DNA from: Sphingosinicella sp. CPCC 101087
GTDB lineage: Bacteria; Pseudomonadota; Alphaproteobacteria; Sphingomonadales; Sphingomonadaceae
Assembly: GCF_004151485.1 (NCBI RefSeq)
Contig: NZ_SBFF01000012.1
Span: 124,001 to 188,000 of the forward strand
DNA: 64,000 nt
Reading direction: 5' to 3'
The notes below the pieces were generated by a model. It was not told the origin of the DNA. It searched no databases and saw only the letters and a list, made by a program, of their open reading frames with translations. This document shows, in pieces, positions 1 through 64,000 of the stretch. Made by a program: the position numbers and the translations under genes. Positions within the stretch are counted from its first letter, which is position 1; each line of letters opens with the position of its first letter.

Positions 1-362
1 TCGGTCAGCCCATCGGCTGTCACCATATGCTTGAGGAGCGCCGCGAAGCTGCGGTTTCTCTTCGAGAGCTCCCCGCCGTAGCGGTCCATCACGGCCAGTT
101 CGAGCGCGATCAGCGCCGCCAGCTCGCCGGCCTTGATCAGGCTGAAGTCGATCCAGCCCAACAGGTAGAGCGTCTGCGCCCGTGCGAATTTTCGCTGGGT
201 GATCTCCGGGATTCGCTGGTCGATCCCCAGCCCGGCGATGAAGCCCCTCCAAGCGTCCGCGCGATCAAAAAGCAGGAATGCTGCGGCGTTGCCCGTCGCC
301 GGCCAGGCCAGGGTCAGGGGTTCGTCACGGTCCTCCAATGTGATGTGGGCGAACGTGCTCAT
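1..362 (-). CDS. hypothetical protein, N-terminal part, runs off left edge
   Basis: An ATG-started minus-strand frame remains open to the window edge (120 codons visible). It begins MSTFAHITLEDRDEP and continues with mixed hydrophobic and charged segments including YLLGWIDFSLIKAGELAAL. It lies 12 bp downstream of the HNH gene in the same orientation, so the two may be co-transcribed. I do not recognise a family and see no signal peptide or clear membrane segment. The plus-strand frame over the same bases is a shadow. Confidence 0.6.
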   Translation of the reverse strand, partial: MSTFAHITLEDRDEPLTLAWPATGNAAAFLLFDRADAWRGFIAGLGIDQRIPEITQRKFARAQTLYLLGWIDFSLIKAGELAALIALELAVMDRYGGELSKRNRSFAALLKHMVTADGLT

Positions 363-374
363 TACGGAGCCGCG

Positions 375-1658
375 CTATGGAACGAAACAGTGGGCGCGAT
401 GATGCGCCAGGTACGCCCCATGGCGTGCATCGAGTCCGGAGATCATCGCGCCTCGGACGATTCCCAATCGGTCGAGATTATCCTGGCTCAGTGTATTGGA
501 GATGAGCAGCGTTCCGTTGTCCTCGAAGGAAATGAGACCTCGATCGAACAAGGCATCGACATGCACTGCGAGCAAGAGTCCGTTGAAGGGGTCGAGCCGC
601 TCAGCGTTCGTGGCGCTTCGCCACGGCTTGATGTGCGAAGCACGCAAGAGCGGAAGGTGGTCAACGCCAGCCAGCGGACACGTCCCGTCCCAGGCGACGA
701 CGAGGGCGTTGCGAAAGTCGCCTTGACCGATCCTCGCGGCTTGCAAGCGCTCCTTCTCAGTGAGCGGGTCCTCGGCGGGCGCCACCACCCGGACTGGGCC
801 GTCGTCAGTCTCGAGGCGACTTGCGCCCTCCAGCAACGCGATCGTAGCGGCCAGATTGCTATCGGAGACGCCGAGAGCGAAGCCGTGACGGCCGACGGTC
901 GTGCGATGTGGTGCGATGTATTCCGGAAATTCCCGAAGGTGCGCGTTCACATAGCTCCGAGGCGGCTCGACGGTGTCGACGCCTAGAGCCCGAAGGCTAT
1001 CCGCCACGTCGAGGAAGCCGGGGTGAACGACGAGGGGCCGAGTAGCAGTCTCCCGCTTCACGTAAACGACGAGATCGCCGCGTCGCATCTGCACTACCTT
1101 GCCGGTGCGATTGCGCTCTTTGAAACCCAACGTCTCAAGCGCATCGACAAGGGCCGCATCATGAATAGGAAGTCCAGTCTGCCGGACGAGCGTCGATGGG
1201 ACCACCGGGAGGGTCAGCCCCTCAGCTTTGCGTTTCCAGGTTCGGACATTGGAATCCGGCCAGTCAACCCAGAGCTTCCCAATTTGCTCGGACAGTTCGC
1301 TCCGGAGGCGCGTGGAAAAGCGGTCGACGGGCTTTCCTTCACCGGGCTGGTCCCCGCGATATGGACACGTCCAATCGGCCACTCCGGTATACAAATATTT
1401 CGCATCGAAAAGCCCGACGAAGAGTGTTTCGCCCGGAACCGGCGAGACGAACGAGGCCCATATCCTTCGGTTGCGAAAGATAGGGCGGTTCTCCTTCTGG
1501 GTATCCTGGTAGAGGATAAAACCCTCCGGGTCGTCGCGCCAAAGGTCCGCGATGCTCGCCGCAGAGGCGCCGCGTTTGGGCGTGTGATGGCGGAGAAGCG
1601 CGACCTCCTTTGGAACAATGCCCCGTTCCAAAAGCAGATCGTTAAAACTGGCGCTCAT
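375..1658 (-). CDS. HNH endonuclease domain protein
   Basis: This predicted nuclease has a C-terminal HNH_2-type domain. Its motifs are CPLAGVDHLPLLRASHIKPW, then ERLDPFNGLLL and DALFDRGLISF, the usual landmarks of the family seen in restriction-like and orphan HNH proteins. The N-terminus (FNDLLLERGIVPKEV, then a WASFVSP/GLFDAKY region) resembles the N-domain often found on such nucleases. I chose the ATG at 1658 because GGAG lies 7 nt upstream; an in-frame ATG at 1688 would add 10 residues. The target is unknown; a defence or mobile-element role is inference from the neighbouring att scar. Confidence 0.8.
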   Translation of the reverse strand: MSASFNDLLLERGIVPKEVALLRHHTPKRGASAASIADLWRDDPEGFILYQDTQKENRPIFRNRRIWASFVSPVPGETLFVGLFDAKYLYTGVADWTCPYRGDQPGEGKPVDRFSTRLRSELSEQIGKLWVDWPDSNVRTWKRKAEGLTLPVVPSTLVRQTGLPIHDAALVDALETLGFKERNRTGKVVQMRRGDLVVYVKRETATRPLVVHPGFLDVADSLRALGVDTVEPPRSYVNAHLREFPEYIAPHRTTVGRHGFALGVSDSNLAATIALLEGASRLETDDGPVRVVAPAEDPLTEKERLQAARIGQGDFRNALVVAWDGTCPLAGVDHLPLLRASHIKPWRSATNAERLDPFNGLLLAVHVDALFDRGLISFEDNGTLLISNTLSQDNLDRLGIVRGAMISGLDARHGAYLAHHRAHCFVP

Positions 1659-2273
1659 CGCGGAACTCCATTCCGACAAAGTGGCCAAATCGTGCGTCGC
1701 TGGTCACCGGCGAGCATCGAGTATCACGAGCCTGGTAGTCGGAAAACAAGCGCATTTTGTGGCTCCGACCCGAAGGTGCCAATCAGCAAACGCCAAACTG
1801 CTTTCCACCTAGTTTTTTCGGGCGTCCGCTTTAGCTCCTGATAAGAACGAAAGCTGACAGACCGCTGACGGCCACGAGCGGCCGCGAAGGCCTGCGTCGT
1901 CCCACCAGGCGCCGCGAGATGTCACCCTAGCCGCTCGCTTGTTACCTATGCGTTACCTGACGCAAAACTAGGTAACAGAAAAATGGCGGAAAACTGGCGC
2001 GCCCGGCAGGACTCGAACCTGCGACCCCAAGCTTAGAAGGCTCGTACTCGCGGGCGTGTGCCCGCACATTGGGTGCGGTGCCACAAGCGCCCATCCGCTC
2101 AGTTTCGGTGGCCGGGTCGGCGTGATGCGCTCGTTGGGTTCCGCGGACTGTGTCAGGAACATTGCATTCGGAATGTCGCCCAATGCGCCCATTGCTGGCG
2201 TTCGCATTCAAGTAGTCGTGGTCGGCTGAAGTCTGCACACGCCAGTCAAGTGGCGCTCCTTTCCCGCCGGCTC
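1659..2273. other. intergenic region containing a tRNA scar
   Basis: Apart from the tRNA-Arg fragment (listed separately) I see no supportable gene here. The short open frames around the scar have no ribosome binding site and look like chance. The stretch separates the HNH gene from the giant-protein operon and probably holds the element boundary. Confidence 0.5.
1995..2049 (-). other. tRNA-Arg(TCT) 3' fragment, putative att site
   Basis: Read on the minus strand, the sequence gives the end of the D-stem, an anticodon arm CGAGC-CTTCTAA-GCTTG (anticodon TCT), a T-arm with GGTTCGAGTCC, the acceptor 3' strand CGGGCGC and GCCA. The 5' acceptor strand and most of the D-arm are absent. Such 3' tRNA ends are what tyrosine integrases leave at the distal end of an element. 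In this orientation the element would lie to the right and the older flank to the left. Confidence 0.75.
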
Positions 2274-3095
2274 CTACCGCTTTGTCTTGCGTTCGGCCTT
2301 GGCCTTCGATTTGGATGCAGCAAGCGACTGAGAAAAGTTCAGCTTACCCGCGGTTCTGGTGTCCACCCGAGCGCAGTTGACGATGTCGTAAATGGCGCGC
2401 CAATTCCGGGGTGCGCAGGTGATGCAGCCGGCAGATACGCGCCCGGCATGGAGATAGCGGTCGCCGGAATGCCCAATACGGAACCAGACAGTGCTCGGAT
2501 CTCCGTAGGGCGACTGGTGCGGGTAATCGGCGATCTCCAGGTCGTGATCGCCCTCCGGTAGGGGGTTTTGGGGGTCGGTCTTAGCCGCGAACGGGCCCGC
2601 CGTTTTGGCTTGGCCATTCTCTTTGTACGAAATGGAGAGCTGAAGATCATACATCTCGCCGTCGACGTCGATCGGCCCGCCAGGCCGAGGCTTCACGCGC
2701 AGCGCGAGGTCGCTGAGGCGGCGATAGCTGACCTGCAGGTTCCCGGTCGTCACATCGAAGCTGCTTCCGGCAAGATACCCTTCGAGGACGGTCCCATAGT
2801 CCCGGCCCTGTACAGTTCTAATAAAGTCGACTTTGAGGCCGGACGGCAGCGATGTTCTTGTGTTGTTTATCAGCACCACGAGCCAGCCACTAGTGGTGGA
2901 AGCGACGTAGCGAGCCTGCATCAGAATGCCCGGTTCGGTCATCAAGTTACGCGTCGAGGACTCGTAGAACGCCCTCCACGACAGTCCTTCTACTCGTTCC
3001 TCAAGCTCGAGAATTCTTGCAGACAAGGCGTCAATCTTGTCTTGTTGAGACGCTTCCAGTTCCGGCGGCTCCGATTGAGTTCTCGACCTCTTCAC
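2274..3095 (-). CDS. L,D-transpeptidase-like (YkuD/DUF2778-type) protein
   Basis: A 273-aa protein with an N-terminal coiled-coil stretch (DKIDALSARILELEERVEGL, about residues 20-40), a middle β-rich region and a C-terminal domain with GPFAAKTDP, then VWFRIGHSG and LHAGRVSAGCITC. The His (about 215) and SxGC Cys (about 224) match the catalytic pattern of L,D-transpeptidase-like folds, which cleave or link peptidoglycan peptides. The GTG at 3095 is preceded by GGGGAGG at ideal spacing, better than an ATG 33 nt upstream. It follows the 1791-aa gene by 99 bp and is probably the last gene of that operon. No signal peptide is obvious, so export would need the partner proteins or another route. Confidence 0.6.
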   Translation of the reverse strand: MKRSRTQSEPPELEASQQDKIDALSARILELEERVEGLSWRAFYESSTRNLMTEPGILMQARYVASTTSGWLVVLINNTRTSLPSGLKVDFIRTVQGRDYGTVLEGYLAGSSFDVTTGNLQVSYRRLSDLALRVKPRPGGPIDVDGEMYDLQLSISYKENGQAKTAGPFAAKTDPQNPLPEGDHDLEIADYPHQSPYGDPSTVWFRIGHSGDRYLHAGRVSAGCITCAPRNWRAIYDIVNCARVDTRTAGKLNFSQSLAASKSKAKAERKTKR

Positions 3096-3194
3096 GATTT
3101 CCTCCCCGTTGAAGTTTAATGGTCTCAAATTGGCACTCGGAGTGGAGAGTGTAAAGCAGAATCGAAGTCATTGGACGATCGCCAATCTCTCGTT

Positions 3195-6100
3195 TCAGAC
3201 CTTCGGCACGGCTACCTTCGCCATGAAGCGCGGACCGCTTTCGACGATTTCCTGCCCGTGGGCCGACAGCATCAGGTCGGTTTCCTCTAGGAAGACGTAA
3301 TAGGGGGCACGACGCGGATCCCGGCGGCTGTAGAGCGTGCCTTCCCAGATGAGATCGCCCTGCTTCTGTGAGGCCAGAGACGTCGTAACATCGACCGTCT
3401 CGTCGGCATCGGACTTGATCGCATCGACGAGCAGTTTCGGCTCGCGGCGCAGGGACGCCTTGAATCGCGGCCCAGTGATCGCGTCGAAACGGGAACGTAG
3501 CGGTTCGGGAAGCCGGTCGGCGCCGCCCGCGACTGTCGCGAGTGGCCCGCGAACCGCGACGTGAACCGGCCAGCGCCCATCCACCTTGCGTCCCTGCCAG
3601 ATTTCGACCCGCCGCGACGGCTCGAGGCGGAAATCGATCACGTCCGGGGTCGAGACGTGAAGATCGCACCAGGGATAGCCCGGCACGTTGCCGGAGCGTT
3701 CCAGCGCGTGCTCCTGATAACGCGCGATGCCAAGCCTCATCATCGGCGCACCGGCCAGGCCATGCGCAGCCGCTCGCGCATCGATGTCGATATCGACGTA
3801 CCAGAGATCCTGGGCGCTGTCATATTGCGGGTCGATGGTGAGCAGGTCCAGGGACCGGCCCTGTTCACGCGGAATGGGAATGCCTTCGCGATCGGAGGCC
3901 CCGTACATGGGGACCCATTGCCCTGCACGGATCCGGGCGCTCGGATCGCCCCTGAAAAGGGCGAGCGGCAGACGCCATGGGGGGCGGTCGCCGCTCTCAC
4001 GGATTGCGTCCGCTCCCCACTGGCTGACGTGGCGGGCGAGCGGACCCAATTTCCTGGGATCGGCACCGTCGGGGCAGGCCAGAAGCGCGAAACGCTCGCC
4101 GGCGCCCGAGGAATACCAGCCGCCGGGGGCGGGTCGGGCGACATCTTCGGCCCGGGCCCCGAGCAGGCGCGAGCGCCGCCACTGAAGGCGGACCGCCATG
4201 TGCCGCTCGACGAATCTCGGAGCCCTCAGGCTTCGCTCCCAGACGAAGGCCGGCAGCATCTCGACGAAGCTCATCGGGTCGGGCCGGCGTGTCGCGACGG
4301 CCCAGACGGTGGTTGATGCGCCTCGGGCCACGAAGCGCGGGCTGCTCGTATCCGCCGACATCAGCGGTGCGAATTTCGAGGCCGTGACCGGAGTCACCTC
4401 CAGCCGGTAGGCGCGGGAATCGAGGGAGGGGGAGAAGAGAGGTTCCGTCTTCAGCCCTTCCGTCACCAAGTCCACATCTTCCATGCGCGGATCGGGCAGC
4501 GGACGCGGGCTCAGCGGCATTCTCGAAGGTGGTATGCCGGCCATCTCGAAGGCGAGCCGGCCGCCGACGGTCGCAAGCCTGGCGCCGGGTTCGTCCCGCT
4601 GGTCCTCGTATCGAATCTCGAGCGTGACGTTTCCGCTGACCTGTCGGTCGACGCTGAGCGTGCCCCCCACCCAGGTCATTCCAGCTGCGAGTTCTTGCCG
4701 GTCGCTCCAGCGAGTGACATCGCCGACCTTCTCCGGCCACTTCTCCCGGGCGATCTCCTCGCGCAACAGCTGGAGGCTGTCGCCACCCCTCGGCCAGGAA
4801 GGTCTCAGCGGGGTCTGCACCGCGTGTACCACGCGCAGGTCGAGAATCTCCGCCTGCTCAGGCACCGGCCGGCACAGGATGGCGTTCCTGAAGGCCTGGT
4901 CGCGGAAGCGGAGTCCGGCTCGAGCCAGCATCTGTTGCGCGGCCGCGAAGCCGGCAAAAAGATCGAGATCGTCGGCGTCCGGCACGCACCAGCAGCGCAG
5001 GTCGAAGTCTGCGCCCGGGCTGAGCCGAAGACGTACGCGCCGGACGGTAACCGAGCCTTTCGGCGGATTCTGCCCCTCGCGCAGCCGGTGGAATCGGCGG
5101 GCCGCGGTCAGAAAACCGGTGCCGTCGAGGACGAGCTCGGTTCCGGCATCACCGCTCGCCCTCTCGACGTCGAGGACGATCGGCATGGCGAAAGGATAGC
5201 CACACGCGACCCAGCCATTGGAGATGCCAGGAAGGTCGGGAAGTCCGGGTTCCTTGCGAGGAGAGGGGATATTCGGCGCATCCTGGAAGTAGCCGTCATC
5301 GTAAATGTCGACGCACAGCGGCTCGGAAACCGCCATCGGATCGGGGCCCCGGGTGAAAAGCTGAAATGCCATCCGTCTCGCGGTCGGATCCGGATAATAA
5401 TGGGCTTTCCGTCCCAATAGCGCCTGTGCGTCGGTTCGCTCGACGCTGAAAACTCCTATGCAGCGTTCCTCGCGCGGGCTGGGAGCCGGCTCGGCGGCAC
5501 GACGCGGACCTGTTTTCGGCGGGGGAACTTCCTGGTTGCATGCAGCGCTTGCCCATTCGAGCCTGTCGCCTTTGCGGATGCCGAGGCCGCCCGTTTCGGG
5601 GTCCCAGCGGACATTGAAAAGGCCACCAATTGGTCGACCCGCCGGAGCCGGCAGCTCGTCCAGCGCGAGCCTGGCCCGCTTCGTGGGGTGGGGATGGCAA
5701 CTGGCCTGTTCGAGCGAAAGCCCCGGCACATAAAGGATGCGCCGCGCCAACGGGGTCCTGAGGTCGTCGTCCCCGGAACGAACGACGAGCGTGTCGAGGG
5801 CGTCGCCGGGCCGTGAGACGGTTGCGGGATCGAGGATGGCCGCCACCGGCGCTGCGATCCGCTCCTGCCGTCTGAGGACGTAAGGCGCATCGACGGTCTG
5901 GCGGGGGATTGCGGTCGGCGCGGTGCCGACCCCCTCGTAGACGAGCCGGGCCGTCTCGAGCGGGAGCCCGACGCCTCCGGCATAAGTGCATCGCAGACCG
6001 AAGCGATAGGACCGGCCGAATTCCATTCGGGGTGGACGCCGATCCCTTGCCCCACTGGTCGGCGGAGGACCGGGCAAGCCGAACTCGGGATACAAAGCGA

Positions 6101-8570
6101 GGTCCACGGTTTCGTCGACATCGTCCTCGTGCAGGTTCAGCCCAGCCGTGCACGGGGCGCCGAGCGGATCGATCTCCCATTGCATGATGGTGTCGATCGC
6201 GAGATATTCGCCGGCTTCGCTCCTCTGCCCCAGCTTCACAGGCGAAGCGGGAACCATGCGAGTTGCCGGGCGGACGCTCGCGGCATCGAGGCTCCGGCGA
6301 AGAGCCGGGATTTCGGCCGGCTCGGCGATGGCGGCAAGAGCCGCTGCAATCAGGGGCTCGAGCGGCTCTTCGCCGACGGGGATGGGGAAGCTGACGTCGC
6401 GTTCGGTGAGACTGCGCCACTCCCATTGCTGGGTCCGCTTCGACACCACCGCGACGTCGACCCGATAGCCGGTCACAAGATCCTTGGTGAACAGCTTCTT
6501 GTTCGGCTCGCCACGACGGCGCAGATCGTCGCTGGCCTTGATTTCGCCCTCGACCGCTTGCGCCCGGGCGCTGTCGTGGAGGGCTATTCCCGCCGTCCTT
6601 GCCGGAAGATCGCCGAGCTCGAGATCGCCTCCGGCGCGCGTATTGGCCGCGTCGCCCTCCGCTTTCTGGATCATCTGCTCGGCGCGCCCGCTGACGTCCA
6701 GGCTGGTCAGGAAGTAACGGGACCCCTGACCGTCGGACTGGTTGAGGTTCAGCGTTCCAAACAGATGATCGGCCTGGTCCTGCCCGATGCCGCCCTTGAC
6801 CTGGTCGAAGGTCGTGAACAACCAGCGGTCCGGCCCCAGCGGGGCGAGCTCGCACGCCGTCCAGTAGGTGACGTCCTCGCCAGCGCTGTTGCTGCGCGGG
6901 GCGATGAAAAATCTTGCTCGCCTGCCGCTGCCGACCGCGCTGCGCACATCTTCCGGAAGCACGTCCAGCGCGAACTCGACATCGACGACCAGCTTCATCA
7001 CCCTGGCCACGGTCGGATAGGCGAGCATTCCGAACAGGCGCCGTCGATCGGCATCCTTCATCGCCAGCAGGCACTGGTGCGCCTCGGAAGCCGAGAGCGA
7101 GTAGGCCGCGCCCGTCTCGGGCGTGACGGGGAAGATCAGCCCGGATGTTTCCGGTTCAGGGTCGGGGCGGGCCGCAAGCAGATGTGCCGCGATCAGCTTC
7201 TGGAACGCCGGCCGGTTGCGGCGCAAGCGGACGCGAAGGTCCCTTGCGAAGATATCGTTGACCAGTCCCTCGCCGAGGCTGGTCAGAGAGACATTTCGCC
7301 TCTGCAACTCCAGCTCGACGCCGGCAAGCGCCTGCTCGACGTCGGCCTCGATCGAATGTCGGCGGCGGGGCGCGGCTGTCTCCGCCCGGACCGAAGCCTC
7401 CGGCGCAAAGCCGCCTGCCATATAGCTCGATCGCGCCGCTTCCATCTGCTCCTGACGAGCCGCGCGGATGGCGTCGCGAAGCGTCGACGGGAGGCTGCTG
7501 TCGGGGCCGGGATCCATTGCATAGCGATGGAAGGGGTGGGCGATCGCCGAGGCTGCATCGCGGCGCGCGTTGGCGGCGCCCGCCTCTTGCCACGCGTCAT
7601 TAGCCTCCGCGGCGACCTGCTGCGCGACGGCGAGCCCGCGGCCCGCGACCAGTCCGCACGCAAATTCGAGGTGAGGGTCGGGGACGCCCTGCCTGGACGT
7701 CAGTGACTGGCCGCCATCGATCCCCAAGAAAAGGTTCGTTGTCCCGGACCAGGCTGTGACAGCCAGCGAGGCGGGGGCGGGTTCGTGTGGCTCGTCGGCC
7801 GGGCTTGCGGCGCGATGGCCGGGGATCCTTCCCTGCGCCGTATAGCCTGTCGAGGCCTGCACGATCGGCCGGTCGAGACTGAACAGATATTGGGCCGTAT
7901 CGAGAGCGGTGAACGCGCTCTCGAGCATCGCCGACGGCGTGGCGGTGACGAAACAGGGTCCCTCCGCGACCAGCGCGGATCCCTCGGTATCGCGAGCCCC
8001 CAGTCTGAACGGGCGGTGCTGGTCGTCGCGACGCCATTGATAGGCACGCGGCCCCAGAAATTCGCTGACAATCGAAGCCACGTTCTGCCGGGCGTCGGCC
8101 TCGTCCGGGGTGGCGGCGGGGCTCGGCGCGCTGGCCGTGCGCAGGATTGCCAGCGTGCGGTCGCTGATGCGGTCGCTTTCGCCCCGCGCCAGCCTGCGCC
8201 AAACCAGCATGGCCTTGTCCACATTCTCCTGGCTGAAGTCGGTCAGAAAGCGCAGCCTGGACGCACCGAGGGTCGCGCTGTTGGCAGGCGTTTGTCTGCC
8301 ATCCGGATCGACGCTGACCCGGAGAAACACTTCGTCAGGAGCTTCGAGCATGTTCCTGACGGTCCTGGGCCAGGAATCCACCTCTTCGCCGTCGCCGGGC
8401 ATGATGAGCAGGGCCCCGCGCAGACGCAGGTCCGCCCCGGTACCTCTTACTTCGTGCGGAATGAAGCGGATGAGTGGCGGTGCCCAGATCCCGCCTTCCG
8501 CTTGCGCGCCGCCCCAATCGCCCGCTTCGAGCTCCGCGTCCGTGTCGCCCCACCCGCTCAGCTCTTCCAT
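3195..8570 (-). CDS. giant protein of unknown function (1791 aa)
   Basis: A single uninterrupted frame of 1791 codons. The ATG lies 1 bp after the stop of the upstream 2594-aa gene, so translation is almost certainly coupled. It has no signal peptide or transmembrane segment that I can see. Composition suggests many β-domains with a helical stretch around residues 330-450. Trp-, Pro- and Asp-rich segments and paired Cys (for example RCWCVPDADDLDL) recur in the second half. Near the C-terminus MMRLGIARYQEHAL and FYLEETDL-like strands suggest repeated β-sandwich modules. I do not recognise a family. Antisense frames of up to 525 codons here are shadows of high GC third positions. Confidence 0.75.
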   Translation of the reverse strand: MEELSGWGDTDAELEAGDWGGAQAEGGIWAPPLIRFIPHEVRGTGADLRLRGALLIMPGDGEEVDSWPRTVRNMLEAPDEVFLRVSVDPDGRQTPANSATLGASRLRFLTDFSQENVDKAMLVWRRLARGESDRISDRTLAILRTASAPSPAATPDEADARQNVASIVSEFLGPRAYQWRRDDQHRPFRLGARDTEGSALVAEGPCFVTATPSAMLESAFTALDTAQYLFSLDRPIVQASTGYTAQGRIPGHRAASPADEPHEPAPASLAVTAWSGTTNLFLGIDGGQSLTSRQGVPDPHLEFACGLVAGRGLAVAQQVAAEANDAWQEAGAANARRDAASAIAHPFHRYAMDPGPDSSLPSTLRDAIRAARQEQMEAARSSYMAGGFAPEASVRAETAAPRRRHSIEADVEQALAGVELELQRRNVSLTSLGEGLVNDIFARDLRVRLRRNRPAFQKLIAAHLLAARPDPEPETSGLIFPVTPETGAAYSLSASEAHQCLLAMKDADRRRLFGMLAYPTVARVMKLVVDVEFALDVLPEDVRSAVGSGRRARFFIAPRSNSAGEDVTYWTACELAPLGPDRWLFTTFDQVKGGIGQDQADHLFGTLNLNQSDGQGSRYFLTSLDVSGRAEQMIQKAEGDAANTRAGGDLELGDLPARTAGIALHDSARAQAVEGEIKASDDLRRRGEPNKKLFTKDLVTGYRVDVAVVSKRTQQWEWRSLTERDVSFPIPVGEEPLEPLIAAALAAIAEPAEIPALRRSLDAASVRPATRMVPASPVKLGQRSEAGEYLAIDTIMQWEIDPLGAPCTAGLNLHEDDVDETVDLALYPEFGLPGPPPTSGARDRRPPRMEFGRSYRFGLRCTYAGGVGLPLETARLVYEGVGTAPTAIPRQTVDAPYVLRRQERIAAPVAAILDPATVSRPGDALDTLVVRSGDDDLRTPLARRILYVPGLSLEQASCHPHPTKRARLALDELPAPAGRPIGGLFNVRWDPETGGLGIRKGDRLEWASAACNQEVPPPKTGPRRAAEPAPSPREERCIGVFSVERTDAQALLGRKAHYYPDPTARRMAFQLFTRGPDPMAVSEPLCVDIYDDGYFQDAPNIPSPRKEPGLPDLPGISNGWVACGYPFAMPIVLDVERASGDAGTELVLDGTGFLTAARRFHRLREGQNPPKGSVTVRRVRLRLSPGADFDLRCWCVPDADDLDLFAGFAAAQQMLARAGLRFRDQAFRNAILCRPVPEQAEILDLRVVHAVQTPLRPSWPRGGDSLQLLREEIAREKWPEKVGDVTRWSDRQELAAGMTWVGGTLSVDRQVSGNVTLEIRYEDQRDEPGARLATVGGRLAFEMAGIPPSRMPLSPRPLPDPRMEDVDLVTEGLKTEPLFSPSLDSRAYRLEVTPVTASKFAPLMSADTSSPRFVARGASTTVWAVATRRPDPMSFVEMLPAFVWERSLRAPRFVERHMAVRLQWRRSRLLGARAEDVARPAPGGWYSSGAGERFALLACPDGADPRKLGPLARHVSQWGADAIRESGDRPPWRLPLALFRGDPSARIRAGQWVPMYGASDREGIPIPREQGRSLDLLTIDPQYDSAQDLWYVDIDIDARAAAHGLAGAPMMRLGIARYQEHALERSGNVPGYPWCDLHVSTPDVIDFRLEPSRRVEIWQGRKVDGRWPVHVAVRGPLATVAGGADRLPEPLRSRFDAITGPRFKASLRREPKLLVDAIKSDADETVDVTTSLASQKQGDLIWEGTLYSRRDPRRAPYYVFLEETDLMLSAHGQEIVESGPRFMAKVAVPKV

Positions 8571-8571
8571 G

Positions 8572-11500
8572 CTACAGCCCTTCGTCGAAATAGCTTCGGT
8601 AGGTTCGCCATTCCGCGTTCATCGCGACCGCGCGCGAAACGGGGCGTCGGGGCGCCTCTCCGCCGATATGAGAGGGGCCCGGCATCAGCATCGGTGTGTA
8701 GAATCGCTGTGTTTCCGGATTCGACCAGCTCGAGAGCAAGGCGAGGTGCTGCTCGGTGACCGCACGAAACGTCAGCCGGTTGCCACCGCTCCACCCTTTC
8801 GCGATCGCCCTGAGGACCGGGACCTCGTAGTCGAAGTCCTTGATTCCGATGGAGAAGGAAAAGGTGTAGGTAGCCGACCCCTCCATTTTTCCGCCGGCGC
8901 GTTGCTCGACCGACACGAGCAGGCAAGTGCTGACTCCGAAGAAGGCGATCTTGATCGAGCCGGCAGCGATGAAATAGCCGGATAGACGCGCGCTGGCGCC
9001 CGACCGCATGATGTAAAGCCCGGTCATCACCCGGACCTGGCCGCTCGCCGGGCCGAAGCTCACCACGGCCATGCCGCCATATTCGAAGGAGGCTTCGAAA
9101 CCCGTGATGCCCTTGGCATTCGCATGCAGGGAGACAAAGCCGCCGCCGCCATAGGGCGCGGCGGAAATCAGGAACGGCGCCGCGCGCCTTGCCAAATTGA
9201 ACTTGAAGGTGGCCGGCTTGTTCGTGAATGGAAGCACGACGCTTGCGCCCAGCGAGACGTTCGCGAAGGCGACGGATCCGATGCTGATCGTGCCGAGGTC
9301 GATCATGAAGCCGGCCTCGATGGCCGGCGGCGCCAGCTGAAGGTCAATGAAGAAGCCGCTGTCGCCGCCGATCCCGAGCCATTCCTGAAGCTGCTGGATG
9401 AACTCGACCGCTGCGCCGAGCTTCACTTCGGCGATCCGTATGTCGAGGTTCGGCGAGCCGCCATCCTTGATGGTGAATGTCGTCTTCGTGAAATAGAGCG
9501 TGACGACTTCGAAGATGTTGATTTCGAAGGGCTGCAGGACCCCCAGGGTGCTGATCGCAGTGGCCGACGGGTTGCGCGCGTCGATGCTGGTCTGGAAGGT
9601 TACCTTGAGCGCCTTGACGTCCGAACCGGGGTCGCCGCCATAGTCCTGCCTTCCGGACTCGATCATCCTGAAGAAGGGCGGCAGCGCGTTGAGATCCGTG
9701 TCAAAGCTGTAGGAAAGGTTGATCCGGGGCAGCACGAGGTCGAGCATCGCCGCCTCGATCTGCCGTCGCATCCGCTTCAGATCGATCAGATCCTGGAGAC
9801 GTCCATGCAGGAGCGAGTCGAGCACTTCGCCCAGATCCTGGGTTAGCCGATAGAGGGCGGGCGGGGACCTGTCGCCCGCCTGGCCGCCGTCGCGGATGGC
9901 GGCAAACCTGTCACGCCAGATCACTATCTTGCGCAGCGCCTCCTGCATGTTTCCGCTGTCCACGGCGCGCTTTGCCTCGTCGAGCTCGGCGCGCTGAACC
10001 TTGAACAGATTAAGTGTTTCGGGCTGAAGCAGGGTTGCCTGCAGCTCGGGCCTTAGGATGAGCTCAAGCATCCGCCGGTAGGGCTGATTTTCGCCGATTG
10101 CCTGCTGGACCTCCCGGAGCGGTTCGAAGAGCAGATCCGCGCGGGTGTGCACTTCGATAAGAGAATCCAGGATCGCCAGCATGACCGGCTTGGCGGCGGC
10201 GAAGATGGTGTCGCGCGCCGCCTTCTCGGCGGTGGCCAGCGAGGCGGTCGCCGCTCCGACGAGCTTACGCTCGACGTCGAACGCGAATCGCTCCAGCTGG
10301 AGAACAGGCTCCGCCTTGGCGACGAGGTGCAGTCGAAGCGTTTCGATGGTGCCTGTCTGGCTGTCGGCAAGATTGATAAGGAAGACGTACAGGGCCTCCA
10401 GGTCAGCCTTCCTGCCGGTCCATTCGCGCTCGAAGGCGCCGATCGCTTGGACGATCTCGGATCGGGCGGGTTCGGCGAGCTCGCTCGCGACCGAACGAAC
10501 CGCGTTCCTCAGTCCGTCCAGCGCCGCCTGGGAGCGAAGGCTTGTCAGCTCCCTGGCCGTCGCAATTCCCTTCGCCAGGAGGCCGGAGGCCTGACGTGCG
10601 GCTTGGTTGAGCCAGCCGTCGGCGAGGACGGTACAGTCGCTGAACGCCCTCCAGCTCTCCCCCTGTCTTTGCGGCGCCGCCGGCAGCTCTGCGCCGATCG
10701 CTCGGGCCGCTTCCCGCACCAGAAGCAAACCGTCCGCAGCAAGGCGGACACGATGATTCATCCATCTCGACGCCGAACCCAGAAGGGTCGCCAGACCGTC
10801 GCAAATTCTGCCAGGGGCCGCGTCAAGCGTCGCCTGCTCACGCTTCAGGGCGGCGATCGTATCCTTCATCCTGTCAACGGTGGCGCCGAGCTTCCGGCGA
10901 AGCTGTGAGACGGTTTCGAGCGCTCGCTCGATACGTGCCCGCACCTGCTCAGAATCGCGCGCCAGCGCGACCCGATCGGCCGAGCGGCTCGCGACCATGG
11001 TAATTCGGTGAGTCTCGCGCGAAAGCGATTGAAGGCAGGCTGAAAGCTGCCTCTCCTTCTCGGCCAGCTGCGCTAGGTAGGGATCGGTCTCGCGCAGCAG
11101 CTTCTCCACCGAATCCACGGGCCCTATCAGCGTGTCCGTCCCGGACCTGAAGCGCTGCCTGATGATTTTGAGGGCCTCGCCCAGGGGGCCGTCCTCTCGG
11201 CAGATATCCGGAACGGCCAGCGGCCCGGGAAGCGCGGCGGCAAGGGCTTCGAGGACCCGATCGACGGTCGCGAATATCTCGGCGCTGATCGTGCGCACGT
11301 CGTCGAGCCGGCCTTGTGCCGCTTCCTCAACCAATCCGTGGCAGGCGCCGAGGGCGGCAAGAGCGGGCCGACCGATCGCCTCATAGCAGAGCGCCTCGGG
11401 CGCCGTGGACGCCAGCCTCGCGAGGAGCGAGGACAGATTGCACGAATCGGTCGGGCAATTGGCGAGATTGGGATAAGCGTCGGGACCCAGGACGGTGGCA

Positions 11501-14500
11501 AGCCACTCGCGCGAAGGCTCGCGCAGGAGCGCGTTTCGGCCCTCCGCCGCCTGGCGACGCAGCTCCTCCTGCAGCTTCGCCTTCACGTCGGCGGTGAAGG
11601 TCCTGGCCGCGGATGCGATTTTCTCGATGAACTGCGTCAGCCCCTGGGGAATCGGGTCGCGACCGATCCGGTCGACCTCGGCGAGCAGGGCCAGCAGCGC
11701 TCGGTTGAGCCGCTTCGCTGCCGCAACAATGGCCTGCAGCTGCTGGAGCGGGTTCTCGGTGGACTGGCCGGCCGTGAAGCGCCTCAGATCGGCGATCTCG
11801 GCCAGCACATGGTCGAGCTCCAGCTTCAGCCCGGGATAGAGCTCCCCGACATTCCCGCCGAATGGCGTGGGTTGCGACAGCATCCCGGAGACTTCTTGGG
11901 CCGCGTTCTCGGCAGCCCGGATCATCGGATCGACCTGCTGCAGAAGCCTCGTCAGTTCCTGCGCCACGCGGTCGGCCGAAGCTTCGACCTGTTCTATCAG
12001 TTTGGGCGCTTGCGCGTAGAGGGCCGTCTTGACGATGTCGCGAAGCGACAGGATGCCGAGCAGAAGGGCGTCCTGCGGAAAGAAATCAGCGCCGCAGAAC
12101 GTGCCTCCGCGAGCACCGCCGGAGGCCGGGGCTGAACCCGCTCGGTGCAATTCTTCACGCGCCCCGGCCGCGGCCCCACTGGCCGCCGCAAATCCTTCGG
12201 CGGACATAGAGCCTGCCGAGGCCAGCAAGGGCCGCGATGGCGCCTGCTGCCCCCCCACCGGTCCGCTGACCTGCGACCAGTTGACGGCCACTATGGTGGG
12301 CTGGGCAATGCCTCCCGATCGCTCGCCCGACTGGTTCAGGTCGAGACGAACAGGGGGAGCTTGGGGTACGTACCAGTTTGCTGGATCGGTCGGCAGATAG
12401 CCGTGAACGGCGAGGAACATCCGCGCCGGGTTCGCCGGCGTCATCCCGTGGCGGACGAAGAGGTCGTCGTATGAGACGATGGCATGGTCGCTGGTGCGCG
12501 CCGAAAATGCCTGAAGCGACCGAAGCCGGACATGGGCCTCGCGCACGAACGGGTAGAAGGGCGGCTGGTCCTCCCCCTCCATCGCGGCATCCATCTGATA
12601 GGGCTTGCCCGGTCGATCCCCCCGGCCGCGGGCGCCAAGGATCCAGCGCGCCGTCTCGAAGCTAGCCGAACGTGGCTCTATCTCCGGGGCATAGCGAATT
12701 GCCCGGCCGTGCTGGTCGGCCGTGCTGAGGCCGCTTTCGCCGCGCAGGCCCATATAATAGTCGACGACCGCCTTGACCGTGTCCGGATGATGAACCGCCG
12801 TATTATCGAGGAAGAGGAGGGGGAGGGTGGTGAGGCCGGCCTTGCCGTCCAGGAAGAGCTCGAACTTCACCTCGCCGCCGCGGCCGGGACGAAGCCTCGG
12901 CCAGAAGATCATGCCGCGACTTGCGGGAAGCTGGAGCTTGCCGCCCGGATAGACCCCGTCCTGCAGCGCGCCGTCGGTCGAGGTCGGATCGAGAATGTCC
13001 GCCGTCTGGAGCGTTCGGAATATCGCGTTGGAAACCGGAAAATCGCGTCCGTCGAACGGGTGCCCGAGCGCCGCAAAGCTCTTTTCCGGATCGTTGATCC
13101 GGATGAAATAGCGCTGGACCAGATAGGCCACCGGATAGTCGCCGTCCGGCGCCGGGAGGAAGTAGCGATCGGTGCATTTGACGAGCGATGCCCGATGGCC
13201 GATCGGGAACAGGAACCCCTTGTAGATCACCTCGACGAACTGGTCGCGGCCCAAGTTGGTTCGCTGGTTCCAGGATTCGACATTGAGGGCTTCGAACGGC
13301 GGATTATCCCAACTGGGCTGCGGCTGGTCCTTCCAATAGGGCGCGGCCGGCGGATTGAAGCGGGCGAAGACGCCCAGGTTTCCGCCAAGCGATGAAAGCC
13401 TCAGATCCTTCACTTCGATCGCGGGAGGAATGAAAAGCGCCTGCTCTTCGAGCCCGGGGATCTGCCATGCCTCCGGCGCGACAATGCTTTCGGGCAATGC
13501 ATCGCCGGGGCCGGTCGGCACCGGTAGCCGGACCCAGAACGCGCTATTCGAAACAGGCTGTGCCGATGCCGCCGTCTCGCTGACGAAGCGATAGCGATAG
13601 CCATCGGCGGCGCGCGCTATGTCGCCCCACTGATATTCCCGGGCCGACTGATAGTTGCCGCGATCGACTGAGCCCGCGGGATCATCCATCAATTTCCAGT
13701 GGGTCGCCGTGCACGGCTGAACGCCTGGCTGGGGCGAAGGATGGGTGTAGAGATAGTATCTGCCGTTGCCTGCCCACCGGACGATGCTCCCTCGCCGGTA
13801 TGTCGCGGACGGAGAGAAATCGCCGACATGCGCAGGCGGCTGGCGCAGCGCCGGGAGGATCGGCAAGCCGAAGAGAGTCGACAGCGCGACCAGCTCATGC
13901 CGATCTTTCCGACTGAGCGGAAAGCGGGTCGAACCGCCCCATGGCGTGCTATGATCCTGCGGATAGTCGCGACCGGATAGAAAGACCTCCGGTTCGAAAT
14001 CCTTGCTGCCGACGGTTCGAACCTTGTTTCGAGCGAACCTCTTGTTGCGATCGACATCGGGCCTGTCCGCCACGTCGGGACCCAGTTCGGCAACAAGCTT
14101 CGTCGACCATAAGGGGACGACATCCCAGCGAGACCGGGGCCGATCCGCGGACGGCGGTGGCGAGCCCAGAAAGCTGCCGCGAAGGTCAGGGCCGCGGGCG
14201 CTGACGACGGCATTCTGATCGGGCGACATGAGCAGCCGTGCCGGAAGCTCGATCAGTGTCTGGAACTGCGTCGAATCGTCGTCCGCCACGGCAAGCGCCG
14301 TGACGGCCTGCAGTCGCTCTCTCAGATCCGTCGTCGGCACGAGACCAAGGTCCTCGAGGATCTTCAAGGGGTCGGTTTCGGGAATCTCGTCAATCTTCGC
14401 GCCGGCCCGGTCGGTTGGGTTTTCGCGTGGCCGCCGTGGCCTCATCACGGTCCGAGCGACCTTGGGCACCTCCAGGGTGAGGCGCTCCCAGTCGGTGAGG

Positions 14501-16356
14501 CCCGCCAGCGTGAAGGGAACGTCCACGCGACGTCGGCTGCGCCGCCGTCTCTTCACCTTGAACGCGATCCGGCTGCAGCCGGACAGCCGCGCTTCCACTA
14601 CCCTGGCCAGAGGCGGTTCGGCGGGCAGAGGAGGCAGCGGACAGGTGGGGGACACATAGTCCCGATCCTGCGCCCGCTTCTCCGCCTCGATCTTGCAAGC
14701 CGACGGGAGCGACCCGTCCATTTCACGCATTCGCTCCTCGTTGATGGGCGTGACCGGCGGAATGTCCCGATCCGCATCGAGGCCGGCGGTCTGCACCTGA
14801 CGGAAGATGGTCTCCTCCATCACGTGTTGCGGGGGAAACTCGGCCACCAGGACAGGAGCTTGCCCGTGCTGCTCCAGGCGCCAGCCGCCGATGCGGCGGA
14901 CCAGCGCCATATCCCTGAAGCGGAAGCTGAGGCTGAGCAGGTCCTCTGCCCGGGCAACCCGCAGCGTTGCATTTTCGAGGGGGATCCACCACCTGCCGAA
15001 GAGTCCGGTCGAGGTGATCCAGTCCCAGACATTTTCCGGCCTGCGGCTGCCGCCAAGTTGAATCGACGCTTCCTGTCCCTCAAACTCGAGCTGGCTGAGA
15101 TCGGCTCCGTCGACCCTGATCGGGATGGCGACAACCTCTGTGCGGATCTGGCAGCAGGCCCCGTCGGAAGCGCCGGCGCGAACCTCGATGCAGTGGCGAT
15201 CGCTGGATCCCCTGACCACGGCCGAGCCGGACGGACAGGATATCACGTGTTCGCGGTCGGAGATCGGGAGCGCGGCGACGAAACCCGCCTTGCGCGTGCC
15301 ATCGCGTCCCAGGAGCAGTAGGCCGTTGTCCGACTGAAAGCCGCCCCAGCGATTGGCTCCGGCGGCCGAATCGACGCGCCAGGCGCCGGCAAGCGCGAAG
15401 CGGCTGCGGCCTTGCTCGCAGCGCACAGCGACGCACTCATGCACGTCCGTCAGATGCAGCTCGGCTCGCTCTTCTCCTGGGACAGACCAGCGTAGCCGGG
15501 CTCGCGGACGTAATCTCGCATTCCGAGCGCTCGCCGCTGTGGACCAGCCTGTCGGCTGCTCCTCGAACCGGCTCAACGGAGATTCGCGCGGAGAGTGGAC
15601 TTTGAAGACGAGCTGGCGAGCCTCGGTCAAACGGCGCGGCCCGACGACTCCGTCGGAAAGGGAGAGCAGCCATTCGAGTTCGGGCAGGAAGGCAATGGTT
15701 CCGCCGTGACCGCCTGCCAGCGACCACCCGGCGATCTTCGCTCTGGCCGCAATCGAGCGCGTGTCGTGGGAGACCGGCGCCTCTGTCCCGTCCAGGAAGT
15801 TGTGGAAGCCGACGGGGCCCGGGGCGAAGTCCAACCCGGCAGACGCGACCTTCAGCATCCACTCGTCGGAGCGAATGAACTCGATACTGAGGTCGAAAGG
15901 CAGTCCAGTGCCCGGCAGCTGCGCGTTGGCGACTTCAAGTCTGCGGGTCGCTGTTGTAAAGGTCGGGGTCGGGCCGAAGGCGTCCTTGCGCACCATCCAG
16001 GTCCGCCCGGCAAGCCGGACTCGGATGCCCAGCAAGCGCCCCTCGTCATCAAATATTCGTCTGAATTCGGGCACCTCCGCTGCAGCGGCAATCCGACCTA
16101 CAACGTCTGCGGAGGCGATGGCGGCCGGCAGCTGGAAAAACTGCCGACGCGTTACCGGAAGAAGCTGTGGGTTGCTTGTGCCCAGAGGGTCAGACAACCG
16201 GCGTAAGCTTGTCCATGACTTGCTGATGTCTTTCCGAAACACAGTAAGCCCCCCCGAGCGCACTGGTACGTGTGTCCAGCTCTCGTCTGAAGGAAGAGCG
16301 GAACCCATTAACGAAATTAGCTCGCTACAAAATTGCGAGCAACGCAGGTAATGCAC
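8572..16356 (-). CDS. giant multidomain protein of unknown function (2594 aa)
   Basis: A very long uninterrupted frame. The N-terminal half is β-rich. Around residues 840-945 are two tandem modules with a Y-x-x-G-(S/D)-I pattern, aromatic strands and a closing W, resembling CBM5/12-type sugar-binding modules. Residues about 1435-2210 are long amphipathic helices rich in Ala, Glu, Arg and Leu. The last 350 residues are β-rich with PYGGGGFVSLHA near 2405. TRRQFF at residues 69-74 looks like a twin-arginine motif, but the following segment contains charged residues. The first start is GTG at 16356; ATG at residue 17 is an alternative, and neither has a strong ribosome site. It heads the operon with the 1791-aa gene. 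I do not recognise the family. Confidence 0.75.
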   Translation of the reverse strand: MHYLRCSQFCSELISLMGSALPSDESWTHVPVRSGGLTVFRKDISKSWTSLRRLSDPLGTSNPQLLPVTRRQFFQLPAAIASADVVGRIAAAAEVPEFRRIFDDEGRLLGIRVRLAGRTWMVRKDAFGPTPTFTTATRRLEVANAQLPGTGLPFDLSIEFIRSDEWMLKVASAGLDFAPGPVGFHNFLDGTEAPVSHDTRSIAARAKIAGWSLAGGHGGTIAFLPELEWLLSLSDGVVGPRRLTEARQLVFKVHSPRESPLSRFEEQPTGWSTAASARNARLRPRARLRWSVPGEERAELHLTDVHECVAVRCEQGRSRFALAGAWRVDSAAGANRWGGFQSDNGLLLLGRDGTRKAGFVAALPISDREHVISCPSGSAVVRGSSDRHCIEVRAGASDGACCQIRTEVVAIPIRVDGADLSQLEFEGQEASIQLGGSRRPENVWDWITSTGLFGRWWIPLENATLRVARAEDLLSLSFRFRDMALVRRIGGWRLEQHGQAPVLVAEFPPQHVMEETIFRQVQTAGLDADRDIPPVTPINEERMREMDGSLPSACKIEAEKRAQDRDYVSPTCPLPPLPAEPPLARVVEARLSGCSRIAFKVKRRRRSRRRVDVPFTLAGLTDWERLTLEVPKVARTVMRPRRPRENPTDRAGAKIDEIPETDPLKILEDLGLVPTTDLRERLQAVTALAVADDDSTQFQTLIELPARLLMSPDQNAVVSARGPDLRGSFLGSPPPSADRPRSRWDVVPLWSTKLVAELGPDVADRPDVDRNKRFARNKVRTVGSKDFEPEVFLSGRDYPQDHSTPWGGSTRFPLSRKDRHELVALSTLFGLPILPALRQPPAHVGDFSPSATYRRGSIVRWAGNGRYYLYTHPSPQPGVQPCTATHWKLMDDPAGSVDRGNYQSAREYQWGDIARAADGYRYRFVSETAASAQPVSNSAFWVRLPVPTGPGDALPESIVAPEAWQIPGLEEQALFIPPAIEVKDLRLSSLGGNLGVFARFNPPAAPYWKDQPQPSWDNPPFEALNVESWNQRTNLGRDQFVEVIYKGFLFPIGHRASLVKCTDRYFLPAPDGDYPVAYLVQRYFIRINDPEKSFAALGHPFDGRDFPVSNAIFRTLQTADILDPTSTDGALQDGVYPGGKLQLPASRGMIFWPRLRPGRGGEVKFELFLDGKAGLTTLPLLFLDNTAVHHPDTVKAVVDYYMGLRGESGLSTADQHGRAIRYAPEIEPRSASFETARWILGARGRGDRPGKPYQMDAAMEGEDQPPFYPFVREAHVRLRSLQAFSARTSDHAIVSYDDLFVRHGMTPANPARMFLAVHGYLPTDPANWYVPQAPPVRLDLNQSGERSGGIAQPTIVAVNWSQVSGPVGGQQAPSRPLLASAGSMSAEGFAAASGAAAGAREELHRAGSAPASGGARGGTFCGADFFPQDALLLGILSLRDIVKTALYAQAPKLIEQVEASADRVAQELTRLLQQVDPMIRAAENAAQEVSGMLSQPTPFGGNVGELYPGLKLELDHVLAEIADLRRFTAGQSTENPLQQLQAIVAAAKRLNRALLALLAEVDRIGRDPIPQGLTQFIEKIASAARTFTADVKAKLQEELRRQAAEGRNALLREPSREWLATVLGPDAYPNLANCPTDSCNLSSLLARLASTAPEALCYEAIGRPALAALGACHGLVEEAAQGRLDDVRTISAEIFATVDRVLEALAAALPGPLAVPDICREDGPLGEALKIIRQRFRSGTDTLIGPVDSVEKLLRETDPYLAQLAEKERQLSACLQSLSRETHRITMVASRSADRVALARDSEQVRARIERALETVSQLRRKLGATVDRMKDTIAALKREQATLDAAPGRICDGLATLLGSASRWMNHRVRLAADGLLLVREAARAIGAELPAAPQRQGESWRAFSDCTVLADGWLNQAARQASGLLAKGIATARELTSLRSQAALDGLRNAVRSVASELAEPARSEIVQAIGAFEREWTGRKADLEALYVFLINLADSQTGTIETLRLHLVAKAEPVLQLERFAFDVERKLVGAATASLATAEKAARDTIFAAAKPVMLAILDSLIEVHTRADLLFEPLREVQQAIGENQPYRRMLELILRPELQATLLQPETLNLFKVQRAELDEAKRAVDSGNMQEALRKIVIWRDRFAAIRDGGQAGDRSPPALYRLTQDLGEVLDSLLHGRLQDLIDLKRMRRQIEAAMLDLVLPRINLSYSFDTDLNALPPFFRMIESGRQDYGGDPGSDVKALKVTFQTSIDARNPSATAISTLGVLQPFEINIFEVVTLYFTKTTFTIKDGGSPNLDIRIAEVKLGAAVEFIQQLQEWLGIGGDSGFFIDLQLAPPAIEAGFMIDLGTISIGSVAFANVSLGASVVLPFTNKPATFKFNLARRAAPFLISAAPYGGGGFVSLHANAKGITGFEASFEYGGMAVVSFGPASGQVRVMTGLYIMRSGASARLSGYFIAAGSIKIAFFGVSTCLLVSVEQRAGGKMEGSATYTFSFSIGIKDFDYEVPVLRAIAKGWSGGNRLTFRAVTEQHLALLSSWSNPETQRFYTPMLMPGPSHIGGEAPRRPVSRAVAMNAEWRTYRSYFDEGL

Positions 16357-17276
16357 TGCAAATCTACAGCGGCCGCCAAGCCATTAATGGCTACGGCGCC
16401 ACACAGATTCGTGACTGGTAGGCTAACTAGTTCGGGAGCCCTATCAAGTCACTTTTTTCATAATTTACCTTTCAAGTGCGCCGCCCCACGCTGTTCAATT
16501 CCTGTGTCAGAGAAGGCACGAAGCAGCCGACCTTGCTAACGCCACATTGGGGGCTTGAGGAGGCGATCAGGGTGGGGAAGCGCCACGCCCGAAAGCGATT
16601 CCGACCTGATCGGCACCACAGCCGGACTTGTGGCATTTGCTCATCTACGGGTGGAGGGCGTTCAATTCACGCCCAGGAGGGGCCAAGTGTGAGCGCTCGA
16701 TCGAGCCTGCTGGTTGGGCCGCACCCCGCGTATTGGGGGTACTTTTGGGGGCACGAACTCGTGCCGCCTGCGAAATGCTCGCGCTAATGGGACGCTACCG
16801 CGGTTCTTCGATTCCGCCCCTGGGAATCCCGTTGCCGCTCCAGAATGTCCCCCTCTGTGGTGAGGCGCCGTGGATCGCCCTGCAGCACGTCAGCTGATGT
16901 GACGGCCTCGAACCGCATCCGCTCTAGCGGATGAGGGGGCGCCTCAGGGTATGTGGGGGCCCGACCCCCGGTAGATCCCCGCACGCGAGCGAGGAAGTCA
17001 AACTTCGCGCTTTGGGCGACTTCGGCGTCCGATTCGTAAGGGATGGGGCGATTTTCAGCCGATCTCTAGGCCCCCATCCTGGTGTGCCGAAACCCGCGCC
17101 GTCAGTTAACGCTCAGCTGGCGAGCGCCGCGCGTGGGCCCCGGAAATTGGAAAGTCGGCGCGGGAGGCAGCGAGCCAGCGGCGCGTCGGACAAAAACAGC
17201 TTGTGAGCGCCTACGATAGGCAGAGCGGTGATCACGTGCCTTGTGCTCGCGGCGCCCAGGCGTTTAGCTTCGGCAC
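16357..17276. other. long non-coding stretch upstream of divergent genes
   Basis: About 920 bp separate the giant operon from the GAF gene, which are transcribed apart, so promoters for both should lie here. I see no convincing gene. Visible structure: an 8-bp inverted repeat CATCCGCT-ct-AGCGGATG at 16916-16933, a GGGGG/CCCCC hairpin just after it (about 16952-16966), and paired TTGGGGG blocks at about 16734-16756. A minus-strand frame near 16784-16984 has no start signal worth calling. Confidence 0.4.
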
Positions 17277-18272
17277 ATGAGCGTCTTCGATGGCCTTGAA
17301 GAGAACCTGCGCGACGGTCGCAGCGGTGTCCAGAAGAAGCTTACCGAACGGGTGAAGACGCTTGAGCGCGGTAGACCCTGGCTGATCGGCATCGGAGTGC
17401 TCGGAGCGGGCGTCGCCGCGCTGTCGAGGCTTGACGCTGGAACTACGGGCACCGTGATGGCGATCGTCGGTGCGATCGTGGCTGCTTTGAGCGGGCTGGC
17501 GGTCGCCGTCTTCGACTTCAAAAAGCTGGAGCTGTCCGCCGACCTCGCCAAAGTGGAAGGGCTCCTCGAGAAAGCTATTCGGGAGGGGCGTGCCGCACTG
17601 ACAAACTTGGAGGTCTGCGAATCGAACCGGCGAGCGCTCGACAAGCGCCGGGTCCACCGTCTGACCGCCGTTGCCGACATGCGCGAGATGACAGAGCAGA
17701 GCCTCGCGAGTGGGCTCCCCGCCAGCGTCGCGGCCGAGGCCATCTTGAAAGTGGCCGCTCGTAACATCGACGGGGCAATCGGCTTCGACTCGGCTGAATA
17801 CTGGACTCTTTCGGTCTTTGAAGTTCGAGGCGACGAGTTGGTTCGGGTTGCCGCGGTCTGGGCGGATCGGGCTGGTGAGCAGACAGCCGGCCGGTCTTGG
17901 AAGCGAGGCGAGGGCTACTCGGGCGTCGCTTGGCGCGACGCGTCTGAGGTGATCGAGGAGGACACCTCCGATCCCCGCGCGACGCGGCGCTATGTAGTGC
18001 CCGGCGAGAAGACCCGCGAATACGATTTCGAGCGTTATCGGTCGGTGGCCGCCGTTCCGGTCTTCGTCGGTCCTGACCAGGAGATCTGGGGCATCGCGAC
18101 CGCCACCAGCGATCGGCTCGGCCGTTTCAAGGACGAGCCGCCACAGGGCGAGGTTCAAGCTGTCGACATGGTTCGTGACGTCGCGGGTATCATGGCCTTG
18201 CTTGCGGTCGCGAACAGGGCGCCTCAGCCTTCGGAGCGGGATGCTCGCATAGGCAATGGCAATGCTGATTGA
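17277..18272 (+). CDS. membrane protein with two TM helices and a GAF domain
   Basis: A 331-aa protein. Residues about 34-52 (PWLIGIGVLGAGVAALS) and 57-79 form a two-helix hairpin, followed by a coiled-coil linker and, from about residue 125, a GAF-like domain (EYWTLSVFEV, WKRGEGYSGVAW, YRSVAAVPVFVG, GIATATSDRLGRF). GAF domains bind small ligands or nucleotides, so this could be a membrane-anchored sensor. No output domain (kinase, cyclase, HTH) is fused. It sits between two tRNA scars with a small gene 28 bp downstream. A defence role, by analogy with two-TM effectors that carry a sensor domain, is only a possibility. Confidence 0.7.
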   Translation: MSVFDGLEENLRDGRSGVQKKLTERVKTLERGRPWLIGIGVLGAGVAALSRLDAGTTGTVMAIVGAIVAALSGLAVAVFDFKKLELSADLAKVEGLLEKAIREGRAALTNLEVCESNRRALDKRRVHRLTAVADMREMTEQSLASGLPASVAAEAILKVAARNIDGAIGFDSAEYWTLSVFEVRGDELVRVAAVWADRAGEQTAGRSWKRGEGYSGVAWRDASEVIEEDTSDPRATRRYVVPGEKTREYDFERYRSVAAVPVFVGPDQEIWGIATATSDRLGRFKDEPPQGEVQAVDMVRDVAGIMALLAVANRAPQPSERDARIGNGNAD

Positions 18273-18300
18273 CGGTTCTTTTCACGTCACAAGGTGTTAT

Positions 18301-18465
18301 ATGTGGAGCATGACACGACAAGCTCGCCTCGCATCGATCGATCGAGAGAAGAGTTCGTTAATGGCGAACATTGCTCGCGCTCGCCGCGACGGTAGGATCG
18401 ATGATGCTGCGCTTCGAAAGCTGGAGCAGCTCTCGCAGGAGCGAGTGGAGCTCGCGCGCGCCTGA
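18301..18465 (+). CDS. small coiled-coil protein (54 aa)
   Basis: A short charged helical protein (ASIDREKSSLMANIARARRD, ALRKLEQLSQERVELARA). I chose the ATG at 18301 because AAGG lies 6 nt upstream; frames extending further upstream overlap the GAF gene. It follows the GAF gene closely and may be co-transcribed. No recognised family; small RHH/HTH or antitoxin-like proteins can look like this, but no fold signature is clear. Confidence 0.45.
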   Translation: MWSMTRQARLASIDREKSSLMANIARARRDGRIDDAALRKLEQLSQERVELARA

Positions 18466-19036
18466 GGCCGCGGGCTTAGCTCGGTATCACCTGGTCGTCG
18501 GCATTCGTTCGGTGAGCAGGGGTCGCCAACACCCGTAATGCAGTCAAAGCTGATACGGTGAGTCTCATTCAGCGCGAGTGGGTCTCAGGGTGAGACCTCG
18601 AAAACCACCACGCCGGCGAATCCCATTTGGCGTGAGGAAATCTCAGCTCGTCCCATATCGCTCGCTACCTAGCCTGCTACCTTTCGGTTTTGAGCAGGAG
18701 GAGAGGGGGCTGCTAAGTGCTTGAAAAGGTGGTGGACGCACTAGGGCTCGAACCTAGGACCCGCTGATTAAGAGTCAGCTGCCCCAGGGGTCACGCGGCA
18801 ACGTCCGCTTTCGTGGTTCATCACTCCGAAGCCGACCGTCCGCTTCCGGCCAAATGCCGACAGGCATTTGGACTACGCGAATTTTGCTGGACCAGCGTGA
18901 ACGCTGCACATTCGGGTTTCGGGTGATCGTCGGGAGCCCGGTCCGCGCTGGAGCCGTGGAGGAAACACCTCTGTCATCACTCGATAGTCTCGAAGGACGG
19001 TGCCCCCGCCTTGATGATGGCAATCGAGATACGACG
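18466..19036. other. intergenic region containing the tRNA-Lys scar
   Basis: About 570 bp with no supportable gene other than the tRNA-Lys fragment. The frame running into the metallopeptidase from 18854 is an upstream extension without signal-peptide or family character. The region probably holds an element boundary and the peptidase promoter. Confidence 0.4.
18730..18782 (-). other. tRNA-Lys(CTT) 3' fragment, putative att site
   Basis: On the minus strand an anticodon arm GCTGA-CTCTTAA-TCAGC (anticodon CTT), a T-arm with GGTTCGAGCCC, acceptor 3' strand TGCGTCC and ACCA are intact. The sequence 5' of the anticodon arm does not form a proper D-arm, although GGACG at the expected position could partly pair with the acceptor end. 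This is either a degenerate tRNA or, more likely, the 3' end left by integration. The implied element extends to the right, toward the integrase remnant at 20.25 kb. Confidence 0.7.
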
Positions 19037-20251
19037 ATGACTTACCTGATCGCACTTTACCTACTGGCTTGGTTCGGCCCGGCCGAGGCCAGGTCGGGAC
19101 ATTATCGGCTCGACGCGACCTTCGACCTCGATCGTGGCGCGATCCAGGGCGCGTTCGTCTACGAACCTTCGGGCAGTGCGCCGCCGCTGCTCGAGTTCCT
19201 CATCCGTCGCGACCACATCGTCCATTCGATCCGCGGCGCGGACCTGGTGGGACGACTGCCCCATCCGACGTCGGAGCAGATGCATATCCTCACCCTGCGG
19301 ACACATGTCGTGCGGGGAATCCCGCGCGCCATCCGGGTGCGCTTTTCCGGCCCATCTGCCGCCAGTTGGACCCTGATCGAGAGCGGCCGGGAGGATTTCT
19401 GGTTCCCCATCACGCAAGGTGCAATGGGTCCGTTCACGGCCGAGGCCACCATCGCTGGAATTCCCGGGAACATGCACCTCGTTAGTAATGGCATCGTCTC
19501 TCGACATGGAGACAGTGTCCGCATTCGCTTGACCGAGCCCGATTACGACTTGGTGCTCGTCGGTGCCCCCGGCCTCAGCGGCCGCATGGCCGGCGATGTG
19601 GAATTCGTGGCCGGCGATCACGCGCTCCCCGACAATCGGGTCTTCGCCGATCATGCCGCAGCGGCGCTGACCTTCGTCGAAGACTGGTTTAGGCCGTTAT
19701 CGCGCCCGATCCGAGTCGTCTCGCTCGATCATCAACGGCAGGGTGGGTATTATCATCGCGGCATCGTGGTCGTTCGCCAAACACGCACGCCACCTGTCCC
19801 TGAAATGTACGCTTCGGAAGCGGCCTATCTGATGAGCCATGAATTCGCGCATCATTTTTGGCCGGAGTTCGTGCTTTCGACAGGCGACAAATGGCTTGCT
19901 GAATCGGTGGTTAGCTATGTGGGCCTTCGCTTCGTCGAGCAGCGTTTCGGTTTGCCCTCCCGAGAAGCAATGCTTGATCTCTATCGTCGGTATATGCCGC
20001 CCGACGCAGGGCCGATCGCCGTACGAGGTGGCGACCGAGAAGCGACCAATGCAGCACTTTACTTCAAAGGGCCGCTTGCCCTGTTCGACCTCGAGGCGCG
20101 GATCGGCCGCGACCGGCTGGACAGCCTCTCGCGCGCCATCGGTCTGAGCGAGGAGCCACGATCGACCGCGGCGTTTCTCCGTCATCTGGCAGCGATGACC
20201 GACGAAGGGGTCGCAGCAGAGTTTGCTGCGAGGCTTCATGCTGCGGAGTAG
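19037..20251 (+). CDS. M1-like (gluzincin) metallopeptidase, secreted
   Basis: A 404-aa protein with an N-terminal hydrophobic segment ending AWFGPAEA, consistent with a signal peptide, when started at the ATG at 19037. The zinc motif HEFAH (residues 268-272) is followed 16 residues later by the Glu of WLAES, close to the HExxH-x18-E pattern of M1 aminopeptidases. The upstream region is β-rich as in M1 N-domains. It is much shorter than full M1 enzymes and lacks the long C-terminal domain. A periplasmic or surface peptidase is the likely role; the substrate is unknown. It lies next to a tRNA scar and an integrase remnant, so it is probably cargo. Confidence 0.75.
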   Translation: MTYLIALYLLAWFGPAEARSGHYRLDATFDLDRGAIQGAFVYEPSGSAPPLLEFLIRRDHIVHSIRGADLVGRLPHPTSEQMHILTLRTHVVRGIPRAIRVRFSGPSAASWTLIESGREDFWFPITQGAMGPFTAEATIAGIPGNMHLVSNGIVSRHGDSVRIRLTEPDYDLVLVGAPGLSGRMAGDVEFVAGDHALPDNRVFADHAAAALTFVEDWFRPLSRPIRVVSLDHQRQGGYYHRGIVVVRQTRTPPVPEMYASEAAYLMSHEFAHHFWPEFVLSTGDKWLAESVVSYVGLRFVEQRFGLPSREAMLDLYRRYMPPDAGPIAVRGGDREATNAALYFKGPLALFDLEARIGRDRLDSLSRAIGLSEEPRSTAAFLRHLAAMTDEGVAAEFAARLHAAE

Positions 20252-20460
20252 CTTGACCGCTGTCGGCTTGCGGCGGGAGGATGATGGCGCGCACTCGCTG
20301 CGTTCAACAAAGGCGGTGATCATCTACAAACGGACGGGAGATTCGAGAGCCGTCCAGATACTTCTTGGACATACGAAGACCCAAACGACAGTTCGCTATC
20401 TCGGAGTTGAGGTGACGATGCTCTCGCTCTCGCCGAAGGAACGGAGGTCCAATTGAACTT
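20250..20460 (+). pseudogene. tyrosine integrase C-terminal remnant, frameshifted
   Basis: The frame reads HSLRSTKAVIIYKRTGD, RAVQILLGHTKTQTTVRYLG, which carries the catalytic-domain Arg, His and Tyr landmarks of phage-type tyrosine recombinases. Only the last 70 or so residues remain. Near 20412 a one-base loss moves the natural end (DDALALAEGTEVQL in the next frame) out of register. It directly follows the peptidase stop. It is the only integrase trace I can find and supports the att-scar interpretation of the neighbouring tRNA-Lys fragment. Confidence 0.75.
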
Positions 20461-20567
20461 GGCGAGCATTCCCTCGCCCGGAATGCTCGTTATCCCGCTT
20501 TGGGCGATCTCGCGCCAATTGCAGCGTTTTCGACTTCAACTACCGCTTCTCCAAAGCTGCCGTTCCC

Positions 20568-21494
20568 TCAGGTTTGATCCTGACAGGCACGAGATGCGTC
20601 GATCGCGCGCGGACGCACCAGGTCTCCAAGGCCGAAGCGGATCAGCGTGCGTTCACGCATCACGGCAGCCACGGCGTTGATCGGTCGATCTCCGAAATCA
20701 GCGAAATCGACCTCGGACCGATACGGCCGAGATCCGTGCGGCAGGTCGACGATCCGAAGCGCTTCTTCCGCGACAGCCTGAACGTCGGCGACGACGTCCT
20801 TTGGAAAGAGTGCGCGAGTCGCTTGTTCATTTCCCGCGAGCGCATCGCCGTAGAGCGCCTCGTATTGCTCCTGAACCGCGCCGTCGCGGGGGAGCTCGGC
20901 ATTGGGGAAATGGGCAGTGCCCTCCACGAAGGGACCGGGCATGAGGATCGAGGTTTCAATCCCGAAGCGGGCGACATCATAGGCGACGCTGTCCGCAAGC
21001 GAGTCCATCGCCGCCTTCGCCGCGGTATAGGGTGCCAGGAACGGCGGCACGATGCGCGAGGTGCCGCTGCCGATCCACAGGAGCAGGCCGGACTTCTGCC
21101 GGCGCATCACCGGCAGAACCGCACGGTTTACGCGCAGCGGCCCGACCGCGTTCGTGTTCAGGCTCGCCATGACCTGCTCGGGCGTGAACGCCTCGGTGAT
21201 CCCGAAATACAGATGCGCTGCATTGTGGACGAGGACGTCGATTCGTCCCTGCTCGGTCACGACGGCGCCTATCGCGGCCCCGATCGATTCATTCGATAGA
21301 ACGTCAAGTTCCAGGGGACGCAAATCGACCTTGTGCTCAAGGGCAAAAGCGCGAGCTTCATCGGCCTTGCCCTTATTGCGGTCCGAAACCGAACGCATCG
21401 TAGCGTAGACGGTATGGCCCGCGACGGCGAACGTTCTCGCCATGAGGCGCCCCATGCCGGTTCCGGCGCCTGTGATGACAATGACTTTGTTCAT
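20568..21494 (-). CDS. SDR family oxidoreductase
   Basis: A 308-aa short-chain dehydrogenase/reductase. It has the NAD(P)-binding motif TGAGTGMG near the start, NAA (VLVHNAAHL), the active-site Tyr-Lys in YTAAK and PGPF after it. The ATG at 21494 has GGAGA 5 nt upstream, so a longer frame starting upstream is unlikely. It is the third gene of a minus-strand operon with a DUF1097 protein and a second SDR. The substrate is unknown; the longer C-terminal part suggests a classical SDR acting on alcohol or ketone metabolites. Confidence 0.85.
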   Translation of the reverse strand: MNKVIVITGAGTGMGRLMARTFAVAGHTVYATMRSVSDRNKGKADEARAFALEHKVDLRPLELDVLSNESIGAAIGAVVTEQGRIDVLVHNAAHLYFGITEAFTPEQVMASLNTNAVGPLRVNRAVLPVMRRQKSGLLLWIGSGTSRIVPPFLAPYTAAKAAMDSLADSVAYDVARFGIETSILMPGPFVEGTAHFPNAELPRDGAVQEQYEALYGDALAGNEQATRALFPKDVVADVQAVAEEALRIVDLPHGSRPYRSEVDFADFGDRPINAVAAVMRERTLIRFGLGDLVRPRAIDASRACQDQT

Positions 21495-21534
21495 GGGATT
21501 CTCCATATAGATGGGGTGGCAGCGGCCTTGGGGG

Positions 21535-22062
21535 TCAGGCGGCAACGAGACGGCGGATCCGTTCCTCGACGGCCTGGACGACCCATCCCGCGACGCAGCC
21601 AAGCCCGGTCGCGCCGCCAAGCCGCGCGATCGAGGCCAGTTCCGGTTCGAGGTGAGCCGCAAAGAACGTGATCATACCGATGAAGTAGGCGAGCAGATTG
21701 CCCAGCACCGGCAGGCCGCGGGTCGCGATGACGACTGTCCCCACGGCGAGGACCACCAACGGAAACGCCATCCCGCCGAGGCTCGGCGCCAGCGCGCCGA
21801 CCGCGATCGTCGCCAGGGCACCGAGGCCAAGCCCGAGCAAGATGCAGACGAAGCTTTGCACGCCTTCCCTGGCTGACGGACGGCGGGTGAAGTAGGCGAC
21901 CCAGCCCATGAACATCGCCCAGGGCGGCAATGTCAGGAGGACGCTCGTGTTGGCCGCCACCGCCGCGACGATCGCAGCAGACAGGGTCAGAGCGACATAG
22001 AGCCCGATCCCGGTCTTCGGATCGGCCGACGAGGCGGGGACTGAATTTGCGTCATGCGCCAT
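21535..22062 (-). CDS. DUF1097 family membrane protein
   Basis: A 175-aa protein with about five transmembrane helices (for example LYVALTLSAAIVAAVAANTS, FPLVVLAVGTVVIATRGLPV and LLAYFIGMITFFAAHL), as in DUF1097 inner-membrane proteins of unknown function. The ATG at 22062 follows AAGGAGG with 7 nt spacing, a very strong ribosome site. It lies between two SDR genes with short gaps, so the three form one operon. A frame that extends it upstream runs antiparallel to nothing real and is rejected. Confidence 0.85.
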   Translation of the reverse strand: MAHDANSVPASSADPKTGIGLYVALTLSAAIVAAVAANTSVLLTLPPWAMFMGWVAYFTRRPSAREGVQSFVCILLGLGLGALATIAVGALAPSLGGMAFPLVVLAVGTVVIATRGLPVLGNLLAYFIGMITFFAAHLEPELASIARLGGATGLGCVAGWVVQAVEERIRRLVAA

Positions 22063-22088
22063 TGCTTCGCCTCCTTGCGCGCGGGCGT

Positions 22089-22826
22089 TCAGCACATGCC
22101 GCCATTGGCGCGCAGCGTCTGGCCGTTGATCCACGCACCTTCGGGACCGGCCAGGAAGGCAACGACACGCGCGATGTCTTCGGGCTGGCCGAGGCGCTCG
22201 AGCGGATTCATCTTGGCCATCCGGTCGATCAGCTCGGAACTCTTGCCCTGCAGAAAGAGAGCGGTGGCGACCGGCCCCGGCGCGACGGCATTCACGGTGA
22301 TGCCGCGGCCGCGCATCTCCTGGGCGAGCACCTGGGTCAGCCCTTCGACGGCGGCCTTGGTGGCGATGTAGGGCCCATAGGTCGGCATGCGCATGCCGAT
22401 CACGCTCGACGAGAAGTTGATGATCCGCCCGCCGTCGCGCAGGCGCCTGGCGGCCTCGCGGCATATGTTGAATGTGCCCTTGAGGTTGATGGCGATGATC
22501 TTCTCGAAATCGTCGTCCTCGAAGTCGGCCACAGGCTTGAGGGTCATGATGCCGGCGTTGTTCACCGCGACGTCGATGCCGCCGAAGGCGCGCTCGGCGG
22601 CATCGAACATGGCCGCCACCGCCTTGGGATCGGCAACGTTCGCCTTCACGACGATCGCTTCGCCACCGGCCGCCGTGATCTTGTCCGCGACCTCCTGCGC
22701 GGCATCGGCGCTGCCCGCATAGTTCACGACGATCTTGAAGCCGTCGGCCGCCAGACGATGGGCTATCGTCGCGCCGATGCCGCGCGACGAGCCCGTGATC
22801 AAAGCCGTTTTCCCTTCATTGCTCAT
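22089..22826 (-). CDS. SDR family oxidoreductase (FabG-like)
   Basis: A 245-aa classical SDR with GSSRGIG at the nucleotide site, NNAG (VAVNNAGIM), Ser in NFSSSVIGM, Tyr-Lys in YIATK and the usual C-terminal NGQTLRANGGM. The sequence resembles 3-oxoacyl-ACP reductase-like and glucose-dehydrogenase-like SDRs; the substrate cannot be fixed. It is the first gene of the operon and is divergent from the LysR gene with 109 bp between the starts, the usual arrangement for a LysR target. Confidence 0.9.
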   Translation of the reverse strand: MSNEGKTALITGSSRGIGATIAHRLAADGFKIVVNYAGSADAAQEVADKITAAGGEAIVVKANVADPKAVAAMFDAAERAFGGIDVAVNNAGIMTLKPVADFEDDDFEKIIAINLKGTFNICREAARRLRDGGRIINFSSSVIGMRMPTYGPYIATKAAVEGLTQVLAQEMRGRGITVNAVAPGPVATALFLQGKSSELIDRMAKMNPLERLGQPEDIARVVAFLAGPEGAWINGQTLRANGGMC

Positions 22827-22878
22827 GGAACTGCCTTTCCTGCTGGGGGGCGCTGTCTGCCCGAACTTCTAGGCGTGA

Positions 22879-22892
22879 CAGTTGGATAACTG
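22879..22892. promoter_or_regulatory. candidate LysR operator in divergent promoter region
   Basis: CAGTT-GGAT-AACTG is a perfect 5-bp inverted repeat with a T-N(n)-A character typical of LysR boxes. A second, wider inverted repeat CATACTT ... AAGTATG (22898-22904 and 22925-22931) ends just before the LysR ATG. Both lie between the divergent SDR and lysR starts. Binding is inference from position and symmetry. Confidence 0.45.
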
Positions 22893-22935
22893 AAATGCAT
22901 ACTTGTCAGGCAAATCATGACTGAAAGTATGTCTT

Positions 22936-23844
22936 ATGACCTTCGACAGTCGCTTGCTGAACGGGATCGGGGTCGTCTCCGCGGTCGTAGAGGCCGGCAG
23001 CTTTGCGCGGGCCGGGGAGGCTCTGGGATTGACTCAGCCCGCCGTGAGCCGGGCGGTGGCGCGATTGGAAGAGCGCGTGGGCATCCGCATCTTCAATCGA
23101 ACGTCCCGGGCCATTTCGCTCACCGACGAAGGCCGCGAATATTACGAAGCCGTCGCGCCGCTACTCGCCGCGATCGAGGACGCAACCGTGAGCGCCGGAA
23201 AGACCAAGGCGCTGGTTCGCGGGCGGTTGCGCGTCAATGTCGACGGGGCGTTTGGGCATTTCGTGCTCATGCCGCGATTGGGGGAATTTCTCGATCGCTA
23301 TCCCGAGCTCGCCATCGACGTCGCTGTTCGGGACTCGATGGGCGATCTTGTCGCCGACGGGTTCGACGTCGCCGTCCGCTTCGGCTTCCCCGAGCCTTCC
23401 GCGATCAGGGCCGAACTGCTGTTGGAGACCCGCGTGCTGACCTGCGCGTCGCCGGCCTATCTAACGCGTTTCGGCGAACCGACGCATCCGCGGGACCTGG
23501 AGAACGGACATCAATGCGTTCTCATCCGCGATCCGGCAACCGGCCGTCCTTTCGAGTGGGAATTCCAGCGCGCGGGAGACGTCATACCGTTTCGGGCGTC
23601 CGGCCGGCTTATGGTCTATGACACGGGCTCGCTGATCGCCGGCTGTGTTGGCGGGATCGGTATTGCGCAGCTGCTCGAACTCTATGCCAGCGAGATCCTG
23701 GCTGATGGAAGGCTCGTCCATCTGCTGCCGGACTGGTCGGAGGAGACCTTTCCCCTATACGCCTATCACCGCGCTTCGCACCTCGTCTCCGCGAAAGTGA
23801 GCGCATTTCTCGACTTCGTTCGCGAGCTGGTATCGGAGGAATAG
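22936..23844 (+). CDS. LysR family transcriptional regulator
   Basis: A 302-aa regulator. The N-terminal winged HTH reads GSFARAGEALGLTQPAVSRA, followed by RIFNRTSRAISLTDEGREYY. The rest is a periplasmic-binding-protein-like effector domain (FLDRYPELAIDVAVRDSM, GFDVAVRFGF). It probably controls the divergent SDR-DUF1097-SDR operon and its own promoter, through the inverted repeats between them. The effector ligand is unknown. Confidence 0.92.
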   Translation: MTFDSRLLNGIGVVSAVVEAGSFARAGEALGLTQPAVSRAVARLEERVGIRIFNRTSRAISLTDEGREYYEAVAPLLAAIEDATVSAGKTKALVRGRLRVNVDGAFGHFVLMPRLGEFLDRYPELAIDVAVRDSMGDLVADGFDVAVRFGFPEPSAIRAELLLETRVLTCASPAYLTRFGEPTHPRDLENGHQCVLIRDPATGRPFEWEFQRAGDVIPFRASGRLMVYDTGSLIAGCVGGIGIAQLLELYASEILADGRLVHLLPDWSEETFPLYAYHRASHLVSAKVSAFLDFVRELVSEE

Positions 23845-23923
23845 TATATTGGCGAGCGGCCCACGACGATGAGCGCAGCTCGCCAACACGGCGCAGTCTG
23901 AAAACAGGAAGGGTCAGAGCGAG

Positions 23924-24898
23924 GTGCCGGCTCAAACGGTCGCGATCGTGATCCATGACGGTGTCCAGGCGCTGGACGTCGCCGGGCCGGTCGACGTGTT
24001 CAACGAGGCGAACATCTATCTCGACGACGCGAACCGCTACGAAACGGTGCTGATCGCGGCTGATCACGGCCCGCTGCGTGCGTCGAACGGCATGCGTCTG
24101 GTGGCTGATCTCACCTTCGAAGAGGCGACGGGCGGCTTCGATACCGTCTTGGTGGCCGGCGGTCCCGCCCTGCCGGAAGCGGCGCCCGATCCAGTCATCG
24201 TCGAATGGATCCAAGCCGCGCCCTGGCGCGCGAGCCTCTACGGCTCGATCTGCACCGGAGCGTTCCTGCTCGGCCATGCCGGCCTTCTGGATGGGCGACG
24301 GGTTACGACGCATTGGCAAAATGCGCAGGCGCTCGCGGCAAAGTTCCCGAAGGCCAGGGTAGAGCCGGATCTCATTTATGTCCGTGACGAGCGGCTCATC
24401 ACCTCGGCCGGCGTGACGGCCGGGATCGACCTTGCCCTGGCACTGGTCGGACAGCGGCACGGAGCGGAGACGGCGCTCAAGGTCGCCAAGCGCCTGGTGG
24501 TGGTCGCGCAACGCCAGGGTGGGCAGTCGCAGTTCAGCCCCTATCTCACCGCTCCCGCCGATCCGGCCTCGCCGATTGCACGCATCCAGGACCACGTCAT
24601 GGCCAATATCCGAAGCCGCCACACGCTGGAGGCGCTCGCCGCGTTGGTCGGCATGAGTCCGCGCACCCTCGCGCGGCATTTTGTCCAGGAGACGGGGATC
24701 ACGCCGCACGAGTTCATCGAGCGCGCCCGCGTCGACGCTGCGCGCCGGATGCTCGAAGGGACCGACCAGCCGCTCAAGACCGTCGCCTATGATTGCGGCT
24801 TCGGCTCGGCCGACAGGATGCGCGCGATCTTCAACACTCGTCTCGGCGTGACCCCGGCCCAGTATCGCGCCAGCTTCCGGGCGCCCGACGCCCTGTAG
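23924..24898 (+). CDS. GlxA family regulator (DJ-1/PfpI + AraC HTH)
   Basis: A 324-aa two-domain regulator. Residues 1 to about 190 form a DJ-1/PfpI-like domain with the nucleophile-elbow Cys at 110 (YGSICTGAFLLG). From about 210 an AraC-type double HTH (LEALAALVGMSPRTLARHF, VAYDCGFGSADRMRAIF) binds DNA. The start is GTG at 23924, the first codon matching family starts (PAQTVAIVIHDGVQ). The protein sits ahead of DUF1348, catalase, HD and NTF2-like genes on the same strand and is the most likely local regulator. Confidence 0.9.
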   Translation: MPAQTVAIVIHDGVQALDVAGPVDVFNEANIYLDDANRYETVLIAADHGPLRASNGMRLVADLTFEEATGGFDTVLVAGGPALPEAAPDPVIVEWIQAAPWRASLYGSICTGAFLLGHAGLLDGRRVTTHWQNAQALAAKFPKARVEPDLIYVRDERLITSAGVTAGIDLALALVGQRHGAETALKVAKRLVVVAQRQGGQSQFSPYLTAPADPASPIARIQDHVMANIRSRHTLEALAALVGMSPRTLARHFVQETGITPHEFIERARVDAARRMLEGTDQPLKTVAYDCGFGSADRMRAIFNTRLGVTPAQYRASFRAPDAL

Positions 24899-25045
24899 TG
24901 CGGCACGCGGGCGCGGCATGAAGCCGTTTGTCAGGAAATGACGTGCGGCTGTCCTGATCTGCAGGATCATCCGCGTTGCCCGACCAAGGCTCCATTGCGA
25001 AATTCGGACGAACCGGTCCGAAGAACAGCTCTGGAGATACAATCC

Positions 25046-25507
25046 ATGCGTCCACCCTTGCCCCCGTTCACCGAGGCGACCGCGATCGAGAAGGTCCGCA
25101 TGGCGGAAGACGCCTGGAACAGCCGTGATCCGGCCACGGTCGCGCTCGCCTACACGCCCGACAGCCAGTGGCGGAACCGCGCGGAGTTCATCTCCGGCCG
25201 CCCGGAGATTGAAGCGTTCCTTACCCGCAAATGGGCAAGGGAGCTGGACTATCGGCTGATCAAGGAAGTCTGGGCGTTCCGGGACAACCGCATCGCGGTG
25301 CGCTTCGCCTATGAGTATCATGACGACAGCGGCACTTGGCTGCGCGCCTATGGCAACGAGAACTGGGAGTTCGATGCCGACGGGCTGATGCGCCGCCGCA
25401 TCGCAAGCATCAACGAGCATCCGATCGCCGAGGCCGAGCGGAAGTTCCGATGGCCGCTCGGCCGCCGGCCCGACGATCATCCGGGCCTATCCGACCTCGA
25501 TTTCTGA
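25046..25507 (+). CDS. DUF1348 / NTF2-like protein
   Basis: A 153-aa protein of the DUF1348 family, a SnoaL/NTF2-like α+β barrel ([60 protein letters not shown]). Family function is not established. I chose the ATG at 25046 (GGAG 9 nt upstream), since homologues usually start near PPFT; a start 108 nt upstream would add an unrelated Cys-rich tail. It precedes the catalase by 42 bp. Confidence 0.85.
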
Positions 25508-25549
25508 CGGGGCGCAGGTTCCCCTTCATTCACAGACAGGAAGCAAACG

Positions 25550-27016
25550 ATGAGCGACTCTCGTCCCCCCATGACTCATGCCTCCGGCGCCCCGGTGGCG
25601 GACAATCTCAACATCATGACCGCGGGCCCGCGTGGGCCGGCGCTGCTCCAGGACATCTGGCTGATCGAGAAGATGGCGCATTTCGATCGCGAGGTGATCC
25701 CCGAGCGGCGAATGCACGCCAAGGGCTGGGGCGCATACGGCACCTTCACGGTCACGCACGATATCACGCGCTACACCAAGGCGAAGATCTTCTCCGAAAT
25801 CGGCAAGACGACGCCGATGTTCGCACGCTTCTCGACCGTTGCCGGCGAGCGGGGCGCGGCAGACGCGGAACGCGATATTCGAGGCTTCGCGGTCAAATTC
25901 TACACCGAGGAAGGCAATTGGGACCTGGTCGGCAACAACACGCCGGTATTCTTCTTCCGCGATCCGCTGCGCTTCCCCGATCTCAACCACGCGATCAAGC
26001 GCGATCCGCGCACTGGGCTGCGCTCGGCCGATAGCAATTGGGATTTCTGGTCGCTGCTGCCCGAGGCGCTGCACCAGGTGACGATCGTCATGTCGGATCG
26101 CGGAATTCCGAAGAGCTTCCGCCACATGCACGGCTTCGGCAGCCACACCTTCTCGATGATCAACGCCGCGAATGAGCGGGTCTGGGTCAAGTTCCATTTC
26201 CGCACCCGGCAGGGCATCGAGAACCTCAGCGACCAGGAAGCGGCTGCTCTGGTCGCGGACGATCGCGAAACGCATGGGCGCGATCTGCTCGAGGCCATCG
26301 ATCGCGGCGACTTCCCGCGCTGGACGCTGTTCATTCAGGTGATGACCGAGGATCAGGCCAGGACCCACCGGCACAACCCCTTCGATCTGACCAAGGTCTG
26401 GCCGAAGGCGGACTATCCGCTGATCGAAGTCGGCGTGTTGGAATTAAACCGCTGGCCCGACAATTATTTCGCCGAGGTGGAGCAGGCCTCCTTCTCGCCG
26501 GCCAATGTCGTGCCGGGCATCGGCTTCTCGCCCGACCGGATGCTGCAGGCGCGCCTGTTCTCCTATGGCGACGCGGCGCGCTATCGACTGGGCATCAACC
26601 ACCATCTCATCCCGGTCAACGCCCCCAGATGCCCGTTTCACAGCTATCATCGCGACGGCGCGATGCGCACCGACGGGAATCTCGGCGCGACGCCGAGCTA
26701 CTGGCCCAACAGCAAGGGCGAGTGGATCGATCATGATCCCCGCCTCGCCGAGCCGCCGCTCGAGCTGACTGGCGCGGCCGACCACTGGGACCACCGCGTC
26801 GAGGACGATCATTATGAGCAGCCGGGAATCCTGTTCCGCAAGATGACGCCGGCACAACAGCAGCTTCTCTTCGAGAACACCGCCCGCGCGATGGGCGACG
26901 CGCGCCTCGAGGTGAAGCAGCGCCACGTCGCCAACTGTGCGAAGGCCGATCCCGCTTATGGTGAAGGTGTCGCCGAGGCGCTGGGACTTACGCCGACGGA
27001 GATCGCCGCAGAATAG
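25550..27016 (+). CDS. catalase (small-subunit type)
   Basis: A 488-aa heme catalase that decomposes hydrogen peroxide. The distal His56 lies in [12 protein letters not shown], the distal Asn in [12 protein letters not shown] (about 129), and the proximal heme Tyr in [14 protein letters not shown] (about 340). [17 protein letters not shown] and the NADPH-region elements are present. The length fits small-subunit clade 3 enzymes. A good ribosome site (AGGAAG) precedes the ATG. Its position behind a DJ-1-type regulator and beside hydrolase genes suggests an inducible stress locus. Confidence 0.95.
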
Positions 27017-27105
27017 CTCGCGGCAACCTCCCGAGCATCACGACCGCAGGACCTCGCGTGACGATTCGCGCCACGCCGAGGATTGCTCAACGAAGGAGAT
27101 TCTTC

Positions 27106-27750
27106 ATGTCCGAGATCATCGCCGGAATCCGCGTGCCCGACAGCGCGATTGCCCGTGCTGCCACCCATCTCGTCCGCGACACCGAGGACGACCTCCTCTA
27201 CAATCACAGCCGCCGCGTCTTCTTCTGGGGCGCGCTCACCGGCGAGCGGCGCGGCCTCAAATACGATCCGGAGCTGCTCTATCTCGGCGCAATGTTCCAC
27301 GACATGGGGCTGACCGACCGATATTCGAGCCCCGATTTGCGCTTCGAGGTCGACGGCGCCAATGCCGCGCGCGATTACATGACGAGCTATGGCGTGCCGG
27401 AGCGCGACGTCGAGGACGTCTGGACCGCGATCGCGCTGCACACCACGCCCGGCATCCCCGAGCATATGGGCCCGACCATCGCGCTCGTGACGGCTGGTGT
27501 CGAGATGGACGTGCTCGGCATCGCCTATCACGACTTCAAGCCCGATCAGCGGCATCATGTCTGCGACCATCATCCGCGCGAGGCGAACTTCAAGGAAGGC
27601 ATTATCGATCACTTCGCCAAGGGCATCTTCAGGAAGCCCGAGACGACGTTCGGCAACGTCAAGGCGGACGTGCTCGCGCTGAAGGATCCCGAGCATTTCG
27701 TCCGCGGCAATTTCTGCTCTATCATACTCGGCTCCGCCTGGCCGAGCTGA
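27106..27750 (+). CDS. HD domain hydrolase (cyanamide hydratase-like)
   Basis: A 214-aa HD-fold metal-dependent hydrolase. The visible metal ligands are His34 (YNHSRRVFFWG) and His65-Asp66 (GAMFHDMGLT), with later His in IALHTTP and HDFKPDQRHHV. FEVDGANAARDY is typical of the cyanamide-hydratase-like branch. The ATG at 27106 has AAGGAG 7 nt upstream; the earlier GTG at 27058 lacks support. The substrate is not known. It follows the catalase on the same strand. Confidence 0.8.
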   Translation: MSEIIAGIRVPDSAIARAATHLVRDTEDDLLYNHSRRVFFWGALTGERRGLKYDPELLYLGAMFHDMGLTDRYSSPDLRFEVDGANAARDYMTSYGVPERDVEDVWTAIALHTTPGIPEHMGPTIALVTAGVEMDVLGIAYHDFKPDQRHHVCDHHPREANFKEGIIDHFAKGIFRKPETTFGNVKADVLALKDPEHFVRGNFCSIILGSAWPS

Positions 27751-27857
27751 GCCGGCTGCATCGCCGAGCAACACTGTTCATCGACCGGGCGGATCGATCG
27801 ACAGACCCGCGGTCCGACGTTCCGCCAATACGTCGGTCAAGGCAGGAGCATCACAGT

Positions 27858-28295
27858 ATGACGCAGCTAGACGGTATCGCGATCGTCGAGAATTTCTGGC
27901 GCGAGGTATGGCAGCAGCCGCAAAATCCCGACGCAATCGACTGCCTGGTTCATGAGGATTTCGTCATCACCTCCGGCGGCCGCGATATCGTCGGTCGCGA
28001 GGCGTTCAAGCTGTGGGTGAAGGACTTTCAAACGAGGGTCCACGGCTTCGAGTTCCACGTCGTGGAGACCTTCCAGAACCAGGACGGCAGCCGTGTCGCG
28101 TCGCGATGGCGGGTGACGGGACGCAACAATGGCTTGATGGGAACCGAGCCGAACGGCGCTCCCTTCGAAATGACCGGGACAGCCGTCTGGGAAGTGGGAT
28201 CGGACGGCCTGCTGCGCCACAACTGGGTCGAGCGAAATGCCTTCGAAGTGCATGGCGCGATCACCCGCCAGGATGCTCGCGCCAACCAGTTCTGA
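27858..28295 (+). CDS. nuclear transport factor 2-like (SnoaL) protein
   Basis: A 145-aa single-domain NTF2-like protein (IVENFWREVWQQPQNPDAID, HEDFVITSGGRDIVGREAF, SRWRVTGRNNGLMG, EMTGTAVWEV). Such proteins are small hydrolases, isomerases or ligand-binding proteins; nothing fixes the role here. AGGAG lies upstream of the ATG at 27858. It is followed by an ABM-domain gene 39 bp on. Confidence 0.8.
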   Translation: MTQLDGIAIVENFWREVWQQPQNPDAIDCLVHEDFVITSGGRDIVGREAFKLWVKDFQTRVHGFEFHVVETFQNQDGSRVASRWRVTGRNNGLMGTEPNGAPFEMTGTAVWEVGSDGLLRHNWVERNAFEVHGAITRQDARANQF

Positions 28296-28334
28296 GGGGA
28301 AAAGAGCAAGCCGGAGCTCCTGGGGGCAAGAAGA

Positions 28335-28667
28335 ATGATTACGCTCATCAACGTCTTCACGATTGATCCTGCCAACCAACAACGCCTGGTCGACCTGCTC
28401 GCCCGTGCCACGGATGGATTCGTCTGCCGGGCTCCCGGCTTCATCTCTTCGACGCTGTATCGCACCCTCGATGGCGCGAAGGTCACGATGTACGCACAGT
28501 GGCGCAGCGTGGAGGACTATCAGGCCATGCGCGAAGATCCGGATCCATTGCCTCTTTTCAAAGAGGCGCTTGCCATCGCGCAGTTTGAGCCGGGACTGTA
28601 CGATATCGTGCGGACCTTTTCGCCTAGAGACGGCGAAGCGTGCAATCGATGTGACATATCGCGATAA
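28335..28667 (+). CDS. antibiotic biosynthesis monooxygenase (ABM) domain protein
   Basis: A 110-aa ferredoxin-like ABM domain (LINVFTIDPANQQRLVDLLA, PGFISSTLYRTLDGAKVTMY, YAQWRSVEDYQAM). These small dimeric proteins include quinol monooxygenases and heme-independent oxygenases, and many act without a cofactor. It is the last gene of the plus-strand stress group. No terminator is clear after it. Confidence 0.8.
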   Translation: MITLINVFTIDPANQQRLVDLLARATDGFVCRAPGFISSTLYRTLDGAKVTMYAQWRSVEDYQAMREDPDPLPLFKEALAIAQFEPGLYDIVRTFSPRDGEACNRCDISR

Positions 28668-28824
28668 CAGAATGGCGGATGCGCCCCCCTTCGAGTCGTT
28701 CAGCGCGATTTTCCCGAGGTTCCAGAGCGGAAGTTCGTATCGGTTAGAGGCGAGCGGCAGATAACGCCAAAACGGTCCCAGGCCGCCCTATTGTAACGCA
28801 TGTGCGCACTCGGAGTCGCCCAGG

Positions 28825-29408
28825 CTAACGCGGTGGCCGCAGCATCGGCACGAGAGTCGGCGACGTACCGACCTGGATTGCGCCAAGCGGCTCGAAGCCG
28901 TGGCGCTGGTAGAACGGGATGTTGCGCGGGTTCGAGGATTCCAAATAGGCCGGCGCGTGATCGCGGTCGCACTGCGCGAGGGCGTACGCCATCAAGGCGT
29001 TGCCTTGACCCTCGCCCTGGTGCGCCGGATCAACGCCGATCATGGCAAGTACCAATGGGGTTCGGTCGGGTGGTACGCGGCCATCTGCTCGAATATGGGT
29101 GCGGCTTCTAGGGCGAGAGAGTGCTCAACCGTGCTCTCGATCACGGCGCCAAGCTCTTCCTCGTCCGGACGCACCCCGGGCGGCAGCCACAGCGCCGTCC
29201 CGGCATAGCCGTCGGTGCAAAAGGCGCTTCCATTGGAGAATGCCTTGCCCCCGAATGCGCGGGCCATTTGCGGAATGGCGGCAAGGTACTGGCGTGCGTG
29301 CGGCCACGTCCATCGCGCCATGGGGTCTGCCGCAAACGCAAGCGTGATTATGTCGACCGCCGAATCCTCATCGGCTGCGGCCATAACTGTTACCGTCGGG
29401 GATTTCAT
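28825..29408 (-). pseudogene. GNAT acetyltransferase split by a frameshift
   Basis: Two frames make one GNAT protein. The first (29408 to 29040) reads SAVDIITLAFAADPMARW to AAYHPTEPHWYLP. The second (29055 to 28825) continues IGVDPAHQGEGQGNALM, the acetyl-CoA loop (Q/R-x-x-G-x-G/A), then YLESSNPRNIPFYQRHGF. The break is a single missing base at CCATGATC, which also makes an ATGA overlap. It may be a true pseudogene, a sequencing indel or, less likely, two coupled chains. Confidence 0.7.
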
Positions 29409-29795
29409 GCTGCACGCCAAGCGATGCATAAACGAAACACGAAATAGCTTTGTGATACATTTGTAAGACAATGTGCATGGCCGAGCGTCAATGCCGCAGG
29501 CTGGACATTAGGTAATTCCTGCGACAGGCTTTTATCGATCGGGCGGCGGCGGGCCGTGAAGGCGTAGCCCTGGCCCGGCGCCGGAGGAACGCTCGCTTCG
29601 GCGGAGCCAATATCTGCGCAAGGGATGATCGCCGCGTCGCCGGTGCGCTCCGATCCGTGGCCGCGCGGTTCCGCCCGGTCGGGCGCGGGAATCGCCGAAG
29701 CGGCGCTTCGTGCGGCGGACAGGGAATGCTCCCGACTCGGCCTGATCCCGATCTGTGTCTCCATTGTCGGCACGTCGCCGGCAGGGGAGCTCGAC
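29409..29795. other. intergenic region before traG
   Basis: About 390 bp between the divergent GNAT gene and traG. An open frame runs upstream of the traG start but has no family similarity. No convincing repeat, terminator or oriT-like inverted repeat was noticed. A change of functional region (stress genes to conjugation genes) falls here. Confidence 0.4.
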
Positions 29796-31796
29796 ATGAC
29801 GCCCACCAAGCTGCTGATCGGCCAGATCCTGGTCGTGTTCGCGATCGTGATCCTCGGCCTGTGGGCGGCGACCCAGTGGGCGGCGGCGATGCTGGGCTAC
29901 CAGCCCGAGCTGGGTCTGCCCTGGTTCAGGCTCGGCGAGCTCCCGCTCTACCGGCCCTGGGAGCTGTTTCGCTGGTGGTACCATTATGAAGCCTATGCGC
30001 CGGAGGTCTTCGACAAGGCCGGCGCGCTCGCCGGAGCGAGCGGCTTTCTCGGCTGCGCCGCCGCCGTCGCGGGCTCGATCTGGCGGGCGCGCCAGGCTGG
30101 GCTCGTCACCACCTACGGCTCCGCCCGCTGGGCGACGCAAGGCGAGATCCGCCGGGCAGGGCTGTTCGGCGACGCGGGCGTCTTTCTGGGATCGTTGCGC
30201 GGCGCCTATCTGCGCCACGACGGCCCCGAGCATGTCCTGGCGTTCGCGCCCACCCGCAGTGGCAAGGGCGTCGGCCTGGTCGTGCCGACCCTGCTGTCAT
30301 GGACCGGCTCCGCCGTGATCCACGACATCAAGGGCGAGAATTGGCAGCTGACAGCCGGCTGGCGCTCGCGTTTCTCGCATTGCCTTCTGTTCAACCCGAC
30401 CGATCCGTGTTCGGCCCGCTACAATCCGCTGCTCGAGGTGCGGCGCGGCGTGCACGAGGTGCGCGACGTCCAGAACATCGCCGACATCCTCGTCGACCCG
30501 GAAGGTGCGCTCGAGCGGCGCAACCATTGGGAGAAGACCAGCCATTCGCTGCTGGTCGGCGCGATCCTCCATGTCCTTCACGCCGAGGAGGAGAAGACGC
30601 TCGCCCGGGTCGCGTCCTTCCTGTCGGATCCGCAGCGGAGCTTCGCCGCGACGCTGCGGGCGATGATGACCACCAACCATCTCGGCACCGAGGAGGCGCC
30701 CGAGGTCCACCCGGTGGTCGCCTCGGCGGCGCGCGAGCTCCTCGACAAGTCGGAGAACGAGCGCTCCGGCGTGCTGTCGACGGCCATGTCCTTCCTTGGC
30801 CTCTACCGGGATCCGACCGTCGCGGCGGTCACCTCGGCCTGCGACTGGCGCATCACCGATCTCGGTGAGGGCGAGCGGCCGGTGTCGCTTTACCTGGTGG
30901 TGCCGCCCTCGGACATCTCGCGCACCAAGCCGCTCGTCCGGCTGGTGCTGAACCAGATCGGCCGGCGGCTGACCGAGCGGCTCGACGACGCCGGGCGCCG
31001 CCGCCGCCTGCTGATGATGCTCGACGAGTTCCCGGCGCTGGGGCGGCTGGACTTTTTCGAGACCGCACTGGCCTTCATGGCCGGCTACGGCGTGCGCGCC
31101 TTCCTGATCGCCCAGTCCCTGAACCAGATCGTCAAGGCCTATGGCGAGAACAATGCGATCCTCGACAATTGCCATGTGCGGGTCGCGTTCGCGTCGAACG
31201 ACGAGCGTACCGCGAGGCGCATCTCCGACGCGCTCGGGACGGCGACCGAGCAAAGGGCGATGCGCAACTATGCCGGCCACCGGCTCGCGCCCTGGCTTGC
31301 CCATGTCATGGTCAGCCGGCAGGAGACCTCACGGCCGCTGCTGACGCCGGGCGAGGTGATGCAGCTGTCGCCCGCCGAGGCGTTGGTGCTCGTCTCCGGG
31401 CTGCCACCGATCCGGGCGCTGAAGCTTCGCTATTATGAGGACGGCAACTTCACTGGCCGGGTGCTGCCGGCGCCGGTCCACGGCGAAGGCGAATATGCCG
31501 ACTCGCCCCCGCGGCGCCCGCATGCCTGGGCGGGCGCCGTCCGTCTCCCCGACGCAAGGCTCGCGACAGCGCCGAGCGATCCTGGGGAGGGTGGGCTTCA
31601 GCAGGCGCGCCAGCCGGCGCTGCCGTCACGCCGGCGCCGCATGCCGGCGCCGGAGCAGCTCGAGCTGCCGGGTCCGGATGGCGAGCAGGACGATGCCGGG
31701 ACGGATGTGGCGGCCGGACCGTGCCTCGGACCGCTGGTGGCGGCCCATGCCACGAACCAGGGCGCCCGCGGCGACGACCTCATGCCCAGCTTCTGA
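29796..31796 (+). CDS. traG: conjugal transfer coupling protein TraG (VirD4 family)
   Basis: A 666-aa type IV coupling ATPase. Two N-terminal TM helices (IGQILVVFAIVILGLWAATQ, and AGASGFLGCAAAVAGSIW) are followed by TTYGSARWAT and the Walker A APTRSGKGVGLVVPTLL at about 151-167. LLMMLDEFPALGRLDFFE carries Walker B, and FLIAQSLNQIVKAYGENNAI the conserved C-terminal motif. The ATG at 29796 has GGGGAG 6 nt upstream. It would bring the relaxase-DNA complex to the Trb channel encoded 16 kb further on. The gene is full length and appears intact. Confidence 0.93.
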   Translation: MTPTKLLIGQILVVFAIVILGLWAATQWAAAMLGYQPELGLPWFRLGELPLYRPWELFRWWYHYEAYAPEVFDKAGALAGASGFLGCAAAVAGSIWRARQAGLVTTYGSARWATQGEIRRAGLFGDAGVFLGSLRGAYLRHDGPEHVLAFAPTRSGKGVGLVVPTLLSWTGSAVIHDIKGENWQLTAGWRSRFSHCLLFNPTDPCSARYNPLLEVRRGVHEVRDVQNIADILVDPEGALERRNHWEKTSHSLLVGAILHVLHAEEEKTLARVASFLSDPQRSFAATLRAMMTTNHLGTEEAPEVHPVVASAARELLDKSENERSGVLSTAMSFLGLYRDPTVAAVTSACDWRITDLGEGERPVSLYLVVPPSDISRTKPLVRLVLNQIGRRLTERLDDAGRRRRLLMMLDEFPALGRLDFFETALAFMAGYGVRAFLIAQSLNQIVKAYGENNAILDNCHVRVAFASNDERTARRISDALGTATEQRAMRNYAGHRLAPWLAHVMVSRQETSRPLLTPGEVMQLSPAEALVLVSGLPPIRALKLRYYEDGNFTGRVLPAPVHGEGEYADSPPRRPHAWAGAVRLPDARLATAPSDPGEGGLQQARQPALPSRRRRMPAPEQLELPGPDGEQDDAGTDVAAGPCLGPLVAAHATNQGARGDDLMPSF

Positions 31797-31971
31797 AATA
31801 CCGTGCTCCGACCTGCCCTCTTGCCGCGCCTCCAGAAAGGGCGATGAGCTCGCCTTGCGACCTCATGCTGGCGGGCGATGGCAGGAGAACAGGATCCGAG
31901 CAGAAGGCGGCGATATCGTTGTGGTTCCGGAGGGTCGGATCGATGAAGCTGAGCCGCGGCTTCAGGCGGGG

Positions 31972-32646
31972 TCAGAATCTCCCGGCTGAACCACGTTCGG
32001 TCGCATCCCGGCGGCGCGCGAAAGCAGAGACGTGGGGACGGGCGGCATCGAGCGGCGCCGCCTGCGGCGTGAAACGCGTGCGCGGCGGCGCGAGGTGCTC
32101 GAGCGGATCGAGGACCGCCCCGCCCCGGCGGACCTCGAAATGGAGATGACTTCCGGTCGAGCGCCCGGTCGAACCCATATACCCGATCACCTGGCCTTCG
32201 GCGACAGGCTCGCCGGGTCGCACACCGATGCGGGACAGGTGGGCGTAGCGGGTCTGCAGACCATGCCCATGGTCGATCTCGACCATCCGGCCATAGTTTC
32301 CGGCAGTCCCGGCGCGGCGGACTAGGCCCGATTGTGCCGCCCGAACGGGCGTTCCGATCGGGCCCGGTATGTCGATGCCGGCATGAAGCCGCGTCCGCCC
32401 GCCCAGCGGATCGCGCCGCAGTCCGTAGTGCGAGCTTATCCGCGGCAGCGTTTCGGTTCGCGCCACCGCCTCGTCCTGCGCGGCGGGGTTTTCGGCCGGC
32501 GCTGCCCTCTCGGCCGACCCTGGGATCATCCGCGATCGGAACTCCGTCGCGCTCGGAAGCTCCGGCGCGCCCTGGGCCCAGGCCCAGTTCGCCTGCGAGC
32601 ACAGGAGAAGGGCGGACAGGCACGACAGGCCGATACGGACAGGCAT
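31972..32646 (-). CDS. M23 family metallopeptidase
   Basis: A 224-aa secreted peptidoglycan endopeptidase-like protein. The signal peptide is at 1-25 (SCLSALLLCSQANWAWAQG). The LytM zinc motifs are LHAGIDIPG (His and Asp) and GSHLHFEVRRGG (HLH). YGLRRDPLGG precedes the first motif as in most LytM domains. It is divergent from the glycan cluster with 156 bp between starts. It may remodel the wall for the glycan exporter or for the mating channel; which one is not shown. Confidence 0.88.
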   Translation of the reverse strand: MPVRIGLSCLSALLLCSQANWAWAQGAPELPSATEFRSRMIPGSAERAAPAENPAAQDEAVARTETLPRISSHYGLRRDPLGGRTRLHAGIDIPGPIGTPVRAAQSGLVRRAGTAGNYGRMVEIDHGHGLQTRYAHLSRIGVRPGEPVAEGQVIGYMGSTGRSTGSHLHFEVRRGGAVLDPLEHLAPPRTRFTPQAAPLDAARPHVSAFARRRDATERGSAGRF

Positions 32647-32802
32647 TAGCTTTCAGACGAGGCCGAGCGGCCAGACCCGCAGGCGGGCGGAGGAGAATTC
32701 CGCACGTCGCGTGAGATTTTTCGCATGCCGACTTTTTTGCTGCGGGCGCAGGCCGACTGCGCCGTCTCCCTCGCGAAACCCCACCGGATCGGAGGCCCCG
32801 TG

Positions 32803-33615
32803 ATGAACGCAACCGAACGCAACATGCTCGACATGCTCAGGAAGGGCCGGGACGAATATGGTGTCGTGGCGGTCAAGGCCGAGTTCGAGGCGGAAGGCAC
32901 ACGACCCGACGAACTGCACCGGCTGCTCGAACTGGCGCATCGTGCCGATCTGAGGGTCGCGCTCAAGATCGGCGGCTGCGAGGCGGTCAGCGATCTGCTG
33001 GCAGCGAAGCTCTATGGCGCGGACTATCTGATCGCCCCGATGGTCGAGACGACCTACGCGCTCACCAAATATGTCGAGGCACGGACCAAGTCCTGGGGCG
33101 AGGAGGCCGCGGACGCGAAATTCCTCTACAACCTGGAGACGGTCACCGGGCTGGCCAATCTGCCCGAGATGCTGCCCATCGCAGCGGATCATCTGGACGG
33201 CATCGTCTTCGGCCGCGTGGACTTCACGCTTTCTAGTGGTCTGTCGCGCGCCGAGATCAATTCGCGCCAGGTCAGCGACGCGGTGCTGCGCGTGGCCCAG
33301 GCTTGCGCCGATCAGGATCTAGAACTGGTGGTCGGCGGCGGCGTCTCCGCCGAAGCCGGCTTTGCCTTGCGCGAATTCCGCGCGATCCGACTGGACCGGT
33401 TCGAAACTCGCAAGGTCGTCTTCGACGGCGCTGTGGCGGAAAGCCGGAATTTCGAGCAGGCGGTCGCCGAGGCCGCCGCCTTTGAGCTCGCCTGGCTGGA
33501 GAATAAGCGGGACTATTACGGCGCCATTGCCGGGGAAGATGCGAAGCGGATCGCCATGATCCGCGACCGCAGCCAATCGGCCGCCGCCGGGCGCGTCCCA
33601 AGCATGGCGGCGTGA
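32803..33615 (+). CDS. HpcH/HpaI aldolase-like protein
   Basis: A 270-aa TIM-barrel protein of the HpcH/HpaI aldolase/citrate lyase group (VVAVKAEFEAEGTRPDE, LKIGGCEAVSDLLAAKLYGA, YLIAPMVETTYAL, FLYNLETVTGL, IVFGRVDFTLSSGL). Family members join or cleave C-C bonds through a pyruvate or acetyl enolate with a divalent metal held by Glu and Asp, here probably in NLETVTG and FGRVDF. The ATG at 32803 has GGAGG 7 nt upstream. It opens a plus-strand operon of glycan genes, so a sugar-acid or extended-sugar reaction is likely. Confidence 0.78.
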   Translation: MNATERNMLDMLRKGRDEYGVVAVKAEFEAEGTRPDELHRLLELAHRADLRVALKIGGCEAVSDLLAAKLYGADYLIAPMVETTYALTKYVEARTKSWGEEAADAKFLYNLETVTGLANLPEMLPIAADHLDGIVFGRVDFTLSSGLSRAEINSRQVSDAVLRVAQACADQDLELVVGGGVSAEAGFALREFRAIRLDRFETRKVVFDGAVAESRNFEQAVAEAAAFELAWLENKRDYYGAIAGEDAKRIAMIRDRSQSAAAGRVPSMAA

Positions 33616-33619
33616 TCCC

Positions 33620-34450
33620 ATGGCGCTTCCCGACGGCGTTTCGGCGCTGATGCACGATGTCGCGGCCAACGTCCTGGTGCCGCGCTACCGCCGCCTTGCG
33701 CAAGGCGACATCGCCGAGAAGAGCCCGGGCGAGATCGTCACCAGCGTGGACCTGGCCGCGGAGCGCAGGCTCGGCGCCGGCCTCGCGGCGCTGCTGCCAC
33801 AGGCCCGCATCGTCGGCGAGGAGGCTACGGCGGCGGATCCCCAATTGCTCGACGCGGTGGGGCGCGGTCTCGTCTGGCTGGTCGACCCGCTCGATGGCAC
33901 CGCCAATTATGCCAACGGGCGCGGACCTTTCGGCGTCATGGTCGCATTGGTCGAAAATGGCGTGCCGCAAATGGGCTGGATCCTCGATGGGCTCGAGGGC
34001 CGGATGTGCTTTGCGCAGCGCGGCAAGGGCGCCTGGCGGGGCTATCAGCGGATCAGGTGCAGCCCCGAAGCCCGCCGGCGGCCGATTGCGGCGCTCGGCA
34101 CGCACTTCCTCTCGCCCGCCGGGCGCGAACGCGTGCATGCCGCCGCGGCGCGGCATCTGGATCGCGTGCCCGTGCCGATGTGCGCCGCGGCGAGCTATGC
34201 GCGCCTGGTGGCGGGGCAGGACGACATCGCCCTGTTCCAGCGTTCGCTGCCCTGGGATCATGCCGCCGGTGCGCTGATCGTGGAAGAGGCGGGCGGGCGC
34301 GTGACGCACTGGGACCGCTCGGACTATCGCGTCGGCGGTCAGGGGAGCGGCATTCTCGCCGCGGCCAGCCCCGCCTTATGGGAGCAGGCAGCCGGCATCC
34401 TGCTCGGTCCCGCAGCGGGGCTTGCCCCCGCCATGGCCCGGGCGGCCTGA
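33620..34450 (+). CDS. inositol monophosphatase family protein
   Basis: A 276-aa Mg-dependent sugar phosphatase. The metal site shows GEE at 66-68, DPLDGT at 89-94 and WDHAAG near 211, all intact. Family members hydrolyse inositol phosphate, 3'-phosphoadenosine phosphate or sugar phosphates; in a glycan operon a sugar-phosphate substrate is most likely. It starts 4 bp after the aldolase stop, so the two probably act on one pathway. Confidence 0.88.
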   Translation: MALPDGVSALMHDVAANVLVPRYRRLAQGDIAEKSPGEIVTSVDLAAERRLGAGLAALLPQARIVGEEATAADPQLLDAVGRGLVWLVDPLDGTANYANGRGPFGVMVALVENGVPQMGWILDGLEGRMCFAQRGKGAWRGYQRIRCSPEARRRPIAALGTHFLSPAGRERVHAAAARHLDRVPVPMCAAASYARLVAGQDDIALFQRSLPWDHAAGALIVEEAGGRVTHWDRSDYRVGGQGSGILAAASPALWEQAAGILLGPAAGLAPAMARAA

Positions 34451-34452
34451 CG

Positions 34453-36330
34453 ATGCGGCTTCGGGTCCTCACGGCCAGCCTTGCCGTCGGCTGCGGCCTG
34501 ATGTTCGCCGCGCCCGGCTCGGCGCAGCTTTCCTTTCCCGTCTCCTCCGCCCAGCAGCAGGCGGGGGAAGCGGGCAGGAACATGGACACGGCTACGACCG
34601 CCCAGGTTCCGGCGCCGGCCCCGGTCACGTCTTTCGAGCCCGTGAGCATCGACGGCCCGACCCAAGGCTCACCGGACGATCCAGCGAACCGAATGGCCGT
34701 GAGGGAGACCAGGCTCACGCAAGCCGCTTCCCCTGGCGAGTTCGAGAGCTTCGTCTCTGCCGTCGCGGGCAAGCCCTTGCGGCGTTTCGGCAGCGAATTG
34801 CTGGTGCCGGACGGACGCGATTTCTCCGCCCCGCCGACGGCGGCGATTCCGCCTGACTACCGCCTCAATCCTGGCGACCGGATCAGGCTGGCCCTCACGG
34901 GAGCGGTCCAGGCAACCGATCTCGAACGGACGATCGACGCCGAAGGGCGGATTTTCATCCCCCGCATCGGCCCGGTCATGGTCGGCGGCGTGCGCTATGC
35001 CGATCTGCGGGAGGTGATCGGCCGGGAAGTCTCGCGACAATATAGCAGCTTCGAGCTGCAGGTGACGGTAGCCCGGCTCGGCGGCGTGACGGTCTATGTC
35101 ACGGGATTCGTCGCCTCGCCAGGCTCGTTCACGGTAGGCAGCCTTTCGACCCTGGTGAACGCCGTGCTGGCTGCGGGCGGACCGGCGCCCGGAGGCAGCT
35201 TCCGTTCGATCCAGCTGCGGCGGGGCGGGGAGCTCGTCTCCGATTTCGACCTTTACGATCTGCTGCTCAGAGGCGACCGCAGCGGGGACGCCGTCCTTCA
35301 GAACGGCGACGTGATCTTCGTCGCGCCGGCCGGCGAGCAGGTGGCGGTGACGGGAAGCGTCAATCGGGAAGCGATCTATGAGCTCGCGCCCGGCGAGACG
35401 CTGGCCGACGCGCTGCTCTATGCCGGCGGCGTAAGCACGCTCGCCGACCGCGGCCGGCTGATGGTGCTCGACTCCCTGGGGGAGAACGGCGCCGGCTGGG
35501 AGGAGATCTCCGCCGCCGACGCGCGCACGCGGCCGGTACGCCGCGGTGACGTCATCCGCGTGCTGAGCAACGCCGGCATCGCTCGCCCGCTGCAGCAGCA
35601 GTCCTTGCTCGTCACGATCAGCGGCGAGGTGGCGCGGCCGGGACGATATTTCTTCGAACCCGGTACGCGCCTCTCCGACGTGCTGGCGCGGGCAGGGGGG
35701 CTCACGGACCAGGCCTTTCCCTATGCCAGCGTCATCACGCGCGAGAGCGTGCGCGAGCAGCAGCGGGCCAGCTTCGAACGCGCGATAGAGGATGCGGAGC
35801 TGCTGCTCACCGCGCAGCCGCTCATCTCGGCGGAGCGGTCGCAAATGATCCAGCCGGCCAATATCGAGCTGATCCGCTCGGTGGTCGAGCAGATGGGCCA
35901 GCGCGAACCGACGGGGCGGCTGGTCTTCGATCTGCCCGTCGACGCCGCCGACCTGCCGGGCGAGCTCGTGCTCGAGAATAACGACACGATCCACGTTCCC
36001 CCTCGCCCGGTGACGGTGGGGGTGTTCGGCGCAGTCCCCACGCCCGCCTCTTTCGCTTACCAGGAGGGGCGGCGGATCCGCGACTTCGTCGAGCTCGCCG
36101 GCGGTATCCAGAACATGGGCGACGACGACGAGATTTTCGTCGTGCGCGCCAACGGAACCGTGCTGGCTGACGGCGAGCGAACCTTGCGGGCTTCGGCGCT
36201 GCCCGGCGACCTCGTCTTCATCCCCATCGACGCCAATCGCGGCGAGTTCTGGGCGCGCCTGCGCGACATCGTGGGCACCTTGTTCGGCGGCGTGGTGGGC
36301 GCCGCATCGATCAAGTCGCTCGCCGAATGA
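34453..36330 (+). CDS. polysaccharide export protein, Wza-like, with SLBB domains
   Basis: A 625-aa outer-membrane export protein. It has a signal peptide (SLAVGCGLMFAAPGSA), a Poly_export domain from about 135 (YRLNPGDRIRLALTGAV, FIPRIGPVMVGGVRY, VTVARLGGVTVYVTG), then at least three SLBB segments (TLVNAVLAAGGPAPGGSFRS, TLADALLYAGGVS, RLSDVLARAGGLTD) and a last one (RIRDFVELAGGIQN). It is longer than Wza because of the extra SLBB repeats. No lipobox Cys is seen at the cleavage site. It starts 3 bp after the phosphatase stop. Confidence 0.9.
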   Translation: MRLRVLTASLAVGCGLMFAAPGSAQLSFPVSSAQQQAGEAGRNMDTATTAQVPAPAPVTSFEPVSIDGPTQGSPDDPANRMAVRETRLTQAASPGEFESFVSAVAGKPLRRFGSELLVPDGRDFSAPPTAAIPPDYRLNPGDRIRLALTGAVQATDLERTIDAEGRIFIPRIGPVMVGGVRYADLREVIGREVSRQYSSFELQVTVARLGGVTVYVTGFVASPGSFTVGSLSTLVNAVLAAGGPAPGGSFRSIQLRRGGELVSDFDLYDLLLRGDRSGDAVLQNGDVIFVAPAGEQVAVTGSVNREAIYELAPGETLADALLYAGGVSTLADRGRLMVLDSLGENGAGWEEISAADARTRPVRRGDVIRVLSNAGIARPLQQQSLLVTISGEVARPGRYFFEPGTRLSDVLARAGGLTDQAFPYASVITRESVREQQRASFERAIEDAELLLTAQPLISAERSQMIQPANIELIRSVVEQMGQREPTGRLVFDLPVDAADLPGELVLENNDTIHVPPRPVTVGVFGAVPTPASFAYQEGRRIRDFVELAGGIQNMGDDDEIFVVRANGTVLADGERTLRASALPGDLVFIPIDANRGEFWARLRDIVGTLFGGVVGAASIKSLAE

Positions 36331-37439
36331 GCATGCGCAGGCGCATCGAGGCGACGCTCGGCCATGCGGGCAGGCGGCGCATTCTCTACGGGCTGCTCGG
36401 GGCGATGCTGGCGGTGCTGTGCCTGTTCCCGCAACCCTATGTGGCGCGCTCCAAGGTTCTCCCCCAGGACCCGGGCAGCCTCGGACTCTCGACTATGGGA
36501 GGCTTGGGCGGCGGGCTCCAGGGCTTTGCCGCTTTGCTCGGCGGCGGCAGGCAGCCGATCGACATGTACCTGGCCATCGCGCGCAGCGCCGAGGTGAGCG
36601 ATGCGGTGATCGAACGGCTCGGTCTCGCCCGCCCCGAGGCCTATGGCAGCCCGCGCAACGCTCGCCTCGCTTTGTCGCGCCGGGTGGATGTCCATTCGCT
36701 CACCGGCGGGCTGATCGAGGTCGAGACGCGCAGCCACGACCCCGAGGAGGCGCAGGCCCTCACCCGGGCCTATAGCGAAGCGATCAGCGACCGCATCGTC
36801 CTGCTTGGGCAGGAAAGGACGGCGCGCAAGCGCGGCATCGTCGAGCAACGATTCGCCGAAGCCTCGGAACGCGTCGCGCGGTCGGAAGCGGCATTGGACG
36901 CCTTCCGGCGACGGAACAATCTCGCCGCGCCCGAAGTGCAGCTCGGCACCGAGATCTCGCTTCGCGCCGGGCTCCAGGCGCAATTGCAGGCCAAGCGCGT
37001 CGAGCTTCGCACGTTGAGCGGCTTCCTGGGGCCGGAAAATCCGCGCCTCCTCGCCGTCCAGTCCGAGATCGCCTCGCTTCAGTCGCAGATCGCGCGTGCC
37101 TCCGTCCCGGGCCGCGACGCATCGGGGCCGAACGTCGCCGGCCTTTCCGGTATTTCCAGCGACTATCTCAATCTCTACCGCGACTACCGCTTCGCCCAGG
37201 CGCTCTACGAGGTCTATGCCCGCGCGAACGAGGAGGTCGCGGTCGAGGCGCTCGCGGGAGAGACGGCCTCGGACGTGCAGGTGATCGAGGCGGCTCGGCT
37301 CGATGCCGATCGCAAGGTCAACATCCCCGCCGTCGGCGCGCTCGCCTTGCTCCTCCTCCTCGCCGCCTTCACCGAAATCTACGCGCCTGCGACGGGGATC
37401 CGCCTGCGGCTCCTGTCTCGTGGGGACGAACCGGCATGA
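36327..37439 (+). CDS. Wzz/KpsE-like chain-length or export membrane protein
   Basis: A 370-aa inner-membrane protein with a TM helix near each end (ILYGLLGAMLAVLCLFPQ and IPAVGALALLLLLAAFTEIY). In between is a long periplasmic coiled coil (VEQRFAEASERVARSEAALD, LRAGLQAQLQAKRVELRTL). There is no C-terminal tyrosine-kinase domain, so it resembles KpsE/BexC or Wzz partners of Wza channels. It overlaps the wza-like stop by ATGA, which indicates coupled translation. Confidence 0.85.
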   Translation: MSMRRRIEATLGHAGRRRILYGLLGAMLAVLCLFPQPYVARSKVLPQDPGSLGLSTMGGLGGGLQGFAALLGGGRQPIDMYLAIARSAEVSDAVIERLGLARPEAYGSPRNARLALSRRVDVHSLTGGLIEVETRSHDPEEAQALTRAYSEAISDRIVLLGQERTARKRGIVEQRFAEASERVARSEAALDAFRRRNNLAAPEVQLGTEISLRAGLQAQLQAKRVELRTLSGFLGPENPRLLAVQSEIASLQSQIARASVPGRDASGPNVAGLSGISSDYLNLYRDYRFAQALYEVYARANEEVAVEALAGETASDVQVIEAARLDADRKVNIPAVGALALLLLLAAFTEIYAPATGIRLRLLSRGDEPA

Positions 37440-38374
37440 CGCGCCCCGAACTCTCCATCGTCATCCCCTGCTACAACGAGGCGGAGAATGTCCGCCGCAT
37501 CTGCGCGGCGGTGACCGCGGAGGCCGAGAAGGCGTCAGCCTCTCACGAGATCGTCCTGATCGACAATTGCTCGACCGACGGAACGCGCGAGCTCATCCGC
37601 GCGCTGTGCGGCGAGGACCCCCGCATCCGGGCCATCTTCAACAACCGCAATTACGGCCAGATGCGCTCGCCCACCCACGGCATCTACCAGTCGGGCGGCG
37701 CGGCGGTGATCGGCATGGGCGCCGACTTCCAGGACCCGCCGGAAATGATCGCCACCTTCGTGGAGCAATGGCGTGCCGGCGCCCAGGTTGTGCTCGGCCA
37801 GCGTCGCCGCGAGCGGGCGCCGCTGCTGCTGCGTGCGGTACGCAGACTCGGCTATGCCGTGCTTTCGAGGGTGGCGGACTATCCGATCATTCCGGGCGCC
37901 ACCGGCTTTGGCCTGTTCGACCGAAAGGTGGTGGAGGCGCTGGCAAGCTGGAACGAGCCCGAGCCCTTCTTTCGCGGCATGCTGGTGGAATCCGGTTTCC
38001 GCATCGCGGTGGTCCCTTTCGATCGCCCCCAGCGTAACGCGGGCGAGAGCAAGAACGACGTGCGCAGCCTGTTCGCCTTTGCCATGTCCGCGCTGTCTGG
38101 TTCCGCGCGCTCGCTGCTGCGGCTGCCGCTGTTCGTCGCGGCGCTGGTCGGAAGCCTCGCCGCGGCACTGGTTCTCGCGGCCGTGCTTGCATCCTTCCTC
38201 GATGGCCCGGCCGCCATCCTGGCCTGGCTCGCCCTTGCCGCCGCTTCCCTGGCGCTGATCCTGCTTTCCATCGGCCTCGTCGCCGAGCAGGTCCGCCTGC
38301 TGGTCGAGCGTAGCCGCAACGTGCCGCTGGTGATCGAGGAAGAGCGGATCAATTTCCCGGCAAGCGCCCGATGA
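37436..38374 (+). CDS. glycosyltransferase family 2, GtrB/DPM1-like
   Basis: A 312-aa GT-A transferase with two C-terminal TM helices. Motifs are SIVIPCYNEAENV, DNCSTDGT, MGADFQDPPEM (the metal-binding region typical of GtrB/ArnC/DPM1) and GFGLFDRKVVEAL. The end IGLVAEQVRLLVERSRNVPL matches this group. Such enzymes load a sugar from a nucleotide sugar onto undecaprenyl phosphate on the cytoplasmic face. A GtrA flippase gene lies in the same cluster. ATGA overlap with the gene before. Confidence 0.88.
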   Translation: MTRPELSIVIPCYNEAENVRRICAAVTAEAEKASASHEIVLIDNCSTDGTRELIRALCGEDPRIRAIFNNRNYGQMRSPTHGIYQSGGAAVIGMGADFQDPPEMIATFVEQWRAGAQVVLGQRRRERAPLLLRAVRRLGYAVLSRVADYPIIPGATGFGLFDRKVVEALASWNEPEPFFRGMLVESGFRIAVVPFDRPQRNAGESKNDVRSLFAFAMSALSGSARSLLRLPLFVAALVGSLAAALVLAAVLASFLDGPAAILAWLALAAASLALILLSIGLVAEQVRLLVERSRNVPLVIEEERINFPASAR

Positions 38375-39672
38375 CTCGCGCTTCGCGCCGGATGGCGCTT
38401 TGCTTCGAGCTGGTGCTGGCGCTCGCGGTGATCGCGAGCCTCGCCGCGACGCTGCTGTTCTTCCGCGCGCGCGGCTACCTGCCGCAGCCCTTCGTGCTCG
38501 ACACGAACGACACCTTCATGGACTGGTTCAACACGGCCTATTGGGCGAACAATCGCGGCATCTACGACGTCTGGCGCAGCATCTATCCGCCGCTTTCCTT
38601 CCTGTTCCTCGACCTGTTCAGCCTGCCCGGCTGCTACCTCCAATCCTCCTTCCACGCGCGCGACTGCGATTGGCTCGGGCGGGCGGCGATTGCCGCCTTC
38701 TACCTGCTGGACGTGGCGCTGCTGTGGCTGAGCTTCCGCCGTGCCGATCCGGCGACGGCGCCCATGCGGACCATCGCCATGGCGCTCGGCCTGCCGCTGC
38801 TGTTCACGCTCGAACGCGGCAATCTGATCCTCGTCTGCCTGGCTGCCTTCATCCTCGCCCACGGTCCGCTGCTGCAATCGCCTCTTTGGCGAGCGGCTGC
38901 GACGGCGATCACGATCAATTTCAAGCCCTATCTGGTGCTCCCGGTGCTGCAATTCGCGATTCGCCGCGAGTGGCGGAGGCTGGAACTGGCAGGGATCGCG
39001 ACGCTCGCTTTCTATTGCCTCACTTTGGCTCTGGTGGGTTCGGGCACGCCGTCGGAAATACTTTCCAACATGGCCAATTGGGTGGAGTTCCAGAGCGGCC
39101 AGGTCTGGAACGAAATCAATTATTCGACGAGCTATGCGCCGTTCCTCAACATGCGCGACGCCCAGGTGCCGCTGCTCGAATTCGTGTCCTCGCGCACGAT
39201 CGAGAATGTCGAATTCGCCGTGCCCTTGGCAATCGGCACGACGCAGGCGCTGGCGCTGGCAGCTTTGCTCGCCGCCTGGCTGCAGCCTTGCGCACTCTCG
39301 GCGACGCGCATCGCCGCGATCCTGCTGGGGGCCTATCTCGTGACGCAATCGCCTGGCGGATATACGCAGACCTTCCTGCTGTTCCTCGTCTTCCTGGAGC
39401 CGCTGCGCAGGCTCGGGCCGGCCGTGGCGGTCATCTGCGCCTATTCGCTCTGCCTGGTTGGCGACGTGCCGCTGGCGACGGTGCTGGAGATCACCAGCAC
39501 GAGCTGGCTGGGCGAGCGGACGGTGAGCCCGGAATTCGGGCTGACCTGGGGCCATTTCGTTCGGCCGGGCCTCATCGTCCTCATGGTCTGGGCATTGTCG
39601 CTCGACGCGATTGCCGAATCGGCGCGGGCGCATTTGCGGCAACGCCCGAGCCTGGACCTCGCGCCGGCATGA
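38371..39672 (+). CDS. GT87-like (DUF2029) membrane glycosyltransferase
   Basis: A 433-aa polytopic protein with about ten TM helices and FVLDTNDTFMDWFNTAYWAN in the first periplasmic loop, carrying the acidic residues expected of GT-C enzymes. The family (DUF2029/GT87) uses polyprenyl-phosphate sugars as donors in the periplasm. It overlaps the GtrB-like gene by ATGA, which places donor loading and use in one translational unit. Confidence 0.8.
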   Translation: MTRASRRMALCFELVLALAVIASLAATLLFFRARGYLPQPFVLDTNDTFMDWFNTAYWANNRGIYDVWRSIYPPLSFLFLDLFSLPGCYLQSSFHARDCDWLGRAAIAAFYLLDVALLWLSFRRADPATAPMRTIAMALGLPLLFTLERGNLILVCLAAFILAHGPLLQSPLWRAAATAITINFKPYLVLPVLQFAIRREWRRLELAGIATLAFYCLTLALVGSGTPSEILSNMANWVEFQSGQVWNEINYSTSYAPFLNMRDAQVPLLEFVSSRTIENVEFAVPLAIGTTQALALAALLAAWLQPCALSATRIAAILLGAYLVTQSPGGYTQTFLLFLVFLEPLRRLGPAVAVICAYSLCLVGDVPLATVLEITSTSWLGERTVSPEFGLTWGHFVRPGLIVLMVWALSLDAIAESARAHLRQRPSLDLAPA

Positions 39673-40691
39673 TCGTCGACCAGGATATCGAGGCGGCGGT
39701 GGCCGCCCTCGCGCCCGTCTGGCCATGGCTCGATGGCGCACGCATCTTCATGACCGGCGGCACCGGCTTCATCGGTCGATGGATGCTGGAAGTGCTCGCT
39801 CGCGCCCCCACCGATGTGGAGATGGTGCTGCTGAGTCGCGATCCGCGCGCCTTCGAACGGCGGGCGCCGCATCTGGCGCGGCGCGTCACTTTCGTCGCAG
39901 GCGACATTGCCAACCTCGCTTTCTCCGGTGGGCGGTTCACCGACGTGATCCACGGCGCCACCGACGCGAGCGCGGCTTTGACGGCGCGCGATCCGCGGCT
40001 CATGTTCGATACGATAGCCACCGGAACCCGCCGCGCTCTCGACTTTGCGCTCGGCTGCGGCGCGCGGCGGTTCCTCTTCATGAGCTCGGGCGCGGTGTAC
40101 GGCGTGCAGCCCGCAAGCCTGTCGCACGTCGGCGAGGATTGGATGGGTGGGCCCGATCTGCGCGACCCCAAATCCGCCTACGCGGAAGGGAAGCGCGCGG
40201 CCGAGACGCTTTGCGCGATCTACGGGCACCAGTTCGGCCTCGACGTCGTCACCGCGCGCATCTTCGCGCTGCTCGGGCCCATGCTGCCGCTCGACACGCA
40301 CTTCGCCGCCGGGAACTTCATCCGCGATGCGATGGCGGGGCGCCGCATCCGTATCGAGAGCAGCGGCCGTGCCGTGCGCTCCTACCTCTATGCCGCCGAC
40401 CTCGCCGTCTGGCTGTGGACCATGCTCGCCGCTGCCGCCCCGGGCGCGGTGTACAATTGCGGCTCGGAGGAGGCCGTGTCGCTGGTCGCCTTGGCCGAGC
40501 GCATCTCGTCGCTTCTCGGCGGGCCCGGTGTCGACGTGATGGGCGCCGCCGATGTCGGATGGAATCCCGGCCGCTTCGTCCCGTCGACCGAAGCGATCCG
40601 CCGAGACCTCGGCGTCGCCGTCACCGTGCCGCTGGACGAGGCGATCCGGCGCACCGCTTTTGCCAGTGGAGAAAACAGATGCCCCGCGTGA
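39669..40691 (+). CDS. NAD-dependent epimerase/dehydratase (extended SDR)
   Basis: A 340-aa extended SDR. It has the Rossmann motif MTGGTGFIGRWMLE near residue 28, FMSSGAVYG with the active Ser, and YAEGK with the Tyr-Lys pair. VRSYLYAADLAVWLW and EAVSLVALAERI follow as in nucleotide-sugar epimerases and reductases. The reaction (epimerisation, dehydration or 4-keto reduction) cannot be set from sequence alone. The ATG overlaps the preceding stop and its own 3' end overlaps the TPP gene by 13 bp. Confidence 0.85.
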   Translation: MIVDQDIEAAVAALAPVWPWLDGARIFMTGGTGFIGRWMLEVLARAPTDVEMVLLSRDPRAFERRAPHLARRVTFVAGDIANLAFSGGRFTDVIHGATDASAALTARDPRLMFDTIATGTRRALDFALGCGARRFLFMSSGAVYGVQPASLSHVGEDWMGGPDLRDPKSAYAEGKRAAETLCAIYGHQFGLDVVTARIFALLGPMLPLDTHFAAGNFIRDAMAGRRIRIESSGRAVRSYLYAADLAVWLWTMLAAAAPGAVYNCGSEEAVSLVALAERISSLLGGPGVDVMGAADVGWNPGRFVPSTEAIRRDLGVAVTVPLDEAIRRTAFASGENRCPA

Positions 40692-42502
40692 AGCTTTCCG
40701 ACTGGGTCGCCGATCAGCTCGTGGCGCACGGCATCCGCGACGTCTTCATGCTCACCGGCGGCGGGGCGATGCACCTCAACCACTCCCTTGGGAGGCATGA
40801 GGCGCTCCGGACCACCTTCACCCATCATGAGCAGGCGCTCGCCATCGCGGCCGAGGCCTATTACCGGCTGACCAATCGCCTTGCCGTGGTGAATGTCACG
40901 TCGGGCCCGGGCGGCACCAATGCCATCACCGGCGTCTATGGCGCCTTCGTCGATTCGGTCGGCATGCTGGTCATCTCGGGCCAGGTGAAGCGTGAAACCA
41001 CGGTGCGTAGTACCGGCCTGCCGCTGCGGCAATTTGGCGATCAGGAGCTCGACATAGAGCCGATCGTGCGGCCAATCACCAAATATGCGGCCATGGTGAA
41101 CGACCCGCTTTCGATCGCCTTTCACCTCGGCAAGGCCATCTATCTGGCGAAGAGCGGACGCCCCGGACCGGTCTGGCTGGACATCCCGCTCGACGTGCAG
41201 GCGGCGATGATCGACCCCGAAGACCTCCTTCCCGGATTCGATCCCGCCGAGCTCGAGGAGCCCTGGCGCCAGACCGATCTTCCGGGCACCGCACGCACGA
41301 TCCTGGCCAGGGTCGCCGCCGCCGAGCGACCCGTCGTCTTCGCCGGCAGCGGTGTCCGCCTCAGCGGCGCTCATGATGCCTTCCTCCGCCTCATCGACAG
41401 GCTGGGCGTGCCCGTCGTTACCGGCTGGAACGCGCATGACGCGCTGTGGACCGACCACCCGCTCAATTGCGGCAAGCCCGGCACCGTGGGCGACCGCGGC
41501 GGGAACATGGTGACCCAGAGCGCGGACCTGCTGCTCGTGCTCGGCAGCCGTCTGAACATCCGGCAGGTGAGCTACAACTGGAGCAGCTTCGCGCGAGCGG
41601 CCTACAAGATCTGGGTTGATATCGACCCAGTGGAGCTGTCGAAGCCGAATGTCCGGCCGGACATGCCCGTGGTCGCCGATCTTGCCGGGCTGATCCCCGC
41701 TTTGCTCGAGGCGCCTTATGGCGGCCCCACGCCGCAGCACGGTGAATGGCTCGCATGGTCGCGCGAGAGGTCGCGGTGCTTCCCGGCGGTGCTGCCGGAA
41801 TATGGCGACCATGGCCCGCTGGTTCATCCCTATGTCGCCATGGACGCACTGTTCCGTGGCCTTGGCGACAGCGACGTCGTGGTCACGGGCAATGGCAGCG
41901 CCTGCGTGGTCGGCTTTCAGGCCGCGCACCTCCGGCGCGGGCAGCGTCTGTGGACCAACTCGGGCTGCGCCACGATGGGCTACGACCTGCCGGCCGCAAT
42001 CGGCGTCTGTGCGGCTCTGGGGCCACGCAAGCGCGTCATCTGCGTCACTGGCGATGGCAGCATCATGATGAACCTCCAGGAACTGCAGACCATCGCCGGC
42101 AACCGCCTGCCGGTGAAGATCTTCCTCATCAACAATTCGGGCTATGCCTCGATCTTCCAGACCCATCGCAACTTCTTCGGCGGGGTGGAGGTCGGCGGGG
42201 GGCCGAAGAGCAACGTCACCTTCCCCGAATTCCGCCGCGTCGCCGCCGCCTTCGGTCTGGCCTATTCGGCGGCCCATTCGCACGCCGAGCTGGCCGATGC
42301 GATCGCCGCCGCGCTCGATGCCGACGGCCCGGCGATCTGCGAGCTATTCGCCGACGAGAACGTGCCTTTCGCCCCGAAGCTGGGGGCCAAGGCGCATCCC
42401 GACGGGCGGATCACCTCGCCCGCTCTCGAAGATCTTTCTCCCTTCCTTCCGCGCGAGGTGCTGCAGGCGAATATGCGCATCCCGCTGATGGACGAGCCGT
42501 GA
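40679..42502 (+). CDS. thiamine-pyrophosphate enzyme, acetolactate synthase-like
   Basis: A 607-aa three-domain TPP enzyme. The N-terminal Pyr domain shows FMLTGGGAMHLNHSL, HHEQALAIAAEAY (catalytic Glu) and VTSGPGGTNAITG. The middle domain follows, and the PP domain has TGDGSIMMNLQELQ to NNSGYASIF with the metal-binding Asp/Asn. Branched-chain acetolactate synthases are paired with a small subunit; none is present. In CDP-sugar clusters such enzymes (for example YerE of yersiniose synthesis) add a two-carbon unit from pyruvate to a 4-keto sugar. That role fits the CDP-glucose genes downstream but is inference. Confidence 0.85.
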   Translation: MPRVKLSDWVADQLVAHGIRDVFMLTGGGAMHLNHSLGRHEALRTTFTHHEQALAIAAEAYYRLTNRLAVVNVTSGPGGTNAITGVYGAFVDSVGMLVISGQVKRETTVRSTGLPLRQFGDQELDIEPIVRPITKYAAMVNDPLSIAFHLGKAIYLAKSGRPGPVWLDIPLDVQAAMIDPEDLLPGFDPAELEEPWRQTDLPGTARTILARVAAAERPVVFAGSGVRLSGAHDAFLRLIDRLGVPVVTGWNAHDALWTDHPLNCGKPGTVGDRGGNMVTQSADLLLVLGSRLNIRQVSYNWSSFARAAYKIWVDIDPVELSKPNVRPDMPVVADLAGLIPALLEAPYGGPTPQHGEWLAWSRERSRCFPAVLPEYGDHGPLVHPYVAMDALFRGLGDSDVVVTGNGSACVVGFQAAHLRRGQRLWTNSGCATMGYDLPAAIGVCAALGPRKRVICVTGDGSIMMNLQELQTIAGNRLPVKIFLINNSGYASIFQTHRNFFGGVEVGGGPKSNVTFPEFRRVAAAFGLAYSAAHSHAELADAIAAALDADGPAICELFADENVPFAPKLGAKAHPDGRITSPALEDLSPFLPREVLQANMRIPLMDEP

Positions 42503-42516
42503 CGGGGGGCAGGGTC

Positions 42517-42909
42517 ATGGTCCGCCCGATCCGCTTCCTCGCCGCCGGTGTGGTGAACACAGCCTTCGGTCTCGCTTTCTATCCGCTGCTGGTCTGGAAC
42601 GTCCCCTTCCTGCACCGTCACTATCTGCTGGCGCTGGCGATCGCCCAGGCCGTGTGCCTGGTCTTCGCCTATCTCACCTACAAGCTGGGCGTGTTCCGCA
42701 CGCGCGGCCGCGTGGCGCAGGAATTCGGCGCCTTTTCGGCCTTCTACATCGCCAATTACGCAGCCAACTGGCTGACGCTGCCCGTGCTGGTGGAACTCGC
42801 AGGCATCCAGCCGGTCGTCGCGCAGACAGCGTTCACCGGTGTGCTGATCGTCGGAAGCTGGTTCTGGCACAGCCGCGTGACCTTCCGCGTGGCGGGGGAG
42901 CGGTCATGA
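42517..42909 (+). CDS. GtrA family membrane protein
   Basis: A 130-aa protein with four TM helices (FLAAGVVNTAFGLAFYPLL, LALAIAQAVCLVFAYLTY, FSAFYIANYAANWLTLP, QTAFTGVLIVGSWFWHSR). The ending SRVTFRV is typical of GtrA. The family is thought to flip undecaprenyl-phosphate sugars to the periplasm, working with a GtrB-type loader. The start is ATG at 42517; a GTG at 42499 overlapping the previous stop is an alternative. Confidence 0.85.
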   Translation: MVRPIRFLAAGVVNTAFGLAFYPLLVWNVPFLHRHYLLALAIAQAVCLVFAYLTYKLGVFRTRGRVAQEFGAFSAFYIANYAANWLTLPVLVELAGIQPVVAQTAFTGVLIVGSWFWHSRVTFRVAGERS

Positions 42910-43874
42910 CCGGTGCAGCTGTCGATCATCGCGGTTGCCCGGCTTGCGGCGATGAGCGCGGGCGCATCGCGGTCGCCAGCGATCCTGCGGCGGAGACTCT
43001 CGCGGCGGGCCAGCTTCACCCGTTCTGGTCGGGACTGAGCAGGAACAAGGTCTTCTTTTCCTATCGCCGCTGCGATGGCTGCGGATTGCTTTACAATCCG
43101 CTCTATTTCTCCGCTGCCATGCTTGCGGGGCTCTACGCCGATCTCGAGCCGAATATGGACATGGTTCCGCGCGAGATGGTGCAAGCGACGCAGCGCGGCT
43201 ATTTCGAAGCCGCCGCCGCGGCGGGAGAGCTTTCAGGCGGCTATCTCGAGATCGGACCGGATGTCGGTCATGTGGTCGCAGAGGCTGCCGCGCGTGGCGA
43301 CTTCGAGCATTTCTGGCTCTACGAACCGAACGGGAGCGTGCATCACCTGCTGGCCGAGGCCGCAAGGGGGAGGCCGGCGACGATCATCTGCGAGATGCAG
43401 GATCTGTCCGGCGTCCCCGACGGATCGGTCGGGCTGGCGATGATGATCCATGTGCTGGATCACATGATCGATCCGCTCGCCGCGGCCCGGCAGATCGTCC
43501 GCAAGCTTCGTCCCGGCGGGATGCTGGTGATCGTGACCCACAACGAGGCCTCGTTCCTGCGCCGGATGCTGGGGAAAAGATGGCCGCCTTTCTGCCTGCA
43601 GCATCCCCAGCTCTTCAACCCCCGGACCATGCGCAGCCTGCTCGGCTGGGCCGGCTATGAGAGGATCGAGGTCGTCGCCTGCCAGAATGTCTTTCCGAGC
43701 GACTTCCTGCTCCGCCAGGCGGCGCAGGCGGCGGGGCTGAGGCTCGACGGCCTGCCGCTTCCTTCTATCCCGCTGCGCCTGCGCCTCGGCAACATGCTGA
43801 CGCTGGCCCGCTCGCCCCTCCTCTCGAGCTACGCTGCGATCGAAGCGCGCGAGCGCGCGCTGGAGCGCGCCTGA
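42906..43874 (+). CDS. class I SAM-dependent methyltransferase with N-terminal zinc site
   Basis: A 322-aa protein. Two CxxC pairs (CPACGDERGR and CDGCGLLYNP) make a small zinc-binding domain, followed by a Rossmann methyltransferase domain with YLEIGPDVGHV as motif I and LRPGGMLVIVTHN as a later motif. Proteins with this layout methylate sugars or other small metabolites. It overlaps the gtrA-like gene by ATGA. Its 3' end overlaps the convergent dehydratase gene by 46 bp. An O- or C-methylated CDP sugar is one possible product. Confidence 0.82.
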   Translation: MTGAAVDHRGCPACGDERGRIAVASDPAAETLAAGQLHPFWSGLSRNKVFFSYRRCDGCGLLYNPLYFSAAMLAGLYADLEPNMDMVPREMVQATQRGYFEAAAAAGELSGGYLEIGPDVGHVVAEAAARGDFEHFWLYEPNGSVHHLLAEAARGRPATIICEMQDLSGVPDGSVGLAMMIHVLDHMIDPLAAARQIVRKLRPGGMLVIVTHNEASFLRRMLGKRWPPFCLQHPQLFNPRTMRSLLGWAGYERIEVVACQNVFPSDFLLRQAAQAAGLRLDGLPLPSIPLRLRLGNMLTLARSPLLSSYAAIEARERALERA

Positions 43875-44911
43875 TATTCGCCGATCTGCCCAAGCGTCAC
43901 CGCCCGCGCATCCTGTCCGGCGGCGACCGCCTTGTGCCAGGCGACGATCCAGTCGAGCGCTTCGGCGAGCGGCAGGACCGGGCGCCAGCGGAGCGCCGTC
44001 CGGGCCTTGGAGCAATCGAGCCGCAGCAGCCCCGCCTCGTGCGGTTGTGGCGTGTTGTCGCCGACCGCCTCGGGCGCGCCGCCCCAGGCCGCGCGCATGC
44101 GCTCCAGGATCCACGATACGGGCCGGGCGTCTTCGTCCGACGGACCGAAATTCCAGCCGTCGGCAAAGGTGCGTTCCCCCGCCAGCAGCCGCTCGGCGAG
44201 CAGCACATAGCCGCCCAGTGCCTCGAGCACGTGCTGCCAGGGGCGGACCGATGCGGGCGAGCGGATGAGCGGCGACGCGCCCTGTTCGAAGGCGCGGACG
44301 AGATCGGGGACGAGACGATCCGTCGCCCAGTCGCCGCCGCCAATCACATTGCCCGCCCGCACCGACGCGAGCAGCGGGCCGGTTTCGGCGAAAAAGGACC
44401 GGCGCCAGGCCGAGATGACCAGCTCGGCGCAGCCCTTGCTGCTCGAATAGGGATCGTGGCCGCCCATCGGATCGATCTCGCGATAGGGCCAGTCCCATTC
44501 GCGATTTTCATAACATTTGTCGCTGGTCACCGCGACGACCGCCTTGATGCCGGGCACGCGGCGCGCGGCTTCCAGCACATGCACCGTGCCCAGCACGTTC
44601 GTCGCGTAGGTCTCCACCGGCTCGCTGTAGGAGTGGCGCACCAGCGGTTGGGCGGCCAGATGGAACACGATGTCCGGGCGGGCCCGTTCGAAGGCCTCGA
44701 CCACCGCGCCGAGATCGCGCACATCGCCCTCGACATGGTGGAGCCCCTGTTCGATACGCGCTGCCTCGAACAGGCTCGGCCGGGTCGGCGGGGGGAGCGC
44801 GAAGCCGGTGAGCCTGGCGCCCATCGCGCCCAGCCACAAGGACAGCCAGCTTCCCTTGAAGCCGGTATGGCCGGTGATGAGGACCCGGCGGTCCGCCCAG
44901 GACGCGCTCAC
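43829..44911 (-). CDS. rfbG: CDP-glucose 4,6-dehydratase
   Basis: A 360-aa extended SDR that converts CDP-glucose to CDP-4-keto-6-deoxyglucose. Motifs: ITGHTGFKGSWLSLWLGAMG at the N-terminus, VTSDKCYENREW, YSSSKG with the Tyr-Lys pair, and RAGNVIGGGDWA, all characteristic of RfbG. I chose GTG at 44911, which overlaps the cytidylyltransferase stop as GTGA; an ATG at 44944 would overlap that gene by 37 bp. Together with the next gene it forms a two-gene minus-strand operon. Confidence 0.93.
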   Translation of the reverse strand: MSASWADRRVLITGHTGFKGSWLSLWLGAMGARLTGFALPPPTRPSLFEAARIEQGLHHVEGDVRDLGAVVEAFERARPDIVFHLAAQPLVRHSYSEPVETYATNVLGTVHVLEAARRVPGIKAVVAVTSDKCYENREWDWPYREIDPMGGHDPYSSSKGCAELVISAWRRSFFAETGPLLASVRAGNVIGGGDWATDRLVPDLVRAFEQGASPLIRSPASVRPWQHVLEALGGYVLLAERLLAGERTFADGWNFGPSDEDARPVSWILERMRAAWGGAPEAVGDNTPQPHEAGLLRLDCSKARTALRWRPVLPLAEALDWIVAWHKAVAAGQDARAVTLGQIGEYQARSSARSRASIAA

Positions 44912-45681
44912 CAGCGCTTCCACGGCGCATTGCCGGAGTTCCACAGCTCCTCGAGATGCTGCTTGTCGCGCAGCGTATCCATCGGCTGCCAGAAGCCGTC
45001 ATGCCGATAGGCCCTGAGCTCGCCGCTGCTGGCGAGCCGCTCGAGCGGCTGCGCTTCCCACGGCGTTTCGGGGCCGTCGACGAGGTCGAGCACCGAAGGA
45101 TCGGCGACGAAGAAGCCGCCATTGATCCGGCCGCCCTCCTGGTCGGGCTTTTCGCGAAAGCCTGTCACCCGATCGTTCTCTGTGGTGAGCGCGCCGAAGC
45201 GCCCCGGCGGCGAAACGGAAGTGATCGTGGCGCGCGCACCATGTGTCTTATGGAAGGCGACCAGATCGGCGACGTCGATATCGGCGACGCCGTCGCCATA
45301 GGTGAAGCAGAAGGGCTCGTCCGGATCCAGATAGGGCCGTACCGCCGCCAGCCTTCCGCCGGTCATGGTCAGCGCCCCGGTTTCCACCAGCGTTATTCGC
45401 CACGGCTCGCTGCGCGCCCGATGAATCTCCATGCCGTTGCCGTTGCGAAGGTCGATCGTGACGTCGGACGTCTGCAGGTAGTAGTTTGCGAAATACTCCT
45501 TGATGACATAGCCCTTGTAGCCCAGGCAGATCACGAAGTCGTTGTATCCGCTGGCGGAATATATCTTCATGATGTGCCAGAGGATCGGCATCCCGCCGAT
45601 CTCCACCATCGGCTTCGGGCGCAGGGCAGTTTCCTCGCCGATGCGGGTGCCGAGCCCGCCCGCCAGGATTACGGTTTTCAT
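44908..45681 (-). CDS. rfbF: glucose-1-phosphate cytidylyltransferase
   Basis: A 257-aa nucleotidyltransferase that makes CDP-glucose from CTP and glucose 1-phosphate. Clear motifs are ILAGGLGTRIGEETALRPKP, GGMPILWHIMKIYS, DFVICLGYKGYVIKEYF, CFTYGDGVADID and FWQPMDTLRDKQHLE. The ATG at 45681 follows GGAGG with 4 nt spacing. It is divergent from the GT39-like gene with only 29 bp between the start codons, so promoters must overlap coding DNA or the opposite gene is read from further away. Confidence 0.95.
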   Translation of the reverse strand: MKTVILAGGLGTRIGEETALRPKPMVEIGGMPILWHIMKIYSASGYNDFVICLGYKGYVIKEYFANYYLQTSDVTIDLRNGNGMEIHRARSEPWRITLVETGALTMTGGRLAAVRPYLDPDEPFCFTYGDGVADIDVADLVAFHKTHGARATITSVSPPGRFGALTTENDRVTGFREKPDQEGGRINGGFFVADPSVLDLVDGPETPWEAQPLERLASSGELRAYRHDGFWQPMDTLRDKQHLEELWNSGNAPWKRW

Positions 45682-45710
45682 GGATCCTCCACGTCTAGGC
45701 ATTCAAGGCC

Positions 45711-47378
45711 ATGACGAAACCGTTCGACCGATTCCGTACGCGGGCTTCGTCATTTTTCGGCGAGCATGGACCGATTCTCGGCCTGCTCTGCCTCGCCGCT
45801 TTCCTGCGGCTCGACGGCATCGCATTCGGCCTGCCCGCGCTCAACGATCCGGACGAGCCGCTCTTCATGATGCTGGCCTTCGGGATGCTCGAAAGAGGCT
45901 CGCCCGATCCGCAATGGTTCGGGCATCCGGGCACGGTCACGCTCTATTGCCTGGCGCTGATCATGGGCGCCGTCGCCATGCTCGGAATCGCCAGCGGGCG
46001 CTTCGCCGGGATCGAGGAATTCGCGCAGGCCGTCTATCTCGATCCGGCTATCGTCATCCTGCCTGCGCGCCTGTTCGTCGCCGCCAACGGGGTCGCCTGC
46101 GTCTATTTGACCTATCTCGTCGGGAGACGGCTGTGGGGCAGGGGGGCGGGCCTGGTTGCCGCCTCGGTGCTGGCCGTGAATGCGGTCCATATCGGCTGGT
46201 CGCAGGTGATCCGCACGGACGTGCAGGCGAGCCTGTTCATGTTGATGTGCATTCTTGCCGCGATCCGGATCTATCGGGATGGAGGCGTGCGCAGCCATGT
46301 CGTGGCGGGGCTGTTCGCCGGGCTTGCCTGCGCCACCAAGTGGCCGGCGGCGATCGTCTTCGCAAGCCCGCTCGCGGCCTCTCTCGACCGCCTGAGGCGC
46401 GGCCGAGGCGATCGAGCAGGGCTGGGGCTCCTGCTGCTCGTGCCGGGCATGACGGTGGTTGCGGTCGCCCCCTTCCTGCTGATCAGCTACGATGTCGTGC
46501 TCCGCGATCTCGCGGGGGAAGCGCGGCCGGTGCATCCCGGCTCCACCGGCTACGGCTTTGTCGGCAATCTCGGCTGGTATCTGGCGGGCCCGCTGGCTTC
46601 GTCCTTCGGCTGGGCCGGATTGGCCCTGGCCCTTGCGGGAATTCTGGGCGCGGCGCTCAAGTCGAGGCCGTTCCTGGTTGCCGTCTGCCCCGCCTTTATC
46701 GCCTTCCTGCTGCTGATTTCGATGCAGAGCCTGGTCTGGGAGCGGTGGCTCGTACCCTTGCTCCCATTCCTGTCGCTTGGCCTGGCGTGGGCGGCGGTGC
46801 GTTGTGCTCGGCTCATGGCCGCGCCATGGCGATGGATCGCGTCCTTCACTTTGGCCCTGGCGCTGGCCGTGCCCATGCTTCAGGCCAGCCATGGACGAAG
46901 CCTCGAGCGCGGCAACGATACGCGTCAGATCGCCAGCGAATGGATCCGCGCGAATGTCCCGCCTGGATCGACGATCCTCGTCGAGCATGCCGCGCTCGAT
47001 CTGATGCAGGGGCCATGGAAGATCATCTTCCCGCTCGGCTCGGCGGGCTGCGTCGATGCGCGGGAAGCGCTCGGCAACCGCATCTCCGCGAGCGAAGTCG
47101 AGGATCGTCGCCGAGGGACGCCGGTCGTCGATATCGCCCATGTCGATCCGGCAAAGATGCAGACCTGCAGCGCCGACTTTGCGGTGCTGACCCGCTTCGA
47201 TCGCTACCAGGCCGAACGGCAGCGCTTCCCGTCGGAATTTGCCCGCTACCTGTCATTGACTGAATCGGGCCGATTGTTGTGGACGGTTGCGCCCCGGGAG
47301 GGCGTCGCCGGCGGGCCCGAGGTGAGGATCCTGGCGCTGGGCCGCAGGGCGGCCAGCCCGTCTCGCTCCAGCAGCTGA
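45711..47378 (+). CDS. GT39-like (ArnT/PMT-type) membrane glycosyltransferase
   Basis: A 555-aa protein. The first loop LPALNDPDEPLFMMLAFGML carries the acidic residues typical of GT-C enzymes, and about ten TM helices follow. The hydrophilic C-terminal region (residues 400-550) would lie in the periplasm. Family members transfer sugars from polyprenyl phosphate to lipid or protein acceptors. It closes the glycan cluster. Confidence 0.8.
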   Translation: MTKPFDRFRTRASSFFGEHGPILGLLCLAAFLRLDGIAFGLPALNDPDEPLFMMLAFGMLERGSPDPQWFGHPGTVTLYCLALIMGAVAMLGIASGRFAGIEEFAQAVYLDPAIVILPARLFVAANGVACVYLTYLVGRRLWGRGAGLVAASVLAVNAVHIGWSQVIRTDVQASLFMLMCILAAIRIYRDGGVRSHVVAGLFAGLACATKWPAAIVFASPLAASLDRLRRGRGDRAGLGLLLLVPGMTVVAVAPFLLISYDVVLRDLAGEARPVHPGSTGYGFVGNLGWYLAGPLASSFGWAGLALALAGILGAALKSRPFLVAVCPAFIAFLLLISMQSLVWERWLVPLLPFLSLGLAWAAVRCARLMAAPWRWIASFTLALALAVPMLQASHGRSLERGNDTRQIASEWIRANVPPGSTILVEHAALDLMQGPWKIIFPLGSAGCVDAREALGNRISASEVEDRRRGTPVVDIAHVDPAKMQTCSADFAVLTRFDRYQAERQRFPSEFARYLSLTESGRLLWTVAPREGVAGGPEVRILALGRRAASPSRSSS

Positions 47379-47927
47379 TACGACAGCCGGTGCGCAGGCT
47401 CGGTGAGGCCGTCGCATGACCGGGTCGGGCGACGACGTTCGGCGACGGCTGCACGACGTCTGGCAACAACGGACGAGACGCGTGCGCGAAAGCCGACGCG
47501 CAGAAGACCTTGCGCGGAGGCTGGAGAGCGATGGCATGCGCCGAGGTCCCTCGCTGCCGACGAGGATTGCCGTCGTCCGGCGTGGGGCGATCGTCGAAAG
47601 GGCGCCGTTGACGCCCTTCTGAGCCCACCGTGGCGTGTTCGATCCGGCGGCCTTGCCGCCGTTCGTCCGGTGGTTGCGCCGCGGCCAAGCATGCCTGCCG
47701 CCTGTGCCGCGACACAGGGTCCGGCGCCGGATTCGCCGAACAGGCATGCGGTGCGGCGGAGGGGTGCTAACGCCGAATCGGTGCGATGATCGATCTAGGC
47801 GGCTTAGCCGGTGCCCTGCCGGCGCGGAGCCGCCAATGTCTCACTTGCTTGTCACGGATCCCGAGGGTCGCGGGCGTGCCGGCCGCGACTTGCCGCGGTT
47901 GCGGCCTCTCGGTCCCGAGTGCGCGAC
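47379..47927 (+). other. intergenic region between glycan cluster and trbB
   Basis: About 550 bp. A 68-codon frame at 47416-47622 (MTGSGDDVRRRLHDVWQQR) has a fair ribosome site (GGTGAGG) but no recognised fold, so I do not call it. The part from 47689 to 47749 is rich in inverted repeats (separate entry). The right boundary of the inserted glycan genes probably lies here. Confidence 0.4.
47689..47749 (+). promoter_or_regulatory. nested inverted repeats ahead of trbB
   Basis: GCATGCCTG (47689-47697) pairs with CAGGCATGC (47741-47749). Inside lie CCTGTG-ccgcga-CACAGG (47701-47718) and the palindrome TCCGGCGCCGGA (about 47720-47731). Such a nested layout could form a structured leader RNA of trbB, a protein-binding site or a remnant recombination site. 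There is no T-tract, so it is not a standard terminator. Confidence 0.35.
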
Positions 47928-48923
47928 ATGAGCGCCATCGAGTCCGCCGAACGCAAGCGGGCGATGCTGCGCACCGCAATGGGACCGGATATTGCCGCGG
48001 CCTTGGCCGATCCGCTGGTCGTCGAGGTCATGGTCAATCCCGACGGGCGCCTGCGCCTCGACCGGCTCGGGCAGGGGCGCTGCGACACCGGGATCGACCT
48101 CGCGGCGGCGCAGGTCGAGCGGATCATCCGGCTGGTCGCCAGCCACGCCCGCACCGAGGTCCACGGATCCGCGCCGGTGGTCAGCGCCGAGCTCCCGCCG
48201 CTCGGCGACGGCCTGGCCGGCGAGCGATTCGAAGGCGTGCTGCCACCGGTGGCGACCGGCCCCTGCTTCTCGATCCGCAAGCCCGCCGCGCGGATCTACG
48301 CGCTCCTCGATTATGTGAGCGACGGGCTGATGAGCGCATCGGCGGCGCGCCTGCTGTCGCTCGCCGTCGTCGATCGCCGCAACATCCTCGTCGCCGGCGG
48401 GACCAGCTCGGGCAAGACGACCCTGGCCAACGCGCTGCTCGCCGAGCTCGCCGCCCATGACGAGCGGGTCATCCTCATCGAGGACACGCGCGAGCTGCAA
48501 TGCGCGGCTCCGGACACTGTCGCCTTGCGGACGCGGCCCGGCATTGCCTCGATGGCCGACCTCATCCGCTCCACGCTGCGGCTGCGGCCGGACCGGATCA
48601 TCGTCGGCGAGGTCCGCGGCGGCGAGGCGCTCGACATGCTCAAGGCCTGGAATACCGGCCATCCCGGCGGCATCGCCACCGTCCACGCCAACAGCGCGCG
48701 CTCCGCCCTCTACCGGCTCGAGCAGCTCGTTCAGGAAGCGGTGGTCACGGTTCCACGGCGGCTCGTCGCCGACGCCGTCGACGTCATCGTCTTCATCGAG
48801 GGGCGCGGCGGCGATCGCCGGATCGGTGCGATCGAGGGTGTCGAGGGGCTGGATGCCTCCGGCGACTATGCGCTGCGCCCGCTCGGCCCGGACCCGACCC
48901 AGATCGAGGAGAATGGCTCATGA
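47928..48923 (+). CDS. trbB: conjugal transfer ATPase TrbB (VirB11 family)
   Basis: A 331-aa secretion ATPase. Walker A is VAGGTSSGKTTLAN near 155-168, followed by LIEDTRELQC (Asp box), LRPDRIIVGEVRGGEALDML (Walker B) and GHPGGIATVHANS (His box). The start at 47928 (MSAIESAERKR) fits family N-termini. It powers assembly or transport at the Trb mating channel on the cytoplasmic face. It heads a compact operon; its stop overlaps the trbC start by ATGA. Confidence 0.95.
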   Translation: MSAIESAERKRAMLRTAMGPDIAAALADPLVVEVMVNPDGRLRLDRLGQGRCDTGIDLAAAQVERIIRLVASHARTEVHGSAPVVSAELPPLGDGLAGERFEGVLPPVATGPCFSIRKPAARIYALLDYVSDGLMSASAARLLSLAVVDRRNILVAGGTSSGKTTLANALLAELAAHDERVILIEDTRELQCAAPDTVALRTRPGIASMADLIRSTLRLRPDRIIVGEVRGGEALDMLKAWNTGHPGGIATVHANSARSALYRLEQLVQEAVVTVPRRLVADAVDVIVFIEGRGGDRRIGAIEGVEGLDASGDYALRPLGPDPTQIEENGS

Positions 48924-49248
48924 TCCGCATCTCGTCCCTGCGTGCCCGCACCGCCGCGGGCGCGCTCGTCCTTGCCGCCGCCCTCCTGGGCGTCCGGGCG
49001 CAGGCGGCCGGCTCGGGAATGCCTGGGAGGAGCCGCTCCAGCAGGTGCTGGAATCGGTGCAGGGGCCGGTCGCCAAGATCATCGCGGTGATCATCATCAT
49101 CGTCACCGGGCTCACCCTGGCGTTCGGGGAGACCGCCGGGGGCTTCCGGCGACTGATCCAGATCATCTTCGGCCTGTCGATCGCCTTTGCGGCCTCCTCC
49201 TTCTTTCTCTCCTTCTTCAGCTTCGGCGGCGGGGCCCTGATCTCGTGA
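48920..49248 (+). pseudogene. trbC: TrbC pilin-like gene, frameshifted
   Basis: The ATG at 48920 starts a signal-like N-terminus (RTAAGALVLAAALLGVRAQA) but the frame shifts after ATGCC at 49024. The normal continuation WEEPLQQVLESVQGPVAKII, two hydrophobic helices (AVIIIIVTGLTLAFG and IFGLSIAFAASSFFLSFF) and the C-terminus lie in the next frame to 49248. A single base is missing between ATGCC and TGGGAG. In TrbC the mature pilin is cut and cyclised; this break would remove it, so conjugation would fail unless the indel is a sequencing error. Confidence 0.85.
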
Positions 49249-49517
49249 GCGCGGCCTTTCAGAATATCGAGGGGTTCGAGGCGCCGATCCACCGTGCTTT
49301 GGTCGAGCCGATCCTGCTCGGCGGGGCGCCGCGGACGATCGCGATCGTCAACGGGACGGTGGCGGCCGCGCTCGGGCTCGGGCTGCAGCAGTGGATCGCC
49401 GGCCTCGTCATCTGGGCGGTCGGGCACTCGCTCGCCGTGGTCGCGGCGAAACGAGACCCGGACTTCGCCGCGGTGCTCGCGCGTCACCTGCGCCAGCGGG
49501 GGCATCTCTCATGCTGA
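49245..49517 (+). CDS. trbD: conjugal transfer protein TrbD
   Basis: A 90-aa inner-membrane protein (VirB3-like) with one or two TM helices (GTVAAALGLGLQQWIAGLVI). It opens with the usual EAPIHRALVEPILLGGAPR. The start is GTG at 49245 overlapping the trbC stop as GTGA. It overlaps trbE by 7 bp. Confidence 0.9.
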   Translation: MSAAFQNIEGFEAPIHRALVEPILLGGAPRTIAIVNGTVAAALGLGLQQWIAGLVIWAVGHSLAVVAAKRDPDFAAVLARHLRQRGHLSC

Positions 49518-51964
49518 AGATCGGCGAATATCGCCAGCGCGCCGATCGGCTGGCCGATCACCTGCCCTGGGCGGCCCTCGTCGCCCCGGGGGTGGTGCTC
49601 AACAAGGATGGCAGCTTCATGCGCGTGCTCCGGTTCCGGGGGCCGGACCTCGAAAGCGCGACCGAGGCCGAGCTGGTCGCGACCGCGGCGCGGGTCAACA
49701 ATGTCCTGCGGCGGTTCGGCTCGGGCTGGGCCTTGTTCTTCGATGCCGAGCGACTGGAGGCGCTCGGCTACCCCGAAAGCCCGTTCCCGGATGCCGCCTC
49801 GTGGCTCGTCGACAAGGAGCGCCAGGCGAGTTTCGAGGGTGAGCGGGAGCATTATGAAAGCCGCTATCATCTGTGTCTTGTCTGGCTGCCGCCGGCGGAC
49901 ACGCAGGCCACGGCCGAGCGCGCGCTGGTCGAGCGGCCGTCGGGCGAGGGCGGTCGCGACTGGCGCGAGTCACTTGCCTCATTCGTCGCGGAGACGAACC
50001 GCGCCTTCGACCTGCTGTCAGACCTCATGCCAGAAGTCAGGCCCCTCGACGACGAGGAGACGCTCACCTTCCTCCACGGGACGGTTTCCGCAAGGCGGCA
50101 CCGCGTCGCCGTTCCCGAAACGCCCATCTACCTGGACGCACTGCTCGCCGACACGCCCCTCACGGGCGGCCTGGAGCCGATGCTGGGGGAGCAGCATCTT
50201 CGAACGCTCACCGTCCTCGGCTTTCCCGGCATGAGCCGTCCCGGCATCCTCGATGCCCTCAATCACCAGGATCTCGGCTACCGCTGGGTCACGCGCTTCA
50301 TCGCCCTGGACAAGGCCGAGGCGACGCGGGCGCTCACCAGGCTGCGGCGGCAATGGTTCAACAAGCGCAAGTCGGTGACCGCCCTCCTGCGCGAGGTGAT
50401 GTACAACCAGCCGGTCCAGCTGCTCGACAGCGATGCGGACAACAAGGTGGCTGACGCCGATCTCGCGCTCCAGGCGCTCGGGCAGGACTATGTCTCGTTC
50501 GGCTATCTCACCACCACCATCACCGTCGCGGATGCCTCAGCCGGCCGCGCCGACGAGAAGGTGAGGGCGGTCGAGCGTATCGTGAACGGGCTCGGCTTCA
50601 CCTGCATGCGCGAGCGCCTGAACGCCGTCGAGGCCTGGCTGTCGAGCCTTCCGGGCCATCTTTACGCCAACGTGCGTCAGCCGCTCGTCCACACGCTCAA
50701 CCTGGCGCATCTGATGCCGCTATCCTCGGTCTGGGCGGGGCCACCACGCAACGGCCATCTGGGCGGGCCGCCTCTGCTCTTCGCCCAGACCAGCGGCTCC
50801 ACGCCGTTCCGGCTGTCGACCCATGTCGGCGACGTCGGACACATGCTCGTGGTCGGCCCGACCGGTGCTGGCAAGTCTGTGCTGCTCGCGCTGCTGGCGA
50901 TGCAGTTCCGGCGCTACGAGAAGGCGCGCATCATCCTGTTCGACAAGGGCTGGTCGGCGCGCGCGGCGGTGCTCGCCATGGGCGGTACCCACCACGCGCT
51001 CGGTGCGGGCGCGGAGGCAGGAGAGGGGAGCCTATCCTTCCAGCCGCTGCGGCGGATCGACGAGATCGCGCAGCGCAGCTGGGCCGCCGAATGGATCTCG
51101 GCCCTCCTCGAACATGAAAAGGTGGCGGTCACGCCCGAGGTCAAGGATGCGGTCTGGTCGGCGCTGGGAAGCCTGGCTTCGGCGCCGGCCGAGGAACGAA
51201 CGCTCACCGGACTTTCGCTCCTCCTGCAGTCGAACGCGCTCAAGGCTGCCCTCCTTCCCTACACGCTCGAAGGACCGTTCGGGGCGCTGCTCGACGCCGC
51301 CGAGGACCGGCTCGCTCTGGCCGACGTCCAGTGCTTCGAGACCGAGACCCTGATGGGCCAGCCTGGTGCGGTCTTCCCGGTCCTCACCTACCTCTTCCAC
51401 CGCCTCGATGAGCGCTTCGACGGCAGGCCGACCTTGCTGCTGCTCGACGAGGCGTGGGTCTTCCTCGACAATCCCTTGTTCGCCGCGCGCATCCGCGAAT
51501 GGCTGAAAGTGCTGCGCAAGAAGAATGTGGCGGTGCTGTTCGCGACCCAGTCGCTCGCCGACATCGCGGACAGCAGCATCGCGCCGGCGATCATCGAGAG
51601 CTGCCCGCAGCGCATCTTCCTGCCGAACGATCGCGCGGTCGAGCCGCAGCAGCGCGCCGCCTATGAGCGGTTCGGGCTCAATGCGCGCCAGGTCGAGCTG
51701 ATCGCGCGCTCGACCCCGAAGCGGGACTATTACCTGCAGTCGCAGCGCGGCAACCGCCTGTTCGATCTCGGCCTCGGCCGCATCGCGCTCGCCTTCTGCG
51801 GCGCCTCCGATCCGGCCGCCCAGCGGCGGATCGACCGGCTCCTCGCCGAGCAAGGCGAGGCCGGCTTCGCCCGCCACTGGCTGGAGGCCTGCGGGCTCGA
51901 CTGGGCCGCCGCCGCGCTCGACGATTTTCCCGCCCCCTTTGCCCCCGAAGGAGACCTGCCATGA
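49511..51964 (+). CDS. trbE: conjugal transfer ATPase TrbE (VirB4 family)
   Basis: An 817-aa ATPase of the mating channel. Walker A is VVGPTGAGKSVLLALLA near 447, with LLLLDEAWVFLDNPLF as Walker B and VLFATQSLADIADSSI after it. The N-terminal third is the usual VirB4 domain (GYRWVTRFIALDKAEATRAL). Length and motifs are normal and the gene looks intact. It overlaps trbD and trbJ. Confidence 0.96.
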   Translation: MLKIGEYRQRADRLADHLPWAALVAPGVVLNKDGSFMRVLRFRGPDLESATEAELVATAARVNNVLRRFGSGWALFFDAERLEALGYPESPFPDAASWLVDKERQASFEGEREHYESRYHLCLVWLPPADTQATAERALVERPSGEGGRDWRESLASFVAETNRAFDLLSDLMPEVRPLDDEETLTFLHGTVSARRHRVAVPETPIYLDALLADTPLTGGLEPMLGEQHLRTLTVLGFPGMSRPGILDALNHQDLGYRWVTRFIALDKAEATRALTRLRRQWFNKRKSVTALLREVMYNQPVQLLDSDADNKVADADLALQALGQDYVSFGYLTTTITVADASAGRADEKVRAVERIVNGLGFTCMRERLNAVEAWLSSLPGHLYANVRQPLVHTLNLAHLMPLSSVWAGPPRNGHLGGPPLLFAQTSGSTPFRLSTHVGDVGHMLVVGPTGAGKSVLLALLAMQFRRYEKARIILFDKGWSARAAVLAMGGTHHALGAGAEAGEGSLSFQPLRRIDEIAQRSWAAEWISALLEHEKVAVTPEVKDAVWSALGSLASAPAEERTLTGLSLLLQSNALKAALLPYTLEGPFGALLDAAEDRLALADVQCFETETLMGQPGAVFPVLTYLFHRLDERFDGRPTLLLLDEAWVFLDNPLFAARIREWLKVLRKKNVAVLFATQSLADIADSSIAPAIIESCPQRIFLPNDRAVEPQQRAAYERFGLNARQVELIARSTPKRDYYLQSQRGNRLFDLGLGRIALAFCGASDPAAQRRIDRLLAEQGEAGFARHWLEACGLDWAAAALDDFPAPFAPEGDLP

Positions 51965-52686
51965 AGAAAGTGCTGATGACGCTTGCGCTGGGCGCGGCCG
52001 CGCCGCTGGCGCTGACCCTGCCCGCCGCACAGGCAGCGGCGATTCCCGTGTTCGACGCGACCAACTATGCCCAGAATCTGCTCCAGGCGGCGCGCGCGCT
52101 CGAGCAGATCAACCACCAGATCCAGTCGCTCCAGAACGAGGCGGCGATGCTCCAGAACATGGCGCGCAACCTTGAGCGGATCGACTTCCCGCAGCTCGAG
52201 CGCGTCAACGCGGCGATGCAGCGGATCGACCGTTTGATGGGGCAGGCGGAAGGGATCGACTTCCGGATCGACCGCCTGGACGAGCGCATCCGCACATTGT
52301 TCCCGGGTGCCGCCGAGCGCGTGCTCGGCGGCGACCAGCGGGTCCTCGAAGCGCGGGCGCGGCTCGAGGCGGCCATGGCCGGCTACCGGCAGGCGATGGG
52401 CGTGCAGGCGCAGGTCGTCGAGAATGTCCGCGAGGACGGCGACCTTCTCGCCGAGCTCGTCGGGCGCAGCCAAAGCGCCGCTGGCGCCCTTCAGGTGAGC
52501 CAGGCCGCCAACCAGCTGCTCGCGCTCAGCATCAAGCAGCAGTTCCAGCTCCAGAATCTCATGGCGACGGAGTTTCGCGGGCAGGCGGTGGAGCGGGCGC
52601 GGCGGGCGCAGGCGGAAGCGGACGGGCGCGCCGCTACGCGGCGGTTCCTCGGGTCCGGCCACGCCTACACGCCGAGCGGCGACTGA
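51961..52686 (+). CDS. trbJ: conjugal transfer protein TrbJ (VirB5-like)
   Basis: A 241-aa periplasmic protein with a signal peptide (LALGAAAPLALTLPAAQAAA) and a long α-helical body (ALEQINHQIQSLQNEAAMLQ). This is the minor pilus-tip-like component of the Trb system. ATGA overlap with trbE. No trbK-type entry-exclusion lipoprotein follows; instead 101 bp with a strong hairpin separate it from trbL. Confidence 0.92.
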   Translation: MKKVLMTLALGAAAPLALTLPAAQAAAIPVFDATNYAQNLLQAARALEQINHQIQSLQNEAAMLQNMARNLERIDFPQLERVNAAMQRIDRLMGQAEGIDFRIDRLDERIRTLFPGAAERVLGGDQRVLEARARLEAAMAGYRQAMGVQAQVVENVREDGDLLAELVGRSQSAAGALQVSQAANQLLALSIKQQFQLQNLMATEFRGQAVERARRAQAEADGRAATRRFLGSGHAYTPSGD

Positions 52687-52721
52687 GCCTTGGGCGAGGC
52701 GGTGCCAAGGCCGCCCGACCC

Positions 52722-52759
52722 GCCGCGGGGCTCCTCGTGCCCCCTGGGAGCCCCGCGGC
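52722..52759 (+). promoter_or_regulatory. strong hairpin between trbJ and trbL
   Basis: GCCGCGGGGCTCC (52722-52734) is followed by a loop of 12 nt and the complementary GGAGCCCCGCGGC (52747-52759), a perfect 13-bp stem. No T-tract follows. It could stabilise the trbB-J transcript, attenuate trbL or be the remnant of a lost trbK region. Confidence 0.6.
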
Positions 52760-52787
52760 ACCATCCCCCGAGGGACATGGAACCGGC

Positions 52788-54086
52788 ATGGACGACCTCA
52801 ACGTGATCGACCGCTTCATGGCGGCGTTCATTCAATATATCGACAGCGGCTTCGGTCTGCTCGGCGGTGACGTCGCCTTCCTGACCTCCGTGCTCGTCGG
52901 AATCGACATCACTTTGGCCGGCCTGTTCTGGGCGATGGGCGGCGAGGACGACGTCATCGGCCGGTTCCTCAAGAAGATCCTCTATGTCGGCGCGTTCGCG
53001 CTGATCCTCGGATCCTTTCCAACGCTCGCCGACATCATCTTCCGCTCGTTCGCCGGGCTCGGGATCACCGCTGGGGGAGGCGGGATGACTTCCGACGACC
53101 TGCTTCGCCCCGGCTTCGTCGCCGGCACCGGGTTCGCAGCCGCCTGGCCACTGCTCGAGCAGGTCGGCGAGATGACCGGGTTCGTCGGATTCTTCGAGAA
53201 TTTCCTCGCCATCGTCGTGCTGCTGATCGCCTGGCTGTTCGTGATCCTCGCCTTCTTCGTCCTGGCGATCCAGCTGTTCATCACGATCATCGAGTTCAAG
53301 CTGACCGCGCTCGCCGGCTTCGTGCTGGTGCCGTTCGCCTTGTGGAACCGGACCAGCTTCCTCGCCGAGCGCGTGCTCGGCAATGTCGTCGCCTCGGGCA
53401 TCAAGGTGATGGTGCTGGCGGTGATCGTCGGCATCGGCTCGGGATTCTTCGACGAGTTCGCCGCGGCGGCGGGCGAGGAGACCGACATAAGCGAGGCAAT
53501 GAGTCTCGTCCTGGCGAGCCTCGCTTTGTTCGGTCTCGGCATATTCGGACCGGCTATTGCGTCAGGCCTGGTCGCCGGAGCGCCGCAGCTCGGCGCCGGC
53601 GCCGCCGTCGGAACCACGGTCGGCGCGGCGGGTACGCTCGCGCTTGGCGCCGGAGCCGCCGTCGGCGGGGCGCGCGCGGCCGGCGGCGGCGCGATGGGCG
53701 CGCTTCGCGCCGGCACGTCGACGGGGTCGGCGGCCACTACCGCCTGGCGGCTCGGACAGGAGACGTCGGGCTCCAGGAGCATCGGGGCCGGCCTCGCCGG
53801 GGTCGGTCGCGCCGGGGCCGCCGCCGCGCGTGCGAAGATGGGTGAGGCCGCAGGGTTCGCTGCGGCCGCCGAGCGCGGCCGGCGGGCCGCCATGCTCGCC
53901 GGCGTGGCCGGACCGGGCGCGGACGTCGCGACGTCGAGCGCGGCCGGCGATGCTCCGCAATGGGCGCGGCGGCTGCGTTCCGAGCAGACCGCCCGCCATC
54001 ATCGCCACGTGGCTCTCCAGGCCCTTCGCGAGGGTGACCGCGGCGGTGCCGGCGTCGCTCCCGACATCAAGGAAAGGGAGGATTGA
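52788..54086 (+). CDS. trbL: conjugal transfer protein TrbL (VirB6-like)
   Basis: A 432-aa polytopic inner-membrane channel protein with about six TM helices (for example FLAIVVLLIAWLFVILAFFV and LAGFVLVPFALWNRTSFLAE). The C-terminal 170 residues are low-complexity Ala/Gly (GAGAAVGTTVGAAGTLALGA), normal for TrbL. The start is ATG at 52788 after GGAACC. The end lies 3 bp before trbF. Confidence 0.94.
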   Translation: MDDLNVIDRFMAAFIQYIDSGFGLLGGDVAFLTSVLVGIDITLAGLFWAMGGEDDVIGRFLKKILYVGAFALILGSFPTLADIIFRSFAGLGITAGGGGMTSDDLLRPGFVAGTGFAAAWPLLEQVGEMTGFVGFFENFLAIVVLLIAWLFVILAFFVLAIQLFITIIEFKLTALAGFVLVPFALWNRTSFLAERVLGNVVASGIKVMVLAVIVGIGSGFFDEFAAAAGEETDISEAMSLVLASLALFGLGIFGPAIASGLVAGAPQLGAGAAVGTTVGAAGTLALGAGAAVGGARAAGGGAMGALRAGTSTGSAATTAWRLGQETSGSRSIGAGLAGVGRAGAAAARAKMGEAAGFAAAAERGRRAAMLAGVAGPGADVATSSAAGDAPQWARRLRSEQTARHHRHVALQALREGDRGGAGVAPDIKERED

Positions 54087-54089
54087 GCG

Positions 54090-54896
54090 ATGAAGTTCAA
54101 GCGTGCGGTGCAGCGCTACGGGCGGACGCCCGAGCCGGAGACGCCGTACCAGCGGGCGGGCCAGGTCTGGGACGAAAGGATCGGCTCCGCCCGCGCCCAG
54201 GCCCGCAACTGGCGGCTCATGGCGCTGGGCGGGCTGCTGCTCTCGAGCGCGCTTTCGGGAGGCCTGCTCTGGCAGTCGATGCAGAGCCGTGTCGTCCCCT
54301 ATGTCGTCGAGGTCGACCGGCTGGGGGAGGCGCGAGCGATTGCGCCGGCTGCCGAGCATTATCGTCCCACCGATCCGCAGATCGCCTGGCATCTCGGCCG
54401 GTTCATCGGCAACGTCCGCTCGATCTCGCTCGACCCCGTGCTGATGCGGGAGAACTGGCTCTCGGCCTATGATTTCGCGACCGAACGGGCCGGCGCGTTT
54501 CTCGGCGAATATGCCCGCGCCGCCGACCCGTTCGGCCAGGTCGGGGCCCGGACGGTATCGGTGCAGGTGACGAGCGTCGTGCGCGCCTCCGACCGGTCCT
54601 TCCAGGTCAAATGGACCGAGACCGCCTATGAGCGGGGAAGCCTCGCCGGAACGTCGCGCTGGACGGCGATCCTTACCGTGGTGGTGCGATCGCCTTCCTC
54701 GGCCGAGACGCTGCGCAGGAACCCGCTCGGCCTCTATGTCGACGCGATCGACTGGTCACGCGAGCTCGACGTGCCGCCGCCGCCGGCGTCCGAACCGCGG
54801 CCGGCTTCGCCCGCCTCGCTGCCGCTGGGCTCACCGCTCGACCCGGGCCCCGGCGCGACTTCCGATTTCCAACCGACCGAAAGGGAACGCCCATGA
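54090..54896 (+). CDS. trbF: conjugal transfer protein TrbF (VirB8-like)
   Basis: A 268-aa bitopic protein with one TM helix near residues 45-63 (ALGGLLLSSALSGGLLWQ) and a periplasmic NTF2-like domain (VVPYVVEVDRLGEARAI, SAYDFATERAGAFLGEY, SVQVTSVVRASDRSFQVKWT). The C-terminus is Pro-rich. It is an assembly factor of the channel. ATGA overlap with trbG. Confidence 0.94.
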   Translation: MKFKRAVQRYGRTPEPETPYQRAGQVWDERIGSARAQARNWRLMALGGLLLSSALSGGLLWQSMQSRVVPYVVEVDRLGEARAIAPAAEHYRPTDPQIAWHLGRFIGNVRSISLDPVLMRENWLSAYDFATERAGAFLGEYARAADPFGQVGARTVSVQVTSVVRASDRSFQVKWTETAYERGSLAGTSRWTAILTVVVRSPSSAETLRRNPLGLYVDAIDWSRELDVPPPPASEPRPASPASLPLGSPLDPGPGATSDFQPTERERP

Positions 54897-55891
54897 AAAC
54901 TCCCTCCCTAATCCTGTCGGCCTCCGCGCTCGGCCTGGGCGCCTGTGCCGGCCACGGCCGCGTCGAGGCCGCGCCAGTGGCCGTCGCGGTGGAATTCACC
55001 CAGGCGGTGATGGCGCCGCAGGCCGTGCTCGGGACGCAGACGCCACCACCAACCGTCCAATGGCTGTCCGGCGACGGTCCCCCGACGGCCTCGGATTCGG
55101 GTCCGGGGTGGACAAGGGGAGGGCCGGCCGCACGGATCGCCGCAGCCAATAGCACCGCCGTGCGGGAGCCGAGCCGCGACCGCTATGTGAATGCTGTCCA
55201 AATCTATCCCTGGTCGGAAGGCGCGGTCTACCGCCTGTACACGGCACCCGAGCGGGTGAGCGCGATTGCGCTTCAGCCGGGCGAGACGCTCGTCTCGGTG
55301 GCAGCCGGCGATACGGTGCGCTGGGTGATTGGCGACACGACCAGCGGCACCGGCGCGGAGCGCCGAAGCCATGTCCTGGTGAAGCCTTCAGCCGTCGGCC
55401 TTCGCACCAATCTCGTCATCACCACCGACCGGCGGGTCTATCATGTCGAGGTCGAGAGCGATGCGCGCCCGGCCATGACCGGTATCTCCTGGACCTATCC
55501 GGCCGAAGCGCTGCTGGCGTTGCGGCGCGGTGACGTCGGGGCGGCCGCGGCGACCGTCGCCGCTGGGATCGCCGTCGAGGCGCTGGATTTCGGCTACAGG
55601 ATCGAAGGTGACGATCCTCCCTGGCGGCCGATCCGCGCCTTCGACGACGGACAGCAGGTCTACATCCAGTTCCCGGCGGACCTCGCCCAAAGCGAAGCGC
55701 CGCCTCTGTTCGTCAGCGGCGCGAGCGGACAGTCCGAGCTCGTCAACTACCGGCTGCGCGGCCACTATTACGTCGTCGACCGGCTGTTCGCCGCCGCCGA
55801 GCTTCGGCTCGGCGAGCGGCGCCAGCAGGTGGTACGCATCGTCCGGATGGACGTCGACGGGTCGCGCCGTCGGCGGGGGAGCTCGACATGA
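54893..55891 (+). CDS. trbG: conjugal transfer protein TrbG (VirB9 family)
   Basis: A 332-aa outer-membrane-core component. The N-terminus (ILSASALGLGACAGHG) has a lipobox-like GAC, and the VirB9 domain includes NAVQIYPWSEGAVYRLYTAP, LQPGETLVSVAAGDTVRWVI and a C-terminal FPADLAQSEAPPLFV region. Normal length. ATGA overlap with trbI. Confidence 0.94.
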   Translation: MKTPSLILSASALGLGACAGHGRVEAAPVAVAVEFTQAVMAPQAVLGTQTPPPTVQWLSGDGPPTASDSGPGWTRGGPAARIAAANSTAVREPSRDRYVNAVQIYPWSEGAVYRLYTAPERVSAIALQPGETLVSVAAGDTVRWVIGDTTSGTGAERRSHVLVKPSAVGLRTNLVITTDRRVYHVEVESDARPAMTGISWTYPAEALLALRRGDVGAAAATVAAGIAVEALDFGYRIEGDDPPWRPIRAFDDGQQVYIQFPADLAQSEAPPLFVSGASGQSELVNYRLRGHYYVVDRLFAAAELRLGERRQQVVRIVRMDVDGSRRRRGSST

Positions 55892-57090
55892 GCGACGCGA
55901 TGCGCGGCGGAGGTCCGCCAGCCGCGCCTGCGAAGGCGGACCCCGAGGCCCTGGCGCTGCGCGGCAGCCCGCGGCCGGTGGTCAGGTTCAGGCGCGGGCT
56001 GATCATCGGCATTATCGCCTCCGGCGCGGCGCTCCTGATCACGGTCGCCTGGCTAGCCCTCGAGCCGCCGAGCTTCCGGATCTCGAGCGCAGAGGAGGAG
56101 GGCGCCGAGCCGCTCCGCAGCGGCGCTCCGGAGGCGCTCGCCGCAGCGCCGAGCAGCTATGGCGAGGTGCCGAAGCTGGGGCCGCCGCTGCCCGGTGATC
56201 TTGGCCGGCCCATCCTGGAGCATCAGCGCAGCCTCGAGGACTCGGTCCAAGCGAATGCAGCCGCCGAGGCCGAGCGAGCCCGGGCCGCCGCCGAGGCGGC
56301 GCTTCAGCGCCGCGAGGCGGCACGCGCTTCGGGTCTGCTCGTGCCGCTGAGCGGACGAACCAGGCCGGAAGCAGTGGAGTCGCCGCTCCGAAAGGAGCCC
56401 GGGTCGAGTGCGGTGAGTCCCATATCCCCGGCGCCGACGGAGGATGAACCGCCCCAGCATCACGACGCGCAAATGTCGGGCAGCGCGCCGGGAGACGCCG
56501 CAACCCATCCGATTCTTCCGGCGCCATCGCGCTGGACGCTGAGCGCCGGCACCATCATTCCGGCGAGCCTCATCACCGGCCTCAATTCGGACCTTGCGGG
56601 AACGATGATCGCCCAGGTGACCGAGCCTGTGCGCGACAGTGCCACTGGGCGCACGGTGCTGGTGCCCCAGGGAGCCCGGCTGATCGGGAGCTACGACAGC
56701 GTGGTGGCTTACGGTCAGCGCCGGGCGATGATCTTGTGGCAGCGGATCGTTCTTCCGGACGGTTCCTCGATCCGCCTCGACAATGTGCCGGCGACCGATC
56801 TTGCCGGCTATGCCGGGCTGGAGGACGAGGTCGACTTCCACACATGGCGGCTGCTCAAGGGGGTCGCGCTGTCCACCTTGCTCGGGGTCGGGACCGAGCT
56901 GAGCTTCGGCGGCGGCGAGGGCGACCTGGTGCGCGCCATCCGGGAATCGACACAGCAGAATGCGGCGAGGGCGGGCGACCAGATCACGTCTCGCAATCTC
57001 GACGTCCAGCCGACGCTGACCGTGCGGCCTGGCTGGCCGCTCAGGGCCGTGCTGCACGAGGACCTTGTCCTGCGGCCCTGGCGGGGGTGA
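55888..57090 (+). CDS. trbI: conjugal transfer protein TrbI (VirB10 family)
   Basis: A 400-aa protein spanning both membranes. It has a cytoplasmic N-terminus, a TM helix at about 37-58 (GLIIGIIASGAALLITVAWL), a Pro- and Ala-rich periplasmic linker and a C-terminal β-barrel domain (WTLSAGTIIPASLITGLNSD, VLVPQGARLIGSYDSVVAYG). It couples ATP-driven changes to channel opening. It is followed 5 bp later by the DUF2274 gene. Confidence 0.95.
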   Translation: MSDAMRGGGPPAAPAKADPEALALRGSPRPVVRFRRGLIIGIIASGAALLITVAWLALEPPSFRISSAEEEGAEPLRSGAPEALAAAPSSYGEVPKLGPPLPGDLGRPILEHQRSLEDSVQANAAAEAERARAAAEAALQRREAARASGLLVPLSGRTRPEAVESPLRKEPGSSAVSPISPAPTEDEPPQHHDAQMSGSAPGDAATHPILPAPSRWTLSAGTIIPASLITGLNSDLAGTMIAQVTEPVRDSATGRTVLVPQGARLIGSYDSVVAYGQRRAMILWQRIVLPDGSSIRLDNVPATDLAGYAGLEDEVDFHTWRLLKGVALSTLLGVGTELSFGGGEGDLVRAIRESTQQNAARAGDQITSRNLDVQPTLTVRPGWPLRAVLHEDLVLRPWRG

Positions 57091-57095
57091 GGGAA

Positions 57096-57317
57096 ATGAC
57101 CGACCTGCGCCTACCGAAGCTTCCCGAGCGGACCCCGATCCGGTTGACGATCAGCCTGTCGCCCGACCTGCACCGGTCGCTCCTCGAATATGCGACGATG
57201 TACGAGGAGGCCTATGGCGCGGCGGAATCCGTACAGGAGCTCGTGCCGGCCATGTTGTCCGCCTTCCTCGATGCGGACAGGGCCTTCGTCAGGCGCCGCA
57301 AGGGCGGCAAGGCATGA
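57096..57317 (+). CDS. DUF2274 domain protein
   Basis: A 73-aa protein (LPERTPIRLTISLSPDLHRS, LLEYATMYEEAYGAAESVQE, LVPAMLSAFLDADRAF) of the DUF2274 family, which is regularly found at the end of trb operons of alphaproteobacterial elements. The pattern resembles a ribbon-helix-helix DNA-binding fold, so it may regulate the operon. GGTGAGGG lies just upstream of the ATG. Confidence 0.88.
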   Translation: MTDLRLPKLPERTPIRLTISLSPDLHRSLLEYATMYEEAYGAAESVQELVPAMLSAFLDADRAFVRRRKGGKA

Positions 57318-57612
57318 GGGCCTCGTCCGCCGTGGCGCATGGCGACTCCCTTTGTTGCCTGCGACCAACCTTGCCCCGGGTGGGTCTTCGTGTTCATCGC
57401 CGACATGCGGGAAAGGCCTCGCCGTCAGGCATCTGGATGGCCTATTTGAGCCCTTGCTCCTGGCGCAGCGGGTGGGGACGGAGTCCTGTCCTCTATCCGT
57501 TGGTGTTCGAAGGGTCCGCCTGCCCTTGGCAGCATCGTTTCAGGAGCCCCGCCTTTGGGAGCGGACCTGAGCAGGGGCTCATCGCCTCGCCAGGCGCGGA
57601 CGAGGGTGATTC

Positions 57613-57849
57613 ATGAGCGTGCCGGCGCAACGCCACCGGGCACTTGCCGACGCCGGGCTCATTACCGTTGAAGAGTTTGCGGGATTGGCCCGGCTGTCGC
57701 GACGGCAGATCGATCGGTTGCGCCAGCGCCGGCCGCCGGGCTTTCCGCGCGAATATGAGCTTGGGAGCAGCGGCAGCAAATATCGCCGCTGTCCCCGCTT
57801 CAGACTTGCCGACGTGCAGCGCTGGCTGGATTCGCGGGCGCTGTGGTAG
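57613..57849 (+). CDS. excisionase/AlpA-like HTH protein
   Basis: A 78-aa DNA-binding protein. ALADAGLITVEEFAGLARLS and RRQIDRLRQRRPPGFPREYE make a MerR/AlpA-type winged HTH, and RFRLADVQRWLDSRALW is the usual end. Such proteins act as recombination-directionality factors or activators in integrated elements. Nearly 300 bp before it hold no clear gene. Confidence 0.75.
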   Translation: MSVPAQRHRALADAGLITVEEFAGLARLSRRQIDRLRQRRPPGFPREYELGSSGSKYRRCPRFRLADVQRWLDSRALW

Positions 57850-57928
57850 GTGAGCTCGCCGTGAAAGAGCCGCTCGCCCCCGGGGCAGCTTTCGGCATGC
57901 ACGGACTCTGCTTTTGTCCGCCAGGGAT

Positions 57929-58207
57929 TTATACCTGAAGGTGCTGCAAAAAGCGGATCAGGCGATGAGGTCGAAGCGAACCGCTCTCGTCGCGGCAGGC
58001 GATCACGAAGGGGTGGGGCCGATCCCGAACAGGTAGAGCGCATTTGCCCAGAGCGCCGCCGATTGATCGTGCCCAGAGCGGCGCCGATTGATCGGCTTGG
58101 CCGGCGGAAGCCTCCAGACGATTGTTCCAGAACATCGAGGAGAGTCCGAGCGCGCTGGTCGAAAAGTGGCGCAGCCGGCCGCCGGACGGCTGCTCGAGTT
58201 GGATCAC
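57929..58207 (-). CDS. hypothetical protein with a frame-changing 25-bp duplication
   Basis: A 92-codon frame from GTG at 58207 (TTG at 58210 also possible), just downstream of the holin-like gene and reading FSTSALGLSSMFWNNRLEAS in its first half. A tandem 25-bp repeat at 58046-58094 shifts the frame. Without the duplication the protein would end WANALYLFGIGPTPS after about 59 residues, which looks more natural. So the present C-terminus may be an artefact of the duplication. I do not recognise the family. Confidence 0.45.
   Translation of the reverse strand: MIQLEQPSGGRLRHFSTSALGLSSMFWNNRLEASAGQADQSAPLWARSIGGALGKCALPVRDRPHPFVIACRDESGSLRPHRLIRFLQHLQV
58046..58094. repeat. 25-bp tandem duplication
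   Basis: GCCCAGAGCGCCGCCGATTG... (58046-58069) and its copy (58071-58094) differ at one of 24 positions and are one base apart. The period of 25 is not a multiple of three, so it alters the reading frame of the minus-strand gene that contains it. Confidence 0.85.
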
Positions 58208-58223
58208 CAAAGGTGCTGCATCC

Positions 58224-58556
58224 TCATCGTGACTCGCCTTGGACGCGGGTAGCGTCGCCGGCGCTCGTCTTGAGCTTCCATCTCGCCTCGAGCACGCGGA
58301 GCGCATCATAGCCGCCGAGGGACAGCATCGCGGCGCCAAAGGCGGTCGCGCTCGACGAAAGGTCGAGCATGTCCGTACCCGCCATGGCGGCGATGGCGAG
58401 CAGCGGCAGGATCAGCAGCCGGCGGATCCACCACCCGCGTTCGACCCGGCGTCCGGCCTCCAGCTCCCGCCCGTAAGATGCCGCCAGTCCGGCCAGGAGC
58501 GCGACGCCGATCACGACATAGATGGCCACTTCCTCGAAGCCCGCAAGCCAGGTCAT
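58224..58556 (-). CDS. holin-like small membrane protein
   Basis: A 110-aa protein with three hydrophobic segments (VAIYVVIGVALLAGLAASYG, LLILPLLAIAAMAGTDML, TAFGAAMLSLGGYDALRVLE) and charged ends. The size, topology and position beside a phage-type repressor and a lysozyme remnant suit a phage holin, but no family match is certain. The start overlaps the stop of the upstream HTH gene by ATGA, so the two are one operon. Confidence 0.55.
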   Translation of the reverse strand: MTWLAGFEEVAIYVVIGVALLAGLAASYGRELEAGRRVERGWWIRRLLILPLLAIAAMAGTDMLDLSSSATAFGAAMLSLGGYDALRVLEARWKLKTSAGDATRVQGESR

Positions 58557-58750
58557 TGGCGGCGCTCCGGGTGCGCGGCGGCCTCGGCCGCCTCGATGAA
58601 GTCGAGAACGCGCTCGATCGTCCTGCGGCGCGGCTCGCGTCCCTCCCGAAGCTCCAGAACGAAGTTGGGGTCGCCGACGACCTCGCGACCGAAACGGGTT
58701 GCGGGGATGTTGGTGCGGCGCAGATAGGCATTGACTCGCATCAGCAGCAT
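58553..58750 (-). CDS. small HTH-like DNA-binding protein
   Basis: A 65-aa protein (MRVNAYLRRTNIPATRFGRE, VVGDPNFVLELREGREPRRR, TIERVLDFI) that resembles a compact lambda-repressor-like HTH seen next to S24 repressors. GGAG lies 7 nt before the ATG at 58750; ATG at 58741 is an alternative. It is divergent from the S24 gene across an 84-bp region with a palindromic operator, as in a Cro/CI pair. Confidence 0.65.
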   Translation of the reverse strand: MLLMRVNAYLRRTNIPATRFGREVVGDPNFVLELREGREPRRRTIERVLDFIEAAEAAAHPERRQ

Positions 58751-58803
58751 AGGAAATCTCCGAATCGATACAGCAAGATGTTGCCGGTTTGTTCCCTACT
58801 TGT

Positions 58804-58819
58804 CTAGGACATTTCCTAG
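58804..58819. promoter_or_regulatory. candidate repressor operator
   Basis: CTAGGA-CATT-TCCTAG is a perfect 6-bp inverted repeat between the divergent HTH and S24 genes. A half-site TAGGAAAT occurs again at 58750-58757, at the start of the HTH gene. The layout suits autoregulation by the S24 repressor. Confidence 0.55.
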
Positions 58820-58834
58820 TGGTATGAGAACCGA

Positions 58835-59488
58835 GTGACAGTGATAGATCAGCGCGCCGCGCTCGAGCGGCTCATCCAGGAACGGCGCGAGGACTATGCC
58901 GGCCTCTCACGGCTCATCGGCCGGAATGCGGCCTATATCCAGCAGTTCATCAAGCGCGGGACACCCAGGAAGCTCGACCCGGACGATCTTGATACGCTTG
59001 CCCGCTATTTGGGCGTCAGCACGGCCGAGCTTGGCGGGCGCGGCTCATCCGATTCGCTCGGTCCCGCAGCCCTTGTGCGCGTGCCGCGGCTCGATGTCGG
59101 CGCTTCCGCCGGCCCTGGAGCGCTGAACGACCGCGAGGCTCCGGTCTCGCATATAGCGTTCGACCAGAGCTGGTTGCGTCAACTTTGCGGCGCGAGGTCG
59201 GCAGACCTCTCCTTCATTCGGGTGCAGGGCGACTCGATGGTGCCGACGCTCGCTGATGGTGACGACATCCTGGTCGACCGGAGCGACCGAGCCGAGCGTC
59301 TGCGGGACGGTGTCTACGTCCTTCGGCGCGAGGATGCGCTGATGGTCAAGCGTTTGGCCGTGAACCCGACTGGCCGGTACGCAACGATCAAGAGCGACAA
59401 TCCAGCCTATCCGGAATGGCGCGACTGCGACTTGGCGACGCTCGAAATCATCGGGCGCGTGGTCTGGGCGGGACGCCGGCTCAGCTGA
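58835..59488 (+). CDS. S24 family peptidase, phage-repressor-like regulator
   Basis: A 217-aa LexA/CI-like protein. The N-terminal HTH reads YAGLSRLIGRNAAYIQQFIK. The C-terminal S24 domain has the catalytic Ser in VQGDSMVPTLADGDDILVD and the Lys in LMVKRLAVNP. It would repress the divergent operon and self-cleave on DNA damage. The start is GTG at 58835 or 58841 (IDQRAALERL); homologues favour the second. Strong family pattern. Confidence 0.88.
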   Translation: MTVIDQRAALERLIQERREDYAGLSRLIGRNAAYIQQFIKRGTPRKLDPDDLDTLARYLGVSTAELGGRGSSDSLGPAALVRVPRLDVGASAGPGALNDREAPVSHIAFDQSWLRQLCGARSADLSFIRVQGDSMVPTLADGDDILVDRSDRAERLRDGVYVLRREDALMVKRLAVNPTGRYATIKSDNPAYPEWRDCDLATLEIIGRVVWAGRRLS

Positions 59489-59619
59489 TCGACCCGACCA
59501 GATCCGACAGGATCATCGATAGGCTATTCGCAGACTTATCTAGGAAAATCGCACGTGCGTTCCTCGCGACCCGAGCGGCTCGCTCCACCTGCGGATATCC
59601 GCGCCGCGGGAAAGGTCGG

Positions 59620-59912
59620 GCGGCTACGGCTATCGCTATCGCGGCCGCAGGCTGATGCAGGTAACGGGCCGCGCCAGTTATCGCGCAATCGGGCTCGAGC
59701 ATAGTTCCGCGGACTTGTCCGAGCCCGCGACGGACGCCGACACGGCTGCCTGCTGGTGGGCGGACAACAACCTGAACGCTCGGACCGAAGCGGCACTGAA
59801 CCGCACCGACTTCGACGCAATCTCACGCACCGTGAACGGCGGCAATCACGGATAGACGAAAGATGGAAGCGCATCAGCGCGGCCGCCAATCGGGCCTGCA
59901 TCCACCTTGGCA
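59620..59912 (+). pseudogene. GH19 chitinase/lysozyme-like remnant
   Basis: The frame YRYRGRRLMQVTGRASYRAI, then ACWWADNNLNARTEAALNRT and ISRTVNGGNHG carries the landmarks of GH19 endolysins (Y-R-G-R-G-x-x-Q-x-T-G and the INGG...G end). The 5' catalytic part is missing. A frame break at about 59850 separates the last residues (RIDERWKRISAA). It lies beside the holin-like gene and so is probably the remains of a phage lysis module. Confidence 0.6.
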
Positions 59913-60042
59913 AGGGTGTGCCGGCAATCTCCGCCTCGTCCTGCTGCGGATCGACGACACTGTCGCTCACTGGCAGATCGTCCGTCCCGCCGAAATTGCT
60001 CCGCCGCTGCCTGGAGCGAGATCGGCAGGCTGGAAGCTCGGC

Positions 60043-60828
60043 TCAGGTTTCGATCGTCCACGCCGGCTCGTCTCCTCCCCAGTGGCGGAGCGAGCGGAGC
60101 GCGGCACGCATGACAAGCGGAAGATCGGCCATCGTCTCGATGAGGTCGCGCAAAGACCGCAGCTCGATCGACTGTACCTGGTCCAGCGCGTCACCAGGCT
60201 TGAAAGCGCTGATTGTCCGCTCGATGCCGCCGTCGCTCAGATCGGCCCAGAGCATCGCGAGTAAATGGGTCGGATAGCCGCCAACATAGAGGCCCGTAAG
60301 CTGGATGTGGCGCCCTTCCAGGTTAATTCCGGTCTCCTCGGCGACCTCACGGCGGACGGCGTGGACGAGTGCCTGGCTGGAAGCGCGCATCAGGTCTTGT
60401 CCGTCGACAGCGCCACCGGGTAGCGCGATCCTCCCATTCTTGAGGCGGAGACATACGATACCCTTAGCGCAGGAGAGGATCGCATGGACTCCGACCGCGA
60501 GCGGGAAGGCCGAGTCTGGATGGGCATCGAGAACTCGGTCGGTTGCCAGATAGTCGCGGTAGCGAATCGGCCGGCAGACCAACGTAATTTCATCCTCCGT
60601 AATGGACGCACCGGTGACGCCCAATAAAGCGCCGTCGAAGTGACCTTCTCCCTTCGTCTCCCACAACGAATCCACCAATCGTGCGATCGCATCGCTTCGC
60701 TGGAGCTCCGGCCTCGGCGCCGGCTCGGTGCGGACTCTGGACGCAACACCACCCATATACGGTAGCCTGATAAGCGTCCGCGTACGCAAAGCGTCCAGCG
60801 CAGTTTTATGGATTGAGCTCCCAGTCAT
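60043..60828 (-). CDS. Nudix hydrolase
   Basis: A 261-aa protein with an N-terminal extension and a Nudix domain. The second half of the Nudix box is clear (RREVAEETGINL) after ALPGGAVDGQDLMRAS; the usual Glu in the first half is not obvious, so activity is not assured. The ATG at 60828 has AGGAGA 4 nt upstream. Family members hydrolyse nucleoside-diphosphate derivatives. It runs toward the GH19 remnant. Confidence 0.82.
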   Translation of the reverse strand: MTGSSIHKTALDALRTRTLIRLPYMGGVASRVRTEPAPRPELQRSDAIARLVDSLWETKGEGHFDGALLGVTGASITEDEITLVCRPIRYRDYLATDRVLDAHPDSAFPLAVGVHAILSCAKGIVCLRLKNGRIALPGGAVDGQDLMRASSQALVHAVRREVAEETGINLEGRHIQLTGLYVGGYPTHLLAMLWADLSDGGIERTISAFKPGDALDQVQSIELRSLRDLIETMADLPLVMRAALRSLRHWGGDEPAWTIET

Positions 60829-61154
60829 CAACTCTCCTACGGATCTCATCAACTCGCCAGAGACGGAGCGTCTTCCATCTGTGGAACAGTTCAGGGAACA
60901 TGACGAGCGGCGCCGGCATACTGAAGACGGCTCACACAAGTCGACCGCACGAAATCTGCCAACGCGCATCTCTCCATTGATTTCGCTGAGTCCTAACGCA
61001 CTCCGAGTTATTGTATGAACATCGGAAGACGTTCTGCTAGGAACATCTGCCGAGGTCTGTACCCATGACTCGAGAGGGCTACGGCGATGGGCGGCAGCGA
61101 CCGGCTATCAGAGCCACGGCCAGCTCGATCTGCACCGAGCAAGTGAGGAGGCGC

Positions 61155-61493
61155 ATGACTTCGGACCGGGGATTGGATCCGTGGACGGCAGCTGTCAAAG
61201 GCCGCGGCGCCGGCATTGGAGCAACGCTTCTGACCGCGTTGCTGTTGTCGACGGCAGCGTGCGCGCAACCCAACGATTCGGGCGTGATCAGAAACGAGCG
61301 GACCCGTGAAGCTGCCCGCGCTTGCGGCCTCTTCGAGGATGCCGTCTCGATTGACCCGATACAGGCAACCGACAGGCAAACACTCGTCATTCCAAAACAC
61401 ACGGCTGACAGAAGCCCGGAGACGTGGGCCTGCCTGCAACGATGGGCGGAATCAAACGGCTACAATATGGCTTACCAGCTCGTGTTCAACTGA
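61155..61493 (+). CDS. small lipoprotein-like hypothetical protein
   Basis: A 112-aa protein with a hydrophobic segment ending in a lipobox-like LSTAAC (GATLLTALLLSTAACAQPND), but preceded by 24 hydrophilic residues, longer than usual. The rest is short and Cys-containing (AARACGLFEDAVSI, TWACLQRWAESNGYN). GAGGAGG precedes the ATG at 61155. Not recognised. Confidence 0.55.
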   Translation: MTSDRGLDPWTAAVKGRGAGIGATLLTALLLSTAACAQPNDSGVIRNERTREAARACGLFEDAVSIDPIQATDRQTLVIPKHTADRSPETWACLQRWAESNGYNMAYQLVFN

Positions 61494-61644
61494 TAGCTGC
61501 AGGAGGCAGGCGTGACTTCGATCCGAGGCTTCAATCTCTGGACATCTGCCACTGTTCAGGCACCCGACCCACCCGGTCAGATCACCCTGCGGGGAAATAG
61601 CGCGGCCGAGGATCAGGTGTTCACAAACATCGTGAACTTGCTCT

Positions 61645-62032
61645 TTACGAGCCAAGATGCCGCACCGAGCTCTGCAGTACGATGCCTATCGCCAGTTCGA
61701 CATCGGGCTTGGTGGGGTTGAGCGCGCGCTCCGCAAGCGCGCACCAGATAACGGACTCGAGGTGGAGCGAGGCGATTCTTGCGCTCGTGGGCAATTGGAA
61801 TCCGGCGATCCGGCTCTGCGATCGCTCGCAACAAATGCCGCGTGAATTGGAAGAACCGTTCATCCCAATAGATTTCAGGTTCGTCTCTGGTGAACCCGAT
61901 CGTCGGCATCGCCCGGCTCGACCAGAACACGACATGGCCCGGCTGCGAACGCTCAAGGTCGACCACGTAGAAGGACGCGCGCCGCCCCAGCGTGCGCAGA
62001 ACTCTGCCAAGATACTGCCACTCGAGGCTCAC
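61645..62032 (-). pseudogene. hypothetical protein, broken by a frameshift
   Basis: From GTG at 62032 the frame reads SLEWQYLGRVLRTLGRRASF, VVDLERSQPGHVVFWSSRAM and RFFQFTRHLLRAIAE, then near 61815 the coherent sequence moves to another frame (RIAGFQLPTSARIASLHLES, LAERALNPTKPDVELAIGIV) ending at 61645. The GTG overlaps a TGA of an upstream short frame ending VELEAGIEEAVAKLQ, as in a coupled operon. The function is unknown. Confidence 0.45.
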
Positions 62033-62334
62033 TGCAGCTTGGCCACGGCCTCCTCTATCCCGGCTTCGAGCTCCACCGCGTTGCGCGCATCGATCGTCGA
62101 GGATCGATCAGCCCGCGCATCGCAGCGGGCGACTTATAGGCCTCCGATTGGGTAATGGCCGTCCTGACATGCTTCGAAAATATAGGCTTCCCGGCGCTCT
62201 TCCAAGCCACCAAAAACCGGCATTCTGTGTACCGATTTGTGTCCCGATTTTTCCTTGACGCTGAATCACGGAGATTTATGGTATCTAAGCTCATGGAAAT
62301 CCATGGGTTTCGGTTGGCCCGGAAAAACGGCAGC

Positions 62335-62383
62335 TGGTTTTTGGTACCGGCATTCGCAGGTTCGAATCCTGCCGCCCCAGCCA
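62335..62383 (+). other. tRNA-Gln(TTG) 3' fragment, putative att site
   Basis: The plus strand reads from the anticodon stem and loop (TGGTTTTTGGTACCGG, anticodon TTG) through the T-arm GGTTCGAATCC to GCCGCCCCAGCCA, the 3' end of tRNA-Gln. The 5' half (acceptor and D-arm) is absent. In this orientation the integrated element would lie to the left and the older chromosome to the right, which fits the TonB-receptor-like gene that follows. Confidence 0.75.
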
Positions 62384-62941
62384 ATTTGCGAATTTCCGCG
62401 CCCGGTCATCTTTGGTCGACTGGGACTGGCCGGCTTCGACGATCAAGCGCCGAGCTCGAAAAGGTGGGCGCGTTCACTCGCGCCGCTTCTCCTGCCATTC
62501 CCCTATAGCCGCCAGGCGCGCCTAGACTCGCAGGTGGTTGCGCCCGGTCACCAGCCGCCGCGCTGTAACCCGGCGGACGGCGCGCGCCTGGGCCAGTATT
62601 TCCGGCGATATGGCAACCGCTACACACATCATGAAACAAATATTTATATCCGCTAACGAAACATCGCCGCCTTTTTGAGGCGCCCATGAATGCTGATCGT
62701 CCTCGCGCACCCGCGGCCTCGTATCGGGCGGCACTCCCGTAAGGGCCCGTCAGTCCGGGTCTTCAGGTCGGCAGTCGACCCAGAGACCTGCGGTCGAGAC
62801 GCCGAACATGCGCTTCGGCGACTGCATGGCCTCGGTTCGAGCGAAAGGCGCCCTTTCGTTACCGAATGTGTGCGGCGTGTTTCCGGATGCTGGTGACGCG
62901 ACATTTGGGTGCAAAAGGCGTCGGCAAGATCCCTTGCCATC
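62384..62941. other. intergenic region after the tRNA-Gln scar
   Basis: About 560 bp with no supportable gene. The short frames on both strands lack ribosome sites and family character. It probably contains the promoter of the TonB-dependent receptor-like gene. Confidence 0.4.
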
Positions 62942-64000
62942 ATGTTCCAGGCATTCCGTTCCAGCGTCGCTTCCTCACCTCTTAGGGCGCGGCGAGCTTC
63001 TCCGCGGCGACTGCTCGTCGCCTTCCTGATGTGCGCTTCGTCTGCTGCGCTGGCACAGGCCGAGCGGCAATCGACCGAGCCGCCTTACCCGAGCGGAGAG
63101 CAGGGGGACGGTGAGACCGAGGAAGTCGTGATCGAAGGTCAGCGCCCGCGCGGGTCGGTGATCGGTGACATCAAGCCGGAGCTGGAGCTCGGCTTTCCCG
63201 ACATCCGGGCCTATGGCGTCAGCTCGATCGCCGAGCTGGTCGCCGAACTCGCGCCCCAGACCAACGCCGCCGCCGGCCCACCCGTGGTGCTCCTCAACGG
63301 GCAGCGCATCCCATCCTTTGCGGAAATCCAGGATATACCGGCGGAAGCCATTTCCCGGGTGGAGATCCTGCCTGAAGAAGTCGGGCTGGCCTACGGCTAC
63401 CCGGCCAACCAGAAGGTGATCAACATCGTCCTGCGGCCTCGCTACAGGACTGTCGCGAGCGAGCTGCGCGCCAGCCGCGCGAGCGAGGGCGATGCCGGCC
63501 AGGTCGGCGTGGGGGCGTTCCGCGTCCGCGAGGACAGCCGGATCAATCTCAACGCGAGATATTATGCTTCGAACAGGCTCGTTGAAAGCGCGCGTGATCG
63601 GCCCCGGACCGCTGCGGACGGGAGTCGCATCGCATCGTCAACGCTCGCGGATAATAATGACGACAATGGCTCCCTGAATTCCTCGAAGGAGCGCCTCTCA
63701 CTGACCGGTTCGGTCGGTCGGCCAGTTGTCGAGAACGCCAACGCTACGGTGAGCGCCAATTACGAGCGCGAAGAGAGCGAAGGATTTCGGGGAGTCGACG
63801 ACGACACGCCGTCGAATCCGAAAGATGCCAGCCCTGCAGCCCTGTCCAGTGGCGTCATCGGCAACGCAGCCCAGCATGTGACGAGCGAGAAGGGGCATGT
63901 CGGCATTGCGCTCAACGGCGCGCTCAATCCGTGGCAATGGTCGTTCAACGGCGCCTATGACGCCTCCACCATCCGGCGATTGACGGAGCTGGCATCCGAA
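62942..64000 (+). CDS. TonB-dependent receptor-like outer-membrane protein, N-terminal part
   Basis: An open frame of 353 codons that leaves the window. A signal peptide (RRLLVAFLMCASSAALAQA) is followed by an acidic linker with EEVVIEGQRPRG, a plug-like domain (SSIAELVAELAPQTNAAAGP, VVLLNGQRI, EISRVEILPEEVGLAYGYP, VINIVLRPRY) and the beginning of a β-barrel (INLNARYYASN, LSLTGSVGRPV). The plug pattern is that of TonB-dependent receptors or closely related barrels. ATG at 62942 is the first start; no strong ribosome site was found. Confidence 0.75.
   Translation, partial: MFQAFRSSVASSPLRARRASPRRLLVAFLMCASSAALAQAERQSTEPPYPSGEQGDGETEEVVIEGQRPRGSVIGDIKPELELGFPDIRAYGVSSIAELVAELAPQTNAAAGPPVVLLNGQRIPSFAEIQDIPAEAISRVEILPEEVGLAYGYPANQKVINIVLRPRYRTVASELRASRASEGDAGQVGVGAFRVREDSRINLNARYYASNRLVESARDRPRTAADGSRIASSTLADNNDDNGSLNSSKERLSLTGSVGRPVVENANATVSANYEREESEGFRGVDDDTPSNPKDASPAALSSGVIGNAAQHVTSEKGHVGIALNGALNPWQWSFNGAYDASTIRRLTELASE

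What the first reader, a model, noticed from the sequence alone, without database searches (positions are those of the whole stretch)
2274..16356. Operon of two giant unrecognised proteins plus an L,D-transpeptidase-like protein
Two unbroken frames of 2594 and 1791 codons on the minus strand are only 1 bp apart, and a small protein with a His/SxGC catalytic pattern follows. Long helical and β-rich segments, possible sugar-binding modules and a peptidoglycan-acting candidate suggest an envelope-associated machine or a delivered toxin complex. I cannot assign a family to either giant protein. The location next to a tRNA scar shows it is likely mobile cargo.
Basis: partly seen in the sequence, partly recalled or inferred. 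Interest (0 to 1): 0.78.

Follow-up and report, generated by a model that had tools for sequence, protein, structure and literature searches.

The report
Giant protein pair with Tat signal
Two enormous bacterial proteins of unknown family are encoded side by side in many bacteria, and the long forms of the first one carry a conserved tag for the folded-protein (Tat) export pathway, so they look like an uncharacterised giant exported complex that is often carried on plasmids.

Summary
The frames are real: A (2594 codons) and B (1791), minus strand, 1 bp apart; C (284) starts 66 bp after B. A and B reach no curated family cut-off (Pfam, NCBIfam) and no convincing PHROG, PADLOC or PDB sequence match. 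They form a conserved two-gene unit: relatives occur in Alpha-, Beta- and Gammaproteobacteria, an acidobacterium and Streptomyces, and on 15 plasmid records. Both genes were found in 45 of 50 loci, always same strand, A first; the other five are contig ends, short pieces or A fragments. C has no relative there. Main result: every A frame over 2000 codons that includes its N-terminal side (32 of 32) begins with a twin-arginine (Tat) signal, against 5 of 283 neighbouring genes and 0 of 45 B proteins; most shorter A forms lack it. TatA-like genes lie beside A-B in three loci. So long-form A is probably a giant Tat substrate and B may travel with it. Modest-confidence models give A an amphipathic, porin-barrel-like C-terminal domain and B fibronectin-like sandwiches. 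The gene after B varies; in some loci it is a secreted peptidase or a lysozyme-like protein. An envelope-associated carrier acting on other cells is my leading guess; function is inferred, not shown.

The parts
8572..16356 (-). gene A: giant protein, 2594 codons (first codon GTG; an ATG lies at codon 17, later GTG/TTG codons too)
   Evidence: relatives
16078..16152 (-). Tat (twin-arginine) signal of A: TRRQFF, then a hydrophobic stretch (residues about 69-93)
   Evidence: R70 and R71 invariant among five relatives; motif scan; reading
12037..14979 (-). A, conserved beta-rich core (residues about 460-1440)
   Evidence: alignments; model of the Streptomyces homologue
9727..12030 (-). A, poorly conserved, probably helical region (residues about 1443-2210), much reduced in short forms
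   Evidence: only weak coiled-coil-like matches
8797..9711 (-). A, conserved C-terminal domain of long amphipathic strands, porin-barrel-like in the model of a homologue
8587..8610 (-). A, C-terminal motif W..Y...F
   Evidence: strict form in 25 of 46 A C-termini, 0 of 283 neighbouring genes
3195..8570 (-). gene B: giant protein, 1791 codons, no Tat-like signal
   Evidence: model of a homologue
2274..3128 (-). gene C: small protein with an L,D-transpeptidase-like H(x11)SAGC pattern (residues 220-235, at 2424-2471); not conserved with A-B
1992..2049 (-). fragment of tRNA-Arg(TCT), likely attachment-site scar beyond the end of the cassette

Best explanation
A and B are the two subunits of an uncharacterised exported complex. 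Long-form A, as in the window, carries a Tat signal, so it is most likely folded in the cytoplasm and moved across the inner membrane by the Tat translocase (signal shown; transport inferred). B has no Tat signal and is the next gene in every locus where both are found, so it most likely rides along bound to A, as in known hitchhiker export (inferred). In the periplasm or at the surface A contacts a membrane through its barrel-like C-terminal domain, and B's sandwich domains form a scaffold (model-based). The variable small gene that often follows B, in some loci a secreted peptidase or a lysozyme-like protein, would be the exchangeable active part; the likeliest use is action on the envelopes of other cells (inferred). 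My estimates: A-B a real two-part unit 0.97; long-form A a Tat substrate 0.85; B co-exported 0.55; envelope antagonism 0.3. The confidence below is for an exported two-subunit complex.
For: A-B adjacency in 45 of 45 loci where both are found, same strand, A first; a search started from B finds it in 5 of 398 phylum genomes, all 5 with A in the adjoining stretch (frames seen directly for four of them). A and B distances correlate across 24 loci, r = 0.97, and r = 0.95 without the three Streptomyces; 0 of 2000 permutations reach either. Tat signals in 32 of 32 A frames over 2000 codons that include the N-terminal side, 5 of 283 neighbours, 0 of 45 B. TatA-like genes beside A-B in S. meliloti LMB1 (annotated; used as query), Mesorhizobium and Mangrovimicrobium; the query found no others in 50 loci, 1,275,765 bases. 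Barrel-like C-terminus of a homologue: Z 15.0, rmsd 3.4 over 194 residues with CymA; strand amphipathicity. First downstream gene signal-like in 13 of 25 versus 54 of 301 controls, p = 3e-4; astacin, matrixin, M35 peptidase and phage-lysozyme matches there. Precedent: in PaoABC only PaoA has the signal (PMC4273604, passages read).
Against: No export was measured. Of 15 A frames of 2000 codons or fewer, 11 lack a Tat signal; of these L044 and L052 are fragments and L011 is cut by the end of its piece, but at least seven whole short forms remain, so Tat export is not universal in the family. Streptomyces has no outer membrane (established knowledge), which argues against a plain porin role. The A model is modest (pLDDT 66.6, pTM 0.41, 25 sequences), comes from a Streptomyces homologue about 23% identical to the window's A, and a barrel from a thin alignment can be wrong. 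A prefolded hydrophobic barrel is an awkward Tat cargo. The window's C and the lysozyme-like genes have no signal-like N-terminus by my rule. TatA genes are seen in only 3 loci.
Confidence: 0.55

Rival explanations
1. A alone is exported by Tat; B is a dedicated cytoplasmic scaffold or chaperone that folds A and checks it before export, as redox-enzyme maturation proteins do for other Tat substrates (recalled).
For: B has no Tat-like signal (0 of 45) and is strictly coupled and coevolving with A; giant Tat cargo would need folding help.
Against: B is itself giant and its homologue is modelled with fibronectin-like sandwiches, more typical of exported structural proteins; short A forms without a Tat signal still keep B.
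Confidence: 0.2
2. A-B is a cell-surface or extracellular structural layer or adhesin that holds cells to a surface or polysaccharide; the small secreted neighbours are incidental.
For: Sandwich-rich B model; in my reading of the alignments no catalytic-looking conserved cluster in A or B; variable N-terminal regions in A.
Against: Signal-like neighbours are enriched after B; patchy spread, 5 to 7 of 398 genomes; no sugar-binding profile found.
Confidence: 0.2
3. A-B moves or holds lipid: the C-terminal amphipathic sheet is a lipid-binding trough or barrel, in the manner of LptD, TamB, apolipoprotein B or microsomal transfer protein.
For: Foldseek lists LptD first, and ApoB and MTP lower; a DUF4403 gene lies 1.1 kb after B in one locus; a patatin-like gene and a zinc phospholipase C gene lie near A-B in two others.
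Against: Those Foldseek alignments have rmsd 30 to 48 and TM about 0.1; structural realignment favours closed porin barrels.
Confidence: 0.1
4. A-B-C is a three-gene peptidoglycan machine in which C is an essential L,D-transpeptidase.
For: C follows B by 66 bp on the same strand and has H...SAGC.
Against: C has no relative in any other A-B locus and misses the YkuD cut-off.
Confidence: 0.03

Closest known systems
Tat substrates with hitchhiker partners (E. coli HybO-HybC, PaoABC)
   Same: One subunit carries the twin-arginine signal; the partner from the same operon carries none.
   Different: Those are redox enzymes; PaoABC is 135 kDa in all (PMC4273604, passages read). The window's A and B together have 4385 residues, no recognised cofactor domain, and some loci have a TatA-like gene beside them.
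Outer-membrane porins (CymA, OmpG) and autotransporter barrels (EspP)
   Same: The model of a homologue's C-terminal domain superposes on them (Z up to 15.0), with alternating strand faces.
   Different: The domain sits behind a giant, often Tat-type N-terminal part, is followed by a further tail with a conserved motif, and occurs in Streptomyces.
L,D-transpeptidases (YkuD) and the T6SS effector Tlde1
   Same: C has a His followed by S-x-G-C.
   Different: Below the YkuD cut-off. The Tlde1 motif is given as HXX14-17-(S/T)HGC (PMC9638812, passages read); C has 11 residues between His and Ser, and SAGC.
Insecticidal Tc and other delivered toxin complexes (recalled, not compared directly)
   Same: Large subunits and a small variable partner.
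   Different: No match of A or B to a curated family in the libraries used; Tat signal on the large subunit of the long forms.

Membership tests
Tat substrate | N-terminal twin-arginine motif followed by a hydrophobic stretch | tested here: met
   Window A: TRRQFF; 32 of 32 A frames over 2000 codons with the N-terminal side; met for long forms, in only 4 of 15 shorter or broken frames. One of ten members also matches Pfam TAT_signal, E 0.0036
Tat substrate | Export lost without TatC | not testable with these tools
   needs an experiment
Tat hitchhiker pair | Partner lacks a Tat signal and is co-encoded | tested here: met
   B 0 of 45 with a Tat-like start; A-B same strand in 45 of 45. Sec-type signals of B were not scored
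Tat hitchhiker pair | Partners bind and depend on each other for export | not testable with these tools
   correlated divergence is compatible, not proof
Outer-membrane beta-barrel / autotransporter | Closed transmembrane beta-barrel | tested here: inconclusive
   Model of a homologue, ten-residue pLDDT means 59-83 over residues 661-870, Z 15.0 to CymA
Outer-membrane beta-barrel / autotransporter | Barrel at the extreme C-terminus | tested here: not met
   In the model the last strand ends at 868 of 921; a tail with W..Y...F follows. Rests on the model being right
L,D-transpeptidase (YkuD), for C | Profile score at the curated cut-off | tested here: not met
   14.6 versus 23.4 bits
L,D-transpeptidase (YkuD), for C | His and S-x-G-C nucleophile pattern (recalled) | tested here: met
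   HSGDRYLHAGRVSAGC at 220-235
Known anti-phage defence system | Convincing match of A or B to a defence family | tested here: not met
   PADLOC-DB of 2023: weak ZorA matches in the helical part of A (best E 0.0032), none in B
Phage or tailocin structural protein | Match to phage protein families or phage genomes | tested here: not met
   PHROGs: A best E 0.12, B none; A has no match in 50,697 phage records; pattern-based viral contig scans gave no relative

The most novel reading that the evidence does not exclude
A-B is a new kind of delivery apparatus: a prefolded complex of roughly 3800 to 5300 residues (A plus B in the long form) that leaves the cytoplasm whole through Tat, in some hosts with its own TatA subunit, and then inserts the A barrel into a membrane to place an exchangeable hydrolase, encoded by the next gene, on or in other cells.
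Probability: 0.13. Interest if true: 0.92.

Novelty: categorically new. Interest (0 to 1): 0.66.

Why it matters
If long-form A is really moved by Tat, it would be far larger than the Tat cargoes I know of (recalled), and with B a still larger unit; that tests how the Tat pore adapts to cargo size and why a cargo locus would have a TatA gene beside it. The cassette occurs in three phyla and on plasmids, so it probably gives its bearers something worth transferring, yet none of the family libraries used here names it. It makes a concrete question testable with ordinary tools: is there a Tat-dependent giant complex that equips environmental bacteria with exchangeable envelope-attacking enzymes?

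Tried and rejected
Family labels for A and B: Pfam, NCBIfam, PHROGs and PADLOC for the window proteins; PDB sequences for A and C alone and for ten-member profiles of A and B (B alone was not sent); Pfam for all ten members of each family. Flagellin, MCE, SMC, ZorA and designed helical-bundle matches in A fall in the helical stretch at marginal E (8.7e-5 at best, far below cut-off) and were set aside as coiled-coil noise.

Sugar-binding modules: two tandem aromatic-rich stretches in window A (about 840-945) and W/G-rich repeats at the N-terminus of three Streptomyces A proteins look like carbohydrate-binding modules and lectin propeller repeats to the eye (recalled likenesses). No Pfam model supports either, so I do not claim them.

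A conserved third gene: clustering of 5871 neighbouring open frames gave no cluster in more than 8 loci; the widest looks LysR-like by eye and several others are transposases. A batch Pfam scan of 92 same-strand neighbours (of 122 listed) gave 39 scattered families, 25 shown; one Amidase_2 match there was not traced to its gene. PADLOC on the same 92 gave 35 families, 25 shown, among them Cas3, type IV restriction, DrmB and DndC, which I read as island company, not function.

Rows dropped: L001 (copy of the window), L009 and L010 (weak matches of G256 and G014, E 2e-4 and 8e-4) were left out of the 50-locus counts. In one search G552 (27 positions, E 6e-5) is too weak to count, and G571 is a partial A with a TGA inside and no B. 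L030's second A piece (2004 codons, profile start 513) is the downstream part of a split A and was left out of the 32; its upstream piece has the Tat signal.

The first A alignment for folding (A4) was out of register and was replaced by A5. Viral fold library: nothing convincing. The long Foldseek alignments of A to LptD and teneurin have rmsd of about 40 and are not fold matches.

Weaknesses of my own tests. A first Tat count that defined the long form partly by profile start gave 36 of 38; as that is partly circular I use length, 32 of 32. The motif was widened after L019-L021; the same widened motif was applied to controls, but A and B were read stop to stop and the neighbours from a start codon. 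The TatA search used one query, the S. meliloti gene, which itself is one of the three; for the other two the chance of both lying within 1 kb of A-B is about 0.02, and the p of 0.002, which counts the query, is too strong. The signal-like rule for downstream genes is home-made, applied to genes picked by a GC-by-codon-position filter, and some of the 13 are short frames that may not be genes. The Pfam-supported hydrolases right after B are five, two of them from near-identical Bradyrhizobium loci (L025, L043).

Full report
What is there. A and B are one base apart. A search of the window's own genome finds A once.

No family. A and B gave nothing at the curated cut-offs of Pfam or NCBIfam and nothing convincing in PHROGs or PADLOC. 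PDB sequence searches gave only marginal matches in the helical part of A and none for the B profile. Pfam scans of all ten members of both families gave one Tat-signal match and marginal noise. C matches YkuD at 14.6 bits, below the 23.4 cut-off.

Relatives. tblastn in 72,556 plasmid records found A in 15 and B in 6. I fetched 13 of the 15 A records; profile search finds B next to A in 12 of these 13, the exception (L017, Paraburkholderia) having only fragments of A. A scan of 84,980 species genomes with an alignment of five A proteins returned 34 loci: many Hyphomicrobiales and other Alphaproteobacteria, several Burkholderiales and other Betaproteobacteria, one gammaproteobacterium (Mangrovimicrobium), one acidobacterium (Occallatibacter) and three Streptomyces. 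That scan works from short patterns and will have missed others. Phage records and viral contigs gave none.

A and B are one unit. Of 50 loci (window included; L008 and L011 are two pieces of one genome, L025 and L043 near-identical; three loci left out as stated under Tried and rejected) both genes are found in 45, always on one strand with A first. The five with A only are a contig end or short pieces (L023, L011, L049) or fragments of A (L017, L052). Because these loci were found through A, I also searched from B: in 398 genomes of the window's phylum, the window's own among them, B is in 5, and all 5 have A in the adjoining stretch; the frames were seen side by side in the four others (one of these, G540, appears to be the genome of L022). 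A is in 7 of the 398, of which one is a weak match and one a partial frame with a stop. In a separate draw of 289 class genomes 4 pass the threshold, of which 2 are convincing, the window's own and one other. Pairwise distances of A and B across 24 loci correlate at r = 0.97, and at 0.95 across 21 without the Streptomyces; no permutation of 2000 reached either.

C is not part of it. phmmer of C against the frames of the 50 loci finds only itself. A weak C relative lies on a Gemmatirosa plasmid with no A or B in the 36.6 kb around it.

Export signal. Long A proteins begin with S/T-R-R-x-F/L/I/V and a hydrophobic stretch, often ending in A-x-A. Counting by length, 32 of 32 A frames over 2000 codons that include the N-terminal side have it; of 15 shorter or broken A frames 4 do and 11 do not. 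The same motif test finds it in 5 of 283 neighbouring genes and 0 of 45 B proteins. In the window the motif is at residues 69-74, that is 52 residues after the first ATG, or fewer if one of the later GTG or TTG codons is the start. A TatA-like gene follows B directly in S. meliloti LMB1 (annotated as TatA/TatE); searching with it finds two more, one after B and an M35 peptidase gene in Mesorhizobium WSM4311 and one divergent from A in Mangrovimicrobium, and no others in 1,275,765 bases of loci. All three start within 1 kb of A-B; for the two not used as query that has a chance of about 0.02 under random placement in the flanks. No tatB or tatC is annotated in the 35 kb shown for S. meliloti. 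My inference is that some hosts pair this cargo with an extra Tat pore subunit.

Architecture. A divides into a variable N-terminal part, a conserved beta-rich core (window about 460-1440), a poorly conserved helical region, and a conserved C-terminal domain with a C-terminal W..Y...F motif (strict form in 25 of 46 A C-termini; 0 of 283 neighbours, 0 of 27 B, 0.2 of 46 in shuffles). Short forms keep core and C-terminal domain and lose most of the rest. I modelled the compact Streptomyces A core with 25 sequences including the window: pLDDT 66.6, pTM 0.41. Its C-terminal part is a run of long strands; VIA-align gives Z 15.0, rmsd 3.4 over 194 residues for CymA and 13.5-14.2 for four OmpG entries. 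The strands of the C-part (593-868) alternate hydrophobic and polar faces (mean difference 2.6 versus 1.4 shuffled; 2.2 versus 1.8 in the rest of the model). This fits a membrane barrel, but Streptomyces lacks an outer membrane, so a pore-forming or lipid-contacting role is as likely as anchoring. The B model (1200 residues of the Streptomyces B, 27 sequences, pLDDT 68.8, pTM 0.59) resembles tandem fibronectin type III domains, Z at most 8.1, within the range the tool calls common.

The gene after B. Where a same-strand gene starts within 500 bases of B, 13 of 25 have a signal-like N-terminus by a home-made rule, versus 54 of 301 other neighbours (p = 3e-4). Pfam supports astacin (L016), matrixin (L035), M35 peptidase (L022), all three signal-like, and phage lysozyme (L025, L043, not signal-like) there; L019 and L032 carry signal-like proteins without a significant Pfam match. 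Other loci have unrelated genes or none. The window's C, with its H...SAGC, would fit as a peptidoglycan-acting third gene, but has no signal-like start. I infer an exchangeable enzyme slot; the numbers are small.

Setting. The cassette is on 15 plasmid records, 6 of them typed conjugative. In the window a fragment of tRNA-Arg(TCT) lies just beyond C and a stretch at about 29796-31474 matches conjugal TraG of Sphingobium at 79%, so the region is probably an integrated element.

In print. Five searches of the open library returned no description of this pair that I could recognise; only the listings were read. The library lacks most subscription papers, so it may be described elsewhere. For background I read passages of PMC4273604, PMC9251779, PMC2275737, PMC1550398 and PMC9638812.

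Verdict. A real, widely spread, unnamed two-gene system with strong sequence evidence of Tat targeting for its long-form A protein; co-export of B and membrane contact are plausible but unproven; function is open, with envelope-directed antagonism my leading guess.

Noticed in passing
window 1992-2049: Fragment of tRNA-Arg(TCT), 97% identical over 58 bases to a place on another contig of the genome (C43) where the whole tRNA is found; likely attachment scar of an integrated element.
   Followed up: partly
window 29796-31474: Stretch 79% identical to conjugal transfer TraG of a Sphingobium plasmid, so the window probably holds an integrative conjugative element.
   Followed up: no
window 378-1688 (-): Gene with an HNH endonuclease domain (PF13391) next to the tRNA fragment.
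   Followed up: no
window 17277-18272 (+): 331-aa protein with a sub-threshold GAF-domain match between A and tRNA-Lys.
   Followed up: no
L003 26672-35079: A dpd gene cluster (dpdE to dpdH annotated; recalled as deazaguanine DNA modification) follows the A-B cassette on an Agrobacterium vitis plasmid; B is split into two frames there.
   Followed up: no
L044, L048, L050, upstream of A: A family 5 extracellular solute-binding protein gene lies upstream of A in three loci.
   Followed up: no
L014 and L017: A is split in two frames in Rhizobium ruizarguesonis TP23 and reduced to fragments without B in Paraburkholderia sabiae: the cassette decays in some hosts.
   Followed up: partly
L002 7657-9459 and 28502-29098: A zinc-dependent phospholipase C gene before, and an M35 metallo-endopeptidase gene after, the Ruegeria A-B pair.
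   Followed up: partly
L045, L046, L047, N-terminus of A: These Streptomyces A proteins start with tryptophan- and glycine-rich repeats that look like a lectin propeller by eye but match no Pfam model.
   Followed up: partly
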